Source: Cantharellus purpuraceus (taxonomy: Eukaryota; Basidiomycota; Agaricomycetes; Cantharellales; Hydnaceae). From it: 64,000 nucleotides of DNA. The stretch spans positions 1,736,001 through 1,800,000 of the forward strand of contig JALBUN010000045.1 of assembly GCA_025174535.1 (NCBI GenBank). Direction: 5' to 3'. The position numbers and the translations under genes were made by a program. The notes under the pieces are model-generated. The model saw nothing but the letters and a program-made list of their open reading frames with translations, was not told where the DNA came from and searched no databases. Below, piece after piece: positions 1-64,000 of the stretch. Numbering within the stretch: position 1 is the stretch's first letter; every line of letters starts with the position of its first letter.

Positions 1-1
1 C

Positions 2-868
2 CGCTTCACAAACAAGCAGGTTATCTGCCAGATCGTATATGCGCGTATACAGGGAGACTTCGTTCTATGTGCTGCACGATCTAGCGAGCTACCTCGCTAT
101 GGTATCAAGCACGGCTTAACAAATTGGACTGCTGGTATGTAACTTGTTTATATCCAGATTTTCGTAATTCTTAATACCATGTAGCTTATGCTACTGGCCT
201 ACTTGTCGCTCGTCGTGCCCTGGCCAAACTTGGCCTAGCTGACAAGTATGATGGAGTCACAGAACCGGACGGGACAGTCACTATGACAGAAGCACTTGAA
301 GACGACGACGCCCCCCGTCCTTTCAAATGCTACCTTGATGTCGGTCTCAAGCGCACGTCGACAGGTGCCCGTGTATTCGGTGCTCTAAAGGGAGCGTCGG
401 ATGGTGGCATTTTCATCCCGCACTCTGAGAAGCGCTTCCCCGGGTATGATGCTGAAAGCAAACAGCTTGATGCGGAAGTGCTTAAAAAGTACATTTTCGG
501 TGGTCATATCGCAGAGTACATGGAGAGTTTGGAGGAGGAGGATGACGAGAGGTATATTTTGCCTCATATGCCCGGTGTATCTACTGACGAAACCGTCTAG
601 GTTCAAGAAGCAGTTTGCGACCTACCTAGCGGATGGCGTTGGCTCTGAAGACATAGAGGAGATTTACCAGAATGCCTACGCCGCCATTCGTGATGATCCG
701 ACTTTCAAGCCTACGGAGAAGTCGAAAGACTGGAAGGCAGAAAGTAATAAGTACAAAGTCGCACGACTTACGAAGGAGCAGAGACAGGAGAGGGTCCGGA
801 AGAAGATCCAGGAGTTCAAGGATAGTGGAGGCGATGCTATGGAGGCGGAGGATGAGGATGAGGAGTAA
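2..868 (+). CDS. RPL5: 60S ribosomal protein L5 (uL18), 3' part
   Basis: Large-subunit ribosomal protein that binds 5S rRNA. The window starts inside the gene. Exons read 2-134, 185-551 and 601-868, split by introns of 50 bp (135-184, GTATGT...TAG) and 49 bp (552-600, GTATAT...TAG); both keep frame. The joined product has the eukaryotic L5 landmarks: [19 protein letters not shown], then [14 protein letters not shown], then [17 protein letters not shown], a [15 protein letters not shown] segment, and [13 protein letters not shown]. It ends in an acidic EAEDEDEE tail at the TAA at 866-868. N-terminal exons lie outside the window. A clean, intact host housekeeping gene, and the left anchor of normal chromosome. 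Separate reading frames within it are fragments of this one spliced gene. Confidence 0.95.
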
Positions 869-1057
869 GGGCCAGAGGGATGTCTTAAACTCCGATATGT
901 TCACTCTCTCAAAATTGCAATTGAGTTATGCCATGAATATGCTATGGGAACAGCCCCTACAGTGAGTGCCCCTATGACTCGTGTGAGTGTCACCCACAAG
1001 GGTCCAGAATCCCTTGTATAAAACGTGGAGTGGACTGCGCTCACAACTTCACTTCCA

Positions 1058-2324
1058 ATGTCAAATTACCAACTCTACCAGGACACGTTGACCTCCGCTG
1101 GTCACGGTACTCCATTGTGGGAACCGTCCAGCAGCACCAGCCAGAAAGCGTTGCAAATTGGTGATGTTGGCTATCTGCGGTTTGGCACATTTATACGCCT
1201 ATTTAACGTGACTCTACCCTCTGGACACGCTGACAACGAGAACGGAGAACCACAAAACTATGTCCCTCTAACGGTGCACCCCACTCAACGGCATCGTACG
1301 GTTATACCAAGGGGAATCATAGCAACCTCAGGCGTGCAGGTATCAAGCTTTCAGCAAAAGGACAAGTTAGTCACACCTCTTTTTAAACACTTTTGAGACA
1401 TACCGAATCGACAACGTGAAGGGATGCTCGCATCAGTTTCAAATGTACGGACAAGCTAGGAGCAGTGGTGATGGCAGACGATGAAGTGGTTCGCGAAGAC
1501 GTTGTATTTCTAAGCCCGTTTGCGAATTATGCTGCCGCTCACGCACATGATTGGATCAAATTCGCTCGTCAAATCCTCATGCGTGAAATCGGGTTGCACG
1601 AGTTGATCCTTTTGACTGGCTGTGACCTCACAAAGGGTCGATACTCTGTCACAGTGTTCAATGGTGCTCGTACATCAAAAAGATCTGGGCATGGGGCCTC
1701 CTTCCAACTCCCTTACCCTGCGTCCAATATGCATATATGTTCAGACCAACAATCCATTCGCTACTTCCAATATAACTATGGGCCTTCATCTTCCATCCGT
1801 TCCGTGACTCCATGTCTATTTATTCGAGGCTTCAAGTTTTTGGATCGCCGTGTCGAGAGAATGGAACGGGAGGAAGCAGACGAGAGCGAATTCGAGGAAA
1901 TTTATGATGCTCAGGTACGCGCAACACTCTTTGGCTGAGATCAGCTGGGCTGATTCGTCCATTGCATCAAGTTCTGCAGTCCATTGGATGCTATCCTTCG
2001 ATATCTGTGTGATGTATGTTTCATTCAACTATTCTGAACATTGCTCTTTCATCTGTTTAGACGTCTGATGCGGATATGGCGCTCGCTCATGATCTTGACC
2101 TCACCCGGTTGCTATTGCGCGTGAGTACTGTAGACTAACCTATCGTAGACTTCTCTGATCGCATACCTAGAAGAATAAGGTTTCCTGGAATTATAAGCAT
2201 GTTTTGAAGAGACTGCGAAAGGGTCACCAGCCATTCATTAGTCAAAACTTAGGTACTTTACCCGCTCCCAACTATATTCAATCTACTTAAGTCGTCTCAT
2301 TAAACAGTGGCTTCTCTCATATAG
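1058..2324 (+). CDS. Uncharacterised Agaricomycete multi-exon gene, possibly broken
   Basis: The protein begins MSNYQLYQDTLTSAGHG and carries LQIGDVGYLRFGTFIRLFNV near residue 40, a layout I know from uncharacterised Agaricomycete proteins with no assigned function. A later stretch (about 1420-1915) reads GAVVMADDEVVREDVVF and HAHDWIKFARQ. Likely introns follow: donor at 1916 (GTACGC), a short exon ending DLDLTRLLLR with donor GTGAGT near 2120, an exon starting KNKVSWNYKHVLKRL, and a last short exon ending at TAG 2322-2324. The join between the first exon and the ADDEVV part needs a frame change near 1437 that I could not explain with an intron, so this may be a decaying copy or contain a sequence error. 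The alternative upstream ATG at 1025 is weaker than the ATG at 1058, which starts at the usual MSNYQ. Confidence 0.55.
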
Positions 2325-2709
2325 TGCTTTTTGCGTCACGCCACACTGTAACTTATTATGGCCTTAAGACTGCCGTTATCCTTCCCCCACACCTTGTATT
2401 CCAATAAGCTCCATATTGTGATACTATCCCTCTACTAATGTAGCATCGTCGTGTAGATGTATATAACTCTGATCTTGATGGTGAACTAGCGAGTCGGGTG
2501 ATAGAATATAACGCACAATGAAAGGCATGCCACTCTCAATTCCAGAAAATGCCTGGAATGTTATAAAGTAATGTCCGGAAAGATGCCTTTTCAAATAGAA
2601 GTTGAAATAGAAGTCAATTGTGTTTAGGAAGTGATAGGGGTGCAGTGAGGTGGATGTATGTGGATATGTATATGCAGCTTTGAAAAATCCCTGGAGCATC
2701 ATAGGGTTG
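2325..2709. other. Intergenic stretch, nothing recognised
   Basis: AT-rich sequence after the uncharacterised gene. The minus-strand frame at 2424-2702 has no recognisable motif and looks like chance. Confidence 0.5.
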
Positions 2710-3223
2710 TGTTATAAGTCATAAATCCAACACATTTTGATATCATTCTGATCTAATTTCAATCCCAACTCCATAACATTGACACAAATCCTTATCTGTG
2801 TTAAGGGCTGAAACACAGGTTCAAAGATGTAACTGGAGTTGGTGCTAGTGAGGAATGAAGAAAGACCTTACTGTTCCAGTTCAACCAGAGACAGGGTGGT
2901 GCAATAACTATTGAGTTGGATTGAGTGGACTTGGCTTCAACTTATGTGTTGCACCCCCTTGGATCATCAGTCCAATATTTCAGAGTTTGGAGGTATGGAG
3001 TTGGATCAGAGATCTGGAGTTCAACCTGTCAAGAAGCTAGCAACCAAGAAGATGATGAGGTCAAAACTTAGTTGATATACAAACTTGCAGTGATGTGATG
3101 ATGACCAATCATTTGGTCTTATTTGGTGACAGACTGTACATGTAGACAAAGGGACTCATGGGAGAGACTTAACTTCTACTCCCACAAATCCCAGAATCCC
3201 AGAATCCCAGTTTATTATTTTCA
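2710..3223 (+). repeat. Candidate 5' LTR of a Copia element
   Basis: The stretch starts TGTTATAAG and ends TTTTCA directly before a tRNA-like primer site and a Copia Gag frame. The right edge is well placed by the primer site; the left edge is a guess, since no second LTR copy exists in the window for comparison. Confidence 0.35.
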
Positions 3224-3235
3224 GGTTATGGGCCC
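3224..3235 (+). promoter_or_regulatory. Copia-type primer-binding site (initiator tRNA-Met anticodon arm)
   Basis: GGTTATGGGCCC, within TCAGGTTATGGGCCCTG, matches the complement of the initiator tRNA-Met anticodon stem-loop (typical complement GGGTTATGAGCCC) with one change and one missing base. Half-tRNA priming from this arm is established for Drosophila copia and yeast Ty5. It lies 33 bp before the Gag ATG at 3269. Confidence 0.6.
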
Positions 3236-3268
3236 TGCCTTCTGACTGGAATAAAAGAACACATCATC

Positions 3269-3678
3269 ATGACAGACACGGATGCTGAAAGCATCAAAAC
3301 CTTCAGACTCACCAGCATGAACTACAATGTCTGGGCAGTCAGCATACAGGGCAAGCTCATGATGGTGAAAGCTTGGCGGATCACTACTGGTGAATCTGAA
3401 AAACCCAAAGATGCTGCTGAGATAGCAAAATGGATACTCAAGAGGGAAGAGGCGGCAGGCATCATACTCAGATCACTCACTCACATGCAATATGTACATG
3501 TTGAAGGCTTCATGGATGACCCCACAGCCATATGGATGCATCTCAAAAGCACACATCGATCTCAAATAGTGAACAGCAGGTACCATGCAATGCAGAAGTT
3601 ACTCAATACTCACAAGGATGACACTGAGTCACTCATGGAATATTTTGCCTGCATAAATGCCGCGACAAATGATCTCCG
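3269..3678 (+). pseudogene. Ty1/Copia Gag, N-terminal fragment
   Basis: The reading frame starts MTDTDAESIKTFRLTSMNYNVW, the usual opening of fungal Copia Gag (LxxxNYxxW), and continues through WRITTGESEKP, a WILKREEAAGIILRSL helix and IWMHLKSTHRS, typical of the Gag-polypeptide (UBN2-like) fold. It breaks off after about 137 residues, where LTR-D-family sequence begins near 3679; the longer open frame to 3799 is a chimera of Gag and LTR. No zinc knuckle, protease, integrase or RT of this element is present. Confidence 0.75.
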
Positions 3679-4028
3679 ACCTATCCTCCCACTTCAATCT
3701 GACTCAGGTTACATCATGTCAGGCAAAGGGACCAAATACCCTTGGAATGGGATACCATATGGAGATGGATTACTAAGAAGTATTTGTTGTGGATGCTGAC
3801 TGAAGTCCTCATGTGACTCAGGGTCAACTTATCTTCAGAGCCATAGGGAAGATGGTATTAGTGGACATTTCTATTGTTCTTTTATATGACTCACCCCTGT
3901 TTCATCTTTTAATTCATTCATACACGACTTACTCATCCTTGTTCTATTTTTGGTTTTATTACTCATCACCTCCTATTCTTACAAAGATTACCCCTATCTG
4001 TTGCTTCATTTCTTCATGATTTCCCCAT
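3679..4028 (+). repeat. LTR-D fragment (internal part)
   Basis: Matches the middle of the LTR-D copy at about 25020-25373, from the CTATCCTCCCACTTCAATC segment to GATTTCCCCA. Both LTR ends are missing. It truncates the Copia Gag frame. Confidence 0.8.
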
Positions 4029-4035
4029 AGGATCG

Positions 4036-4142
4036 GACTTAGGAACTAGGCGTGATTTGATATTCAAACTGGGGAATGAAGTCCCCAGTCGGGCAACTTA
4101 AATACGTATTTGAAATCTAATAATAATTACTCCGGTGATGGA
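4036..4142 (-). repeat. LTR-C fragment, inverted
   Basis: Reverse complement of the LTR-C middle (compare 5860-5963 and 41665-41765), including the GGGGAATGAAGTCCCC near-palindrome. Confidence 0.85.
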
Positions 4143-4144
4143 AA

Positions 4145-5067
4145 GTTCTGCGATACACCACTGCTAAATGGTGGGTATCAGCTACAGCCCAGCAGGCTGT
4201 ACCAATGCTATGCATTCCCAAAAAAAATGGAAAGCTCTGCACCATGTTTGACTTGCGCAAACAGAATGATAATACAGTGAAGGACATAACACACTTCCCC
4301 GATCAGGACAACATTAGACACAATGTTGCCTGCTGTACATATCAATCTAAACTCAATATGTCTGAGGCATATGAACAGATGTGTCAGACCAATGGATATA
4401 CCCAAGACAGTGTTTGCAACTGTCTTGGGGACATTTGTCAGTCAAGTCATGCAGCAAGGGACTGCAATGCCCTCAACATTTCAGCAGCTCATGACTGCCA
4501 TCTTCCAAGAATATATCAGAAGATTCATCCATGTATATCTGGACAATATATTTGTGTACTCTCGTACTATACGAGAGCATGAACACCACCTAGAGATGGT
4601 ATTCACCAAGCTCAGGAGAGCACATATGTTCCTGAGCAAGGATAAGATTGATCTATACTCAACAAGTATGGATTGCCTTGGTCACCTAATAGATGACCAA
4701 GGCATGCACACAGATGCTGATAAAATGCAGCAGAGAGTGGAGACAACCTAGGTCATACCACAAAGTCCAATATTTTCTTGGACTAGTGCAGTATCTGGTG
4801 CACTATATGCCAGACATAACTGCATACACAACCCCTTTATTGGGTTGTGCTTGTAATAATCATCCATTCTTATGGACGCTGCTGCTGGAGAAATGCTTCG
4901 AAAGCATCAAGCTCCTAGCATGTAGGGCCCCAATATTGAAGCCCATTGATGTCAATAACCCCAATACTATTTGGGTTATTATGGACAGCTCCAAGACTGG
5001 AGTCAGAGCCGTCTATGGACAAGGAAAAGATTGGGAGACCTGTCAGCCTGCCAGATTCCAATTGTTA
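4145..5067 (+). pseudogene. Gypsy reverse transcriptase / RNase H fragment (Gyp-4)
   Basis: Several frames together give a decayed Ty3/Gypsy polymerase. Visible pieces in order: LCIPKKNGKLCTMFDLRKQND (RT start), GTAMPSTFQQLMTAIF, IHVYLDNIFVYS (the YxDD box degraded to YLDN), LGHLIDDQGMHTDADKM, VQYFLGLVQYLVHYMPDI, and APILKPIDVNNPNTIWVIMDSS (RNase H start, with MDSS where the family has CDAS). Stops and frame changes exclude function. The protein type differs from Gyp-1 to Gyp-3 in the window, so this is a separate Gypsy lineage. Confidence 0.75.
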
Positions 5068-5137
5068 ATGTGTGTCTTAGTTCACACCATTACACAGAAC
5101 TCAACCAAGTGTATTGGTTGGGCAATGTGTTGTACAT
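5068..5137 (+). repeat. Fragment of a small repeat also at 52490-52550
   Basis: The TCTTAGTTCACAC...ACACAGAACTCAACCAA segment recurs near 52490. It is cut at its right edge by the LTR-A copy at 5138. Confidence 0.5.
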
Positions 5138-5479
5138 TGTCAGGTGTTCATATGACTCAGTTTCTATTTTTAGTCCCTTTCTTATCACCCCTATCAGCAC
5201 AGCCTGTTAGGGTGCGCTCTCCTATCTCTTCCCTATTGTTCCCCTATCTTGGTTCCCCTATTCCTTGCGTCATATAGTATAAAGAACTTGCCTGGTGCAG
5301 CACAGTTCCTCAGCTTGATCTCTGAGGATATCTGCTGTACCAGGTGAGTCCCATGTATTTATCAGTGACAAGTGTATAGACTGAGGATATCCGCTGTACC
5401 AGCTGGCATTATCTCTTATCGGCTCTCACTTATTGAGTATCTTGTTGTTGTGGCGTCGTCATTCAGCATAGCCCTCACA
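5138..5479 (+). repeat. Divergent solo LTR-A
   Basis: Starts TGTCAGGTGTTC and ends GCCCTCACA, like the LTRs of Gyp-1 but with more differences, so it is an older copy. Flanking 5-mers TACAT and GACAT agree at four positions, consistent with a decayed target duplication. Confidence 0.85.
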
Positions 5480-5622
5480 GACATGATGAAGGTGACCTTC
5501 ACCCAATTGGATGTGAATGTGTCAGGGCGGTCGTGGAAATTCAGCGGGCATTGCACCAAGAATGGCTGGAGCTTTCGCAGATCAGAGCCATCAAATGGGT
5601 CAGGTTCCTGGACCAAGGTCTG
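5480..5622 (-). pseudogene. Gypsy Gag fragment, inverted
   Basis: The minus strand reads TLVQEPDPFDGSDLRKLQPF and NFHDRPDTF, clearly related to the Gyp-2 Gag at 23640-23760. Only about 47 codons remain. Confidence 0.75.
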
Positions 5623-5963
5623 TGTTATGACTATATTCATTAACGTCCAGATCCCCGTCCGATCCCCTCAGATCCCTGTGCATATGAAATCTATACTCCA
5701 TTTGGAAACCGCCGTCTCCATCTCCCTGTCCAATCGTCACCACTGATTCCGCCCATCCATCTCCGGTTCCAATTGATGCATCAGCATCAGCATAGGAACC
5801 CGGACACCCGTCCCTGTTGGACTCGGACATACTCATGTAAGGCCATCGGCCTTGGAGACCCATCACCGGAGTAATTATTATTAGATTTCAAAATATGTAT
5901 TTAAGTTGCCCGACTGGGGACTTCATTCCCCAGTTTGAATATCAAATCACGCCTAGTTCCTAA
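5623..5963 (+). repeat. LTR-C, left half (split by the composite transposon)
   Basis: Starts TGTTATGACTATATTC. It runs to CCTAGTTCCTAA, where the 16.2-kb element begins. It resumes at 22194 with TAAGTCTGATCC, giving about 539 bp when the halves are joined. Other LTR-C copies here read straight through this point (about 41760 and 42640). Confidence 0.9.
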
Positions 5964-5978
5964 GACGCTTGTTCGGAA
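5964..5978 (+). repeat. Left terminal inverted repeat
   Basis: GACGCTTGTTCGGAA, matched by the right end at 22179-22193 in inverse orientation, directly outside which lies the TAA duplication. Confidence 0.8.
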
Positions 5979-6527
5979 TCATGTCAGTATACAATATTCT
6001 GATGTATAGGAGATATACATCAGGATTTCAATGATACATAAAGCCAGGGAGTTACAATTTGGATATCTTAAAAGATTTTGGATGTGTGAAATTTTCATAA
6101 ATATAAACATATATTCTATATTTTAATAAACTTTAAAAGATAAGATATTTGGTTGAGATGAACATAATCATTTACATGGATATAATAGGAATGTATGTAT
6201 TAATATAATTGGTATTATATAGGGTATTTAGATATACAAATACCAGGTGGGGACTAAAGATAGTTCAAATTATGTTACAAGTATTGTATAAGAAAGAATC
6301 AATGATATTTGGATGTTCCTTCAAGAGAGTTGCCACCACTAAATGGGAAAAAACAATTATTTTTGAGAATTATGCCAAAATATCACAATATGTTTTAATC
6401 TAGTATATTGTGTAAAATTTGAGAATCATGTTGAAATATGAAAATAAGTTTGAATTGAAGTGTATTGTATAAAATTTGAGGAAAATAGGTTGTACATATG
6501 TATTTGTTGTATTTCTGAATAAGCGTC
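5964..6527 (+). repeat. Terminal direct repeat, copy 1 (564 bp)
   Basis: Near-identical to 13794-14358 and 21629-22193. Each copy begins GACGCTT and ends AAGCGTC, so each is also a MITE-like unit. Differences are a few substitutions and one-base indels, e.g. a G run near 6343. It has a 10-bp hairpin at 5999-6023 and no convincing gene. Confidence 0.9.
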
Positions 6528-7066
6528 TTAGGAAAGTCTTGGAAACAAACACCTTTAATGCAGTGAAGCTATTTTTAAAACAAAGTAACTTAGTTAGGGC
6601 ATAGTGGTAGATAATCTTGTTCTAACATAAGACTGTATGACTATCCCTCGTACTTTAGGGTGCAATACCATCAGATTTTCCATCCAAAGTGGTGGAAAAT
6701 AATGATCCTGCTCCATACTAGTATATAACTCTGTTAATTTCTGTTCCAGAAGTGTGCCATCAGTACATCTGTATAAAGTCAGTGATTGGAACCTTGATAT
6801 TTATAAAGGAACTTACCTCAGAAACAAATCATGGAGGGATCCTATCCGAGATATATACCAATCATTAACTCTTCTATCAAACTCTATCTTGCATTGAAGC
6901 ATAAAAGAGAGCATCTTCATAATGCTTATAACATAAAAACATAATAATCATTTTATTAAGAAAGCAAGATGTATATATCTACTGCCTATACAAAATATCA
7001 AATGTTCAGAAAAAATGATTATTATGTTTTTTCATTTCTGTTTTATAAGCAGAGAGGGATTTGAAA
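6528..7066 (+). other. AT-rich leader of unit 1
   Basis: Non-coding 5' region of the unit, repeated at 14359-14898. It holds a TATA-like TATTTATAAAGG near 6798, a possible 37-codon ORF at 6831-6944 (start MEGSYPRY), and a 20-bp perfect inverted repeat (6935-6954 and 7012-7031). I see no other gene. Confidence 0.5.
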
Positions 7067-8497
7067 ATGCCACAAATCTTTGAAGATATAAAAGCAATCA
7101 AAGGCTGGATAAGTGACAATGATGCACTGATAAAAGCTATGGCAAGTCAAATGGAAGTAAAAGATGAATTAATATCTGATCTTATAAATGTCAAGTCTTG
7201 GATGAGTGAAAAGGATAGGCAGATCACTATACTCGAACAACAGGTTAATTCCCAGAGTCAGGAAATTCAGGTGCTTAAGAAACAGGTTGAGGAAAAAAAT
7301 ACAATTATAACTACTTTGACATACAGGAAAGAGAATTTAGATAAACGGGTGAGTGAAATGAATGATGTTGTATCAGGATTTGGAACAGTTATTCATAAAC
7401 TTCAGAGACAGGTTAATAGGTGTGTTGCCACAATATCAGACCATGGAACAGATATTCATCAACAGGTCAATACACATAATGCAGAGAATCGTATATTGGA
7501 CCATAGAACAGATATTCATAAACTTCAGAAACAGGTTAATAGATGTATTGCAACAATATCAGACATTGTGGAATGGAAATCTGAAGTGCATGAGTGGATT
7601 GTAGAAACAGATGATACTGTAGTGGAACTTGGAACAGACATTAATAAACTTCAGAAACAGGGTGATAAATATAAAGCAATAATATCTGAGATTGTTGACT
7701 GGAAATTTGATATGAATCACTGGGCTGGAAAACAAGAACAGGAGGTAACAAGGTTACAGGAAAATGGTACCAGAAAGGTGACATTTAAGATAGTGAAAAG
7801 AGGTGTAGACTATATACTTATAGACTCAGATCAGTCTTGTAGACTAAATAGAATGGAATTATTCATAAATGGTGAGCCTAGAAAACTATCTACAATATAT
7901 ACTAGGAAGAATGAAATGTCATCATATGATGTAGATGGTAATAGGATTAATTTTCAAACATGGAAGCAAGGAATGACTCAAGGTTCAAGGCATCAAGAAA
8001 AAAGGTCTAACGAACGATCTCAAACTCCTAGTTCAAGGCATCAAGAAAAAAGGTCTAACGAACGATCTCAAACTCCTAGTTCAAGGCATCAAGAAAAAAG
8101 GTCTAAGGAACGATCTGATTCAGACTCTGATCAATCTGATTCAGACTCTGATCAATCTGATTCAGACTCTGATCAATCTGATTCAGACTCTGATCAATCT
8201 GATTCAGACTCTGATCAATCTGATTCAGACTCTGATCAATCTGATTCAGACTCTGATCAATCTGATTCAGACTCTGATCAATCTGATTCAGACTCTGATC
8301 AATCTGATTCAGACTCTGATCAATCTGATTCAGACTCTGATCAATCTGATTCAGACTCTGATCAATCTGATTCAGACTCTGATCAATCTGATTCAGACTC
8401 TGATCAATCTGATTCAGACTCTGATCAATCTGATTCAGACTCTGATCAATCTCAAATTCCTAGTTCAAGAAAAAGATGTAGAGGTAGAACCCAGTAA
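7067..8497 (+). CDS. Coiled-coil protein with SDSDSDQ repeats, unit 1 copy
   Basis: A 476-aa protein of unknown function. The frame opens earlier at a TTG; the first ATG (7067, MPQIFEDIKAIKG) is the credible start. Residues about 1-235 are heptad-like coiled coil with internal repeats such as INKLQKQ and IHKLQKQVNRC; KLQ/QVN segments recur about every 35-40 residues. A compact segment follows (about 238-300, TFKIVKRGVDYILIDSDQ...). Then come three copies of SSRHQEKRSNERSQTP-like sequence, 16 exact copies of SDSDSDQ, and a basic SSRKRCRGRTQ end. The acidic, Ser-rich repeat and basic tail suggest a nuclear or nucleic-acid-associated scaffold, but that is inference. The unit 2 copy is frameshifted before the repeats. 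Confidence 0.75.
   Translation: MPQIFEDIKAIKGWISDNDALIKAMASQMEVKDELISDLINVKSWMSEKDRQITILEQQVNSQSQEIQVLKKQVEEKNTIITTLTYRKENLDKRVSEMNDVVSGFGTVIHKLQRQVNRCVATISDHGTDIHQQVNTHNAENRILDHRTDIHKLQKQVNRCIATISDIVEWKSEVHEWIVETDDTVVELGTDINKLQKQGDKYKAIISEIVDWKFDMNHWAGKQEQEVTRLQENGTRKVTFKIVKRGVDYILIDSDQSCRLNRMELFINGEPRKLSTIYTRKNEMSSYDVDGNRINFQTWKQGMTQGSRHQEKRSNERSQTPSSRHQEKRSNERSQTPSSRHQEKRSKERSDSDSDQSDSDSDQSDSDSDQSDSDSDQSDSDSDQSDSDSDQSDSDSDQSDSDSDQSDSDSDQSDSDSDQSDSDSDQSDSDSDQSDSDSDQSDSDSDQSDSDSDQSDSDSDQSQIPSSRKRCRGRTQ
8114..8449 (+). repeat. 16 x 21-bp coding tandem repeat
   Basis: 336 bp, exact multiples of a 21-mer encoding SDSDSDQ, in frame. The second unit has the same number at 15944-16279. Confidence 0.95.
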
Positions 8498-8585
8498 TGT
8501 AAGCCTCCGAAGACGTAGGATACAAGGCATTCCATGCTTCTGACAAGGTCACCTTGGAGTGAATGGCTGTCCATGAGCAGTCTAA

Positions 8586-9130
8586 TGATGTCCCTATCTG
8601 TCGTTTCATTTCTCCATGATTTCCCCTTTAGTAGCTCAACTTCACACGCTTCATCAGCTGGCTTGATCAGCATTTCTTGCATCATTTGCTCCTCATATTG
8701 TGTCGTTGTGCCCTGGGAATTTGTATATAAAAGGGCGCTAGTTTTCGCCTTTGGAATCAAAAAACAAGTTTTCAGCCAACGCTCTAAAGTCAAAGTCCAA
8801 GCTCTAAGTCTACACTCTACATCACAATCCATCATCTCTACACTGAGGTAAAACACCTTGGTTCAACGATCAGATTTCCCTCCGCCACCGAGAGGTTGCT
8901 TCTCCTGAAACCAGCTTTCGCGTACCTTCCAACTGGGCTCCACATTGTCATCCAGTCACAGAGCACGATCAGCCATTGGGACCGACCTTTAGCTCCCATC
9001 CCCATCCAACCACAGAGCACTATCCCACTTCCCTGTTACTTACCCCTCACCCTGATTGATCTTTGGAGTGCTGAACAACTGCGTTACACGCCGTCTGTTT
9101 GCTAGGATCTATTCCTTAAGCGAACCGACA
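8586..9130 (+). repeat. LTR-D 3' fragment captured in unit 1
   Basis: Matches LTR-D (25345-25899), including TTTGTATATAAAAGGGCGCTAG and the true LTR end CGAACCGACA at 9130. The 5' part is missing. The captured piece is more GC-rich than the rest of the unit and is flanked by near-identical 16-mers at 8540-8555 and 9285-9300. Short frames within it, such as 8452-8856 minus, are not genes. Confidence 0.85.
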
Positions 9131-9660
9131 CTGAGTAACATCATCGGGCTGCTCAAGGACAACGATTCAATTATCTGGTACACCATGCCGCTGCAAAGTC
9201 TCACCTACTGTCTGCTCAGTAAGTGCATCATTATCAACCCTCACAGCCAAAAGGCTGTCCTTTGATAATGTGATCAAACTGCTCCTGACAAGGTGACCTT
9301 CCATCCGACGTCATTACCATGATATGATAATATCCAATCGGCTGGTACACCTATTTAGCTATGCAGCAAAGAATTTGGAATGAAAGACTGGCAAGATAGG
9401 AAACAAGGAACTGGTAGAAGAATGATAGATGAAAGGACAGGGAATTCTGTATGGGACTTTGTTGTAGTATTCAGAACGAGTGCATGCATCTGGCTATTGA
9501 CAACTTTAGAAAATATATATAATTCAATTTATAAATATTAGATAAAAATATGGATGTTTACTACAACATTCTGATTTGATTCACCATTCTGCTCTTCAGA
9601 ACTATGCACATATCTAGTAAAAAATGAAATAAATTTTATATATCCTTCTTTATTGACATC
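9131..9660 (+). other. Non-coding spacer in unit 1
   Basis: Runs from the LTR-D end to the next ATG. The first part (9131-9300) is GC-richer captured sequence, the rest AT-rich; repeated at 16961-17490. No gene recognised. Confidence 0.5.
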
Positions 9661-10431
9661 ATGGGTAAAGATAAGAAGTGCAATGATTGGAGTTCTCGTG
9701 ATCTTTGGGATTATGGTATAATGGTTGACACACAATGGACTAAACAGTTTTTTGAGACAGATTTTAGAGATATTACTTTAGATATTGATGATGAGATCCT
9801 CAGTTTTGATTACAAAAAAGATGATGTGAAATGTTTAAAGGAGTCTTCAAGAAAATTTTTTACATACTTAGATAGATCTACTAGAGTCAGGGAAGGATCT
9901 ACATTGGTTAATGATTTTACCAGAGAAGTGCTCTTTCTTATGAAATATGACAAGGATGAAAGATTAATCATCACTCATAATAAAATCCCTATGAATGTGA
10001 GGGGAAATATAACAAGAAATGTTATAGAGATGTGTGTTATAAAAAATGATAATGAGATACTGTTTTTTACACATGAGAACACAAATCAGATAAATCCAGA
10101 ACCGCAGATTATAGCAAGAGCTATAGCAGTTTTTCAATTGAATAACAAGATTAGGAAGAATAAGGGAAAAAGTGCTTTAGAGGAAATGACAATACCTTGC
10201 ATTCAAACATCGAGAAAAGTCCCCCAGTTTTACCTAGTAACTGTTACAAGAGAGCTTGATCATGCTATCACAGAAGGGTTGTTTTCAGAAGTGATAACAA
10301 ATGTATGGTGTTGTTTCCCTGTAACAGTAACAGGTATGAAACATATTAATAGTAGAAAGAATGTTCTACAGTGTTTTGAAGCATTTAAGAAGTTTGTAGA
10401 TATACTTGATAGGAAATTAGATGAGAAATAA
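9661..10431 (+). CDS. 256-aa fungal protein of an uncharacterised family, unit 1
   Basis: Intact and intronless. Residues about 125-165 read ILFFTHENTNQINPEPQIIARAIAVFQ, followed by EEMTIPCIQTSRKVPQFYLVTVT. This combination (PEPQxIAxAIAxFQxNN, then TIPxI...FYxxxVT, and a C-terminal LQCFEAFKKFV) is one I recognise from a large set of uncharacterised Agaricomycete proteins. Those often read QEDK where this has HENT. Their layout recalls PD-(D/E)XK nucleases, but this is inference, and the expected Lys is not obvious here. The unit 2 copy (17491-18261) encodes the same protein. Its place in a mobile element might mean an accessory nuclease or a captured gene. Confidence 0.8.
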   Translation: MGKDKKCNDWSSRDLWDYGIMVDTQWTKQFFETDFRDITLDIDDEILSFDYKKDDVKCLKESSRKFFTYLDRSTRVREGSTLVNDFTREVLFLMKYDKDERLIITHNKIPMNVRGNITRNVIEMCVIKNDNEILFFTHENTNQINPEPQIIARAIAVFQLNNKIRKNKGKSALEEMTIPCIQTSRKVPQFYLVTVTRELDHAITEGLFSEVITNVWCCFPVTVTGMKHINSRKNVLQCFEAFKKFVDILDRKLDEK

Positions 10432-10469
10432 TGAGTTTTTAAAATTAATATATAATAACCAGAGACACC

Positions 10470-10649
10470 ATGTTGAATATACCTGAGATTGGTGATAAGG
10501 TATCATTTATCAATGCAAGAACACAAATGACAGTGACAGGTATTGTTACATTAGTAACTGGCACTTTGTCAGATGACACTTTGCTAATAACTGTTACTTA
10601 TGATGACAATGAGATTCAGCTACCACTACGTGCACTACAACAAGTATAA
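10470..10649 (+). CDS. Small 59-aa protein, unit 1
   Basis: Starts MLNIPEIGDKVSFINARTQM, 38 bp after the stop of the 256-aa gene. The rest is beta-rich (TGIVTLVTG, LLITVTYDDNEIQLPL), like a small SH3/Tudor-type barrel, though this is only fold intuition. Conservation is perfect in unit 2 (18300-18479). The short gap suggests joint transcription with the gene before it. Confidence 0.5.
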   Translation: MLNIPEIGDKVSFINARTQMTVTGIVTLVTGTLSDDTLLITVTYDDNEIQLPLRALQQV

Positions 10650-10700
10650 GATAAATCAGATAAGTGAATATGCAATATTTTTATTCACTCAAATGAAGGC

Positions 10701-10923
10701 ATGTGTGGTGATAGTGAAAAATTCAAATTACTTGGAAGTGCAATCATATAACTACTACATCTGTAGTTACAGATTGTAAGGATATTAAATGTCCTAAGAG
10801 CTCTGAACATTCAAAAATACTCATCATGATACTAATGGTACTTATTGTTGTGTGAACAAAAGTTCAAATCTTGAAATTATCCAAGTGAAAATAGATGAAA
10901 AATGTTGTGAGTGTAGAAACTAG
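10701..10923 (+). pseudogene. Cysteine-rich small protein, frameshifted copy
   Basis: Counterpart of the 74-aa protein at 18531-18755. Two A-runs are each one base shorter (about 10718 and 10816), breaking the frame. Confidence 0.6.
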
Positions 10924-10941
10924 GACTTTTAAATCAACTCC

Positions 10942-11592
10942 TTATGAGGATTCTTTGAACATCTGATTTCTTATACTTTGGAATATAATGTCAATAGCAT
11001 TAGAACACTCTTCAAACTGAGCTTCTATGCTGTATCCAGAGGAAGGATATACAACAATTGAAACACCCTGATTGTTATTGGTGGTTTCATATAATTTTAA
11101 CCTACCATCCTTAGTTATGATCATACCATAGATTGTGATTTTACTTTTCTTGAAAACTCTCTGCTGTTGTTTCAATGCAACAACCATTGACGTAACCAAA
11201 TTGTTATACACATCACAGTTCTTACAAGTTTCCCCAGCAATAGAAATATCACACTTCTTGCCAGTTTCTCTAGCAATAGAAATATTACAACTAGGCAGAT
11301 TATCCTGTTGCATGGTTTGCAGACTTGACATACAATGATTTTGTTGAATCCAGGTTGAATTACTTATTTCATTGCCCTTTTCAATCATCTTATTGTACAG
11401 TGCTTCTGGTGTTTTATCTCTTTCCTGAGAAACCAATCCAGCTGGAAAGAAGTCCTTTGGGGGATTTCTTAATCTGAATTTTATGTAGATGGTGTCAGAG
11501 TCTATATACAAAGGATTTTCATCATCCTCTGGTTCTTTTTTAACAAAGACAGTAGATATTTTACGAACAACTTGCTTAGAGACAGACAACAT
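10942..11592 (-). CDS. 216-aa unknown protein, antisense in unit 1
   Basis: The only minus-strand gene of the unit, intact and identical in layout in unit 2 (18774-19424). It starts MLSVSKQVVRKISTVFVKKE. Features: an acidic EPEDDEN patch, IYIKFRLRNPPKDFF near residue 36, a repeated SIARETGKKCD / SIAGETCKNCD pair around residues 105-130, a basic QQQRVFKKSKITIYG segment, and a C-terminal region with SIVVYPSSGYSIEAQFEE. No known family recognised. It runs toward the cysteine-rich gene and diverges from the transposase gene, with about 100 bp between their starts that must hold both promoters. Confidence 0.7.
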   Translation of the reverse strand: MLSVSKQVVRKISTVFVKKEPEDDENPLYIDSDTIYIKFRLRNPPKDFFPAGLVSQERDKTPEALYNKMIEKGNEISNSTWIQQNHCMSSLQTMQQDNLPSCNISIARETGKKCDISIAGETCKNCDVYNNLVTSMVVALKQQQRVFKKSKITIYGMIITKDGRLKLYETTNNNQGVSIVVYPSSGYSIEAQFEECSNAIDIIFQSIRNQMFKESS

Positions 11593-11688
11593 AGCTTCAT
11601 AGAATAAATATTATTTAATTTAAAATTCAATTATCAAAAAAATGAACATATTTTTGTTTTACTGTAATATAAGAGTATCTTAGTCAAA

Positions 11689-11889
11689 ATGCCCTCAGAC
11701 CAGCAAAAACGCACAAAGGAGCAAAAAGAGAAAGAGCAAAAAGAGAAAGAAGAAAAAGAGCTTCAGCAACTTAAAATGTGGAATGATCAAAGGGACAGAG
11801 CATATAATAAGTTGATGGACAATCATTGGAATTTTCTATACACAAAGTGGCCTGTCTTAGAACACAAAAATATCATAGAACAAAACTAA
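11689..11889 (+). CDS. 66-aa charged N-terminal ORF before the transposase, unit 1
   Basis: Starts MPSDQQKRTKEQKEKEQKEK, a Lys/Glu/Gln-rich helix, and ends at TAA 11887-11889. The transposase frame opens just after, in another frame. It may be the true N-terminus of the transposase, joined by frameshifting or an unseen intron, or a separate small protein. Identical at 19521-19721. Confidence 0.45.
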   Translation: MPSDQQKRTKEQKEKEQKEKEEKELQQLKMWNDQRDRAYNKLMDNHWNFLYTKWPVLEHKNIIEQN

Positions 11890-11894
11890 AAGAT

Positions 11895-13161
11895 ATGAAT
11901 GACATGGATGATGTAAAAAAGTAGTATATAACAAGCTTGGACCAATACCAGTATTTTTCTTTCTTGTGGTATTGTTTTCAGTTGAAGAACATTCTACACC
12001 TTATAGAGAGATAGAAAAAGGCTTGTTAGTACTATATCATCTACTCAAAGGTCCTACTTATGAAGAAATAGGAAATTTCATGCCATCAAGTAGCTTTTAT
12101 GATGTTCATAAGGAATTTTATGGTCGTCTGCATCATCTTAACTTTGATCTAGATAAACAAGTTACTGATTCACTGCATACAATGTTCTCAAATATAATAA
12201 TAAGGATATTATCAGCTCTTATAAAGAATCCTCCAAAAATGGAATCAGTGACATTACTTCTTGATGGTCATGATACAAGAGGAATTTTGATTGGATCGGC
12301 ATCTGAAGAGTGGTACTCACATAAATTTAAAAGGCAGGATTTCGTACTCAAGTATGCATTGACATTAATCAAATGGTTCTATTCACCTCACCTTCATTGG
12401 CATGTAAACTAAATCCTGATGCAAAAATGTTTGTAGAGATGGCTGTATGGAATAAAATAGATAAGATTGATCAGATAGGCTTTGATGGAGCTTATCCATC
12501 TGCTATTCCAGAAGTAGTAAAGGCAAGTATATTAAAGCCTAAGAACTTCTTTTATCCTTTTCGGAAGCCAAAAATGTTGAACTTAAACCTGAAGAAAAGA
12601 TTTTTAATAAGAAGTTTGGTGCCTTTCGTTCAACAGTAGAAGCATTCTTTGGAGGGTTTGCAATATTGTTTGAAAAATTTGATAATAAGAGATCTATTAG
12701 AACTACAAATCCTGCTGTCTTTAATCTGGAATTAAAGGTAGCATGTCTATTATGGAATATTAAGAAATTTGTAGAACTACGTAAGATCAAACCATCTCCT
12801 TATCATGAAAAATGGTGTGAACAATATTTTGATTACCCTGAGGAAGAGGACCCAGATATTGAGCCACCCAGATCATTACTGGAAAGAGCAGAAGATGTTG
12901 ACAAGATGACTCAATCTCAACAACGACTATTAGAAAGATGTGAGTATGATGTGGAGATGCATTATGAGACTGAAAATGAAGTAGAACAAATAATAAGGCA
13001 AAGAAAAAGGAAAGTACGTAGAATATTTAGTTAAATGGAAATGTTATGCAGAGAAAACTTGGGAAGCAACATCAAGCTTTAAATCTACAGAATGTATTAA
13101 AGAGTATTGGAAAGACAATAGTAATAGTATTATTGTATACCTATGCTACATTCAACTGTAA
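11895..13161 (+). pseudogene. PIF/Harbinger-like DDE transposase, frameshifted copy (unit 1)
   Basis: Same gene as 19727-20996 but broken into at least four frames. Breaks are one-base differences in homopolymers: an A run near 11916-11922, A-runs near 12331 and 12570. There are also substitutions, e.g. GAAGAGTGG for GAAGAGGGG near 12307. The D, D and E positions remain recognisable in separate frames. The chromodomain in the shifted frame follows at about 13000-13161, as in unit 2. Confidence 0.85.
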
Positions 13162-13216
13162 ATTTTTTTCCCAGAATAAAATTGAATATTTGTATGTTTT
13201 ATACTTATAGGTATCT

Positions 13217-13714
13217 ATGGAGACTGATCCATTACTGAAACAGCGTCTCAATCAACAGTTTTACCAAAAGCCTTTTCACAGCAATCCACACCGGCTAGCT
13301 AATTGTACAACGTGTGACTGGTACCCCTTTGGGCAGTATCTGGACCGTTCATATGCTGAAGGTGAAGTGTTCCAGCTTTCAAAGTATCCTCATATCAAAT
13401 ATGTATTTCTTGGTCTACAACCTGATAAAATAGGCTATAATGAAAGTGATCCTATTTTTGTAGCAGAATTTGTAGGTTTTCTGAATAAAACCAACAGATT
13501 TGTAAGTGGTTCTGATCCAACCTCTGGATATGCACACATTATAACCACACATGTGAATCAGGCGTTTGTTAGACAGCCAGGCCCAGATATAAATAGGCAG
13601 AAACTATATCTTGGCCGTACAGTGCACATGATCTACATAACTAGTATTGGTATACTATTGGCTTTGCTGTGTTGGACAGTGTCCAGACATACCAATGAAG
13701 ATAAGAATTCATAA
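13217..13714 (+). CDS. 165-aa C-terminally anchored protein, unit 1
   Basis: Starts METDPLLKQRLNQQFYQ. Contains a CTTCDWYPFGQYLDRSY segment near residue 31 and YPHIKYVFLGLQPDK near 58. It has one strong hydrophobic helix near the end (about 139-156, MIYITSIGILLALLCWTV) followed by a short polar tail, as in tail-anchored membrane proteins. No known family recognised. Identical at 21052-21549. A possible splice acceptor (TTATAG) just before the ATG leaves open an upstream exon. A membrane-anchored protein is unusual cargo for a DNA transposon. Confidence 0.65.
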   Translation: METDPLLKQRLNQQFYQKPFHSNPHRLANCTTCDWYPFGQYLDRSYAEGEVFQLSKYPHIKYVFLGLQPDKIGYNESDPIFVAEFVGFLNKTNRFVSGSDPTSGYAHIITTHVNQAFVRQPGPDINRQKLYLGRTVHMIYITSIGILLALLCWTVSRHTNEDKNS

Positions 13715-13793
13715 TGGCATGTCTAAATCTATGGAGAAAGAAGCTTGTTGATGATATAAGGTGATGATTTTTGTTTTTAAAATGACCTCCCTA

Positions 13794-14358
13794 GACGCTT
13801 GTTCTGAATCATGTCAGTATACAATATTCTGATGTATAGGAGATATACATCAGGATTTCAATGATACATAAAGCCAGGGAGTTACAATTTGGATATCTTA
13901 AAAGATTTTGGATGTGTGAAATTTTCATAAATATAAACATATATTCTATATTTTAATAAACTTTAAAAGATAAGATATTTGGTTGAGATGAACATAATCA
14001 TTTACATGGATATAATAGGAATGTATGTATTAATATAATTGGTATTATATAGGGTATTTAGATATACAAATACCAGGTGGGGACTAAAGATAGTTCAAAT
14101 TATGTTACAAGTATTGTATAAGAAAGAATCAATGATATTTGGATGTTCCTTCAAGAGAGTTGCCACCACTAAATGGGGAAAAAACAATTATTTTTGAGAA
14201 TTATGCCAAAATATCACAATATGTTTTAATCTAGTATATTGTGTAAAATTTGAGAATCATGTTGAAATATGAAAATAAGTTTGAATTGAAGTGTATTGTA
14301 TAAAATTTGAGGAAAATAGGTTGTACATATGTATTTGTTGTATTTCTGAATAAGCGTC
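13794..14358 (+). repeat. Direct repeat, copy 2 (565 bp)
   Basis: Middle copy, between the two multigene units. Flanked by CTA on the left and TTA on the right. Confidence 0.9.
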
Positions 14359-14898
14359 TTAGGAAAGTCTTGGAAACAAACACCTTTAATGCAGTGAAGC
14401 TATTTTTAAAACAAAGTAACTTAGTTAGGGCATAGTGGTAGATAATCTTGTTCTAACATAAGACTGTATGACTATCCCTCGTACTTTAGGGTGCAATACC
14501 ATCAGATTTTCCATCCAAAGTGGTGGAAAATAATGATCCTGCTCCATACTAGTATATAACTCTGTTAATTTCTGTTCCAGAAGTGTGCCATCAGTACATC
14601 TGTATAAAGTCAGTGATTGGAACCTTGATATTTATAAAGGAACTTACCTCAGAAACAAATCATGGAGGGATCCTATCCGAGATATATACCAATCATTAAC
14701 TCTTCTATCAAACTCTATCTTGCATTGAAGCATAAAAGAGAGCATCTTCATAATGCTTATAACATAAAAACATAATAATCATTTTATTAAGAAAGCAAGA
14801 TGTATATATCTACTGCCTATACAAAATATCAAATGTTCAGAAAAAAATGATTATTATGTTTTTTCATTTCTGTTTTATAAGCAGAGAGGGATTTGAAA
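14359..14898 (+). other. AT-rich leader of unit 2
   Basis: Repeat of 6528-7066 with the same hairpin and TATA-like box; no further gene seen. Confidence 0.5.
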
Positions 14899-16327
14899 AT
14901 GCCACAAATCTTTGAAGATATAAAAGCAATCAAAGGCTGGATAAGTGACAATGATGCACTGATAAAAGCTATGGCAAGTCAAATGGAAGTAAAAGATGAA
15001 TTAATATCTGATCTTATAAATGTCAAGTCTTGGATGAGTGAAAAGGATAGGCAGATCACTATACTCGAACAACAGGTTAATTCCCAGAGTCAGGAAATTC
15101 AGGTGCTTAAGAAACAGGTTGAGGAAAAAAATACAATTATAACTACTTTGACATACAGGAAAGAGAATTTAGATAAACGGGTGAGTGAAATGAATGATGT
15201 TGTATCAGGATTTGGAACAGTTATTCATAAACTTCAGAGACAGGTTAATAGGTGTGTTGCCACAATATCAGACCATGGAACAGATATTCATCAACAGGTC
15301 AATACACATAATGCAGAGAATCGTATATTGGACCATAGAACAGATATTCATAAACTTCAGAAACAGGTTAATAGATGTATTGCAACAATATCAGACATTG
15401 TGGAATGGAAATCTGAAGTGCATGAGTGGATTGTAGAAACAGATGATACTGTAGTGGAACTTGGAACAGACATTAATAAACTTCAGAAACAGGGTGATAA
15501 ATATAAAGCAATAATATCTGAGATTGTTGACTGGAAATTTGATATGAATCACTGGGCTGGAAAACAAGAACAGGAGGTAACAAGGTTACAGGAAAATGGT
15601 ACCAGAAAGGTGACATTTAAGATAGTGAAAAGAGGTGTAGACTATATACTTATAGACTCAGATCAGTCTTGTAGACTAAATAGAATGGAATTATTCATAA
15701 ATGGTGAGCCTAGAAAACTATCTACAATATATACTAGGAAGAATGAAATGTCATCATATGATGTAGATGGTAATAGGATTAATTTTCAAACATGGAAGCA
15801 AGGAATGACTCAAGGTTCAAGGCATCAAGAAAAAGGTCTAATGAACGATCTCAAACTCCTAGTTCAAGGCATCAAGAAAAAGGTCTAATGAACGATCTCA
15901 AACTCCTAGTTCAAGGCATCAAGAAAAAAGGTCTAAGGAACGATCTGATTCAGACTCTGATCAATCTGATTCAGACTCTGATCAATCTGATTCAGACTCT
16001 GATCAATCTGATTCAGACTCTGATCAATCTGATTCAGACTCTGATCAATCTGATTCAGACTCTGATCAATCTGATTCAGACTCTGATCAATCTGATTCAG
16101 ACTCTGATCAATCTGATTCAGACTCTGATCAATCTGATTCAGACTCTGATCAATCTGATTCAGACTCTGATCAATCTGATTCAGACTCTGATCAATCTGA
16201 TTCAGACTCTGATCAATCTGATTCAGACTCTGATCAATCTGATTCAGACTCTGATCAATCTGATTCAGACTCTGATCAATCTCAAATTCCTAGTTCAAGA
16301 AAAAGATGTAGAGGGAGAACCCAGTAA
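14899..16327 (+). pseudogene. Coiled-coil/SDSDSDQ protein, frameshifted copy (unit 2)
   Basis: Identical to the unit 1 gene through the coiled coil. One A is lost in the A-run at about 15829-15833, so the frame leaves the SSRHQEK repeats and stops at 15888. A TAATGA replaces TAACGA, and the loss recurs in the next repeat. The 16 SDSDSDQ units at 15944-16279 are out of frame. The unit 1 copy is intact, so this is recent decay or a consensus error. Confidence 0.8.
15944..16279 (+). repeat. 16 x 21-bp tandem repeat, unit 2
   Basis: Same unit and number as 8114-8449. Confidence 0.95.
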
Positions 16328-16415
16328 TGTAAGCCTCCGAAGACGTAGGATACAAGGCATTCCATGCTTCTGACAAGGTCACCTTGGAGTGAATGGCTGT
16401 CCATGAGCAGTCTAA

Positions 16416-16960
16416 TGATGTCCCTATCTGTCGTTTCATTTCTCCATGATTTCCCCTTTAGTAGCTCAACTTCACACGCTTCATCAGCTGGCTTGATCAG
16501 CATTTCTTGCATCATTTGCTCCTCATATTGTGTCGTTGTGCCCTGGGAATTTGTATATAAAAGGGCGCTAGTTTTAGCCTTTGGAATCAAAAAACAAGTT
16601 TTCAGCCAACGCTCTAAAGTCAAAGTCCAAGCTCTAAGTCTACACTCTACATCACAATCCATCATCTCTACACTGAGGTAAAACACCTTGGTTCAACGAT
16701 CAGATTTCCCTCCGCCACCGAGAGGTTGCTTCTCCTGAAACCAGCTTTCGCGTACCTTCCAACTGGGCTCCACATTGTCATCCAGTCACAGAGCACGATC
16801 AGCCATTGGGACCGACCTTTAGCTCCCATCCCCATCCAACCACAGAGCACTATCCCACTTCCCTGTTACTTACCCCTCACCCTGATTGATCTTTGGAGTG
16901 CTGAACAACTGCGTTACACGCCGTCTGTTTGCTAGGATCTATTCCTTAAGCGAACCGACA
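16416..16960 (+). repeat. LTR-D 3' fragment captured in unit 2
   Basis: Counterpart of 8586-9130, with almost no difference, so the capture predates the duplication of the units. Confidence 0.85.
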
Positions 16961-17490
16961 CTGAGTAACATCATCGGGCTGCTCAAGGACAACGATTCAA
17001 TTATCTGGTACACCATGCCGCTGCAAAGTCTCACCTACTGTCTGCTCAGTAAGTGCATCATTATCAACCCTCACAGCCAAAAGGCTGTCCTTTGATAATG
17101 TGATCAAACTGCTCCTGACAAGGTGACCTTCCATCCGACGTCATTACCATGATATGATAATATCCAATCGGCTGGTACACCTATTTAGCTATGCAGCAAA
17201 GAATTTGGAATGAAAGACTGGCAAGATAGGAAACAAGGAACTGGTAGAAGAATGATAGATGAAAGGACAGGGAATTCTGTATGGGACTTTGTTGTAGTAT
17301 TCAGAACTAGTGCATGCATCTGGCTATTGACAACTTTAGAAAATATATATAATTCAATTTATAAATATTAGATAAAAATATGGATGTTTACTACAACATT
17401 CTGATTTGATTCACCATTCTGCTCTTCAGAACTATGCACATATCTAGTAAAAAATGAAATAAATTTTATATATCCTTCTTTATTGACATC

Positions 17491-18261
17491 ATGGGTAAAG
17501 ATAAGAAGTGCAATGATTGGAGTTCTCGTGATCTTTGGGATTATGGTATAATGGTTGACACACAATGGACTAAACAGTTTTTTGAGACAGATTTTAGAGA
17601 TATTACTTTAGATATTGATGATGAGATCCTCAGTTTTGATTACAAAAAAGATGATGTGAAATGTTTAAAGGAGTCTTCAAGAAAATTTTTTACATACTTA
17701 GATAGATCTACTAGAGTCAGGGAAGGATCTACATTGGTTAATGATTTTACCAGAGAAGTGCTCTTTCTTATGAAATATGACAAGGATGAAAGATTAATCA
17801 TCACTCATAATAAAATCCCTATGAATGTGAGGGGAAATATAACAAGAAATGTTATAGAGATGTGTGTTATAAAAAATGATAATGAGATACTGTTTTTTAC
17901 ACATGAGAACACAAATCAGATAAATCCAGAACCGCAGATTATAGCAAGAGCTATAGCAGTTTTTCAATTGAATAACAAGATTAGGAAGAATAAGGGAAAA
18001 AGTGCTTTAGAGGAAATGACAATACCTTGCATTCAAACATCGAGAAAAGTCCCCCAGTTTTACCTAGTAACTGTTACAAGAGAGCTTGATCATGCTATCA
18101 CAGAAGGGTTGTTTTCAGAAGTGATAACAAATGTATGGTGTTGTTTCCCTGTAACAGTAACAGGTATGAAACATATTAATAGTAGAAAGAATGTTCTACA
18201 GTGTTTTGAAGCATTTAAGAAGTTTGTAGATATACTTGATAGGAAATTAGATGAGAAATAA
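17491..18261 (+). CDS. 256-aa fungal protein of an uncharacterised family, unit 2
   Basis: Encodes the same protein as 9661-10431: the PEPQIIARAIAVFQ core, TIPCIQTSRKVPQFY, and a C-terminal LQCFEAFKKFV segment. Both copies are open, unlike the transposase and coiled-coil genes, which are each open in only one unit. That is weak support for function, or simply fewer long homopolymers. Confidence 0.8.
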   Translation: MGKDKKCNDWSSRDLWDYGIMVDTQWTKQFFETDFRDITLDIDDEILSFDYKKDDVKCLKESSRKFFTYLDRSTRVREGSTLVNDFTREVLFLMKYDKDERLIITHNKIPMNVRGNITRNVIEMCVIKNDNEILFFTHENTNQINPEPQIIARAIAVFQLNNKIRKNKGKSALEEMTIPCIQTSRKVPQFYLVTVTRELDHAITEGLFSEVITNVWCCFPVTVTGMKHINSRKNVLQCFEAFKKFVDILDRKLDEK

Positions 18262-18299
18262 TGAGTTTTTAAAATTAATATATAATAACCAGAGACACC

Positions 18300-18479
18300 A
18301 TGTTGAATATACCTGAGATTGGTGATAAGGTATCATTTATCAATGCAAGAACACAAATGACAGTGACAGGTATTGTTACATTAGTAACTGGCACTTTGTC
18401 AGATGACACTTTGCTAATAACTGTTACTTATGATGACAATGAGATTCAGCTACCACTACGTGCACTACAACAAGTATAA
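18300..18479 (+). CDS. Small 59-aa protein, unit 2
   Basis: Same as 10470-10649, again 38 bp behind the 256-aa gene. Confidence 0.5.
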   Translation: MLNIPEIGDKVSFINARTQMTVTGIVTLVTGTLSDDTLLITVTYDDNEIQLPLRALQQV

Positions 18480-18530
18480 GATAAATCAGATAAGTGAATA
18501 TGCAATATTTTTATTCACTCAAATGAAGGC

Positions 18531-18755
18531 ATGTGTGGTGATAGTGAAAAAATTCAAATTACTTGGAAGTGCAATCATATAACTACTACATCTGTAGTTA
18601 CAGATTGTAAGGATATTAAATGTCCTAAGAGCTCTGAACATTCAAAAAATACTCATCATGATACTAATGGTACTTATTGTTGTGTGAACAAAAGTTCAAA
18701 TCTTGAAATTATCCAAGTGAAAATAGATGAAAAATGTTGTGAGTGTAGAAACTAG
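18531..18755 (+). CDS. Cysteine-rich 74-aa protein, unit 2
   Basis: Starts MCGDSEKIQITWKCNH and contains nine Cys, including CKDIKCPK, CC and CCEC near the end. The spacing suggests a small metal-binding domain (treble-clef or zinc-ribbon type), but the pattern matches nothing I can name. There is no signal peptide. It lies 51 bp behind the 59-aa ORF and ends 18 bp before the convergent 216-aa gene. Broken in unit 1. Confidence 0.5.
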   Translation: MCGDSEKIQITWKCNHITTTSVVTDCKDIKCPKSSEHSKNTHHDTNGTYCCVNKSSNLEIIQVKIDEKCCECRN

Positions 18756-18773
18756 GACTTTTAAATCAACTCC

Positions 18774-19424
18774 TTATGAGGATTCTTTGAACATCTGATT
18801 TCTTATACTTTGGAATATAATGTCAATAGCATTAGAACACTCTTCAAACTGAGCTTCTATGCTGTATCCAGAGGAAGGATATACAACAATTGAAACACCC
18901 TGATTGTTATTGGTGGTTTCATATAATTTTAACCTACCATCCTTAGTTATGATCATACCATAGATTGTGATTTTACTTTTCTTGAAAACTCTCTGCTGTT
19001 GTTTCAATGCAACAACCATTGACGTAACCAAATTGTTATACACATCACAGTTCTTACAAGTTTCCCCAGCAATAGAAATATCACACTTCTTGCCAGTTTC
19101 TCTAGCAATAGAAATATTACAACTAGGCAGATTATCCTGTTGCATGGTTTGCAGACTTGACATACAATGATTTTGTTGAATCCAGGTTGAATTACTTATT
19201 TCATTGCCCTTTTCAATCATCTTATTGTACAGTGCTTCTGGTGTTTTATCTCTTTCCTGAGAAACCAATCCAGCTGGAAAGAAGTCCTTTGGGGGATTTC
19301 TTAATCTGAATTTTATGTAGATGGTGTCAGAGTCTATATACAAAGGATTTTCATCATCCTCTGGTTCTTTTTTAACAAAGACAGTAGATATTTTACGAAC
19401 AACTTGCTTAGAGACAGACAACAT
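18774..19424 (-). CDS. 216-aa unknown protein, antisense in unit 2
   Basis: Same protein as at 10942-11592, with the KKEPEDDEN patch and the IARETGKKCD/IAGETCKNCD pair. Starts 97 bp from the divergent MPSDQQK ORF. Confidence 0.7.
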   Translation of the reverse strand: MLSVSKQVVRKISTVFVKKEPEDDENPLYIDSDTIYIKFRLRNPPKDFFPAGLVSQERDKTPEALYNKMIEKGNEISNSTWIQQNHCMSSLQTMQQDNLPSCNISIARETGKKCDISIAGETCKNCDVYNNLVTSMVVALKQQQRVFKKSKITIYGMIITKDGRLKLYETTNNNQGVSIVVYPSSGYSIEAQFEECSNAIDIIFQSIRNQMFKESS

Positions 19425-19520
19425 AGCTTCATAGAATAAATATTATTTAATTTAAAATTCAATTATCAAAAAAATGAACATATTTTTGTTTTACTGTAAT
19501 ATAAGAGTATCTTAGTCAAA

Positions 19521-19721
19521 ATGCCCTCAGACCAGCAAAAACGCACAAAGGAGCAAAAAGAGAAAGAGCAAAAAGAGAAAGAAGAAAAAGAGCTTCAGCA
19601 ACTTAAAATGTGGAATGATCAAAGGGACAGAGCATATAATAAGTTGATGGACAATCATTGGAATTTTCTATACACAAAGTGGCCTGTCTTAGAACACAAA
19701 AATATCATAGAACAAAACTAA
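19521..19721 (+). CDS. 66-aa charged N-terminal ORF before the transposase, unit 2
   Basis: As at 11689-11889. Its 3' end overlaps an upstream opening of the transposase frame (from 19658), which would allow a frameshift fusion, but no standard slippery site is evident. Confidence 0.45.
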   Translation: MPSDQQKRTKEQKEKEQKEKEEKELQQLKMWNDQRDRAYNKLMDNHWNFLYTKWPVLEHKNIIEQN

Positions 19722-19726
19722 AAGAT

Positions 19727-20869
19727 ATGAATGACATGGATGATGTAAAAAAAGTAGTATATAACAAGCTTGGACCAATACCAGTATTTTTCTTTCTTGT
19801 GGTATTGTTTTCAGTTGAAGAACATTCTACACCTTATAGAGAGATAGAAAAAGGCTTGTTAGTACTATATCATCTACTCAAAGGTCCTACTTATGAAGAA
19901 ATAGGAAATTTCATGCCATCAAGTAGCTTTTATGATGTTCATAAGGAATTTTATGGTCGTCTGCATCATCTTAACTTTGATCTAGATAAACAAGTTACTG
20001 ATTCACTGCATACAATGTTCTCAAATATAATAATAAGGATATTATCAGCTCTTATAAAGAATCCTCCAAAAATGGAATCAGTGACATTACTTCTTGATGG
20101 TCATGATACAAGAGGAATTTTGATTGGATCGGCATCTGAAGAGGGGTACTCACATAAATTTAAAAAGGCAGGATTTCGTACTCAAGTATGCATTGACATT
20201 AATCAAATGGTTCTATTCACCTCACCTTCATTGGCATGTAAACTAAATCCTGATGCAAAAATGTTTGTAGAGATGGCTGTATGGAATAAAATAGATAAGA
20301 TTGATCAGATAGGCTTTGATGGAGCTTATCCATCTGCTATTCCAGAAGTAGTAAAGGCAAGTATATTAAAGCCTAAGAACTTCTTTTATCCTTTTCTGAA
20401 GCCAAAAAATGTTGAACTTAAACCTGAAGAAAAGATTTTTAATAAGAAGTTTGGTGCCTTTCGTTCAACAGTAGAAGCATTCTTTGGAGGGTTTGCAATA
20501 TTGTTTGAAAAATTTGATAATAAGAGATCTATTAGAACTACAAATCCTGCTGTCTTTAATCTGGAATTAAAGGTAGCATGTCTATTATGGAATATTAAGA
20601 AATTTGTAGAACTACGTAAGATCAAACCATCTCCTTATCATGAAAAATGGTGTGAACAATATTTTGATTACCCTGAGGAAGAGGACCCAGATATTGAGCC
20701 ACCCAGATCATTACTGGAAAGAGCAGAAGATGTTGACAAGATGACTCAATCTCAACAACGACTATTAGAAAGATGTGAGTATGATGTGGAGATGCATTAT
20801 GAGACTGAAAATGAAGTAGAACAAATAATAAGGCAAAGAAAAAGGAAAGTACGTAGAATATTTAGTTAA
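19727..20869 (+). CDS. PIF/Harbinger-like DDE transposase (DDE_Tnp_4 type), intact copy
   Basis: Cuts and joins the ends of the element. The frame opens at 19658 without an ATG; I take ATG 19727 (MNDMDDVKKVVYN), giving 380 aa. An N-terminal helix-turn-helix-like region (YREIEKGLLVLYHLL...YEEIGNFM) is followed by the catalytic core: D124 in VTLLLDGHD, D198 in IDQIGFDGAY, and E250 in GAFRSTVEAFFG. Between them lies RTQVCIDINQMVLFTSPS, like fungal DDE_Tnp_4 proteins of Mucoromycota and Basidiomycota. The C-terminal part has a conserved LLWNIKKFV and a charged linker NEVEQIIRQRKRK. The frame then ends at RRIFS, while a chromodomain opens one base over at 20835. The TAA duplication at the ends of the element fits the family. 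Confidence 0.85.
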   Translation: MNDMDDVKKVVYNKLGPIPVFFFLVVLFSVEEHSTPYREIEKGLLVLYHLLKGPTYEEIGNFMPSSSFYDVHKEFYGRLHHLNFDLDKQVTDSLHTMFSNIIIRILSALIKNPPKMESVTLLLDGHDTRGILIGSASEEGYSHKFKKAGFRTQVCIDINQMVLFTSPSLACKLNPDAKMFVEMAVWNKIDKIDQIGFDGAYPSAIPEVVKASILKPKNFFYPFLKPKNVELKPEEKIFNKKFGAFRSTVEAFFGGFAILFEKFDNKRSIRTTNPAVFNLELKVACLLWNIKKFVELRKIKPSPYHEKWCEQYFDYPEEEDPDIEPPRSLLERAEDVDKMTQSQQRLLERCEYDVEMHYETENEVEQIIRQRKRKVRRIFS

Positions 20870-20996
20870 ATGGAAATGTTATGCAGAGAAAACTTGGGAA
20901 GCAACATCAAGCTTTAAATCTACAGAATGTATTAAAGAGTATTGGAAAGACAATAGTAATAGTATTATTGTATACCTATGCTACATTCAACTGTAA
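20835..20996 (+). CDS. Chromodomain C-terminal extension of the transposase, +1 frame
   Basis: Directly after the transposase linker (NEVEQII, typical of a chromodomain first strand), the +1 frame reads KEKGKYVEYLVKWKCYAEKTWEA and continues to KSTECIKEYWKD, ending at TAA 20994-20996. The aromatic/WK...W pattern is a chromodomain. A one-base forward shift in the A/G-rich stretch 20835-20850 would fuse it to the transposase. Unit 1 has the same arrangement, so either shifting is programmed or the break is older than the duplication. Chromodomains are known to target chromovirus integrases to chromatin. Confidence 0.75.
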   Translation, partial: KEKGKYVEYLVKWKCYAEKTWEATSSFKSTECIKEYWKDNSNSIIVYLCYIQL

Positions 20997-21051
20997 ATTT
21001 TTTTCCCAGAATAAAATTGAATATTTGTATGTTTTATACTTATAGGTATCT

Positions 21052-21549
21052 ATGGAGACTGATCCATTACTGAAACAGCGTCTCAATCAACAGTTTTACC
21101 AAAAGCCTTTTCACAGCAATCCACACCGGCTAGCTAATTGTACAACGTGTGACTGGTACCCCTTTGGGCAGTATCTGGACCGTTCATATGCTGAAGGTGA
21201 AGTGTTCCAGCTTTCAAAGTATCCTCATATCAAATATGTATTTCTTGGTCTACAACCTGATAAAATAGGCTATAATGAAAGTGATCCTATTTTTGTAGCA
21301 GAATTTGTAGGTTTTCTGAATAAAACCAACAGATTTGTAAGTGGTTCTGATCCAACCTCTGGATATGCACACATTATAACCACACATGTGAATCAGGCGT
21401 TTGTTAGACAGCCAGGCCCAGATATAAATAGGCAGAAACTATATCTTGGCCGTACAGTGCACATGATCTACATAACTAGTATTGGTATACTATTGGCTTT
21501 GCTGTGTTGGACAGTGTCCAGACATACCAATGAAGATAAGAATTCATAA
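21052..21549 (+). CDS. 165-aa C-terminally anchored protein, unit 2
   Basis: Same protein as at 13217-13714, with CTTCDWYPFGQYLDRSY and the single hydrophobic helix MIYITSIGILLALLCWTV near the end. Confidence 0.65.
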   Translation: METDPLLKQRLNQQFYQKPFHSNPHRLANCTTCDWYPFGQYLDRSYAEGEVFQLSKYPHIKYVFLGLQPDKIGYNESDPIFVAEFVGFLNKTNRFVSGSDPTSGYAHIITTHVNQAFVRQPGPDINRQKLYLGRTVHMIYITSIGILLALLCWTVSRHTNEDKNS

Positions 21550-21628
21550 TGGCATGTCTAAATCTATGGAGAAAGAAGCTTGTTGATGATATAAGGTGAT
21601 GATTTTTGTTTTTAAAATGACCTCCCTA

Positions 21629-22193
21629 GACGCTTGTTCGGAATCATGTCAGTATACAATATTCTGATGTATAGGAGATATACATCAGGATTTCAATGAT
21701 ACATAAAGCCAGGGAGTTACAATTTGGATATCTTAAAAGATTTCGGATGTGTGAAATTTTCATAAATATAAACATATATTCTATATTTTAATAAACTTTA
21801 AAAGATAAGATATTTGGTTGAGATGAACATAATCATTTACATGGATATAATAGGAATGTATGTATTAATATAATTGGTATTATATAGGGTATTTAGATAT
21901 ACAAATACCAGGTGGGGACTAAAGATAGTTCAAATTATGTTACAAGTATTGTATAAGAAAGAATCAATGATATTTGGATGTTCCTTCAAGAGAGTTGCCA
22001 CCACTAAATGGGGAAAAAACAATTATTTTTGAGAATTATGCCAAAATATCACAATATGTTTTAATCTAGTATATTGTGTAAAATTTGAGAATCATGTTGA
22101 AATATGAAAATAAGTTTGAATTGAAGTGTATTGTATAAAATTTGAGGAAAATAGGTTGTACATATGTATTTGTTGTATTTCTGAATAAGCGTC
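21629..22193 (+). repeat. Terminal direct repeat, copy 3 (565 bp)
   Basis: Right outer copy. It has one private substitution (TTTCGGATG for TTTTGGATG near 21740). Flanked by CTA and TAA. Confidence 0.9.
22179..22193 (-). repeat. Right terminal inverted repeat
   Basis: Complement reads GACGCTTATTCAGAA. Followed by TAA and the continuation of the LTR-C target. Confidence 0.8.
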
Positions 22194-22394
22194 TAAGTCT
22201 GATCCTAACTCTCTAAGTTGTACTCCGTCTCCGAAATCTGGGACACCGGTATTAGTGAGGGTGCAGCACATAAGCTGAAGCCAAGTCCGTCCCGACCCCC
22301 ACGACGTGCTCCGACTCTGACCCAACCTCCGACCCAACTTCCGACCTGAACTCCGACCCAATCTCCAACCCCCAATCGGACCTAGTGCATAACA
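22194..22394 (+). repeat. LTR-C, right half
   Basis: Continues the LTR-C copy broken at 5963, starting with the duplicated TAA, and ends GTGCATAACA. Confidence 0.9.
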
Positions 22395-22819
22395 AGTTAC
22401 TAGTGTGTACTGCCTTTGCAGAGCATTAGGATCTTGAACTCATGTGAAGCAGTTGCTAGACTACTTCACACATTGCTGTTACCTGCTTCAGAGCACCACT
22501 GGTTGGACAGTTGGATTCATCCACCTACTTCCTCTAGCCTCTAAGTGCATTTCCCTCTTTTTGGAATATCTGGACCCCTAAGTGTCCGTGAACTCTAGAC
22601 TCTGGAAGTCTTATTCATTCCCTACTGCTAAGAAACATATTACCTTCCTGCGTATCGTCTGCATTGACCATTACAACAGATTGTAACCAAAGTACAAACA
22701 TTAAATCATTTCTGGAGTTGTGCTGCAGTAGGATTTGGTATTCTTCTCAGCTGTTCATTCACAGAATTGTGGTGATTTAGAGTTTGCCCTAACACCATAA
22801 TTTTGCAGGTTCCAAAACA
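22395..22819 (+). repeat. LTR-B 3' fragment
   Basis: Matches the last third of LTR-B (GTTACTAGTGTGTACTGCC to GGTTCCAAAACA). Confidence 0.85.
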
Positions 22820-22886
22820 GTAACACCTCACCAGAGTAATCCAAAATATGTATTTAAGTCACACTACTGGGGACTTTATTCCCCAG
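22820..22886 (+). repeat. LTR-C remnant
   Basis: A short, diverged piece of the LTR-C middle ending in CTTTATTCCCCAG. Confidence 0.6.
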
Positions 22887-23409
22887 TGTTATGACTATAT
22901 TCATTAACGCCCAGATCCCCATCCAATCCACTCAGATCCCCATGCACATGAAATCTATACTCCATTTGGGAACCATCACATCTCCATTAGTCTGTCCGAT
23001 TGTCACCGTCAATCTCACTCATCCGCCTCTGGTTCCAAATTGATGTATCAGCATCACTATAGGAACCTGGACATCCATCCCCATTGGACTCAGACATATT
23101 CACATAAGGCCATCAGCCTCAGAGACCCATCACCGGAGTAATTATTATTAGATTTCAAATATGTATTTAAGTTGCCTGACTGGGGACCTCATTCCCCAGT
23201 TTGAATATCAAATCATGCCTAGCTCCTAAGTCTGATCTGAACTGTCTAAGTTGTACTCCATCTCTGAAATCTCGGACAAAGGTATTAGTGAGGGTGCAGC
23301 ATATAAGCTGAAGCCAAGTCCATTCTGACCCCCATGACACACCCCAATCCCCGCTCCAACTCCAACCCAAACTCTGACCCAAACCCCCAATTGGACCTAG
23401 TGCGTAACA
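22887..23409 (+). repeat. LTR-C (5' LTR of Gyp-2)
   Basis: TGTTATGACTATATTC...GTGCGTAACA, 33 bp before the Gag ATG. Confidence 0.8.
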
Positions 23410-23441
23410 GTATATTCAAACTGCCATACTCACTCCTACCA

Positions 23442-24507
23442 ATGCCACAATCCACCGCTAATTCTGAACATGCATGAACCATTGAGGTGCCTGCTCCCAG
23501 CATCGACACCATCCCCAAGGTCATCAAAGAACTGATGGGCCACATAGAGACTGTCAATGAAGAGGACAATAATCCACCCTCTCTGAATCTGGTGCAAGCC
23601 ATCTCCCTGTTTGCCAGTAGCATCCATACCCCACAAGCTCCTAAGTCCTGGACCAAGGTCCAGGAACCCAACCCATTCAACAGTTCCAATCCACACAAGC
23701 TCCAACCATTCTTGATGCAATGTCAGTTGAATTTCCATGACCGCCCCGACACATTCACATCCGATTGGGCAAAGGTCACCTTCATCATGTCCTATCTCAA
23801 GGGCACCGCACTGGACTGCTTCGAGCCAGCACTCATGGATGACTCTGATGACCTGATATGGTCAGAAGACTACTCCAACTTCATCTCTGAACTTCGGACC
23901 AATTTCAGTCCTTACAACCCCAAGACCAATGCCGAGAATGAACTCGATTGACTTCGGATGAAGGAAAATCACAAATTGCAAAATACATTGTGAGTTTCCA
24001 GCAGCTACCCCCGAAAGTCCAATGGGGCGATGCCACACTCCGACACCAATTTTATGTTAGTCTCCCATCCCGCATCAAGGATGAGATATCATGTGTCAGT
24101 AAGCCGGATACTTTGGTAAACCTTCACAAGCTCACCCAATCCATCAATGCCCATTATTGGGAACGTCAATCTGAGGTCTCCTGCAAAAATTCAGCTAACA
24201 ACAAATTGGACAAATCATCAGACAAGACCCCAAAGTCCAACAAGGGGTCCGATAAGAAGACCACCACCAACTCAGGCCAGAAGTCAAACACTGGTAACAC
24301 TGCCACTTCCAGTTCCAGTCAGAACAACTCCGGAACCGGCAATAGCTTTGGAGCTTGCAAGAGCGCTCTGGACCTCTCCACCAAGCTGGGAAAAGATGGA
24401 AAACTTACCCAGCAGGAACACCAGCATCGCATGGACAACAACCTCTGTCTGTTCTGTGGAAAACCTGGCCACCAAGCCAAGGAGTGCAACAAGGCAACCT
24501 TGTCTGC
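23442..24507 (+). pseudogene. Gyp-2 Gag
   Basis: Starts MPQSTANSEHA with a TGA at 23475. The main part reads IKELMGHIETV, then the capsid-like KLQPFLMQCQLNFHDRPDTF and KGTALDCFEPAL, a TGA at 23952-23954 and a frame change just after it. The second frame has KIAKYIVSFQQLP-like sequence, a Ser/Asn-rich linker, and a CCHC zinc knuckle LCLFCGKPGHQAKECNKA. It is interrupted at 24507 by LTR-D, and continues AAKAKGCAANATTDQKK from 25904. Confidence 0.8.
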
Positions 24508-24713
24508 TGACGAGCCAGGATGCATCGAGGACGCATATCAAACCACTCTGACAGTCCAACTCCGCCAGCGTCTTTTCGTATCAACTTTTAAATAGCGCTG
24601 CAACTCCCTCTCCACCTCAGTCTCTAATTCTAGCCATCAATCGTCACTCGTGTTTCATCGCCATCGATCATTATCAGCCTTCTATTCACACTGATCCTTT
24701 CATCATCATTCAC

Positions 24714-25043
24714 ATGACTTCCCATTCTATTCCCCTCTCCAACATCGCTTCTAATAATATGTCACACTGGTCTCTGGACACAGAGGACTATCAAAAATAT
24801 GCCGAGCTCCACGGGCATGTTAAGCCACCTCCACATGTCAAAATACTTCCAAAACTCTTTCAACGTCCAAGATCCCCACCATGTCTCTCTTATGCCATTG
24901 GCGATCCCATATTCTTTCACAATTCCGTTGAACCATATACATTCCTTGACATTTCGCCTCTATATCGTAACATGGATAGAAGAGTCGAACATGAGGTAGA
25001 ATTTCAGTTGCCATTGCTGACCTATCCTCCCACTTCAATCTGA
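24714..25043 (+). CDS. LTR-D internal ORF (IGDP family), truncated copy
   Basis: 109 aa starting MTSHSIPLSNIASNNMSHWS. The core reads VKPPPHVKILPKLF, then SYAIGDPIFFHNSVEPYTFLDIS. The longer minus-strand copy (60066-60500, 144 aa) agrees closely. The same WSxD...PPPxV...IGDPxF...N...PYxF pattern is in the ORF behind the Gyp-1 integrase (31918), so these are homologues. No known domain recognised; no signal peptide or membrane segment. Function unknown. Confidence 0.6.
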   Translation: MTSHSIPLSNIASNNMSHWSLDTEDYQKYAELHGHVKPPPHVKILPKLFQRPRSPPCLSYAIGDPIFFHNSVEPYTFLDISPLYRNMDRRVEHEVEFQLPLLTYPPTSI

Positions 25044-25456
25044 CTCAGGTTACATCGTGTCAGGCAAAGGGACCGAATACTCTTGGAACGGGATATGGAG
25101 ACGGATCACTAAGACAATAAGGAGTATTTGTTGTGGATGCTGACTGAAGTCCTCATGTGACTCAGGGTCAATTTACCTTCGGAGCTGTAGGGAAGATGGT
25201 ATTGGTGGATGTTTCTATTGTTCTTTTATATGACTCACCCCTGTTTCATCTTTTAATTCATTCATACATGACTTACTCATCCTTGTTCTATTTTTGGTTC
25301 TTTTATTATTCATCACCCCCTATTCTTACAAAGATTACCCCTATCTGTCGTTTCATTTCTCCATGATTTCCCCATTAGTAGTTCAACTTCACACACTTTG
25401 TCAGCTGGCTCACATCATTTGCTCCTCATATTGTGTCGTTGTGCCCTGGGGATTTG

Positions 25457-25466
25457 TATATAAAAG
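25457..25466 (+). promoter_or_regulatory. LTR-D TATA box
   Basis: TATATAAAAG, conserved in the copies at 8734-8744, 46210 and (inverted) 59725. A standard U3/R promoter position. Confidence 0.65.
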
Positions 25467-25903
25467 GGCACTAGTTTTCGCCTTTGGAAGAAATCAACAA
25501 GTTTTCAGCCAACGCTCTAAAGTCAAAGTCCACGCTCTAAGTCTACGCTCTATGCTCTACATCACAATCCATCATCTCTACACTGAGGTAAAACACCTTG
25601 GTTCAACGATCAGATTTCCCTCCACCACCGAGAGGTTGCTTCTCTTGAAACCAGCTTTCACATACCTCCCAACCGGGCTCCGCATTGTCATCCAGTCACA
25701 GAGCACGATCAGCCATCGGGACCGACCTTTTGCTCCTATCCCCATCCAACCACAGAGCACTATTCCACTTCCCTGTTACTCAGTGCCGCCCCTACCCCTG
25801 ATTGATCTTTGGAGTGCTGAACAACTGCGTTACACACCGTCTGTTTGCTAGGACCGTTGCATGCAGGCTTATAGGATCTATTCCATAAGCGAACCAACAC
25901 TGC

Positions 25904-26423
25904 AGCAAAGGCAAAGGGCTGTGCTGCCAATGCCACAACAGACCAAAAAAAATAGTAAGCAGTCCTATAGCCTCCATACAGGCTGAGGGCTGCGTTGGTA
26001 CTCCCTGTATGACAAACAAGGTCCCCCTGAACGCATCCACTCTTTCCCACTCCGACTCCCTCACCCTCCTCATCTACTCTGACTCCATTCCTGATACCGC
26101 TATCCAAGCATTAATTGACTTCAGTTCTACTCATTGTTTCCTTGATTCCTCTTTTTCTGATTTACATAAACTCCATACATACACCATAACTCCGATATCG
26201 CTCCAATTATTTGATGGCACTACTAATGCTGTTATTTCACAAGCTATAGATCTGTCTATCTGTTTTTCTGTCGGAGAAATCCAGAACCTTACATTCTATG
26301 TTACTCCGCTTGACTCCAGCTGTTCTGTGGTTCTCAGACATAATTGGCTCACCCGCTACAATCCGTTGATTGACTGGGCATTGGGCCATATCACATTCCA
26401 TTCCCCAGTGCAGGCTGTGTCAT
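25904..26423 (+). pseudogene. Gyp-2 Gag end and protease
   Basis: After the LTR-D insertion the end of Gag is followed by a retropepsin-like segment: ALIDFSSTHCFLDSSFSDL, where the active-site DSGST has become DFSST, then LTFYVTPLDSSC and LRHNWLTRYNPLIDWALG. It is inactive as it stands. Cut at 26423 by Gyp-1. Confidence 0.75.
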
Positions 26424-26785
26424 TGTCAGGGTTCAAATAAGTCATATTCTATTTTTAGTATTTTCTCTTGACACCCCTATCAGCGCAGCCTGTCAGGGTG
26501 CGTCTCCCCTATTTCATTGCCCCTATCACTTCCCCTATCTTTCCTCCCCTCTCTTGGTTCTCCTATCCGTCTCCATCATTTAGTATAAAGACTCACCTTG
26601 GTGCAGTGTGATCCCCTCAGCTTGATCTCTGAGGATATCCGCTGTACCAGGTAAGTCCCATGTATTTATCAGAAACAGCTGTATAGACTGAGGATATCCG
26701 CTGTACCAGCTGGCATTATTTCTTATCGGCTCTCACTTATTGAGTATCTTGTTGTTGTGGCCTCGTCATCAGCGTTGCCCTCACA
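26424..26785 (+). repeat. Gyp-1 5' LTR (LTR-A)
   Basis: TGTCAGGGTTCAAA...GCCCTCACA. Contains TAGTATAAAGAC near 26580 (TATA-like) and a repeated GAGGATATCCGCTGTACCAG. Confidence 0.92.
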
Positions 26786-26853
26786 GAAGATCAAGCTCAT
26801 AAGACGACCCACCACCTCATAACACTTTCCCTATTAACTACTTCACTGATACC

Positions 26854-27918
26854 ATGACCGATCAGCTCCAGCAGCTGCAACTCCAGAACCAGCACCTTCA
26901 AAGCCAGTTCGCCAATGTCCAGAACAACCTAGCAGATGCTGCCACTGCTGCCGCCATCGCTGCAGCACAGACCATCTCTCAGACCACCTCATTTCCCACA
27001 CCTTCTCCTACATCGTCATCCGTTCGCCCAATAAGGGCAGCTGAACCAGCCAAATTCAATGGAGATCGTGCAGAGACGGAAGGTTTCATTCGCTCTATCA
27101 GGCTTGCCATTGCAGTCCAGCCTACATCTTTCCCAGATGAGCGGACCAAGATCCTCTATGCCCTCTCTTTTATGACAGGAGGTTCTGCTGAAGTATGGGC
27201 GCACAATGAGACACAGGCAGTCATTGACAGGACCTCACCGCTCTCCACCTTGGAGGAATTCATTAAGCAGGTGGAGAACGCTTTTGGGGACCCTGACCGC
27301 TCTCGAACAGCACGAACAAAGCTACACGATCTTAGGATGACACCTGGCATGTCAGCGGATGAATACACGGCACAGTTTGAGATACTAGCAGGAAGGACTG
27401 GGTTTAATGATGCAGCACTGGAAGATGCCTATGCCCGAGGGCTCCCTGCAATGATTCTTGACAAGATCCATGCACAGCCATCCCTCCCATCCGATCTCAA
27501 GGCATGGAAGGAAGCGGCCTGTCAAATTGACCGCAACCACCGTCGTCTTCTAGAAGTGAGACGTGCTCAGACTTCCCTCACTCCTGCCCGCTCTACCCCA
27601 TCCCGCCCTCACAGCACTCCGGTCATCTCTGTACCAACTACCTTGGCAACCTCTAATGGTGCTGCACCTATGGATATTGACTCCAACCGCCATCGCATTG
27701 AGACTCGGACGTGCTATAACTGTGGAAAGCGTGGCCATATATCCCCAGCATGCCCTGAACCACGCAAGGAACGTATCCGAGCTGATCTCACACAAACAGC
27801 AATTGCAGGCATGATATCAGAGTCAGTAGCAGCTGCACTGAAGGCCAAGGAAGAAGCGCAGAAGGCAGTAATTCCAAAGCAAGAGGAGAAGCAGGATTTT
27901 CAGGCCAGTCAGCAGTGA
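26854..27918 (+). CDS. Gyp-1 Gag
   Basis: 354 aa, intact: MTDQLQQLQLQNQHLQSQ coiled-coil start, an Ala-rich linker, then the Ty3-type capsid region PAKFNGDRAETEGFIRSIRL, FMTGGSAEVWA, FGDPDRSRTARTKLHDL. A CCHC knuckle CYNCGKRGHISPACPEP lies near residue 288. It forms the virus-like particle and binds genomic RNA. The stop TGA overlaps the opening of the next frame, and an ATG (27923) follows within a few bases. Confidence 0.9.
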   Translation: MTDQLQQLQLQNQHLQSQFANVQNNLADAATAAAIAAAQTISQTTSFPTPSPTSSSVRPIRAAEPAKFNGDRAETEGFIRSIRLAIAVQPTSFPDERTKILYALSFMTGGSAEVWAHNETQAVIDRTSPLSTLEEFIKQVENAFGDPDRSRTARTKLHDLRMTPGMSADEYTAQFEILAGRTGFNDAALEDAYARGLPAMILDKIHAQPSLPSDLKAWKEAACQIDRNHRRLLEVRRAQTSLTPARSTPSRPHSTPVISVPTTLATSNGAAPMDIDSNRHRIETRTCYNCGKRGHISPACPEPRKERIRADLTQTAIAGMISESVAAALKAKEEAQKAVIPKQEEKQDFQASQQ

Positions 27919-27922
27919 AGAG

Positions 27923-30900
27923 CATGCCCTGCCTGACAAACTGGTTTTCAGTTCTTGAATCATGTACTGTAGGGCTCACAAGCGATATGTTACACGCACA
28001 CTCCCTTGTCCATCAGACTGAAACCAAAACAGCCATGCCTGAAAACCCTTCTCAACTTCCAGCTAAACATGATGACCCTCCTCGTCTCTACCTTCAATCT
28101 GCAGACATCCATCGATGTACAAGAATTCCCATGAAAATCCACTCGGTAGACACTGGATACCCTCTAGCCGTGGATGCACTCCTTGATAGTGGTGCTACAG
28201 GAATGTTCATTGATGCAGAATATGTCAAAGCAGAGAAACTTCAAACACGCCCTCTACCACGTGCCATACCTGTTTATAACATTGATGGGACCCCAAATGA
28301 AGCAGGTTCAATCAAGGAAGAAGTCGATCTCATCTGCACATATGAGACCCATACTGAACGTGCCACATTTTCAGTCACAAGCCTGGGAACCTTTGGCATA
28401 ATTGTTGGGCACACCTGGCTTGTGAAGCACAACCCAGAGGTAGACTGGCATACAGGAAAGGTACAGATGACTCGCTGCCCTGACTCATGTGGAGAAGTAC
28501 CAGAACACAAAGAGCATTCGCTTGGTACAACTCCTTCAAATGGCAAGAACTCACACGGGCAACCCCAATACGAGGGAGACCAAACATTTGTTATCTTTGT
28601 AGAAGAAGACTTGGAGAATATCTATGCTGGTTCAACAGTTTCTCAACAGCTCGCACAGAAGGCTGCAGAATCTACTCCAGTCAAAACCTTTGAGGAGATT
28701 GTCCCAAAGGCATACTGGGGATTTAAGGATGTTTTTGCAAAGGAGTCCTTTGACCAACTTCCACCTCAAAACTGTGGGACCACGCTATTGAACTCACTCC
28801 AGGAGCGCAACCCTTCAGCACAAAGGTCTATCCAATGTCCCCAAATGAGCAGAAGGAGTTGGACGCATTCCTTGAGGAGAACCTATGGAATCATCGTATA
28901 CGTCCTTCCAAGTCACCCATGGCATCCCCTGTCTTTTTTGTGAAGAAGAAGGACGGTAATCTTCGTTTTGTGCAAGACTACCGCAAGCTGAATGATATCA
29001 CAATCAAGAACGCCTACCCACTACCCCTGGTACCAGACATCATGAATAAAATTGCCGCAGCCAATGCCAAGTACTTTACCAAGCTTGACATCCGATGGGG
29101 ATATAACAATGTGCGTATTAAAGAGGGTGATGAGTGGAAGGCAGCCTTTCGAACCAATCGTGGTCTATTTGAACCCCTGGTCATGTTCTTTGGTCTCACA
29201 AACAGCCCAGCAACCTTTCAGACAATGATGAATGGCATTTTCAAGGAGCTCATTGACGATGGCACTATGGTAGTGTTCATGGATGACATCCTCATTTTCA
29301 CTGAATCCCTAGAACAACACCACATGATCGTGCAATCTGTCCTTGAAATTCTTCGGGCCAACCACCTGTACCTCAAACCAGAGAAATGCCTTTTCTCGCA
29401 ACAGAAGGTAGATTACCTTGGATTGATTCTCTCACAGGGACAGGTAGCTATGGACCCAGTTAAGGTGGCTGGAGTCAGGGACTGGCCCACACCGCGCAAT
29501 GTGACAGAAGTCAAATCCTTCCTGGGTTTCATCAATTTCTATCGTCGCTTCATTGAGGACTTCTCACATATCGCAAAGCCTCTGAATCGGTTAACAAAGG
29601 CAGATACACAGTGGTCCTGGATACCTGATGGCCCAGAACAAGAAGCCTTTGATAAACTCAAGCAGCTTGTCACGTCAACTCCAATCCTTGTCCTCCCAGA
29701 TCAAACCAAGCATTTTCGACTAGAGACAGATGCTTCAGCATATGCAACAGGTGCTGTTCTATCTCAACTCTGTGACGATGAGAAATGGAGGCCGGTAGGT
29801 TTTGTATCCAAGAGCCTTTCAGATGCAGAGCGCAACTATGCCATCCATGATAAGGAATTGCTCTCAGTCATCCGTGGACTGGAAGAATGGCGCCACATCT
29901 TGGAAGGGACCAAATACAAGATTGAAATCCTTAACGACCATCAAAACCTCACATATTTCCGTACAGCTCAGAATCTCAATCATCGACAAGCTCGCTGGTC
30001 ACTATACCTTTCTCGTTTTGACTTTGAACTGATCCACCATCCTGGACGACATTCAGCCAAACCTGATGCCCTCTCACGACGTGTAGATCATAAGCGGGGG
30101 GAGGAAGATAACCAGAACCAGGTTCTTCTTGGCCCTGAGCTGTTCCACATTGATGCGACATCCACCTATCCAGGGCCAGAAGCTCAAATGATCACAGGAG
30201 AAGGAGACATATTCCTGGAACGTGTGTGGAACTGCACCAACAGAGATGAAAAGGTTGTAAAGGCTCTTAAGGAACTTGGTCCCTCTCGGAATTTACGAGG
30301 ACAGGAATGGACCGAGGAGAATGGACTTGTCCTCTATCGTGGCAAGGTATATGTCCCTCTTGACCCAAAATTGCGCCATGACATTGTAAGGGCACACCAC
30401 GATACTCACATTACAGGTCACCCTGGTCGCTGGAGAACAACAGAACTTGTATCCTGCAGCTACTGGTGGCCTGGATTTGGACGATACATTGCCAAATACG
30501 TCAAGGGATGTGACTCTGCAATCGGACAAAAACTTTCCCTGCTCCTCCTATGGGTAAACTCCTGCCTAATCGTGTCCCAGATCGGAGGTGGCAAGTGATA
30601 TCTGTTGACCTTATTGTAGAACTACCCATCAGCCATGGCTATGATGCACTCCTTGTCGTTGTGGATTGTCTTTCCAAACGAGCACATGTTATCCCTACCA
30701 CCTCTGACATCAACTCCATAGGAGTTGCACGACTTTTCTGAGACCATGTGTGGAAACACCACGGCCTTCCTGAGGAAATCATCAGTGACCGTGGCACCCA
30801 GTTTGTCTCTCAATTTATGCGCGAGCTCAATTAGCTTTTGGGGATCAAGGTTGCAGCATCCACAGCATATCATCCACAAACCGATGGTCAGACGGAAAGG

Positions 30901-31811
30901 GTCAATCAAGAAATTGAACAATACTTGAGGCTTTTCGTCAATCAGCGCCAGGATGACTGGATTGAGTGGGTTCCTCTTGCTGAATTCACATACAACAACC
31001 GCATCCACTCCTCCACGCAATCAAACCCCTTCATGCTTGATACAGGCCAACACCCAAGGCTTGGGCTAGAGCCAATCCGAGAGACACGACTTGAAGCACT
31101 GGAAGAATTCACTGAGCATATGGAGATGGCCACCACTGAGGCTCACTCTGCCCTGGAAAAGGCAGCAGATGATATGGCACGATTCTATGATGCCCATTGG
31201 CAAGCAGCCCCAGTATACAAACTTGGTGACAAGGTCTGGCTCAATGCACAAAATATCACCACCACCCGTCCAACCAAGAAACTTGATCACAAATGGTTAG
31301 GACCGTATGTGATTAATAAGGTGGTCTCACGAAATGCCTATGGCCTACGACTTCCCCCAATCTTTGGCCGCACTCATCCAGTGTTCTCTGTTGTCTTACT
31401 CCGTCCTTATGAAAAGGATCCCATCCCTGAACGCCAGTCATCTCCTCCACCACCCCCAGTCATTCGAGATGGAGTACAGGAATACGAAGTTGAGAAGATC
31501 CTTGACAGCAGAGTTTCCGAGGAAGACTGGAATACCTGGTGCGTTGGAAGGGCTATGGAGCTGCTGACGACCTCTGGATCCCAGCTAAGGATGCCAGTGG
31601 GGCTAGAAGGTGCATTGCAGACTTCCATTGGGAAAATCCTGAAGCCCCAAGGCGTATTTTGGCAGCCACCTATGTGGCTCTTCCCTTCAGATGCTTTGAG
31701 GACTTCACAGAACCTCCCAAACAGGTCCTCTTTGATTGGACAGCTGGCAGGAACCCAACACGTGGTATTGGACACATTTCAGAGCCGCAGAATAGGCACA
31801 GTGAAGCTTAG
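27923..31811 (+). pseudogene. Gyp-1 Pol (protease, RT, RNase H, integrase, chromodomain), frame-broken
   Basis: In order: protease with the intact motif ALLDSGATGMFIDAEYV (about 28170); RT from about 28835 with FVKKKDGNLRFVQDYRKLN and VVFMDDILIFTES (about 29270); RNase H RLETDASAYATGAVLSQ (about 29720); integrase zinc region HHDTHITGHPGRW (about 30398); catalytic parts [20 protein letters not shown] and YHPQTDGQTERVNQEI; a GPF-like KWLGPYVI; and chromodomain EYEVEKILDS followed in another frame by RWKGYGAADDLWIP. Breaks: frame changes near 28780, 30520 and 31530, and stops at 30739 and about 30832. Motifs are otherwise complete. Confidence 0.85.
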
Positions 31812-31850
31812 CACTCACCAAATTCATCCATGCCGAAATTCCACTAACTG

Positions 31851-31858
31851 TATATAAG
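31851..31858 (+). promoter_or_regulatory. TATA box for the extra ORF of Gyp-1
   Basis: TATATAAG, 60 bp before the ATG at 31918, followed by a pyrimidine/C-rich leader typical of fungal transcription starts (CTTCCCCTTCCTCAG). Suggests a transcript separate from the genomic RNA. Confidence 0.5.
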
Positions 31859-31917
31859 CCAGTGAATCCACTTCCCCTTCCTCAGTAAAACCATCATCGT
31901 TCACTACCCAACCCACC

Positions 31918-32355
31918 ATGCCTTACCAGTCTGAATCCACCCCTCTACGCTCACTCCGTTCCTACCCATCAATCACTTGGTCAGTTGACTCAAGGGATAC
32001 TGCACGTGCTGTAGAGGATTATAACCTCCCATCTCCACCTCCACAAGTTCATTTCCCCTTCTGGCATTGTAATCCATCAAGACGCCAGACATACTACATC
32101 GGGGACCCTCTATTCATTGGCAACTATGACATACCATACGCCTTCCAAGGGCTCGCCGGTAAAGTCACCTATGAGGGAGGGGAGATGATACTTGGGGCAG
32201 TTTTCAGCACGAACAATCCCATATCCCCTGGAGAGTTCACCATCCCACTTTACCCCAAGGCAGAGAAGAGTCACCATCAACACTCGTCATGGGCTCTACT
32301 TTGGCAGAGAGTGAGAAGGGACCTTGCAGAGTGCTTCAGGGTGTGTCTCTCTTGA
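31918..32355 (+). CDS. Extra ORF of Gyp-1 (IGDP family)
   Basis: 145 aa, intact, between chromodomain and 3' LTR, the position of env in vertebrate retroviruses, but with no signal peptide or membrane helix. Starts MPYQSESTPLRSLRSYPSIT. Core: WSVDSRDTARAV, then SPPPQVHFPFWH, then TYYIGDPLFIGNYDIPYAFQ, then KVTYEGGEMILGAVFS. Shares its pattern with the LTR-D ORF. It is open while the pol frames of the same element are broken. A second, inverted copy at the right window edge (63685-64000) is frameshifted. Function unknown; it could be a regulator or structural protein. Confidence 0.65.
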   Translation: MPYQSESTPLRSLRSYPSITWSVDSRDTARAVEDYNLPSPPPQVHFPFWHCNPSRRQTYYIGDPLFIGNYDIPYAFQGLAGKVTYEGGEMILGAVFSTNNPISPGEFTIPLYPKAEKSHHQHSSWALLWQRVRRDLAECFRVCLS

Positions 32356-32395
32356 GATGGATGGGACGATAGTGCATATCGAGAGGACATGCATT

Positions 32396-32408
32396 AAGAG
32401 GGAGGTGA
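32396..32408 (+). promoter_or_regulatory. Polypurine tract of Gyp-1
   Basis: AAGAGGGAGGTGA directly before the 3' LTR, where plus-strand DNA priming is expected. Confidence 0.6.
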
Positions 32409-32770
32409 TGTCAGGGTTCAAATAAGTCATATTCTATTTTTAGTATTTTCTCTTGACACCCCTATCAGCGCAGCCTGTCAGGGTGCATCTCCCCTATTTC
32501 ATTGCCCCTATCACTTCCCCTATCTTTCCTCCCCTATCTTGGTTCTCCTATCCGTCTCCATCATTTAGTATAAAGACTCACCTTGGTGCAGTGTGATCCC
32601 CTCAGCTTGATCTCTGAGGATATCCGCTGTACCAGGTAAGTCCCATGTATTTATCAGAAACAGCTGTATAGACTGAGGATATCTGCTGTACCAGCTGGCA
32701 TTATTTCTTATCGGCTCTCACTTATTGAGTATCTTGTTGTTGTGGCCTCGTCATCAGCGTTGCCCTCACA
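32409..32770 (+). repeat. Gyp-1 3' LTR (LTR-A)
   Basis: Near-identical to 26424-26785 and the same length; followed by GTCAT. Confidence 0.92.
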
Positions 32771-32775
32771 GTCAT

Positions 32776-33024
32776 CCCCGACGTCACCAGCAACTTTAGG
32801 TGTGAAATTATCTTCCACCTCCGCTGACTCCACTCCAATAGATACTCCATCTACCCCTCCATTTATATCAATGGTGGACGCTATGGTCTTTGCCAGACTA
32901 AGCAAACTGGATGGCTCTCACACGTTCCAGATTCACCTCTCTGATCCGATATTCCTTGCCGCCCATTCCACCCAATCAGCTCCACCGGACCTATGTATGG
33001 TTCCTAAGGAGTATCATGAGTTTG
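32776..33024 (+). pseudogene. Gyp-2 protease-RT linker
   Basis: Resumes Gyp-2 after Gyp-1: SSTSADSTPIDTPSTPPF, AMVFARLSKLDGSHTFQIHL, and PPDLCMVPKEYHEFV (the conserved start of the RT region). Cut by LTR-A. Confidence 0.7.
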
Positions 33025-33384
33025 TGTGAGGGCAATGCTGATGACGAGGCCACAACAACAAGATACTCAATAAGTGAGAGCCGATAAGAAATAATGCCAG
33101 CTGGTACAGCGGATATCCTCAGTCTATACAGCTGTTTCTGATAAATACATGGGACTTACCTGGTACAGCGGATATCCTCAGAGATCAAGCTGAGGGGATC
33201 ACACTGCACCAATGTGAGTCTTTATACTAAATGATGGAGACGGATAGGAGAACCAAGATAGGGAGGAAAGATAGGGAAGTGATAGGGGCAATGAAATAGG
33301 GGAGACGCACCCTGACAGGCTGCGCTGATAGGGGTGTCAAGAGAAAATACTAAAAATAGAATATGACTTATTTGAACCCTGACA
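33025..33384 (-). repeat. Solo LTR-A, inverted
   Basis: TGTGAGGGC...ACCCTGACA with exact GTTTG duplications (33020-33024, 33385-33389). Confidence 0.9.
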
Positions 33385-33641
33385 GTTTGCCAATGTGTTC
33401 AGCAAGTCTAAAGCTGACTCCCTAGTGGAACACCGACCATACGATCTCAAGATTGAGTTGGATGACAACTCCACCCCTCTGCTTGGCCCTATCTACTCAC
33501 TATCCCAAAAGAGCTGCTGGCTCTCTGAACATTCATAGATGAGAACTTGGCCACAGGCTTTATCTGCCCATCCCTATCCCCACATGGAGCTCCAGTCCTA
33601 TTTGTCTGCAAAAAGGACAGATCACTCCATCTATGCGTCGA
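33385..33641 (+). pseudogene. Gyp-2 RT, N-terminal part
   Basis: Reads through FANVFSKSKADSLVEHRPYD and [19 protein letters not shown] with one or two frame faults; the next residues, [16 protein letters not shown], appear after the LTR-B insertion at 35495. Confidence 0.75.
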
Positions 33642-33920
33642 TGTATAGGAACTGGTTTTCCCTTAAAGATCTTGTTTAAAGTCCCGAAACTGTACAATTT
33701 CGCTTCATGGCCTTAAAATATCAGCATATATGTGCTGCTTTCTCTTGATTCAGGGCCATTCAAATATTCTCTATTTTTTCATATTTTTTCAGGAATTTTC
33801 CATGCAGAAATGAGTCTACAAACTTATTGTTCTGCTGGGCGAAGTTTTGGGACCCACATGGACCCACAAACCTTCGCAGATGTCAGCAGCCCCAAAGTCA
33901 CCCGGAGTCACCCAGACAAC

Positions 33921-34354
33921 TGACTCATTTTCGATCACATGACTCATTTCAATCTCCGACTCAATCTGGTCATCACTGCCAGTAAATCCTCAATATCTTC
34001 GCAACCACTGTACCTCCTGACTCCATTTTCAGTGGAGAGTTCAATAGAAGCTGTGCCTACCCATAGCTGTGCTAATCAGCTCAGGAAACGAAGTATTGAC
34101 CGAGTTATTTGAGTAATGGTGACTCATGCAATGACTCCTGCCATGACTCATGCTATGACTCCTTCCATGACTCATACCATGACTCCTGTGATTACTCATA
34201 CCATGACTCCTGTGATTACTCATACCATGACTCCTGTGATTACTCATACCATGACTCCTGTGATTACTCATACCATGACTCCTGTGATTACTCATACTAT
34301 GACTCCTGCTCTGAGTCACACTATGACTCCATCCATGACTCATGCCATGAGTCA
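33921..34354 (+). promoter_or_regulatory. bZIP-site (TGASTCA) array in LTR-B U3
   Basis: Eight exact TGACTCA/TGAGTCA sites: 33921, 33940, 34120, 34144, 34168, 34312, 34336, 34348. Between 34168 and 34312 a 24-bp unit repeats five times and keeps near-sites (TGACTCC, TTACTCA) in the same register. TATA (TATAAAAGG, 34486-34494) lies 130 bp downstream. TGACTCA is the established Gcn4/AP-1 core. The minus frame through it (HSMSNHRSHGMSNH repeats) is a by-product. Confidence 0.65.
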
Positions 34355-34485
34355 GAGCAAATCCAAGCAGCTCATTGGCTAGGAAACTTCCACCCCCTTC
34401 TCACATATTCCACTAGCTTCCAGTAGTTTCCATCTATTAATAGGTAGAAGTTTCCAGTAGTATTAGTCAGCCCCTGTAAATACAA

Positions 34486-34494
34486 TATAAAAGG
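34486..34494 (+). promoter_or_regulatory. LTR-B TATA box
   Basis: TATAAAAGG, conserved in other LTR-B copies (e.g. 58807, and inverted near 61600). Confidence 0.65.
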
Positions 34495-34862
34495 AGCCCA
34501 TTCTGCCTCTGAATAAATAACCATTTCTACCCCATCATCTGCACATCAGTGTGACTAGAGTGACATACAGTGTCATCCTCTATATCTCAGTAACTGTTGA
34601 TTGTCCAGTTCAAGGGTCGCTTACAGTTGTGTAACTGTATTCAATTGCACTCGAAGTAGTGATTGTCCTGCTTTGGGCATGAGTGTAGTATCTACCTCGC
34701 GTGACTACGAATCTACAGGGTGAGATTGTCTGTCAATAGTCCTGCCATTAGTGCTCTTGTTTAAGTAACTAGTGTGTACTGCCTTTGCAGAGCATTAGAA
34801 GCTTGAACTTGTGTGAAGCAGTTGCTAGACTACTTCACACATTGCTGTTACCCACTTCAGAG

Positions 34863-35163
34863 TGTCAGGGTTCAAATGAGTCATATTCTATTTTTAGTAT
34901 TTTCTCTTGACACCCCTATCAGCGCAGCCTGTCAGGGTGTGTCTCCCCTATTTCATTGCCCCTATCCTTCCTCCCTATTATTCCCCTATCTTGGTTCTCC
35001 TATCCGTCTCCATCATTTAGTATAAAGACTTGCCTTGGTGCAGTGTGATCCCCTCAGCTTGATCTCTGAGGATATCCGCTGTACCAGCTGGCATTATTTC
35101 TTATTGGCTCTCACTTATTGAGTACCTTGTTGTTGTGGCCTCGTCATCAGCGTTGCCCTCACA
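34863..35163 (+). repeat. Solo LTR-A, 301 bp, inside LTR-B
   Basis: Exact CAGAG duplications (34858-34862, 35164-35168). It lacks a 59-bp segment (GTAAGT...CCAG) present in the other copies, including its own duplicate at 60872. Confidence 0.9.
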
Positions 35164-35494
35164 CAGAGTGCCACTGGTTGGACGGTTGGATTCATCCACC
35201 TACTTCCTCTAGCCTCTAAGTGCATTCCCCTCTTTTTGGAATATCTGGACCCCTAAGCGTCCATGAACTCTAGACTCTGGAAGTCTTATTCATTCCCTAC
35301 TGCTAAGAAACGTATTACCTTCCTGCATATCGTCTGCATTGACCATTACAACAGATTGTAACCAAAGTGCAAATGTTAAATCGTTTCTGGAGTTGTGCTG
35401 CAGTAGGATTTGATATTCTTCTCAGCTGTTCATTCACGGAATTGTGGTGATTTAGAGTTTGACCTAACACCATAATTTTGCGGGTTCCAAAACA

Positions 35495-37339
35495 GTCGAC
35501 TTCCGTGGACTTAACAAGATCACCAAGAAAGACCAATACCCAATACCCCGCACCGCAGACCTACTCAAGAGTCCTTGAAAGGCTAAGATCTATTCCAAAA
35601 TAGATCTCTGACATGCCTACCATCTAGTCCGCATCCAAGAAGGCGACAAATGGAAAACAACTTTCCACATGCGATATGGATCTTTCGAATGGGGCGTCAT
35701 GCCCTTCAGACTAACCAATGCTCCGGCTGCCTTCCAGAGGTTCATGAATGATACCTTTGCCAACCTCCTCAATGTGACCGTCCTCGTTTACTTAAATGAC
35801 ATTTGGTATATTCGGATAACGAAGAAGAGCATTGGACACATGTCCGAGAGGTACTCCAATGTCTCCGAAAACATGGCCTCTTCACCCACACCAACAAATG
35901 TGAATTCCACTCCGACTCAGTCGAGTATCTAGGCTATATCCTCTCCCTGGCAGGACTGACAATGTCCGATGACAAAATCAATGTCATACAGGAATGGCCA
36001 GAACTGCAGAAAGTCAAAGACGTACAGTCCTTCCTGGGGTTCGCCAACTTCTACCACCGCTTCATTTATGGCTACTCTGATATCACCGTTCTGCTCACCC
36101 AACTTACTAGGAAGGGTACCCAATGGAATTTCACTGACAAATGTAGACAGAGCTTTGAGACCTTAAAAAAGGCCTTTACTTCCACCCCGATACTGACTCA
36201 TTGGGTTCCAGATGTTCCTATCCTATTAGAAACTGATGCCTCCGACTATGCACTTGCCATGATCCTGTCCATCATCTCTCTGGGTGACGGACAAGTCCAT
36301 CCGATCGCTTTTCACTCGCATACATTTACGCCCCCCAAACTGAACTATGACATCCATGACAAAGAGCTCCTTGCCATATATGAAGCCTTCTGGATATGGA
36401 GACACTACCTGGAAGGCCCCTCCAATCTGGTGGACGTCACAACTGACCACAAGAACTTGGAATACTTCTCCACAATGAAACTACTCACCCGGAGACAGGT
36501 CCAATGGTCCAAATACCTGTCTCAGTTCAATCTTGTTATCCATTTCTGTCCTGGTCGACTCAGAGCAAAGCCCGATGCATTAACTAGATGCTGGGACATC
36601 TACCCTAAAGAGGGGAGTAGTGACTACACCACTGTAGACCCACACAACTTTTGTCCTGTGTTCACTAACAAGCAGCTGGCATCGTCCCTATGGGCATCCA
36701 CCCTCCAAGCTGTCACCATTATGGACATCGACCAACTCTGCTCTGACATTTGCTCATCACTCCGATCCAATCCTGTTGCAGTTAAACACTTGGACAACCC
36801 TTCTGATCCAAAATGGTCACTTGACTCCAAAGGACACCTCCGACACAACAACTGGATATACATCCCTGACACCAATGGACTCTGACTCCAAGTTTTGCAG
36901 TATTATCATGATCACCCGATCTCTGGCCATTTTGGGCAAAATTGCACACAAGGGTTAATCCAATGAGACTACATATGGCCAAAAATGCGAGAATACATTC
37001 AACACTACTGCAACTCTTGTACCATGTGTATGCACGCAAAATCACAAAGGCACAAACCCTACGGAATGCTTAAGCAACTTCCAGTCCCAGAGCAACCATG
37101 GAACTCCATCTCCATGGATTTCATAGAGAAGCTCCCCCCATTGCTCAGATTTGACACCATCACCTCCGCCTCACTAGCTAAGTTGTTCGTTCTCCACATA
37201 TTCTCTAAACATGGAGTCCCATCGCATGTCATGTCCGATCAGGGCTTGGAGTTTGTCTCCTCCTTCTTCCACACATTAGGAAAGGCTCTCAACATGAAGC
37301 TTCATTTCACCTCCAGATACCATCCTGAAAGAGACAGGC
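35495..37339 (+). pseudogene. Gyp-2 RT, RNase H and integrase
   Basis: RT resumes [16 protein letters not shown], then [20 protein letters not shown]. The active-site box reads VYLNDIWYI, i.e. YLND for YLDD, losing a catalytic Asp. RNase H: PILLETDASDYALAMILS, then the HFCPGRLRAKPDALTR end. Integrase: HCNSCTMCMHAKSQRHKPYG-like zinc region (about 36990), DFIEKLP, MSDQGLEFVSSFF and YHPERDRQ. About 20 residues between FDTI and TSASLAKLF seem to be missing. There are stops at 35577, 35609 and elsewhere. Cut at 37339 by LTR-B. Confidence 0.8.
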
Positions 37340-38673
37340 TGTATAGGAACCACCTTTTCCCTATCAAATTCCATTTATGCAGCACCAATGTGCTATTCTT
37401 TGCTTTTCCATTCCTAAATATCAGCATATATTTGATGCTTGTACCTGGAATGGACTTATTCAAATATTCTCTAATTTTTCATATTTTTTCAGGAATATTC
37501 CATGCAGAACTCAGCCCAGAATCATTTATTTCTGCTGTGCTACAGTTGTGGACCCATAGGCGCCCACAAACCTTCGCACAGCCGGCTATCCACCTTTGGA
37601 CCAGGCATTCAGCCTGAATTCAAGCTCAGATGTCTCTGATCAATAAATATTCTGTAACTGACAACCACAGCCTCTCAGGGCACTATTTTCCGTGCAGATC
37701 ATCACATGAGATGTGGCTATCCATGGCTGTGCAAACCAGTGCAGAAAACAGGGTGGACACCCTTCTTTTTGCCTGATCAGTGCCTAGTTCAGGGATCAAA
37801 TCAGGTGATGGGTGAGCAAATCAGGTGATTGCCTTGGAATATTCTACCCCTTTCCATAACATTCTAGCTGTTTCCTTCTATTATTAGATAGAACATTCCA
37901 GAACCATTATTCAGCTCCTGATCAGTGTTAGTGCTGTGATCAGAACCTGTGATTGGCTTGGAATATTCTACCCCTTTCTTCCACCTTCCACAACCTTCCA
38001 GTAGTTTCCATCTATTAATAGGGAGAATATTCCAGAACCATTAGTCAGCCCCTGTAAATACAATATATAAGGAGGCCATTCTGCCTCTGAAATAGTAACA
38101 TATCCTGCCCATCTTCTGCACACCAGTGTGACTAGAGTGACATACAGTGTCATCCTCTATATCTCAGTAACTGTTTCCTGCTTTGGGCGTGAGTGTAGTA
38201 TCTGCCTCTACAGGGTGAGATTGTCTGTCAATAGTCCTGCCATTAGTGCTCTTGTTTAAGTAACTAGTGTGTACTGCCTTTGCAGAGCATTAGAAGCTTG
38301 AACTCATGTGAAGCAGTTGCTAGACTACTTCACACATTGCTGTTACCCGCTTCAGAGTGCCACTGGTTGGACAGTTGGATTCATCCACCTACTTCCTTTA
38401 GCCTCTAAGTGCATTCCCCTCTTTTTGGAATATCTGGACCCCTAAGCGTCTGTGAACTCTAGTCTTATTCATTTCTTGCTGCTAAGAAACGTATTACTTT
38501 TCTGCATATAGTCTGCATTGACCAATACAAAGGATTGTAACCAAAGTACAAATGTTAAATCATTTCTGGAGTTGTGCTGCAGCAGGGTTTGATATTCTTC
38601 TCAGCTGTTCATTCACAGAATTGTGGTGATTTAGAGTTTGCCCTAACACCATAATTTTGCAGGTTCCAAAACA
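37340..38673 (+). repeat. Solo LTR-B
   Basis: 1334 bp, TGTATAGGAACC...CCAAAACA, with exact CAGGC duplications (37335-37339, 38674-38678). Confidence 0.92.
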
Positions 38674-39475
38674 CAGGCAAACAGAATGAATGATTCAGTC
38701 CCTGGAATAATATCTCCGAGTCTATTGTAACTATCAACAAGACAACTGGGCTGATCTACTTCCAATAGCAGAGTTTGCCTACAACAACGCTCCCAATGCA
38801 ACTACCAGCGTATCTCTGTTCTTTGCTAATAAAGGCTACCATCCAAACATCTCCGTCCACCCTGAGAAGGAACTTGCCTCCACCAAAGCCCACCAATTGG
38901 TAACCAACCTCAATCAACTACACCAACATCTCTGAGAAATCATCTCCGATGCCCAGAAACAATACCAAGTCTCTGCAGACCGATGCCACATTCCAGCTCC
39001 GGACCTGCAACTTGGAGACAAAGTATTCGTTAAGGCTGAACACTTCCGGACCACCCATCCATCGAAGAAACTCTCTGAGAAATACTTAGGTCCTTATGAG
39101 GTCATTGCTCGTGCAGGCAGCAGGTCCTTCACCCTCCACCTCCCTGACCACTTCCGAGCAGTTCATCCGGTCTTCCATATATCAATGCTCGAACCTGCTA
39201 CTACTACAAACGAGATCTCTGGTCGCATGCAACCTCCACCTCCTCCAATCATCATCAAAGGAGATAATGAATATGAGATATCTGAGATCCTGGACTTGAA
39301 GATTGATTGTCAGTACAAGTGCAAGCTCCAGTACCTAGTCAAATGGACTGGATATGAAGGCACCGATGAAGAGTCCTCATGGATCTCTGCATCCGAACTC
39401 AATCATGCATCTGAATCTGTCTCCGATTTTCACTCCGCTTATCCAGACAAACCTGGCCCTCTTATGAATCTTTAA
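38674..39475 (+). pseudogene. Gyp-2 integrase C-terminus and chromodomain
   Basis: Continues RQANRMN..., then YYNYQQDNWADLLPIAEFAY-like sequence, LQLGDKVFVKAEHFRTTHPS, KYLGPYEVIARAGS, FHISMLEPA. A chromodomain follows at about 39265-39420: NEYEISEILDLKID, LQYLVKWTGYEGTDEES. Ends at TAA near 39475. The chromodomain makes Gyp-2 a chromovirus. Confidence 0.8.
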
Positions 39476-39613
39476 GTTCGATTACTAATGCTAATTCTAT
39501 TATTTCACATCATCATTTTATTACAAGTCTACCCCAAGCTCTGAAGGAATCTCACTCCACCCCATTTTTCTCTGCTCAAAAATATTACAATCAAAATCAT
39601 TTTCATTTTTATG

Positions 39614-41264
39614 TTATACATTGCATTTCCTTTTTCCCTTCCCCTTGTCTACCTCAGGCTCCATCTCTGACTCATCATCACTCTCTACATCCAACACCCA
39701 ATCCTTCTCATCCCCCATATCTGAATCCTTGTCCAAAGGGGCCATGAACTTCCACAGCCGGCGCAACTCAGCTGTCCGCTGACCCTTGAGAACCTCCTTC
39801 TGTTTCATCATCTTCACCAAGCCCACTAACAACCCCTCCATCTGCTGGAGGTGCTCCGATTGCAGGTTAACCAGCCGGATAAGCTGGCCCACAGTACTGT
39901 TGGGTGCAGAGATGCACCCCATACCTGCACTGGTCATTGCTCCTTCCGATCCGACACCACTACCCCCAGCTGCCACAGCGCCCATCTCTGTCTGCCACTT
40001 TTTGGTTGGATGACTTTCCGATTCTTTCTCCACCCCTCCTTGTACCACTAGTCAGGGCTTGATGCTCTGACTCCAGGGATCAAACTTTCCATCAATCCTA
40101 CACCCTCCTTTCTGATCCCAACAACAATCACAGGACTGAAGGTGGCGAGTTGGGCTGGTAGGCCACACACACTCCATGCCCGCATCACAACACAAGTTGC
40201 AAATTACACTGGGCCCGCCGAATGGCTCCATGGGAGCCAGAGCCTTGGGTGGTCTGCCCCTTTTCAATGCGGCCTCCAAGTGCTCCTCCTTGTCCTGCTG
40301 TTCAGCTGCCACCTTCTCCATCTCGCACTTGCAAAGCTGAATTGCCGACCTAGCAACACGCAGCTCCTTATGGGTCACCAACATGCAATTCTCCACTTTG
40401 CACCATATGACCCTCCAGTCCGCCTCCCACTTCTCTGTATCAGCACTTGGGCACCTTCAATGAAAAAACCATGACCTCGAGGTTCTTCTTGGTGGTAGCA
40501 GCATAGAGCTCCACCCTTTTGCAAGCTTTGACCGTGGCTACCCAAGCCATCTCCTCATAACAATTCGAGGTCAGATCCGGCTCCACATCCATCCCAACAT
40601 CCATGCCCTCAGGCTCTGCATTTGCATTGAGCTCCATATTGGCATCGGGATCCGCCTCCACTTCTGCCCTCTCTGCCTCCACCACGTCATCTTCTTCAGC
40701 CACACCCACTGCAAATAACGGCCGTGACTGCAGGTGTAATGGTGAGTCCACCACAGGGGCAGTCATCGAACAGGTTGACTCCATCTGCGTAATCGAGATG
40801 ATGGCAACCTTGGGGGTCCCTGCCTGTACTGGCACACTCGGACTCCCTGAGTGACTGGTCACCCCTGCCCCAGTCACCTCCTCCTCTACCTCCATGGCAG
40901 CTTCTGGCATGTGTGCCTGCTCTTCCACTTCCTTCAGTCTCACGGCCTCCATCACGGCCGCAAGTTCCTTGACCCTGCAGGCTCGCTTGGTTTTCACTTC
41001 CTCCTCCTTCCTTCTCCGTTCTGTCTCCACCTCCTCCTCCTTCCATCTCCACTCCTCCTCCTCCTCCCCCTTACGTCTCTGCTCCTCCTCCTCCTCCTTA
41101 CGTCTCTGCTCCTCCTCCTCCTCCTCCTCCTCCTCCTCCTTCTGTCTCTGCTCCTCCTCCTCCTTCTGTCTCCATTCCACCTCCTCCTCCTCTTTCCATC
41201 TCCACTCCTCTTCCTCTTCCTTCCATCAGGCCAAGAGCAACTGCTCAAGCTCAGCCACACTCAT
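39614..41264 (-). pseudogene. Antisense accessory ORF of Gyp-2 (Cys-motif, Glu-rich protein)
   Basis: On the minus strand between the chromodomain and the 3' LTR. ATG at 41264 (MSVAELEQLLLA), then TGA at codon 13 (probably once Trp). A Glu/Lys/Arg/Trp-rich helix (WKEEEEEWRWKEEEE...) continues to about 41000, then an acidic middle. After a frame change near 40448 the frame reads EKWEADWRVIWCKVENCML and a Cys cluster CNLCCDAGMECVW...SCDCCWDQKGGC (about 40200-40090). A TGA at 40052-40054 precedes a final part ending in DVESDDESEMEPEVDKGKGK. The cluster resembles degenerate fungal zinc-binding motifs. Function unknown; three breaks make this copy dead. Confidence 0.6.
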
Positions 41265-41312
41265 GTTTGCCAAAGGGTTTGACATCATTGAGGATAAGAC
41301 CTCATGCCCCTC

Positions 41313-41322
41313 CTTTTATATG
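41313..41322 (-). promoter_or_regulatory. TATA box of the antisense ORF
   Basis: Minus strand ATATAAAAGG, about 50 bp before the ATG at 41264. Supports transcription opposite to the retroelement. Confidence 0.55.
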
Positions 41323-41422
41323 TCTCCAGACCCCCAGTATAACTCCGACTGCACCCAACCATCTCACCTATTCAATCCATGGACATGAGGCCTCAGGGGC
41401 TTGGCCATAAATGGAGAGATAC

Positions 41423-41965
41423 TGTTATGACTATATTCATTAATGCCCAGATCCCCATCCAATCCACTCAGATCCCTGCACATATGTAATCTATACTCCA
41501 TTTGGGAACTGACACGTCTCCATTTATCTGTCCAATTGTCACCGCTGAATCTCACCCATCCGTCTCCGGTTCCAATTGATGCATCAGCATCACCATAGGA
41601 ACCCAGACATCCGTCCCTGTCAGACTCAGACATACTCATGTAAGGCCGTTGGCCTTGGAGACCCATCACCGGAGTAATTATTATTAAATTTCAAATATGT
41701 ATTTAAGTTGCCTGACTGGGGACTTCATTCCCCAGTTTGAATATCGAATCACGCCTAGTTCCTAAGTCTGATCCTAACTCTCTAAGTTGTACTCTGTCTC
41801 TGAAATCTTGGACACCAGTATTAGTGAGGGTGCAGCACATAAGCTGAAGCCAAGTCTGTTCTGACCCCCACAATGTACCCCAACTCCCTCTCCAACTCCA
41901 ACCAAACCTCCAACCCAACTTCCAACTCAAATCTCTGACCCCCAATTTGGACCTAGTGTGTAACA
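41423..41965 (+). repeat. LTR-C (3' LTR of Gyp-2)
   Basis: TGTTATGACTATATTC...GTGTGTAACA. Reads uninterrupted through CCTAGTTCCTAAGTCTG, the empty-site form of the composite-transposon target. Confidence 0.85.
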
Positions 41966-42301
41966 TCTGGGCATTAATGAATATAGTCATAACATGAGGG
42001 ATCTCTGAGGCTGATGGCCTTATGTGAGTATGTCCAAGTCTGATGGGGATGGGGTTCCTATGGTGATGGTGATGCATCAACAGAACTGGGGATGGATGGT
42101 TGGAAATGGCAGTGATGATTGGATGGACCAATGGTGACATGACAATTCCCAAATGGAGTACAGATCTCATATGCATGGGGATCTGGGTGGATTGGACAGA
42201 GATCTGGGCATTAATGAATATAGTCATAATATGGGGGTGCAGCACATAAGCTGAAGCCAAGTCTGTTCCAATCACCATGATCCACTCCAACTCCAACTCT
42301 G
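41966..42301 (-). repeat. Rearranged LTR-C pieces
   Basis: Two inverted LTR-C starts (TCTGGGCATTAATGAATATAG at 41966 and 42203) with shuffled internal segments between them. Confidence 0.7.
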
Positions 42302-42828
42302 TGTTATGACTATATTCATTAACGCCCAGATCCCCGTCCAATCCACTCAGATCCCCGCGCATATAAAATCTATACTCCATTTGGAAACCGCCACATCTCC
42401 CTCTACCTGTCCAATTGTCACCGCCGATTCCACCCATCCATCTCTGGTTCCGATTGATGCATCAGCATCACCATAGGAACCTGGACATCCATCCCTGTCG
42501 GACTCAGACATACTCATGTAAGGCCATCGGCCTTGGAGACCCATCACTGGAGTAATTATTATTAGATTTCAAATATGTATTTAAGTTGCCTGACTGGGGA
42601 CTTCATTCCCCAGTTTGAATATCAAATCACGCCTAGTTCCTAAGTCTGATCCTAACTCTCTAAGTTGTACTCCATCTCCAAAATCTCAGACACCAGTATT
42701 AGTGAGGGCGCAGCACATAAGCTGAAGCCAAGTCCATTCCAACCCCCACGACATACCCGACTCCTTCTCCAACTCCGACCAAACCTCTGACCCAATCTCC
42801 AACCCCCAATCGGACCTAGTGTGTAACA
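42302..42828 (+). repeat. LTR-C copy
   Basis: 527 bp, complete ends; followed by a second LTR-C tail to about 42872. Confidence 0.85.
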
Positions 42829-42872
42829 CTCTGACCCCAAAGTCCAACCCCCCGATGGACCTAGTGTGTAAC

Positions 42873-42980
42873 AGTATGGGAACTGGTTTTCCCTGAAAAA
42901 TCCCCCTGAAACTGTACCTTTTCACTTCATGGCCTTAAAATATCAGCATAAACTTGCTACTTTCTCTTGATTTATGGTCA
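42873..42980 (+). repeat. LTR-B 5' fragment
   Basis: TATGGGAACTGGTTTTCCC to CTCTTGATTTATGG, the start of LTR-B. Confidence 0.7.
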
Positions 42981-42985
42981 TTAAT

Positions 42986-43385
42986 TGATGTGGCCCAGCC
43001 AGTCAAAGGCCTTGTTTTAGGTGTTGAAGGAGAGGGAGAGGAGGTTAAGTGGTCAGATACTGGGGCTGAAGGGGGAGAAGTGGAGCCATCAAGAATAAAG
43101 GTAGCTCCTAGTGGGATGTGACAAAGTGTTACCATCAATGATGGTAGCTCAATGAGAGGAGGAGGAACTACCTTGATTAATGGTAGTTCCTAGATAAGGA
43201 TAGAGCTGCTATAACAACAGGCAGCTCGATAGCAGTTCACCATTGTGCTACTCATAGTAGCATGAATAGGGTAAGCGATAATTAATTGTGTTACACCCAT
43301 GTGACATAGTCACTGGGAAAAATTCTCAATAAAGAATTTTTGAGCTCAGCCATAAAAAGCTAGTGGTGCTTCTTCAAACCACCAC
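42986..43385 (+). repeat. Candidate LTR of an unknown retroelement
   Basis: TGATGTGGCCCAG...AAACCACCACA, with AATAAAG near 43330, directly before the ORF at 43407. No second copy seen, so boundaries are tentative. Confidence 0.3.
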
Positions 43386-43406
43386 AACCCCCCCCCCTCC
43401 ATCAAA

Positions 43407-44120
43407 ATGACATCTCCCAGAAGGGAGATGATGAATGCTCATCTTGAGCATCCAATGGAAGTTGAATAAACTTCCACAGTGGCAGCACCTGCAATAGGTG
43501 CTGCAGAGATGGTCAGAGGTCATCAAGATGAGATGACCTGGAAAATTGGCGATGGCATGGTGGCACTGCCATCCATCACCCTCACAGGTGTAACAAGTGT
43601 GATGCATATGGATTGCACTTAATTGAGGCCCAAAATGGGGGCCGACTATATCTTTCCACTGCTTCAGTGGAAAGAGCATTAAGAGTTGTGTGGCCACAAC
43701 TTCTATGCAACATCAAAGATGATGTTGTGACACCTTATCATGAAGACTATGATAAGATGTATAAAGATAACTCAGACCTGTTTGTGCAGGTCCAAGAACT
43801 CAAAGGACTTCTCAACAATGAGAAGTCTGAAGTAGCTTGTCTCAGAGATGAGTTAAAAACACTGAAGGAGGCTGCAGACAGAGCACCTCCTATGTTCAAA
43901 ACCAAGCTCATGATGGTGTGCTTGGCCCCAGTAGCATTGCTATCATGTGCTATGGCAGGCAAATCATTGCCTGCCATTATGCCTTCACAACCTGTGGCTT
44001 CATCATCATGGGAAACAATCAACCTCACCAAAGAGGATGACACCAACCCAATTTGGGAGGGATATGACCACAATTGTGGTCTCCTCCTGGCTAGCATCCC
44101 CAAGGGTGCTAAACAACCAG
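43407..44120 (+). pseudogene. Unknown retroelement ORF, N-terminal half
   Basis: Starts MTSPRREMMNAHLEHPMEVE, with stops, then another frame from 43616. It has a coiled coil (DLFVQVQELKGLLNNEKSEV...LRDELKTLKE) and LTKEDDTNPIWEGYDHNCG. It reaches LLASIPKGAKQP, where LTR-B interrupts it. The continuation is at 52616-53013 on the minus strand. Position and coiled coil suggest a Gag-like protein; no zinc knuckle is seen. Confidence 0.55.
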
Positions 44121-45543
44121 TGTTTTGGAACCTGCAAAATCATGGTGTTAGGGCAAACTCTAAATCACCACAATTCTGTGAATGAACAGCTGAGAAGAAT
44201 ATCAAACCCTGCTGCAGCACAACTCCAGAAATGATTTAATGTTTGTACTTTGGTTACAATCCCTTGTATTGGTCAATGCAGACTATACGCAGAAAAGTAA
44301 TATGTTTCTTAGCAGCAAGAAATGAATAAGACTTCCAGAGTCTAGAGTTCACGGATGCTTAGGGGTCCAGATATTCCAAAACGAGGGGAATGCACTTAGA
44401 GGCTAAAGGAAGTAGGTGGATGAATTCAACCATCCAACCAGTGGCACTCTGAAGCAGGTAACAGCAATGTGTGAAGTAGTCTAGCAACTGCTTCACACGA
44501 GTTCAAGCTTCTAATGCTCTGCAAAGGCAGTACACACTAGTAACTTAAACAAGAGCACTAATAGCAGGACTATTGACAGACAATCTCACCCTGTAGATTC
44601 GTAGTCATGTGAGGCAGATACTGCACTCACACCCAAAAGCAGGACAATCACTACTTTGAGTGCAATTGAATACAGTTACACAACTGTAAAAGATCCTTGA
44701 ACTGGTAATCAACAGTTACTGAGATATAGAGGATGACACTGTATGTCACTCTAGTCACACTGGTGTGCAGAAGATGGGTAGGATATGTTACTATTTCAGA
44801 GGCAGAATGACCTCCTTATATATTGTATTTACAGGGGCTGACTAATGGTTCTGGAATATTCTCCCTATTAATAGATGGAAACTACTGGAAGGTTGTGGAA
44901 GGTGGAAGAAAGGGGTAGAATATTCCAAGCCAATCACAGGTTCTGATCACAGCACTAACACTGATCAGGAGCTGAATAATGGTTCTGGAATGTTCTATCT
45001 AATAATAGAAGGAAACAGCTAGAATGTTATGGAAAGGGGTAGAATATTCCAAGGCCATCACCTGATCTGATCATCAATCACCTGCTCTGATCCCTGAACT
45101 AGGCACTGATCAGGCAAAAAGAAGGGTATCCACCCTGTTTTCTGCACTGGTTTGCACAGCCATGGATAGCCACATCTCAGGTCATGATCTCCATGGAAAA
45201 TTGTGTCCTGAGAGGCTGTGGTTGTCAAGTTACAGAATATTTATTGATCAGAGACATCTGAGCTTGAATTCAGGCTAAATGCCTGGTCCAAAGGTGGAGA
45301 GCCAGCTGTGTGAAGGTTTGTGGGATGGATCCACAACTGTAGCACAGCAGAATAAGAGCATTCTGGGCCAAGTTCTGCATGGAGTATTCCTGAAAAAAAC
45401 ATGGAAAAATAGAGAATATTTGAATAAGTCCATTCCAGATACAAGCACTAAATATATGCTGATATTTAGGAATGGAAAAGCAAAGTATAGCACATTGGTG
45501 CTGCATAAATAGGATTTGATAGGAAAAAGGTGGTTCCCATACA
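44121..45543 (-). repeat. LTR-B, inverted (left partner of the inversion)
   Basis: 1423 bp. Flanks do not match each other (ACCAG, CCATG), but match those of the opposite LTR-B at 53019-54441 in inverse order. Confidence 0.92.
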
Positions 45544-46707
45544 CCATGGGCATGTTAAGCCATCTCCACATGTCAAAATACTTCCAAAACTCTTTCAATG
45601 TCCAAGATTCCCACCATGTCTCTTGCCATTGGCAATCCCATATTCTTTCACAATTCCATTGAACCATATACATTCCTTGGCATTTCACCTCTATATCATA
45701 ACACAGATAGAAGAGTCAAACGTGAGGTAGAGTTTCAGTTGCCATCACTGACCTATCCTCCCACTTCAATCTGACTCAGGTTACATCGTGTCAGGCGGGA
45801 CTGAATACCCTTGGAATGGGATACCATATGGAGACAGATCACTAAGATAATAAGGAGTATTTGTTGTGGATGCTGACTAAAGTCCTCATGTGACTCAGAG
45901 TCAACTTATCTTCAGAGCCATAGGGAAGATGGTATTGGTGGACATTTCTATTGCTCTTTTATGACTCACCCCTGTTTCATCTTTTAATTCATTCATACAC
46001 AACTTACTCATCCTTGTTCTATTTTTGGTTCTTTTATTACTCATCACCTCCTATTCTTACAAAGATTACCCCTATCTGTTGCTTCATTTCTCCATGATTT
46101 CCCCATTAGTAGTTCAACTTCACATGCTTTGTCAGCTGGCTTGATCAGCATTTCTTGCATATCACATCATTTGCCCCTCCTATTGTGTCATTGTGCCCTG
46201 GGGATTTGTATATAAAAGGGCACTAGTTTTCACCTTTTGGATCAATCAACAAGTTTTCAGCCAACGCCCTAAAGTCAAAGTCCATGCTCTAAGTCTATGC
46301 TCTACACTCTACATCACAATCCATCAGCTCTACACTGAGGTAAAGCACCTTGGTTCAACAATCAGATTTCCCTCTGCCACTGAGAGGTCACATCTCCTGA
46401 AACCAGCTTTTGCATACCTCCCAACCATGCTCCCCATTGTCTTCCAGTCACAGAGCATGATCTACCATCTTAACCATCCCTCCTGCTCACCCTCATCTTC
46501 CAACCACAGAGCACTATAAATCGGCTCGTCAGCACTCTCTTCATTCACCCTCACCAGACACAGAGCACTATTACACTTACCCATTACTCAGTGCTACCCC
46601 TTGGCCTGACTGTTCTTTGGTGTGCTGGACAACTGCATTACACACCATCTGTTTGCTAGGACCATTGCATGCAGGCTTATAGGATCTATTCCATAAGCAA
46701 ACCAACA
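45544..46707 (+). repeat. LTR-D, 3' part
   Basis: From CCATGGGCATGTTAAGCC (inside the LTR-D ORF, degraded) to the LTR end AACCAACA. Contains the TATATAAAAG promoter near 46210. Its 5' part is at 54442-54740 in the other orientation. Confidence 0.85.
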
Positions 46708-47200
46708 GCATGGGGATCTGGGTGGATCAGACAGGAATTGAATATAGTCATAACACCACCCTTGCACAGTTGAAAGTAACATCTAGCAGGGGTTACTGCT
46801 GAGGTACCCTCAGCAGCGGGACTTCCAGGATGGACTATTCCAAGTGCCATTGGTGTACATTGGCAATAAGTGTGGAAGCAGTTATGGCTGATATGGATGG
46901 GGTATGCTGTAGATGGATGGGGAGGACTGGTTATCATTGCATCCAGGTGAAGAAGATAAAACTGAAAGCCAAAAGAAAAACAAGAGGATAAGGCCTGAAG
47001 GATTACAACTGAGCCATGAGGCTTCAGTTCACCTAACAACCAGATCAACTTGAGTCCAATCCGCGAGTTTGGATAGGGAAGATGAAATAGAAAGCTGGAG
47101 GCAAAAATGAAGAGGATAAGGTCTTAAAGATTTTCACAACTGAGCGCGAGGCTTCAGTCCACCTGACAACCAGGTCAAAAAGCCGCAAGTTTGTACAACG
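46708..47200. repeat. LTR-C scraps and a duplicated 90-bp segment
   Basis: 46708-46755 holds inverted LTR-C ends. The AGAGGATAAGG...CAACTGAG...GCTTCAGTYCACCTRACAACCAG segment occurs twice (about 46975-47050 and 47105-47180). No gene recognised. Confidence 0.5.
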
Positions 47201-47584
47201 GCTCTGGCTTCTAATATGATGGTAGGAGAAAGGAGAATGGCGCGCTAAGGAGGACTAAGGAGGACTAAGTATAGTTCGAGAGCGGAGCGCTGAGGTACTA
47301 CGGTACATATGTATCTATGTTTGCACGGCACGTATTAGGGTTAGTGGATTCGTGGACGGTGTCCATGGACCGGGTGCGAACGGCCGGGTCTTCCTGGGTA
47401 GCTCACATACCAGGAAGAAATTATGCGTATTTGACAATCAAAAAACGCTAAACAAACAGGTGGAAATCCGTCTTTATGCAAGGACACCGGGGGTATAAGC
47501 GAAAACTGACGGTTAATCAAATGTTGGAAGTTTTAAAAGAAACGTAGTGTCACTAAACCAGTTTCAAGAATCATATATTTCCGT
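47201..47584. other. Downstream region of alpha-tubulin copy 2
   Basis: No gene or known repeat recognised; likely 3' UTR and intergenic host sequence. Confidence 0.4.
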
Positions 47585-49664
<2,080 letters not shown>

Positions 49665-49932
49665 TCTATCCGTTTGATTACAACGTAAGTAATAGAGAGC
49701 AATAGACGAAGTGCTTCGTACTTGTATATGAAGAAGGGTTGATTGGGGGATGGCGAGTGAAGAGCTTAGATCGGGGCGTCTAAATTCAAACATAATTCAA
49801 ACTGCGCCTGACTGCATTGTATTACTGGTTCGCTAAGAAGATTATTTCCAGAGAAAGGGAGTTATAAAGGGAGGGGTTGGAAATGCAATGTGACAATTGA
49901 ACCGTGTGAATTAGGAAAGGGTAGTAACGAGC

Positions 49933-52004
<2,072 letters not shown>

Positions 52005-52477
52005 GGTGTTAGGACAAAAAAGCGAGCGAGGTTTGTGCGGGCAAGTGGGGGTTGGGTTAGGGTAAAATCCCGCCCTTTTAAATGTGAAGAGTGTGACACC
52101 CAAAAGTTTGATTCCGCATGATACATCACGTAAGCGCGCACTAGCTATAGTGTGCGACACTACCTGTATAACTAGAAAATTGAAGCCATGATGGGCAGGC
52201 CTAGCAATTTTCATGTTTTCGGCCCAAACTTTCACCTCCGGAAGGAAAGTGTGGGGGGGCATCATGAATCTGCAATAAAAATTTTAGTGTTATATTACAT
52301 AATCAGTCCAAATTTTGCATGAAAAATCTGAATGTCAAACATGCCACTCAGGGCCTCACACAGGAATTCTAGCCCTTGTTTCTTGAAAATGCCTTGAAAA
52401 GGCAAGAAGGCCTGCCAGGCTCAATCCCAGCAAGCTTCTGGGACTTGATTTTTTGATGAAGGTTTTTTGGATGATGT
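52005..52477. other. Upstream region of alpha-tubulin copy 1
   Basis: Expected to hold its promoter. No known repeat or ORF recognised; the left end of this stretch is the last clear host sequence before retroelement debris. Confidence 0.4.
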
Positions 52478-52625
52478 TGTAAGGTGGGTCTTAGTTCACA
52501 CTGCTACACAGAACTCAACCAACTTTATTGGTTGTGCCATGTGCTGTACCATGTGGTAGTTTACTAAGGTCTGTCTATCTACATGTGGACCCATACATGT
52601 ACTTGGGTCCACAGATTATGTAACA
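52478..52625 (+). repeat. Small LTR-like repeat
   Basis: TGTAAGGTGGGTC...ATTATGTAACA, related to 5068-5137. No clear target duplication. Confidence 0.35.
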
Positions 52626-53013
52626 ACTATATATGTATACACCCCATGGGTGCATATATCTATCAAGAAGGCAGCATTCCTTAATGGAATGCTGTATATA
52701 CATACAATCAGTCTGCCCTGATGGGGGTGGACTTGCCCAGAGGTTGCAGCAGGTGGCCAGTGGCTGCTCTGGGGGGGGTCAGCTGCAGTCATGAACCATG
52801 GTGCCCATTTGGGGAATGATTTCCCTGCATTGGCATGCTTGAGAGCATGCCCAAAATCATCCCAGTGTTTGCAATAATTTGCACACTGGGCCCCTTCCAG
52901 CATCTTCAACACTGGATCTTTTAAGGTACAACTGACATCACTAGCCATGTATTCCTTTCAAAGCTGATCAATCTCAGCTTCAATTTTGGATAGGGCAAAC
53001 TCTTTGAGTTTGC
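52616..53013 (-). pseudogene. Unknown retroelement ORF, C-terminal half
   Basis: Minus strand from 53013: GKLKEFALSKIEAEIDQL, a stop, KEY, then MASDVSCTLKDPVLKMLEG, a CANYCKHWDDFGHALKHAN segment and FPKWAPWFMTAADPPQS. It continues in frame from the half ending at 44120 once the inversion is undone. Confidence 0.6.
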
Positions 53014-53018
53014 CTGGT

Positions 53019-54441
53019 TGTATGGGAACCACCTTTTCCCTATCAAATCCTATTTATGCAGCACCAATGTGCTATACTTTGCTTTTCCATTCCTAAATAT
53101 CAGCATATATTTAGTGCTTGTATCTGGAATGGACTTATTCAAATATTCTCTATTTTTCCATGTTTTTTTCAGGAATACTCCATGCAGAACTTGGCCCAGA
53201 ATGCTCTTATTCTGCTGTGCTACAGTTGTGGATCCATCCCACAAACCTTCACACAGCTGGCTCTCCACCTTTGGACCAGGCATTTAGCCTGAATTCAAGC
53301 TCAGATGTCTCTGATCAATAAATATTCTGTAACTTGACAACCACAGCCTCTCAGGACACAATTTTCCATGGAGATCATGACCTGAGATGTGGCTATCCAT
53401 GGCTGTGCAAACCAGTGCAGAAAACAGGGTGGATACCCTTCTTTTTGCCTGATCAGTGCCTAGTTCAGGGATCAGAGCAGGTGATTGATGATCAGATCAG
53501 GTGATGGCCTTGGAATATTCTACCCCTTTCCATAACATTCTAGCTGTTTCCTTCTATTATTAGATAGAACATTCCAGAACCATTATTCAGCTCCTGATCA
53601 GTGTTAGTGCTGTGATCAGAACCTGTGATTGGCTTGGAATATTCTACCCCTTTCTTCCACCTTCCACAACCTTCCAGTAGTTTCCATCTATTAATAGGGA
53701 GAATATTCCAGAACCATTAGTCAGCCCCTGTAAATACAATATATAAGGAGGTCATTCTGCCTCTGAAATAGTAACATATCCTACCCATCTTCTGCACACC
53801 AGTGTGACTAGAGTGACATACAGTGTCATCCTCTATATCTCAGTAACTGTTGATTACCAGTTCAAGGATCTTTTACAGTTGTGTAACTGTATTCAATTGC
53901 ACTCAAAGTAGTGATTGTCCTGCTTTTGGGTGTGAGTGCAGTATCTGCCTCACATGACTACGAATCTACAGGGTGAGATTGTCTGTCAATAGTCCTGCTA
54001 TTAGTGCTCTTGTTTAAGTTACTAGTGTGTACTGCCTTTGCAGAGCATTAGAAGCTTGAACTCGTGTGAAGCAGTTGCTAGACTACTTCACACATTGCTG
54101 TTACCTGCTTCAGAGTGCCACTGGTTGGATGGTTGAATTCATCCACCTACTTCCTTTAGCCTCTAAGTGCATTCCCCTCGTTTTGGAATATCTGGACCCC
54201 TAAGCATCCGTGAACTCTAGACTCTGGAAGTCTTATTCATTTCTTGCTGCTAAGAAACATATTACTTTTCTGCGTATAGTCTGCATTGACCAATACAAGG
54301 GATTGTAACCAAAGTACAAACATTAAATCATTTCTGGAGTTGTGCTGCAGCAGGGTTTGATATTCTTCTCAGCTGTTCATTCACAGAATTGTGGTGATTT
54401 AGAGTTTGCCCTAACACCATGATTTTGCAGGTTCCAAAACA
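53019..54441 (+). repeat. LTR-B (right partner of the inversion)
   Basis: 1423 bp, same length and nearly the same sequence as 44121-45543 in the opposite direction. Left flank CTGGT, right flank CATGG. Confidence 0.92.
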
Positions 54442-54740
54442 CATGGAGCTTGACATATTTTTGATAGTCCTCTGTGTCCAGAGACCAGTGTGATGTATTA
54501 TTAGAAGGGATGTTGGAGAGAGGAATAAAATTGGAAGCCATGTAAATGATGATAAAAGGATTGGTATGAATAGAAGGCTGATAATGATTGATGGCAATGA
54601 AACATAAGTGACAATCGATGGCTAGAAATAGAGACTGAGGTGGAGAGGGAGTTGCAGTGCTATTTAAAAGTTTGATACAAAAGACACTGGTGGAGTTTGA
54701 CTGTCAAAGTGGTTTGATATACGTTCTCAATGCATCCTGG
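54442..54740 (-). repeat. LTR-D, 5' part, inverted
   Basis: Ends GGCTCGTCA (complement of the LTR-D start TGACGAGCC) at about 54750. It is the missing front of the 45544-46707 copy. Confidence 0.8.
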
Positions 54741-57700
54741 CTCGTCACCATCCCAGTCCCTAACCTTGCAGAAGCCCTCAGTATGTTGGCTAACTCCATA
54801 TCATCTCTGAAGAAGTCCCCTGCTCGGACCAAGGTCCAAGAACCAGATACCTTCAACAGATCCAATTCCCACAAACTCCAGCCCTTCCTTATGCAATGCA
54901 CCCTCAATTTCTGTGACTGTCCTGATGTGTTCTCCAATGATAGTGCTAAAGTTACTTATGCTCTATCTTATTTAAAGGGAACTGCACTCAATTGGTTCAA
55001 ACCCACCCTGACCTCCAATTCTGAAGCCTCTTGGCTAGATGACTACTTCAAGTTTGTGTCCAAATTGAAGACCAATTTTGGACCTACCTGGAGGCTGAAG
55101 CTGAGGCCAAACTTGAGAATCTCCAAATGCATGATAACCAGAGGATCACCAAGTATCTAGTTGAGTTCAATCAACTAGCTGCTCATGTCCAATGGGGAAA
55201 TGCTGCACTCTGATGCCAGTTATACAATGGTCTTCCATCCTGAATTAAGGATGAAGTTGCCAGAGTAGGCAAACCCTATCTGAACTCAGGGCTTTAGTAC
55301 AGTCCATCAATGCTCAGTATTGGGAATGATGCTCCAAGGTAGCTTGTGAGACCTTCTTGGGCAAGAACCAGGACAAGTCCAACAACAAGGGCAAGTCCAC
55401 CTCATCCTCTAACACCCAGGGCAGTGACAACAAGAAGCAGTCCAACTCTGGCAAATCTGGTAATCCCAGAACCAACCCCCCTACGGTCTCTACCTCCAGA
55501 ATTCCAAAGCAGACCCCCAACCTCTCTACCAAGCTTGGTAAAGATGGTAAACTTACTCCACAGGAATGACGGCGTTGTATTGAGCAGAACCTCTGCCTCT
55601 TTTGTGGACAAGTAGGTCATACTGCCAAGGATTGTCTGAAGACCACCTCAGCAGCTATGAAAGCTCATGCTGCTACAATGGACAACAAGTCCAACAAGAG
55701 CTCTGAAGCCAAGGTTATGGAGCCAAAAAAATAATCAGCAACCCTCCAGCTCTGGCACCAGACAATGGTTGCATTGAACTCATTGGTGCCTTTGCAGAGC
55801 TACATCTCAATGCATCTGCTCTTTCAGATCCTAACTCCTTGACATTCTGACTCACCTCTGATCTCATCCCCTTAACTCCAACCCCAACCCTAGTGGACTC
55901 CGGTTCCACTCATTGTTTCCTTGACTCTTTGTTTGTCTCTGGACATCATCTCCAGACTGAAGACATCACTCTGATTCTGTTATGGCTCTTCAATGGATCC
56001 TCTAACTCTGTTATTAAATCCACAATCAACTTGCCACTCTGTTACTTTTTATGTAACTCCATTGGATGTTAGTTGCCCGGCAGTTCCGGGACACAACCGG
56101 CTCACCCACTACAATCCATTGATTGACTGGGTATTGGGCAGTATCTTGTTCCAAACTCCAATAGAGACTAAATCCTTGGTGCCATCTGAGTTGGTAGCAT
56201 CAGCTCCACTCAACTCTGTAACTCTGTCTCTGCTTGTTGTTCTGAAAATTGCTTCTGTCAACACAGCAACCTTCCCATGACTCTTTCCCAAGCTGATGTG
56301 CAAACATCCAAGTTGTTCATCTCCTCAACAGTTCCAAAAAACTCTGAGGCCCCTCCGGTCGACATGAAGAACATTCCAACTGAATATCATGAATTCATGG
56401 ACATCTTTAGCAAAACCTGTGCTGACACCCTACCTGCTCACAAGCCATACAATTTGAAGATCAAATTGGAAGATGGAACATCTCCTTTCGGTCTGATCTA
56501 CTCCTTGTCTCAGAGCAAACTCCAGGCTCTTCAAGAATTCATCAATGAGCATCTATCTTATGGTTTCATCTGGCTGACCTGATCTCTGGGTGGTGCTCCA
56601 GTCCTTTTCATTTGGAAAAAAGACAGCTCCCTCTGACTCTGTGTTGATTTCAGGGGCCTCAATAAAATCACCAAAAAAGACTGTTATCCACTTCCTTGCA
56701 TCTCCAATCTTCTTGACAGTCCTAGAAAGGCTCAATTCTTCACCAAAATCAATCTCCAGCATGCTTACCATCTTGTCCAGATTCATGAAGGTGATGAATG
56801 GAAGACCATGTTTCACACTCACTATGGCTCATTTGAGTGGTGCGTTATGCCCTTCAGACTTACCAATGCTCCGGCAGCATTCCAGCGTCTTATGAACAAC
56901 ATCTTCTCTGACCTCCTGGATATATGTGTCCTCATGTACTTGGATGATATCCTGATATACTCTGACAACTCCAAAGAACACAGCAACTATGTCCATGAAG
57001 TCCTTCTCCAACTCTGGAAGCACAAGCTGTATGCTTGAGCTGACAAATGTTCTTTCCACAAGAGCACAGTCAAGTACCTTGGATATATATTATCTCCAAA
57101 CAGACTTACTATGGACTCCAGCAAAGTCCAGGTAATACAAGATTGGCCAGAACCTCACAAAGTCAAAGATGTGCAATCCTTCTTAGGATTTGCCAACTTC
57201 TATAGGCATTTCATATTCAACTACTCCAATCTCACAGTTCCACTAACTCATTTGACTCATAAAGGAACTCCATGGGAGTTCTTGGACTCCTGCCAGACAT
57301 CCTTTGAAACATTAAAGAGAGCTTTTACCACAGCTCCAGTCTTATCACAATGGAACCCAAGATCCCCAATCATTGTAGAAACCAATGCCTCTGACTATGC
57401 ACTTGTGGCCATTCTATCAACCATCTCTCCAACAGACAATGAGGTTCATCCAATAGCTTTCCATTCCTAGACTTTCACTCCAGCGGAACTCAACTATGAT
57501 GTCCATGATAAAGAACTACTTGCAATCTTTGAAGCTTTCAAGTCCTGGTGACATTACCTTGAAGGATCTCCAACTCTGGTCAATGTCATCACAGACCACA
57601 AGAACCTTGAATACTTTTTGACTACCAAACTCCTTACATGGTGGCAAGCCCGCTGGTCTGAATTCCTGTCCCAGTTTAATCTGGTAATCCGTTTCTGTCC

Positions 57701-57832
57701 TGGCAAACTTGGTACAAAACCAGACTTGTTAACTAGATGATGGGACATCTATCCTAAAGAGGGAGGAAATGATTATGCAGCAGTAAATCTGCATAATCTC
57801 AGGCCTGTGTTCACTAATGAACAGTTAACCGC
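54741..57832 (+). pseudogene. Gyp-3: degenerate Ty3/Gypsy (Gag to RNase H)
   Basis: Related to Gyp-2 in every domain. Gag: KLQPFLMQCTLNFCDCPD, LKGTALNWFKPTL, zinc knuckle CLFCGQVGHTAKDC near 55600. Protease: LVDSGSTHCFLDSLFV with intact DSGST near 55890. [58 protein letters not shown] (intact YLDD, about 56930). RNase H: VETNASDYALVAILS (usual ETDAS is ETNAS). Stops and frame changes throughout. Interrupted at 57832 by LTR-D. Confidence 0.8.
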
Positions 57833-58055
57833 TGTCGGTTTGCTTAAGGAATAGATCCTATAAGCCTGCGCGCAACGGTCCTAGCAAGCAGACGGTGTGT
57901 AACACAGTTGTTCAGCACTCCAAAGATCAATCAGGGCGAGGGGTACGTAACAGGGAAGTGGGATAGTGCTCTGTGATTGGATGAGGATGGGAGCAAAAGG
58001 TCGGTCCCGATGGCTGATCGTGCTCTGTGACTGGATGACAATGCGGAGCCCGGTT

Positions 58056-59509
58056 TGTATGGGAACTGGTTTTCCCTTAAAAAGATCTTGTTTAAAGTCC
58101 CGAAACTGTACAATTTCGCTTGATGGCCTTAAAATATCAGCATATATCTGCTGCTTTCTCTTGATTCAGGGCCATTCAAATATTCTCTATTTTTTCATAT
58201 TTTTTTTGGGAATTTTCCATGCAGAAATGAGTCTACAAACTTATTGTTCTGCTGGGCGAAGTTTTGGGACCCACATGGACCCACAAACCTTCGCAGATGT
58301 CAGCAGCCTCAAAGTCAGCCGGAGTCACCCGGACAACTGACTCATTGTCGATCACATGACTCATTTCAATCTCCGACTCAATCTGGTCACCCCTGCCAGT
58401 AAATCCTCAATATCTTCGCAACCACTGCACCTCCTGACTCCATTTTCAGTGGAGAGTTCAATAGAAGCCATGCCTACCCATAGCTGTGCTAATCAGCCTG
58501 GGAAACGAAGTATTGACCAAGTTATTTGAGTAATGGTGACTCATGCAATGACTCCTGCCATGACTCATGCTATGACTCCTTCCATGACTCATACCATGAC
58601 TCCTGTGATTACTCATACTATGACTCCTGCTCTGAGTCACACTATGACTCCATCCATGACTCATGCCATGAGTCAGAGCAAATCCAAGCAGCTCATTGGC
58701 TAGGAAACTTCCACCCCCTTCTCACATATTCCACTAGCTTCCAGTAGTTTCCATCTATTAATAGGTAGAAGTTTCCAGTAGTATTAGTCAGCTCCTGTAA
58801 ATACAATATAAAAGGAGCCCATTCTGCCTCTGAATAAACAACCATTTCTACCCCATCATTTGCACATCAGTGTGACTAGAGTGACATACAGTGTCATCCT
58901 CTATATCTCAGTAACTGTTGATTGTCCAGTTCAAGGGTCGCTTACAGTTGTGTAACTGTATTCAATTGCACTCGAAGTAGTGATTGTCCTGCTTTGGGCG
59001 TGAGTGTAGTATCTACCTCGCGTGACTACGAATCTACAGGGTGAGATTGTCTGTCGATAGTCCTGCCATTAGTGCTCTTGTTTAAGTTACTAGTGTGTAC
59101 TGCCTTTGCAGAGCATTAGGATCTTGAACTCGTGTGAAGCAGTTGCTAGACTACTTCACACATCGCTGTTACCCGCTTCAGAGTGTCACTGGTTGGACGG
59201 TCGGATTCATCCACCTACTTCCTCTAGCCTCTAAGTGCATTCCCCTCTTTTTGGAATATCTGGACCCCTAAGCGTCCGTGAACTCTAGACTCTGGAAGTC
59301 TTATTCATTCCCTACTGCTAAGAAACGTATTACCTTCCTGTGTATCGTCTGCATTGACCATTACAACGGATTGTAACCAAAGTACAAACGTTAAATCGTT
59401 TCTGGAGTTGTGCTGCAGTAGGATTTGATATTCTTCTCAGCTGTTCATTCACGGAATTGTGGTGATTTAGAGTTTGCCCTAACACCATAATTTTGCGGGT
59501 TCCAAAACA
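58056..59509 (+). repeat. Solo LTR-B
   Basis: 1454 bp; exact CGGTT duplications (58051-58055, 59510-59514). Has only one copy of the 24-bp bZIP unit where 33642 has five. Confidence 0.92.
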
Positions 59510-60065
59510 CGGTTGGGAGGTACGCGAAAGCTGGTTTCAGGAGAATCAACCTCTCGGTGGCGGAGGGAAATCTGATCGTTGAACCAAGGTGTTTTACCTC
59601 AGTGTAGAGATGATGGATTGTGATGTAGAGCGTAGAGCGTAGACTTAGAGCGTGGACTTTGACTTTAGAGCGTTGGCTGAAAACTTGTTGATTCATTCCA
59701 AAGGCGAAAACTAGCGCCCTTTTATATACAAATCCCCAGGGCACAACGACACAATATGAGGAGCAAATGATGCGATATGATGCAAGAAATGCTGATCAAG
59801 CCAGCTGACAAAGCGTGTGAAGTTGAACTACTAAAGGGGAAATCATGGAGAAATGAAACGACAGATAGGGGTAATCTTTGTAAGAATAGGGGGTGATGAG
59901 TAATAAAAGAACCAAAAATAGAACAAGGATGAGTAAGTCGTGTATGAATGAATTAAAAGATGAAACAGGGGTGAGTCATATAAAAGAACAATAGAAACGT
60001 CCACCAATACCATCTTCCCTACGGCTCCGAAGGTTAATTGACCCTGAGTCACATGAGGACTTCCG

Positions 60066-60500
60066 TCAGCATCCACAACAAATACTCCTTATTGTCTTAG
60101 TGATCCGTCTCCATATGGTATCCTGCTCCAAGAGTATTTGGTCCCTTTGCCTGACACGATGTAACCTGAGTTGGATTGAAGTGGGAGGATAGGTCAGCGA
60201 TGGCGACTGAAATTCTACCTCACGTTCGACTCTTCTATCCGTGTTACGATATAGAGGTGAAATGTCGAGGAATGTATATGGTTCAATGGAATTGTGAAAG
60301 AATATGGGATCACCAATGGCATAAGAGAGACATGGTGGGGATCTTGGACGTTGAAAGAGTTTTGGAAGTATTTTGACACGTGGAGGTGGCTTAACATGCC
60401 CGTGGAGCTCAGCGTATTTTTGATAGTGCTCTGTGTCCAGAGACCAGTGTGACGTATTATTAGAAGTGATGTTGGAGAGGGGAATAGAATGGGAAGCCAT
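60066..60500 (-). CDS. LTR-D internal ORF (IGDP family), longer copy
   Basis: 144 aa: MASHSIPLSNITSNNTSHWS, VKPPPRVKILPKLFQRPRSP, YAIGDPIFFHNSIEPYTFLD, then an Arg-rich part not open in the 24714 copy. It ends TKTIRSICCGC at about the point where the LTR promoter region begins. A TATA-like ATTTAAAAG lies about 120 bp before the ATG. Differences from the other copy are mostly single substitutions that keep the frame. Function unknown. Confidence 0.6.
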   Translation of the reverse strand: MASHSIPLSNITSNNTSHWSLDTEHYQKYAELHGHVKPPPRVKILPKLFQRPRSPPCLSYAIGDPIFFHNSIEPYTFLDISPLYRNTDRRVEREVEFQSPSLTYPPTSIQLRLHRVRQRDQILLEQDTIWRRITKTIRSICCGC

Positions 60501-60710
60501 GTGAATGATGATGAAAGGATCAGTGTGAATAGAAGGCTGATAATGATCGATGGCGATGAAACACGAGTGACGATCGATGGCTCGAATTAGAGACTGAGGT
60601 GGATAGGGAGTTGCGGCGCTATTTAAAAGTTGATACGAAAAGACGCTGGCGGAGTTGGACTGTCAGAGTGGTTTGATATGCGTCCTTGATGCGTCCTGGC
60701 TCGTCACCGC

Positions 60711-60871
60711 TTCCCTCTGAGCAATGACATTCTACTCTCCAGTCCTCTGACCAGCCATCACTATGGATGTGGATACACTCCACTCCAATATCTGATCTGC
60801 ACTCTGATCAGATCCAGCCATCTCCAGACATCTCATTAAACCAACCAAGTAGCTGTCAAAGGCAAGGAGGT
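60711..60871 (+). pseudogene. Gyp-3 RNase H-integrase linker
   Basis: Continues Gyp-3 after LTR-D: AITMDVDTLHSNI and SALRSDPAISRHLIKP, matching the Gyp-2 linker AVTIMDIDQLCSDICSSLRS. Breaks off at an LTR-A boundary. Confidence 0.65.
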
Positions 60872-63800
60872 TGTGAGGGCAACGCTGATGATGAGGCCAC
60901 AACAACAAGATACTCAATAAGTGAGAGCCGATAAGAAATAATGCCAGCTGGTACAGCGGATATCCTCAGTCTATACAGCTGTTTCTGATAAATACATGGG
61001 ACTTACCTGGTACAGCGGATATCCTCAGAGATCAAGCTGAGGGGATCACACTGCACCAAGGCAAGTCTTTATACTAAATGATGGAGACGGATAGGAGAAC
61101 CAAGATAGGGGAATAATAGGGAGGAAGGATAGGGGCAATGAAATAGGGGAGACACACCCTGACAGGCTGCGCTGATAGGGGTGTCAAGAGAAAATACTAA
61201 AAATAGAATATGACTCATTTGAACCCTGACACTCTGAAGTGGGTAACAGCAATGTGTGAAGTAGTCTAGCAACTGCTTCACACAAGTTCAAGCTTCTAAT
61301 GCTCTGCAAAGGCAGTACACACTAGTTACTTAAACAAGAGCACTAATGGCAGGACTATTGACAGACAATCTCACCCTGTAGATTCGTAGTCACGCGAGGT
61401 AGATACTACACTCATGCCCAAAGCAGGACAATCACTACTTCGAGTGCAATTGAATACAGTTACACAACTGTAAGCGACCCTTGAACTGGACAATCAACAG
61501 TTACTGAGATATAGAGGATGACACTGTATGTCACTCTAGTCACACTGATGTGCAGATGATGGGGTAGAAATGGTTATTTATTCAGAGGCAGAATGGGCTC
61601 CTTTTATATTGTATTTACAGGGGCTGACTAATACTACTGGAAACTTCTACCTATTAATAGATGGAAACTACTGGAAGCTAGTGGAATATGTGAGAAGGGG
61701 TGGAAGTTTCCTAGCCAATGAGCTGCTTGGATTTGCTCTGACTCATGGCATGAGTCATGGATGGAGTCATAGTGTGACTCAGAGCAGGAGTCATAGTATG
61801 AGTAATCACAGGAGTCATGGTATGAGTAATCACAGGAGTCATGGTATGAGTAATCACAGGAGTCATGGTATGAGTAATCACAGGAGTCATGGTATGAGTA
61901 ATCACAGGAGTCATGGTATGAGTCATGGAAGGAGTCATAGCATGAGTCATGGCAGGAGTCATTGCATGAGTCACCATTACTCAAATAACTCGGTCAATAC
62001 TTCGTTTCCTGAGCTGATTAGCACAGCTATGGGTAGGCACAGCTTCTATTGAACTCTCCACTGAAAATGGAGTCAGGAGGTACAGTGGTTGCGAAGATAT
62101 TGAGGATTTACTGGCAGTGATGACCAGATTGAGTCGGAGATTGAAATGAGTCATGTGATCGAAAATGAGTCAGTTGTCTGGGTGACTCCGGGTGACTTTG
62201 GGGCTGCTGACATCTGCGAAGGTTTGTGGGTCCATGTGGGTCCCAAAACTTCGCCCAGCAGAACAATAAGTTTGTAGACTCATTTCTGCATGGAAAATTC
62301 CTGAAAAATATGAAAAAATAGAGAATATTTGAATGGCCCTGAATCAAGAGAAAGCAGCACATATATGCTGATATTTTAAGGCCATGAAGCGAAATTGTAC
62401 AGTTTCGGGACTTTAAACAAGATCTTTAAGGGAAAACCAGTTCCTATACATCGACGCATAGATGGAGTGATCTGTCCTTTTTGCAGACAAATAGGACTGG
62501 AGCTCCATGTGGGGATAGGGATGGGCAGATAAAGCCTGTGGCCAAGTTCTCATCTATGAATGTTCAGAGAGCCAGCAGCTCTTTTGGGATAGTGAGTAGA
62601 TAGGGCCAAGCAGAGGGGTGGAGTTGTCATCCAACTCAATCTTGAGATCGTATGGTCGGTGTTCCACTAGGGAGTCAGCTTTAGACTTGCTGAACACATT
62701 GGCAAACTGTCAGGGTTCAAATAAGTCATATTCTATTTTTAGTATTTTCTCTTGACACCCCTATCAGCGCAGCCTGTCAGGGTGCGTCTCCCCTATTTCA
62801 TTGCCCCTATCACTTCCCCTATCTTTCCTCCCCTATCTTGGTTCTCCTATCCGTCTCCATCATTTAGTATAAAGACTCACCTTGGTGCAGTGTGATCCCC
62901 TCAGCTTGATCTCTGAGGATATCCGCTGTACCAGGTAAGTCCCATGTATTTATCAGAAACAGCTGTATAGACTGAGGATATCCGCTGTACCAGCTGGCAT
63001 TATTTCTTATCGGCTCTCACTTATTGAGTATCTTGTTGTTGTGGCCTCGTCATCAGCATTGCCCTCACACAAACTCATGATACTCCTTAGGAACCATACA
63101 TAGGTCCGGTGGAGCTGATTGGGTGGAATGGGCGGCAAGGAATATCGGATCAGAGAGGTGAATCTGGAACGTGTGAGAGCCATCCAGTTTGCTTAGTCTG
63201 GCAAAGACCATAGCGTCCACCATTGATATAAATGGAGGGGTAGATGGAGTATCTATTGGAGTGGAGTCAGCGGAGGTGGAAGATAATTTCACACCTAAAG
63301 TTGCTGGTGACGTCGGGGATGACTGTGAGGGCAACGCTGATGACGAGGCCACAACAACAAGATACTCAATAAGTGAGAGCCGATAAGAAATAATGCCAGC
63401 TGGTACAGCAGATATCCTCAGTCTATACAGCTGTTTCTGATAAATACATGGGACTTACCTGGTACAGCGGATATCCTCAGAGATCAAGCTGAGGGGATCA
63501 CACTGCACCAAGGTGAGTCTTTATACTAAATGATGGAGCTGGATAGGAGAACCAAGATAGGGGAGGAAAGATAGGGAAGTGATAGGGGCAATGAAATAGG
63601 GGAGATGCACCCTGACAGGCTGCGCTGATAGGGGTGTCAAGAGAAAATACTAAAAATAGAATATGACTTATTTGAACCCTGACATCACCTCCCTCTTAAT
63701 GCATGTCCTCTCGATATGCACTATCGTCCCATCCATCTCAAGAGAGACACACCCTGAAGCACTCTGCAAGGTCCCTTCTCACTCTCTGCCAAAGTAGAGC

Positions 63801-64000
63801 CCATGACGAGTGTTGATGGTGACTCTTCTCTGCCTTGGGGTAAAGTGGGATGGTGAACTCTCCAGTGGATATGGGATTGTTCGTGCTGAAAACTGCCCCA
63901 AGTATCATCTCCCTCCCTCATAGGTGACTTTACCAGCGAGCCCTTGGAAGGCGTATGGTATGTCATAGTTGCCAATGAATAGAGGGTCCCCGATGTAGTA
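60872..64000 (-). repeat. Inverted duplicate of 32093-35163
   Basis: Same order, reversed: LTR-A 60872-61231, LTR-B 61232-62450, Gyp-2 RT start 62451-62707, LTR-A 62708-63069 (CAAAC duplications), Gyp-2 linker 63070-63323, Gyp-1 3' LTR 63324-63684, Gyp-1 3' internal part with the extra ORF (frameshifted) 63685-64000. It continues beyond the window. Confidence 0.9.

Follow-up and report, generated by a model that had tools for sequence, protein, structure and literature searches.

The window analysed here, a 64,000-nucleotide stretch of a contig of the fungus Cantharellus purpuraceus, contains a composite-like DNA transposon in which a coding unit (U) is enclosed by two long direct repeats (R). 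A predicted R-U circle, carrying one repeat instead of two, may well give rise to new copies of this R-U-R element, the transposase being expected to insert it by a replicative route; we give this reading close to an even chance. Somewhat more tentatively, the element could represent a eukaryotic DDE transposon that is copied without reverse transcription and is born with identical LTR-like ends, passing from a one-repeat circle to a cointegrate and then, by recombination, to solo repeats, with its repeats drawn from a genome-wide, recombining solo pool. The architecture itself has a precedent in KolobokP, an animal DNA transposon with an LTR-like plan that belongs to another superfamily and for which the molecular route is left open by the authors in the sections of their paper cited here (PMC9587614); what is new is the fungal host, the other transposase type and the variation data. 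The recurrence of this plan with another type of transposase in another kingdom implies that it likely arose more than once.

Positions 5964-22193 of the window are occupied by a single insertion, TAA-[R-U-R-U-R]-TAA, located within repeated sequence and consisting of the following parts:

5961..5963, no strand: left target duplication TAA, from flank reading and empty sites
5964..6527, + strand: R1 (564 bp), the leftmost direct repeat, bounded by inverted ends
6528..13793, + strand: U1, first coding unit; its divergence is 0.10% from U2 and 0.17% from the closest of the remaining U in the comparison
13794..14358, + strand: R2, middle repeat common to both tandem units (565 bp)
14359..21628, + strand: U2, second coding unit
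21629..22193, + strand: R3, right direct repeat (565 bp)
22194..22196, no strand: right target duplication TAA

The three R differ pairwise by one or two substitutions and at most one one-base indel, and the two U, each of about 7.27 kb, by 7 substitutions and 8 one-base indels. R starts with GACGCTTGTTC and ends with the inverse of this sequence (2 mismatches in 15), and six 15-bp ends of this type are present in the window, compared to 0.05 expected by chance. The outer flanks of the insertion are TAA on the left and TAA on the right; the inner flanks of U, TTA and CTA, are imperfect as a duplication. The target is a repeat with several copies, including uninterrupted ones: when 200 bp of each flank were fused across one TAA and matched to the window, uninterrupted matches were found at 41567-41965 (88%), 42446-42828 (89%) and 23031-23409 (84%). 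The initial annotation, which described one insertion with an exact TAA duplication and intact empty sites, and direct repeats of about 0.56 kb each with the same inverted ends, is thus upheld on both points.

U encodes a predicted DDE_Tnp_4 (PIF/Harbinger-type) transposase, accompanied by several other open reading frames:

19658..20869, + strand: open 403-aa reading frame of the U2 transposase; D147, D221 and E273 are invariant in 31 aligned proteins
11966..13034, + strand: transposase region of U1, split over two listed ORFs (11966-12412 and 12666-13034)
7061..8497, + strand: ORF A in U1, a coiled-coil-like product of 478 aa whose tail is an SDSDSDQ repeat
17491..18261 (U2) and 9661-10431 (U1), + strand: ORF B (256 aa), for which no family was found
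18774..19424 (U2) and 10942-11592 (U1), - strand: ORF C (216 aa), for which the searches gave no homolog
21052..21549 (U2) and 13217-13714 (U1), + strand: ORF D, 165 aa, no family found

In U2, ORF A stops early (14893-15888). The Pfam family PF13359 (DDE_Tnp_4) is matched at E <=0.01 by 30 of the 31 aligned transposases, in agreement with the earlier description of a Harbinger-type DNA transposon, for which LTR-like direct repeats and a duplication of 3 bp had also been noted; the transposase of the window itself scores 19.7 bits, below the Pfam cut-off of 24.8. Fold comparison of the transposase retrieves DDE transposase and integrase cores, and in the alignment the window transposase lacks an H between D221 and E273. 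No Pfam match to a His-Me finger nuclease was detected in the ORFs besides the transposase.

In the same 40-Mb genome, 594 left ends of R, 54 paired R-U-R units and three tandem loci (including the one in the window) were counted, R being about ten times more abundant than U. These junction counts derive from patterns allowing up to 2 mismatches, so that sharp borders are partly selected for; as a check from the transposase side, R was found at both U borders, at the same positions, in 54 of 60 transposase loci. In addition, two diverged relatives, with transposases 62-64% identical, carry an R-like repeat on the transposase side. The one-off origin from two MITE-like copies that had been suggested for the window is difficult to reconcile with the regularity of these loci and with the two relatives. 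Both single-unit and solo copies, the existence of which elsewhere in the genome had been anticipated, are present, most of them with 3-bp duplications: 36 of the 42 solo R read (60 fetched stretches on contigs C1-C6 plus the window) have a 3-bp target duplication (5.2 expected by re-pairing), and the outer 3 bp match in 20 of the 25 R-U-R elements read (6.6 expected by re-pairing). The latter sample, on which the comparisons below are based, consists of loci at which the two R were both read; it follows the order of the contigs (C1 to C10 plus the window) and is non-random.

With PIF/Harbinger, ISL2EU and Spy (PHIS) elements, which combine a DDE_Tnp_4-type transposase and short inverted ends with a 3-bp duplication that is often TAA or TTA (PMC12730594), the present family shares the D-D-E triad, the 15-bp inverted ends and the 3-bp duplication (within 0-3 bp). 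The TAA/TTA duplications expected in the initial annotation are confirmed in length, but just 30 of the 56 duplications read TAA or TTA, and the family is accordingly filed as PIF/Harbinger-type rather than as canonical Harbinger. No Pfam match to a Myb/SANT domain was found in the scanned, unspliced ORFs. The plan as such is that of KolobokP, a group of the Kolobok superfamily that has been reported from animals of seven phyla and in which most families carry a His-Me finger nuclease (Kojima and Bao, 2022, PMC9587614): an internal region that contains the transposase lies between two long direct repeats, each with short inverted ends, and solo repeats and multimers occur with duplications (PMC9587614). 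In contrast to KolobokP, the transposase here is of the DDE_Tnp_4 type and the host is a fungus; furthermore, the repeat pairs were tested here for identity and for a history separate from that of U, and no such test appears in the sections of PMC9587614 cited here.

The evidence on the mode of copying comes from variation within one genome, which helps to separate the possible routes. In the 20 elements with matched duplications, the left and right R differ by 0 substitutions in 11 cases, by 1 in 6, and by 3, 6 and 6 in the remaining ones, compared to a mean of 12.2 between different elements. Summed over the 25 elements, the R pairs differ by 57 substitutions vs 294 under random pairing, and the observed value was reached in 0 of 20000 trials. 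Divergence between elements, assessed for nine fetched elements and the window with two length-variable parts of U excluded, is 2.36-2.42% for R vs 0.39% for noncoding and 0.51% for coding parts of U, and the two divergences are practically uncorrelated (0.09, 10 elements); for instance, a comparison of the elements L025 and L037 gives 18 differing positions out of 565 in each R, compared to only 14 across the whole U. The R haplotypes are mosaics, with four-gamete violations in 84-90% of the SNP pairs more than 80 bp apart. Taken together, the near-identical R pairs, the contrast between R (about 2.4%) and U (about 0.5%) and the mosaic structure of R imply that the two R of an element derive from a single R and that U has a history separate from that of R. 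The variation data argue against simple whole-unit cut-and-paste. Private variants common to both R of an element are absent in 17 of 20 elements (mean 0.3), compared to a mean of 1.3 (median 0) in the 36 duplication-bearing solo R (p 0.007). Contrary to this trend, one element, C1_0.57, has 4 private variants in both R.

Given that R pairs are usually identical within a copy and differ between copies, a new insertion likely starts from a single-repeat form in which the repeat is then duplicated, a stage to which the young U also points. Under the proposed scheme, two R would first recombine, releasing an R-U circle and leaving a solo R behind. Next, the transposase would join the two ends of the circle's R to a new site, where R would be replicated. 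The product would resemble a bacterial cointegrate, target-R-U-R-target, in which the two R are identical and the 3-bp duplication is newly made. R would subsequently be reassorted against U, with unlike R pairs as a result, when elements exchange sequence with one another or circles do so with solo R; tandems such as R-U-R-U-R would stem from unequal exchange or from a dimeric circle that inserts. The circle is a predicted form, and it is the identity of the R pairs that suggests a replicative cointegrate similar to that of IS26; we know of no replicative insertion by PIF/Harbinger transposases. The circle model is at odds with the 3 of the 20 matched elements that have 3-6 R differences; the imperfect inner flanks of U and the median of 0 private variants in solo R also count against it. 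If confirmed, replicative insertion would constitute a eukaryotic counterpart of the IS26 cycle. The pseudo-compound elements of the IS26/IS6 type resemble the present family in the identical direct repeats around a passenger, the tandem arrays, the one-repeat circles (on the IS26 side) and the proposed mechanism, and cointegrates carry two direct IS copies and new duplications (PMC7986276). However, these elements are bacterial and the transposase is encoded by the IS, whereas here the gene resides in U and the ORF list contains no ORF of at least 100 aa within any R. Alternative pathways have been described for IS903, of the IS5 family (PMC7986276).

Of the other explanations, movement of the whole R-U-R by cut-and-paste on the outer inverted ends, followed by gene conversion that evens the R pair, is possible although less probable. 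It fits the outer duplications and is consistent with R haplotypes common to different elements (minimum 0 differences; 0-1 in 16 of 1248 comparisons), which whole-unit movement also predicts, and the excess of R over U could alone maintain a greater diversity in the larger R pool. In 9 matched elements with U read, the R-R differences total 6, somewhat fewer than the approximately 11 expected from the private changes in U if the pairs began identical, so that some conversion is possible; at the same time the total lies near that expectation, in favour of the circle model. However, within-pair R differences still number 4-11 in the 5 elements whose ends are unmatched, which together with the 3 matched exceptions gives a range of 3-11 and indicates that evening-out after insertion is not fast; nor does this scenario alone explain the joint change of both R while U remains nearly constant.

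Homologous entry of the R-U circle into a resident solo R, by which U would spread over old solo R and which is one of several routes proposed for KolobokP (PMC9587614), seems rather improbable as the general route. It would account for the separate histories of R and U and for the mosaics, with the duplication passed on by the resident solo R, but a crossover within R leaves a complementary pair of hybrids, unlike at every position that distinguishes donor from target, yet 17 of 20 pairs are at 0-1, and locus-specific variants are few in the R of elements. This route may nevertheless account for the 3 matched elements with 3-6 differences.

Copying via RNA by the reverse transcriptase of an LTR retrotransposon, with R as true LTRs, is very unlikely: LTR elements, too, are born with identical ends and have solo forms and mosaics, but no reverse transcriptase match was found among the scanned ORFs, the ends are GACGC...GCGTC rather than TG...CA, no polypurine tract precedes the right R (purines make up 37% of the last 30 bases), and U has its own DDE transposase. 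DNA transposons of the present kind share with LTR retrotransposons the solo repeats and the long terminal repeats alike within a copy, differing in the 15-bp inverted ends, and could be mistaken for them by LTR-finding programs; solo R could likewise be taken for solo LTRs or MITEs. Coe1 of sugar beet differs in its En/Spm-type transposase, its reverse-transcriptase pseudogene and the proposed location of its extreme termini outside the LTRs (PMC2426827).

An assembly artefact, in which a single unit appears as the window tandem, is likewise very unlikely. Direct repeats of such length and near-identity are difficult to assemble, and read errors might produce one-base indels like the 8 that separate U1 from U2, but the copies also differ by substitutions, both between U1 and U2 and among the three R, and two further loci (C44 and C38) have tandems with one R common to two units; the single-unit family would stand even if the window tandem were artefactual. 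Unequal exchange is a fair explanation of the tandem.

The insertion at positions 5964-22193 comprises three copies of a direct repeat (R) that alternate with two ~7.27-kb units (U) carrying a PIF/Harbinger-type (DDE_Tnp_4) transposase gene. All R of the window share 15-bp inverted ends; R1, R2 and R3 (564, 565 and 565 bp) are distinguished from one another by 1-2 substitutions plus no more than one 1-base indel, and 7 substitutions along with 8 one-base indels separate U1 from U2. The initial annotation took this structure for a single insertion with a TAA duplication and empty sites elsewhere, which is borne out by the outer flanks and by three uninterrupted copies of the target.

Window insertion and uninterrupted target copies
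5964-22193, R1-U1-R2-U2-R3, TAA on each outer side
41567-41965, uninterrupted target copy
42446-42828, uninterrupted target copy
23031-23409, uninterrupted target copy

Insertions recur at one position of the target repeat, that used in the window: eight R ends (five matching the pattern exactly, three with 1-2 mismatches) lie there, with target copies in both orientations relative to R.

Locations of the recurrent site (C, contig)
window 5952-5963
C5:114981
C10:268054
C16:347739
C22:23687
C14:695149
C11:474838
C48:725219

Among these ends are that of a solo R (one without adjoining U) and, judging from position, the right-hand end of the oppositely oriented C14 unit; therefore, one site is usable by solo and full copies alike.

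Across the single assembly examined (40.15 Mb, 50 contigs), in which the window occupies C45:1736001-1800000, the R left-end pattern (≤2 mismatches) matches 594 places, compared to 0 for the reversed control. Patterns for the two kinds of junction, R-to-U and U-to-R (≤2 mismatches; controls 0), each match 61 places; joining them gives 54 units, in which the junctions lie a median of 6.6 kb apart, and leaves 7 of each kind unpaired (5 of the 7 unpaired U-to-R junctions are 2-mismatch matches). When matches less than 1.5 kb apart are merged, 107 transposase matches collapse into 60 loci, of which 54 have both junctions, four have one and two have none. An R common to two units, a sign of tandem arrangement, is found in the window, once on C38 and twice on C44. 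The single-unit and solo copies that had been envisaged elsewhere in the genome both exist (54 paired units genome-wide, tandem units included, and 42 solo R among the stretches read).

The sample of 60 fetched stretches plus the window contains 73 complete R, 42 of them without an adjoining U border. An exact 3-bp duplication flanks 36 of these 42 solo R (5.2 expected by re-pairing flanks, maximum 15), and the outer 3-bp duplication matches at 20 of the 25 R-U-R element loci in which both outer R were read (re-pairing 6.6, maximum 14). The proposed duplication accordingly holds for most copies of both kinds but its restriction to TAA or TTA does not, these accounting for 30 of the 56 duplications (36 solo R and 20 elements).

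The two R of an element were compared at 25 loci, taken in contig order. In the 20 elements with matched duplications, the left and right R differ by 0 substitutions in 11 cases, 1 in six, and 3, 6 and 6 in the others; the five elements with unmatched duplications show 4, 5, 7, 9 and 11. R of different elements differ by 12.2 substitutions on average (1248 comparisons); the minimum is 0, and 16 of the comparisons give 0-1. Summed over all 25 elements, the left-right differences amount to 57, whereas random pairing gives a mean of 294 and reached this total in 0 of 20000 trials. In an earlier set, the left and right R majorities differed at one column only, which is not fixed. Private variants common to both R are absent from 17 of 20 elements (mean 0.3; one element has 4), compared to a mean of 1.3 and a median of 0 in 36 solo R (p = 0.007). 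Because the pairs are near-identical and have element-specific haplotypes, a single R gave rise to both R of an element when the insertion arose or shortly earlier. Fast evening-out of the pairs after insertion is less likely, given that the two R remain unlike in elements whose ends do not match. In nine matched elements, R-R differences total 6, against ~11 predicted from private U changes if the pairs began identical; therefore, either the pair age fits or slight evening-out has occurred.

R and U have separate histories. Among 10 elements, with two length-variable U parts left out, mean pairwise divergence is 2.36% for the left R and 2.42% for the right R, versus 0.51% for U coding and 0.39% for U noncoding sequence, and R- and U-distances correlate at 0.09. 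In eight elements whose two R differ by no more than 1 substitution, 28 of 28 comparisons show greater divergence in R than in U (means 3.8-fold); between stretches L025 and L037, 18 of 565 positions differ in each R and 14 in the whole U. Within R, the association of variants drops with distance (mean r2 from 0.19 to 0.04), and all four combinations occur in 84-90% of SNP pairs >80 bp apart, similarly in solo R alone; mixing in U is lower (7-30%).

We propose that a predicted one-R circle inserts replicatively, which would yield target-R-U-R-target, its two R identical and its duplication newly made; such replicative insertion has been described for IS26 in an IS6-family review (PMC7986276). 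The sequences next to U on its inner sides (TTA on the left, CTA on the right) would then correspond to those that bordered R in the circle. Recombination within R-U-R would release solo R and circles, and the R pool would become mixed as elements undergo exchange with one another and with solo R; in what order and by what chemistry these steps would proceed is inferred. If an R-U circle simply recombined into a solo R, complementary hybrids would be expected, and whole-unit cut-and-paste offers no means of making the R pair identical.

The same plan is known from KolobokP, which occurs in animals and has a Kolobok transposase; unequal crossover, circles and nuclease-induced exchange were put forward by its authors, who described the pathway as unknown (PMC9587614). 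PMC12730594 covers Fungal Harbinger-type transposons as well as the range of duplication lengths. No PIF/Harbinger-type or fungal transposon with the R-U-R plan was found in the accessible open-licence literature (subscription papers and Repbase reports lie outside this scope).

The host resembles an agaric, but the transposase relatives with species names belong to Mortierella-type and Mucorales fungi; horizontal transfer or patchy loss may account for this. U also contains a repeated segment of ~0.5 kb (U positions ~2064-2579; in U2, window ~16422-16937), missing from the U of L041 and L070, that may be a separate MITE-like element.

Window copies resembling the ~0.5-kb segment (85-94% identity)
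25339-25853
46070-46517
57879-58055
59512-59870

A 21-bp tandem repeat (window 7963-8535 and 15793-16365), the length of which differs among copies, encodes the SDSDSDQ tail of ORF A, the 478-aa ORF of U1. There is also an older, diverged R-like family of many copies, represented by C35:12523-13051 (L079) and 39 more scored places, with 81-97% identity to the L079 repeat among the best 40 of 686 candidates. Upstream of a diverged transposase on C23, L080:2246-4984 holds large nested inverted repeats, one arm pair of which is 555 nt long and 98% complementary.
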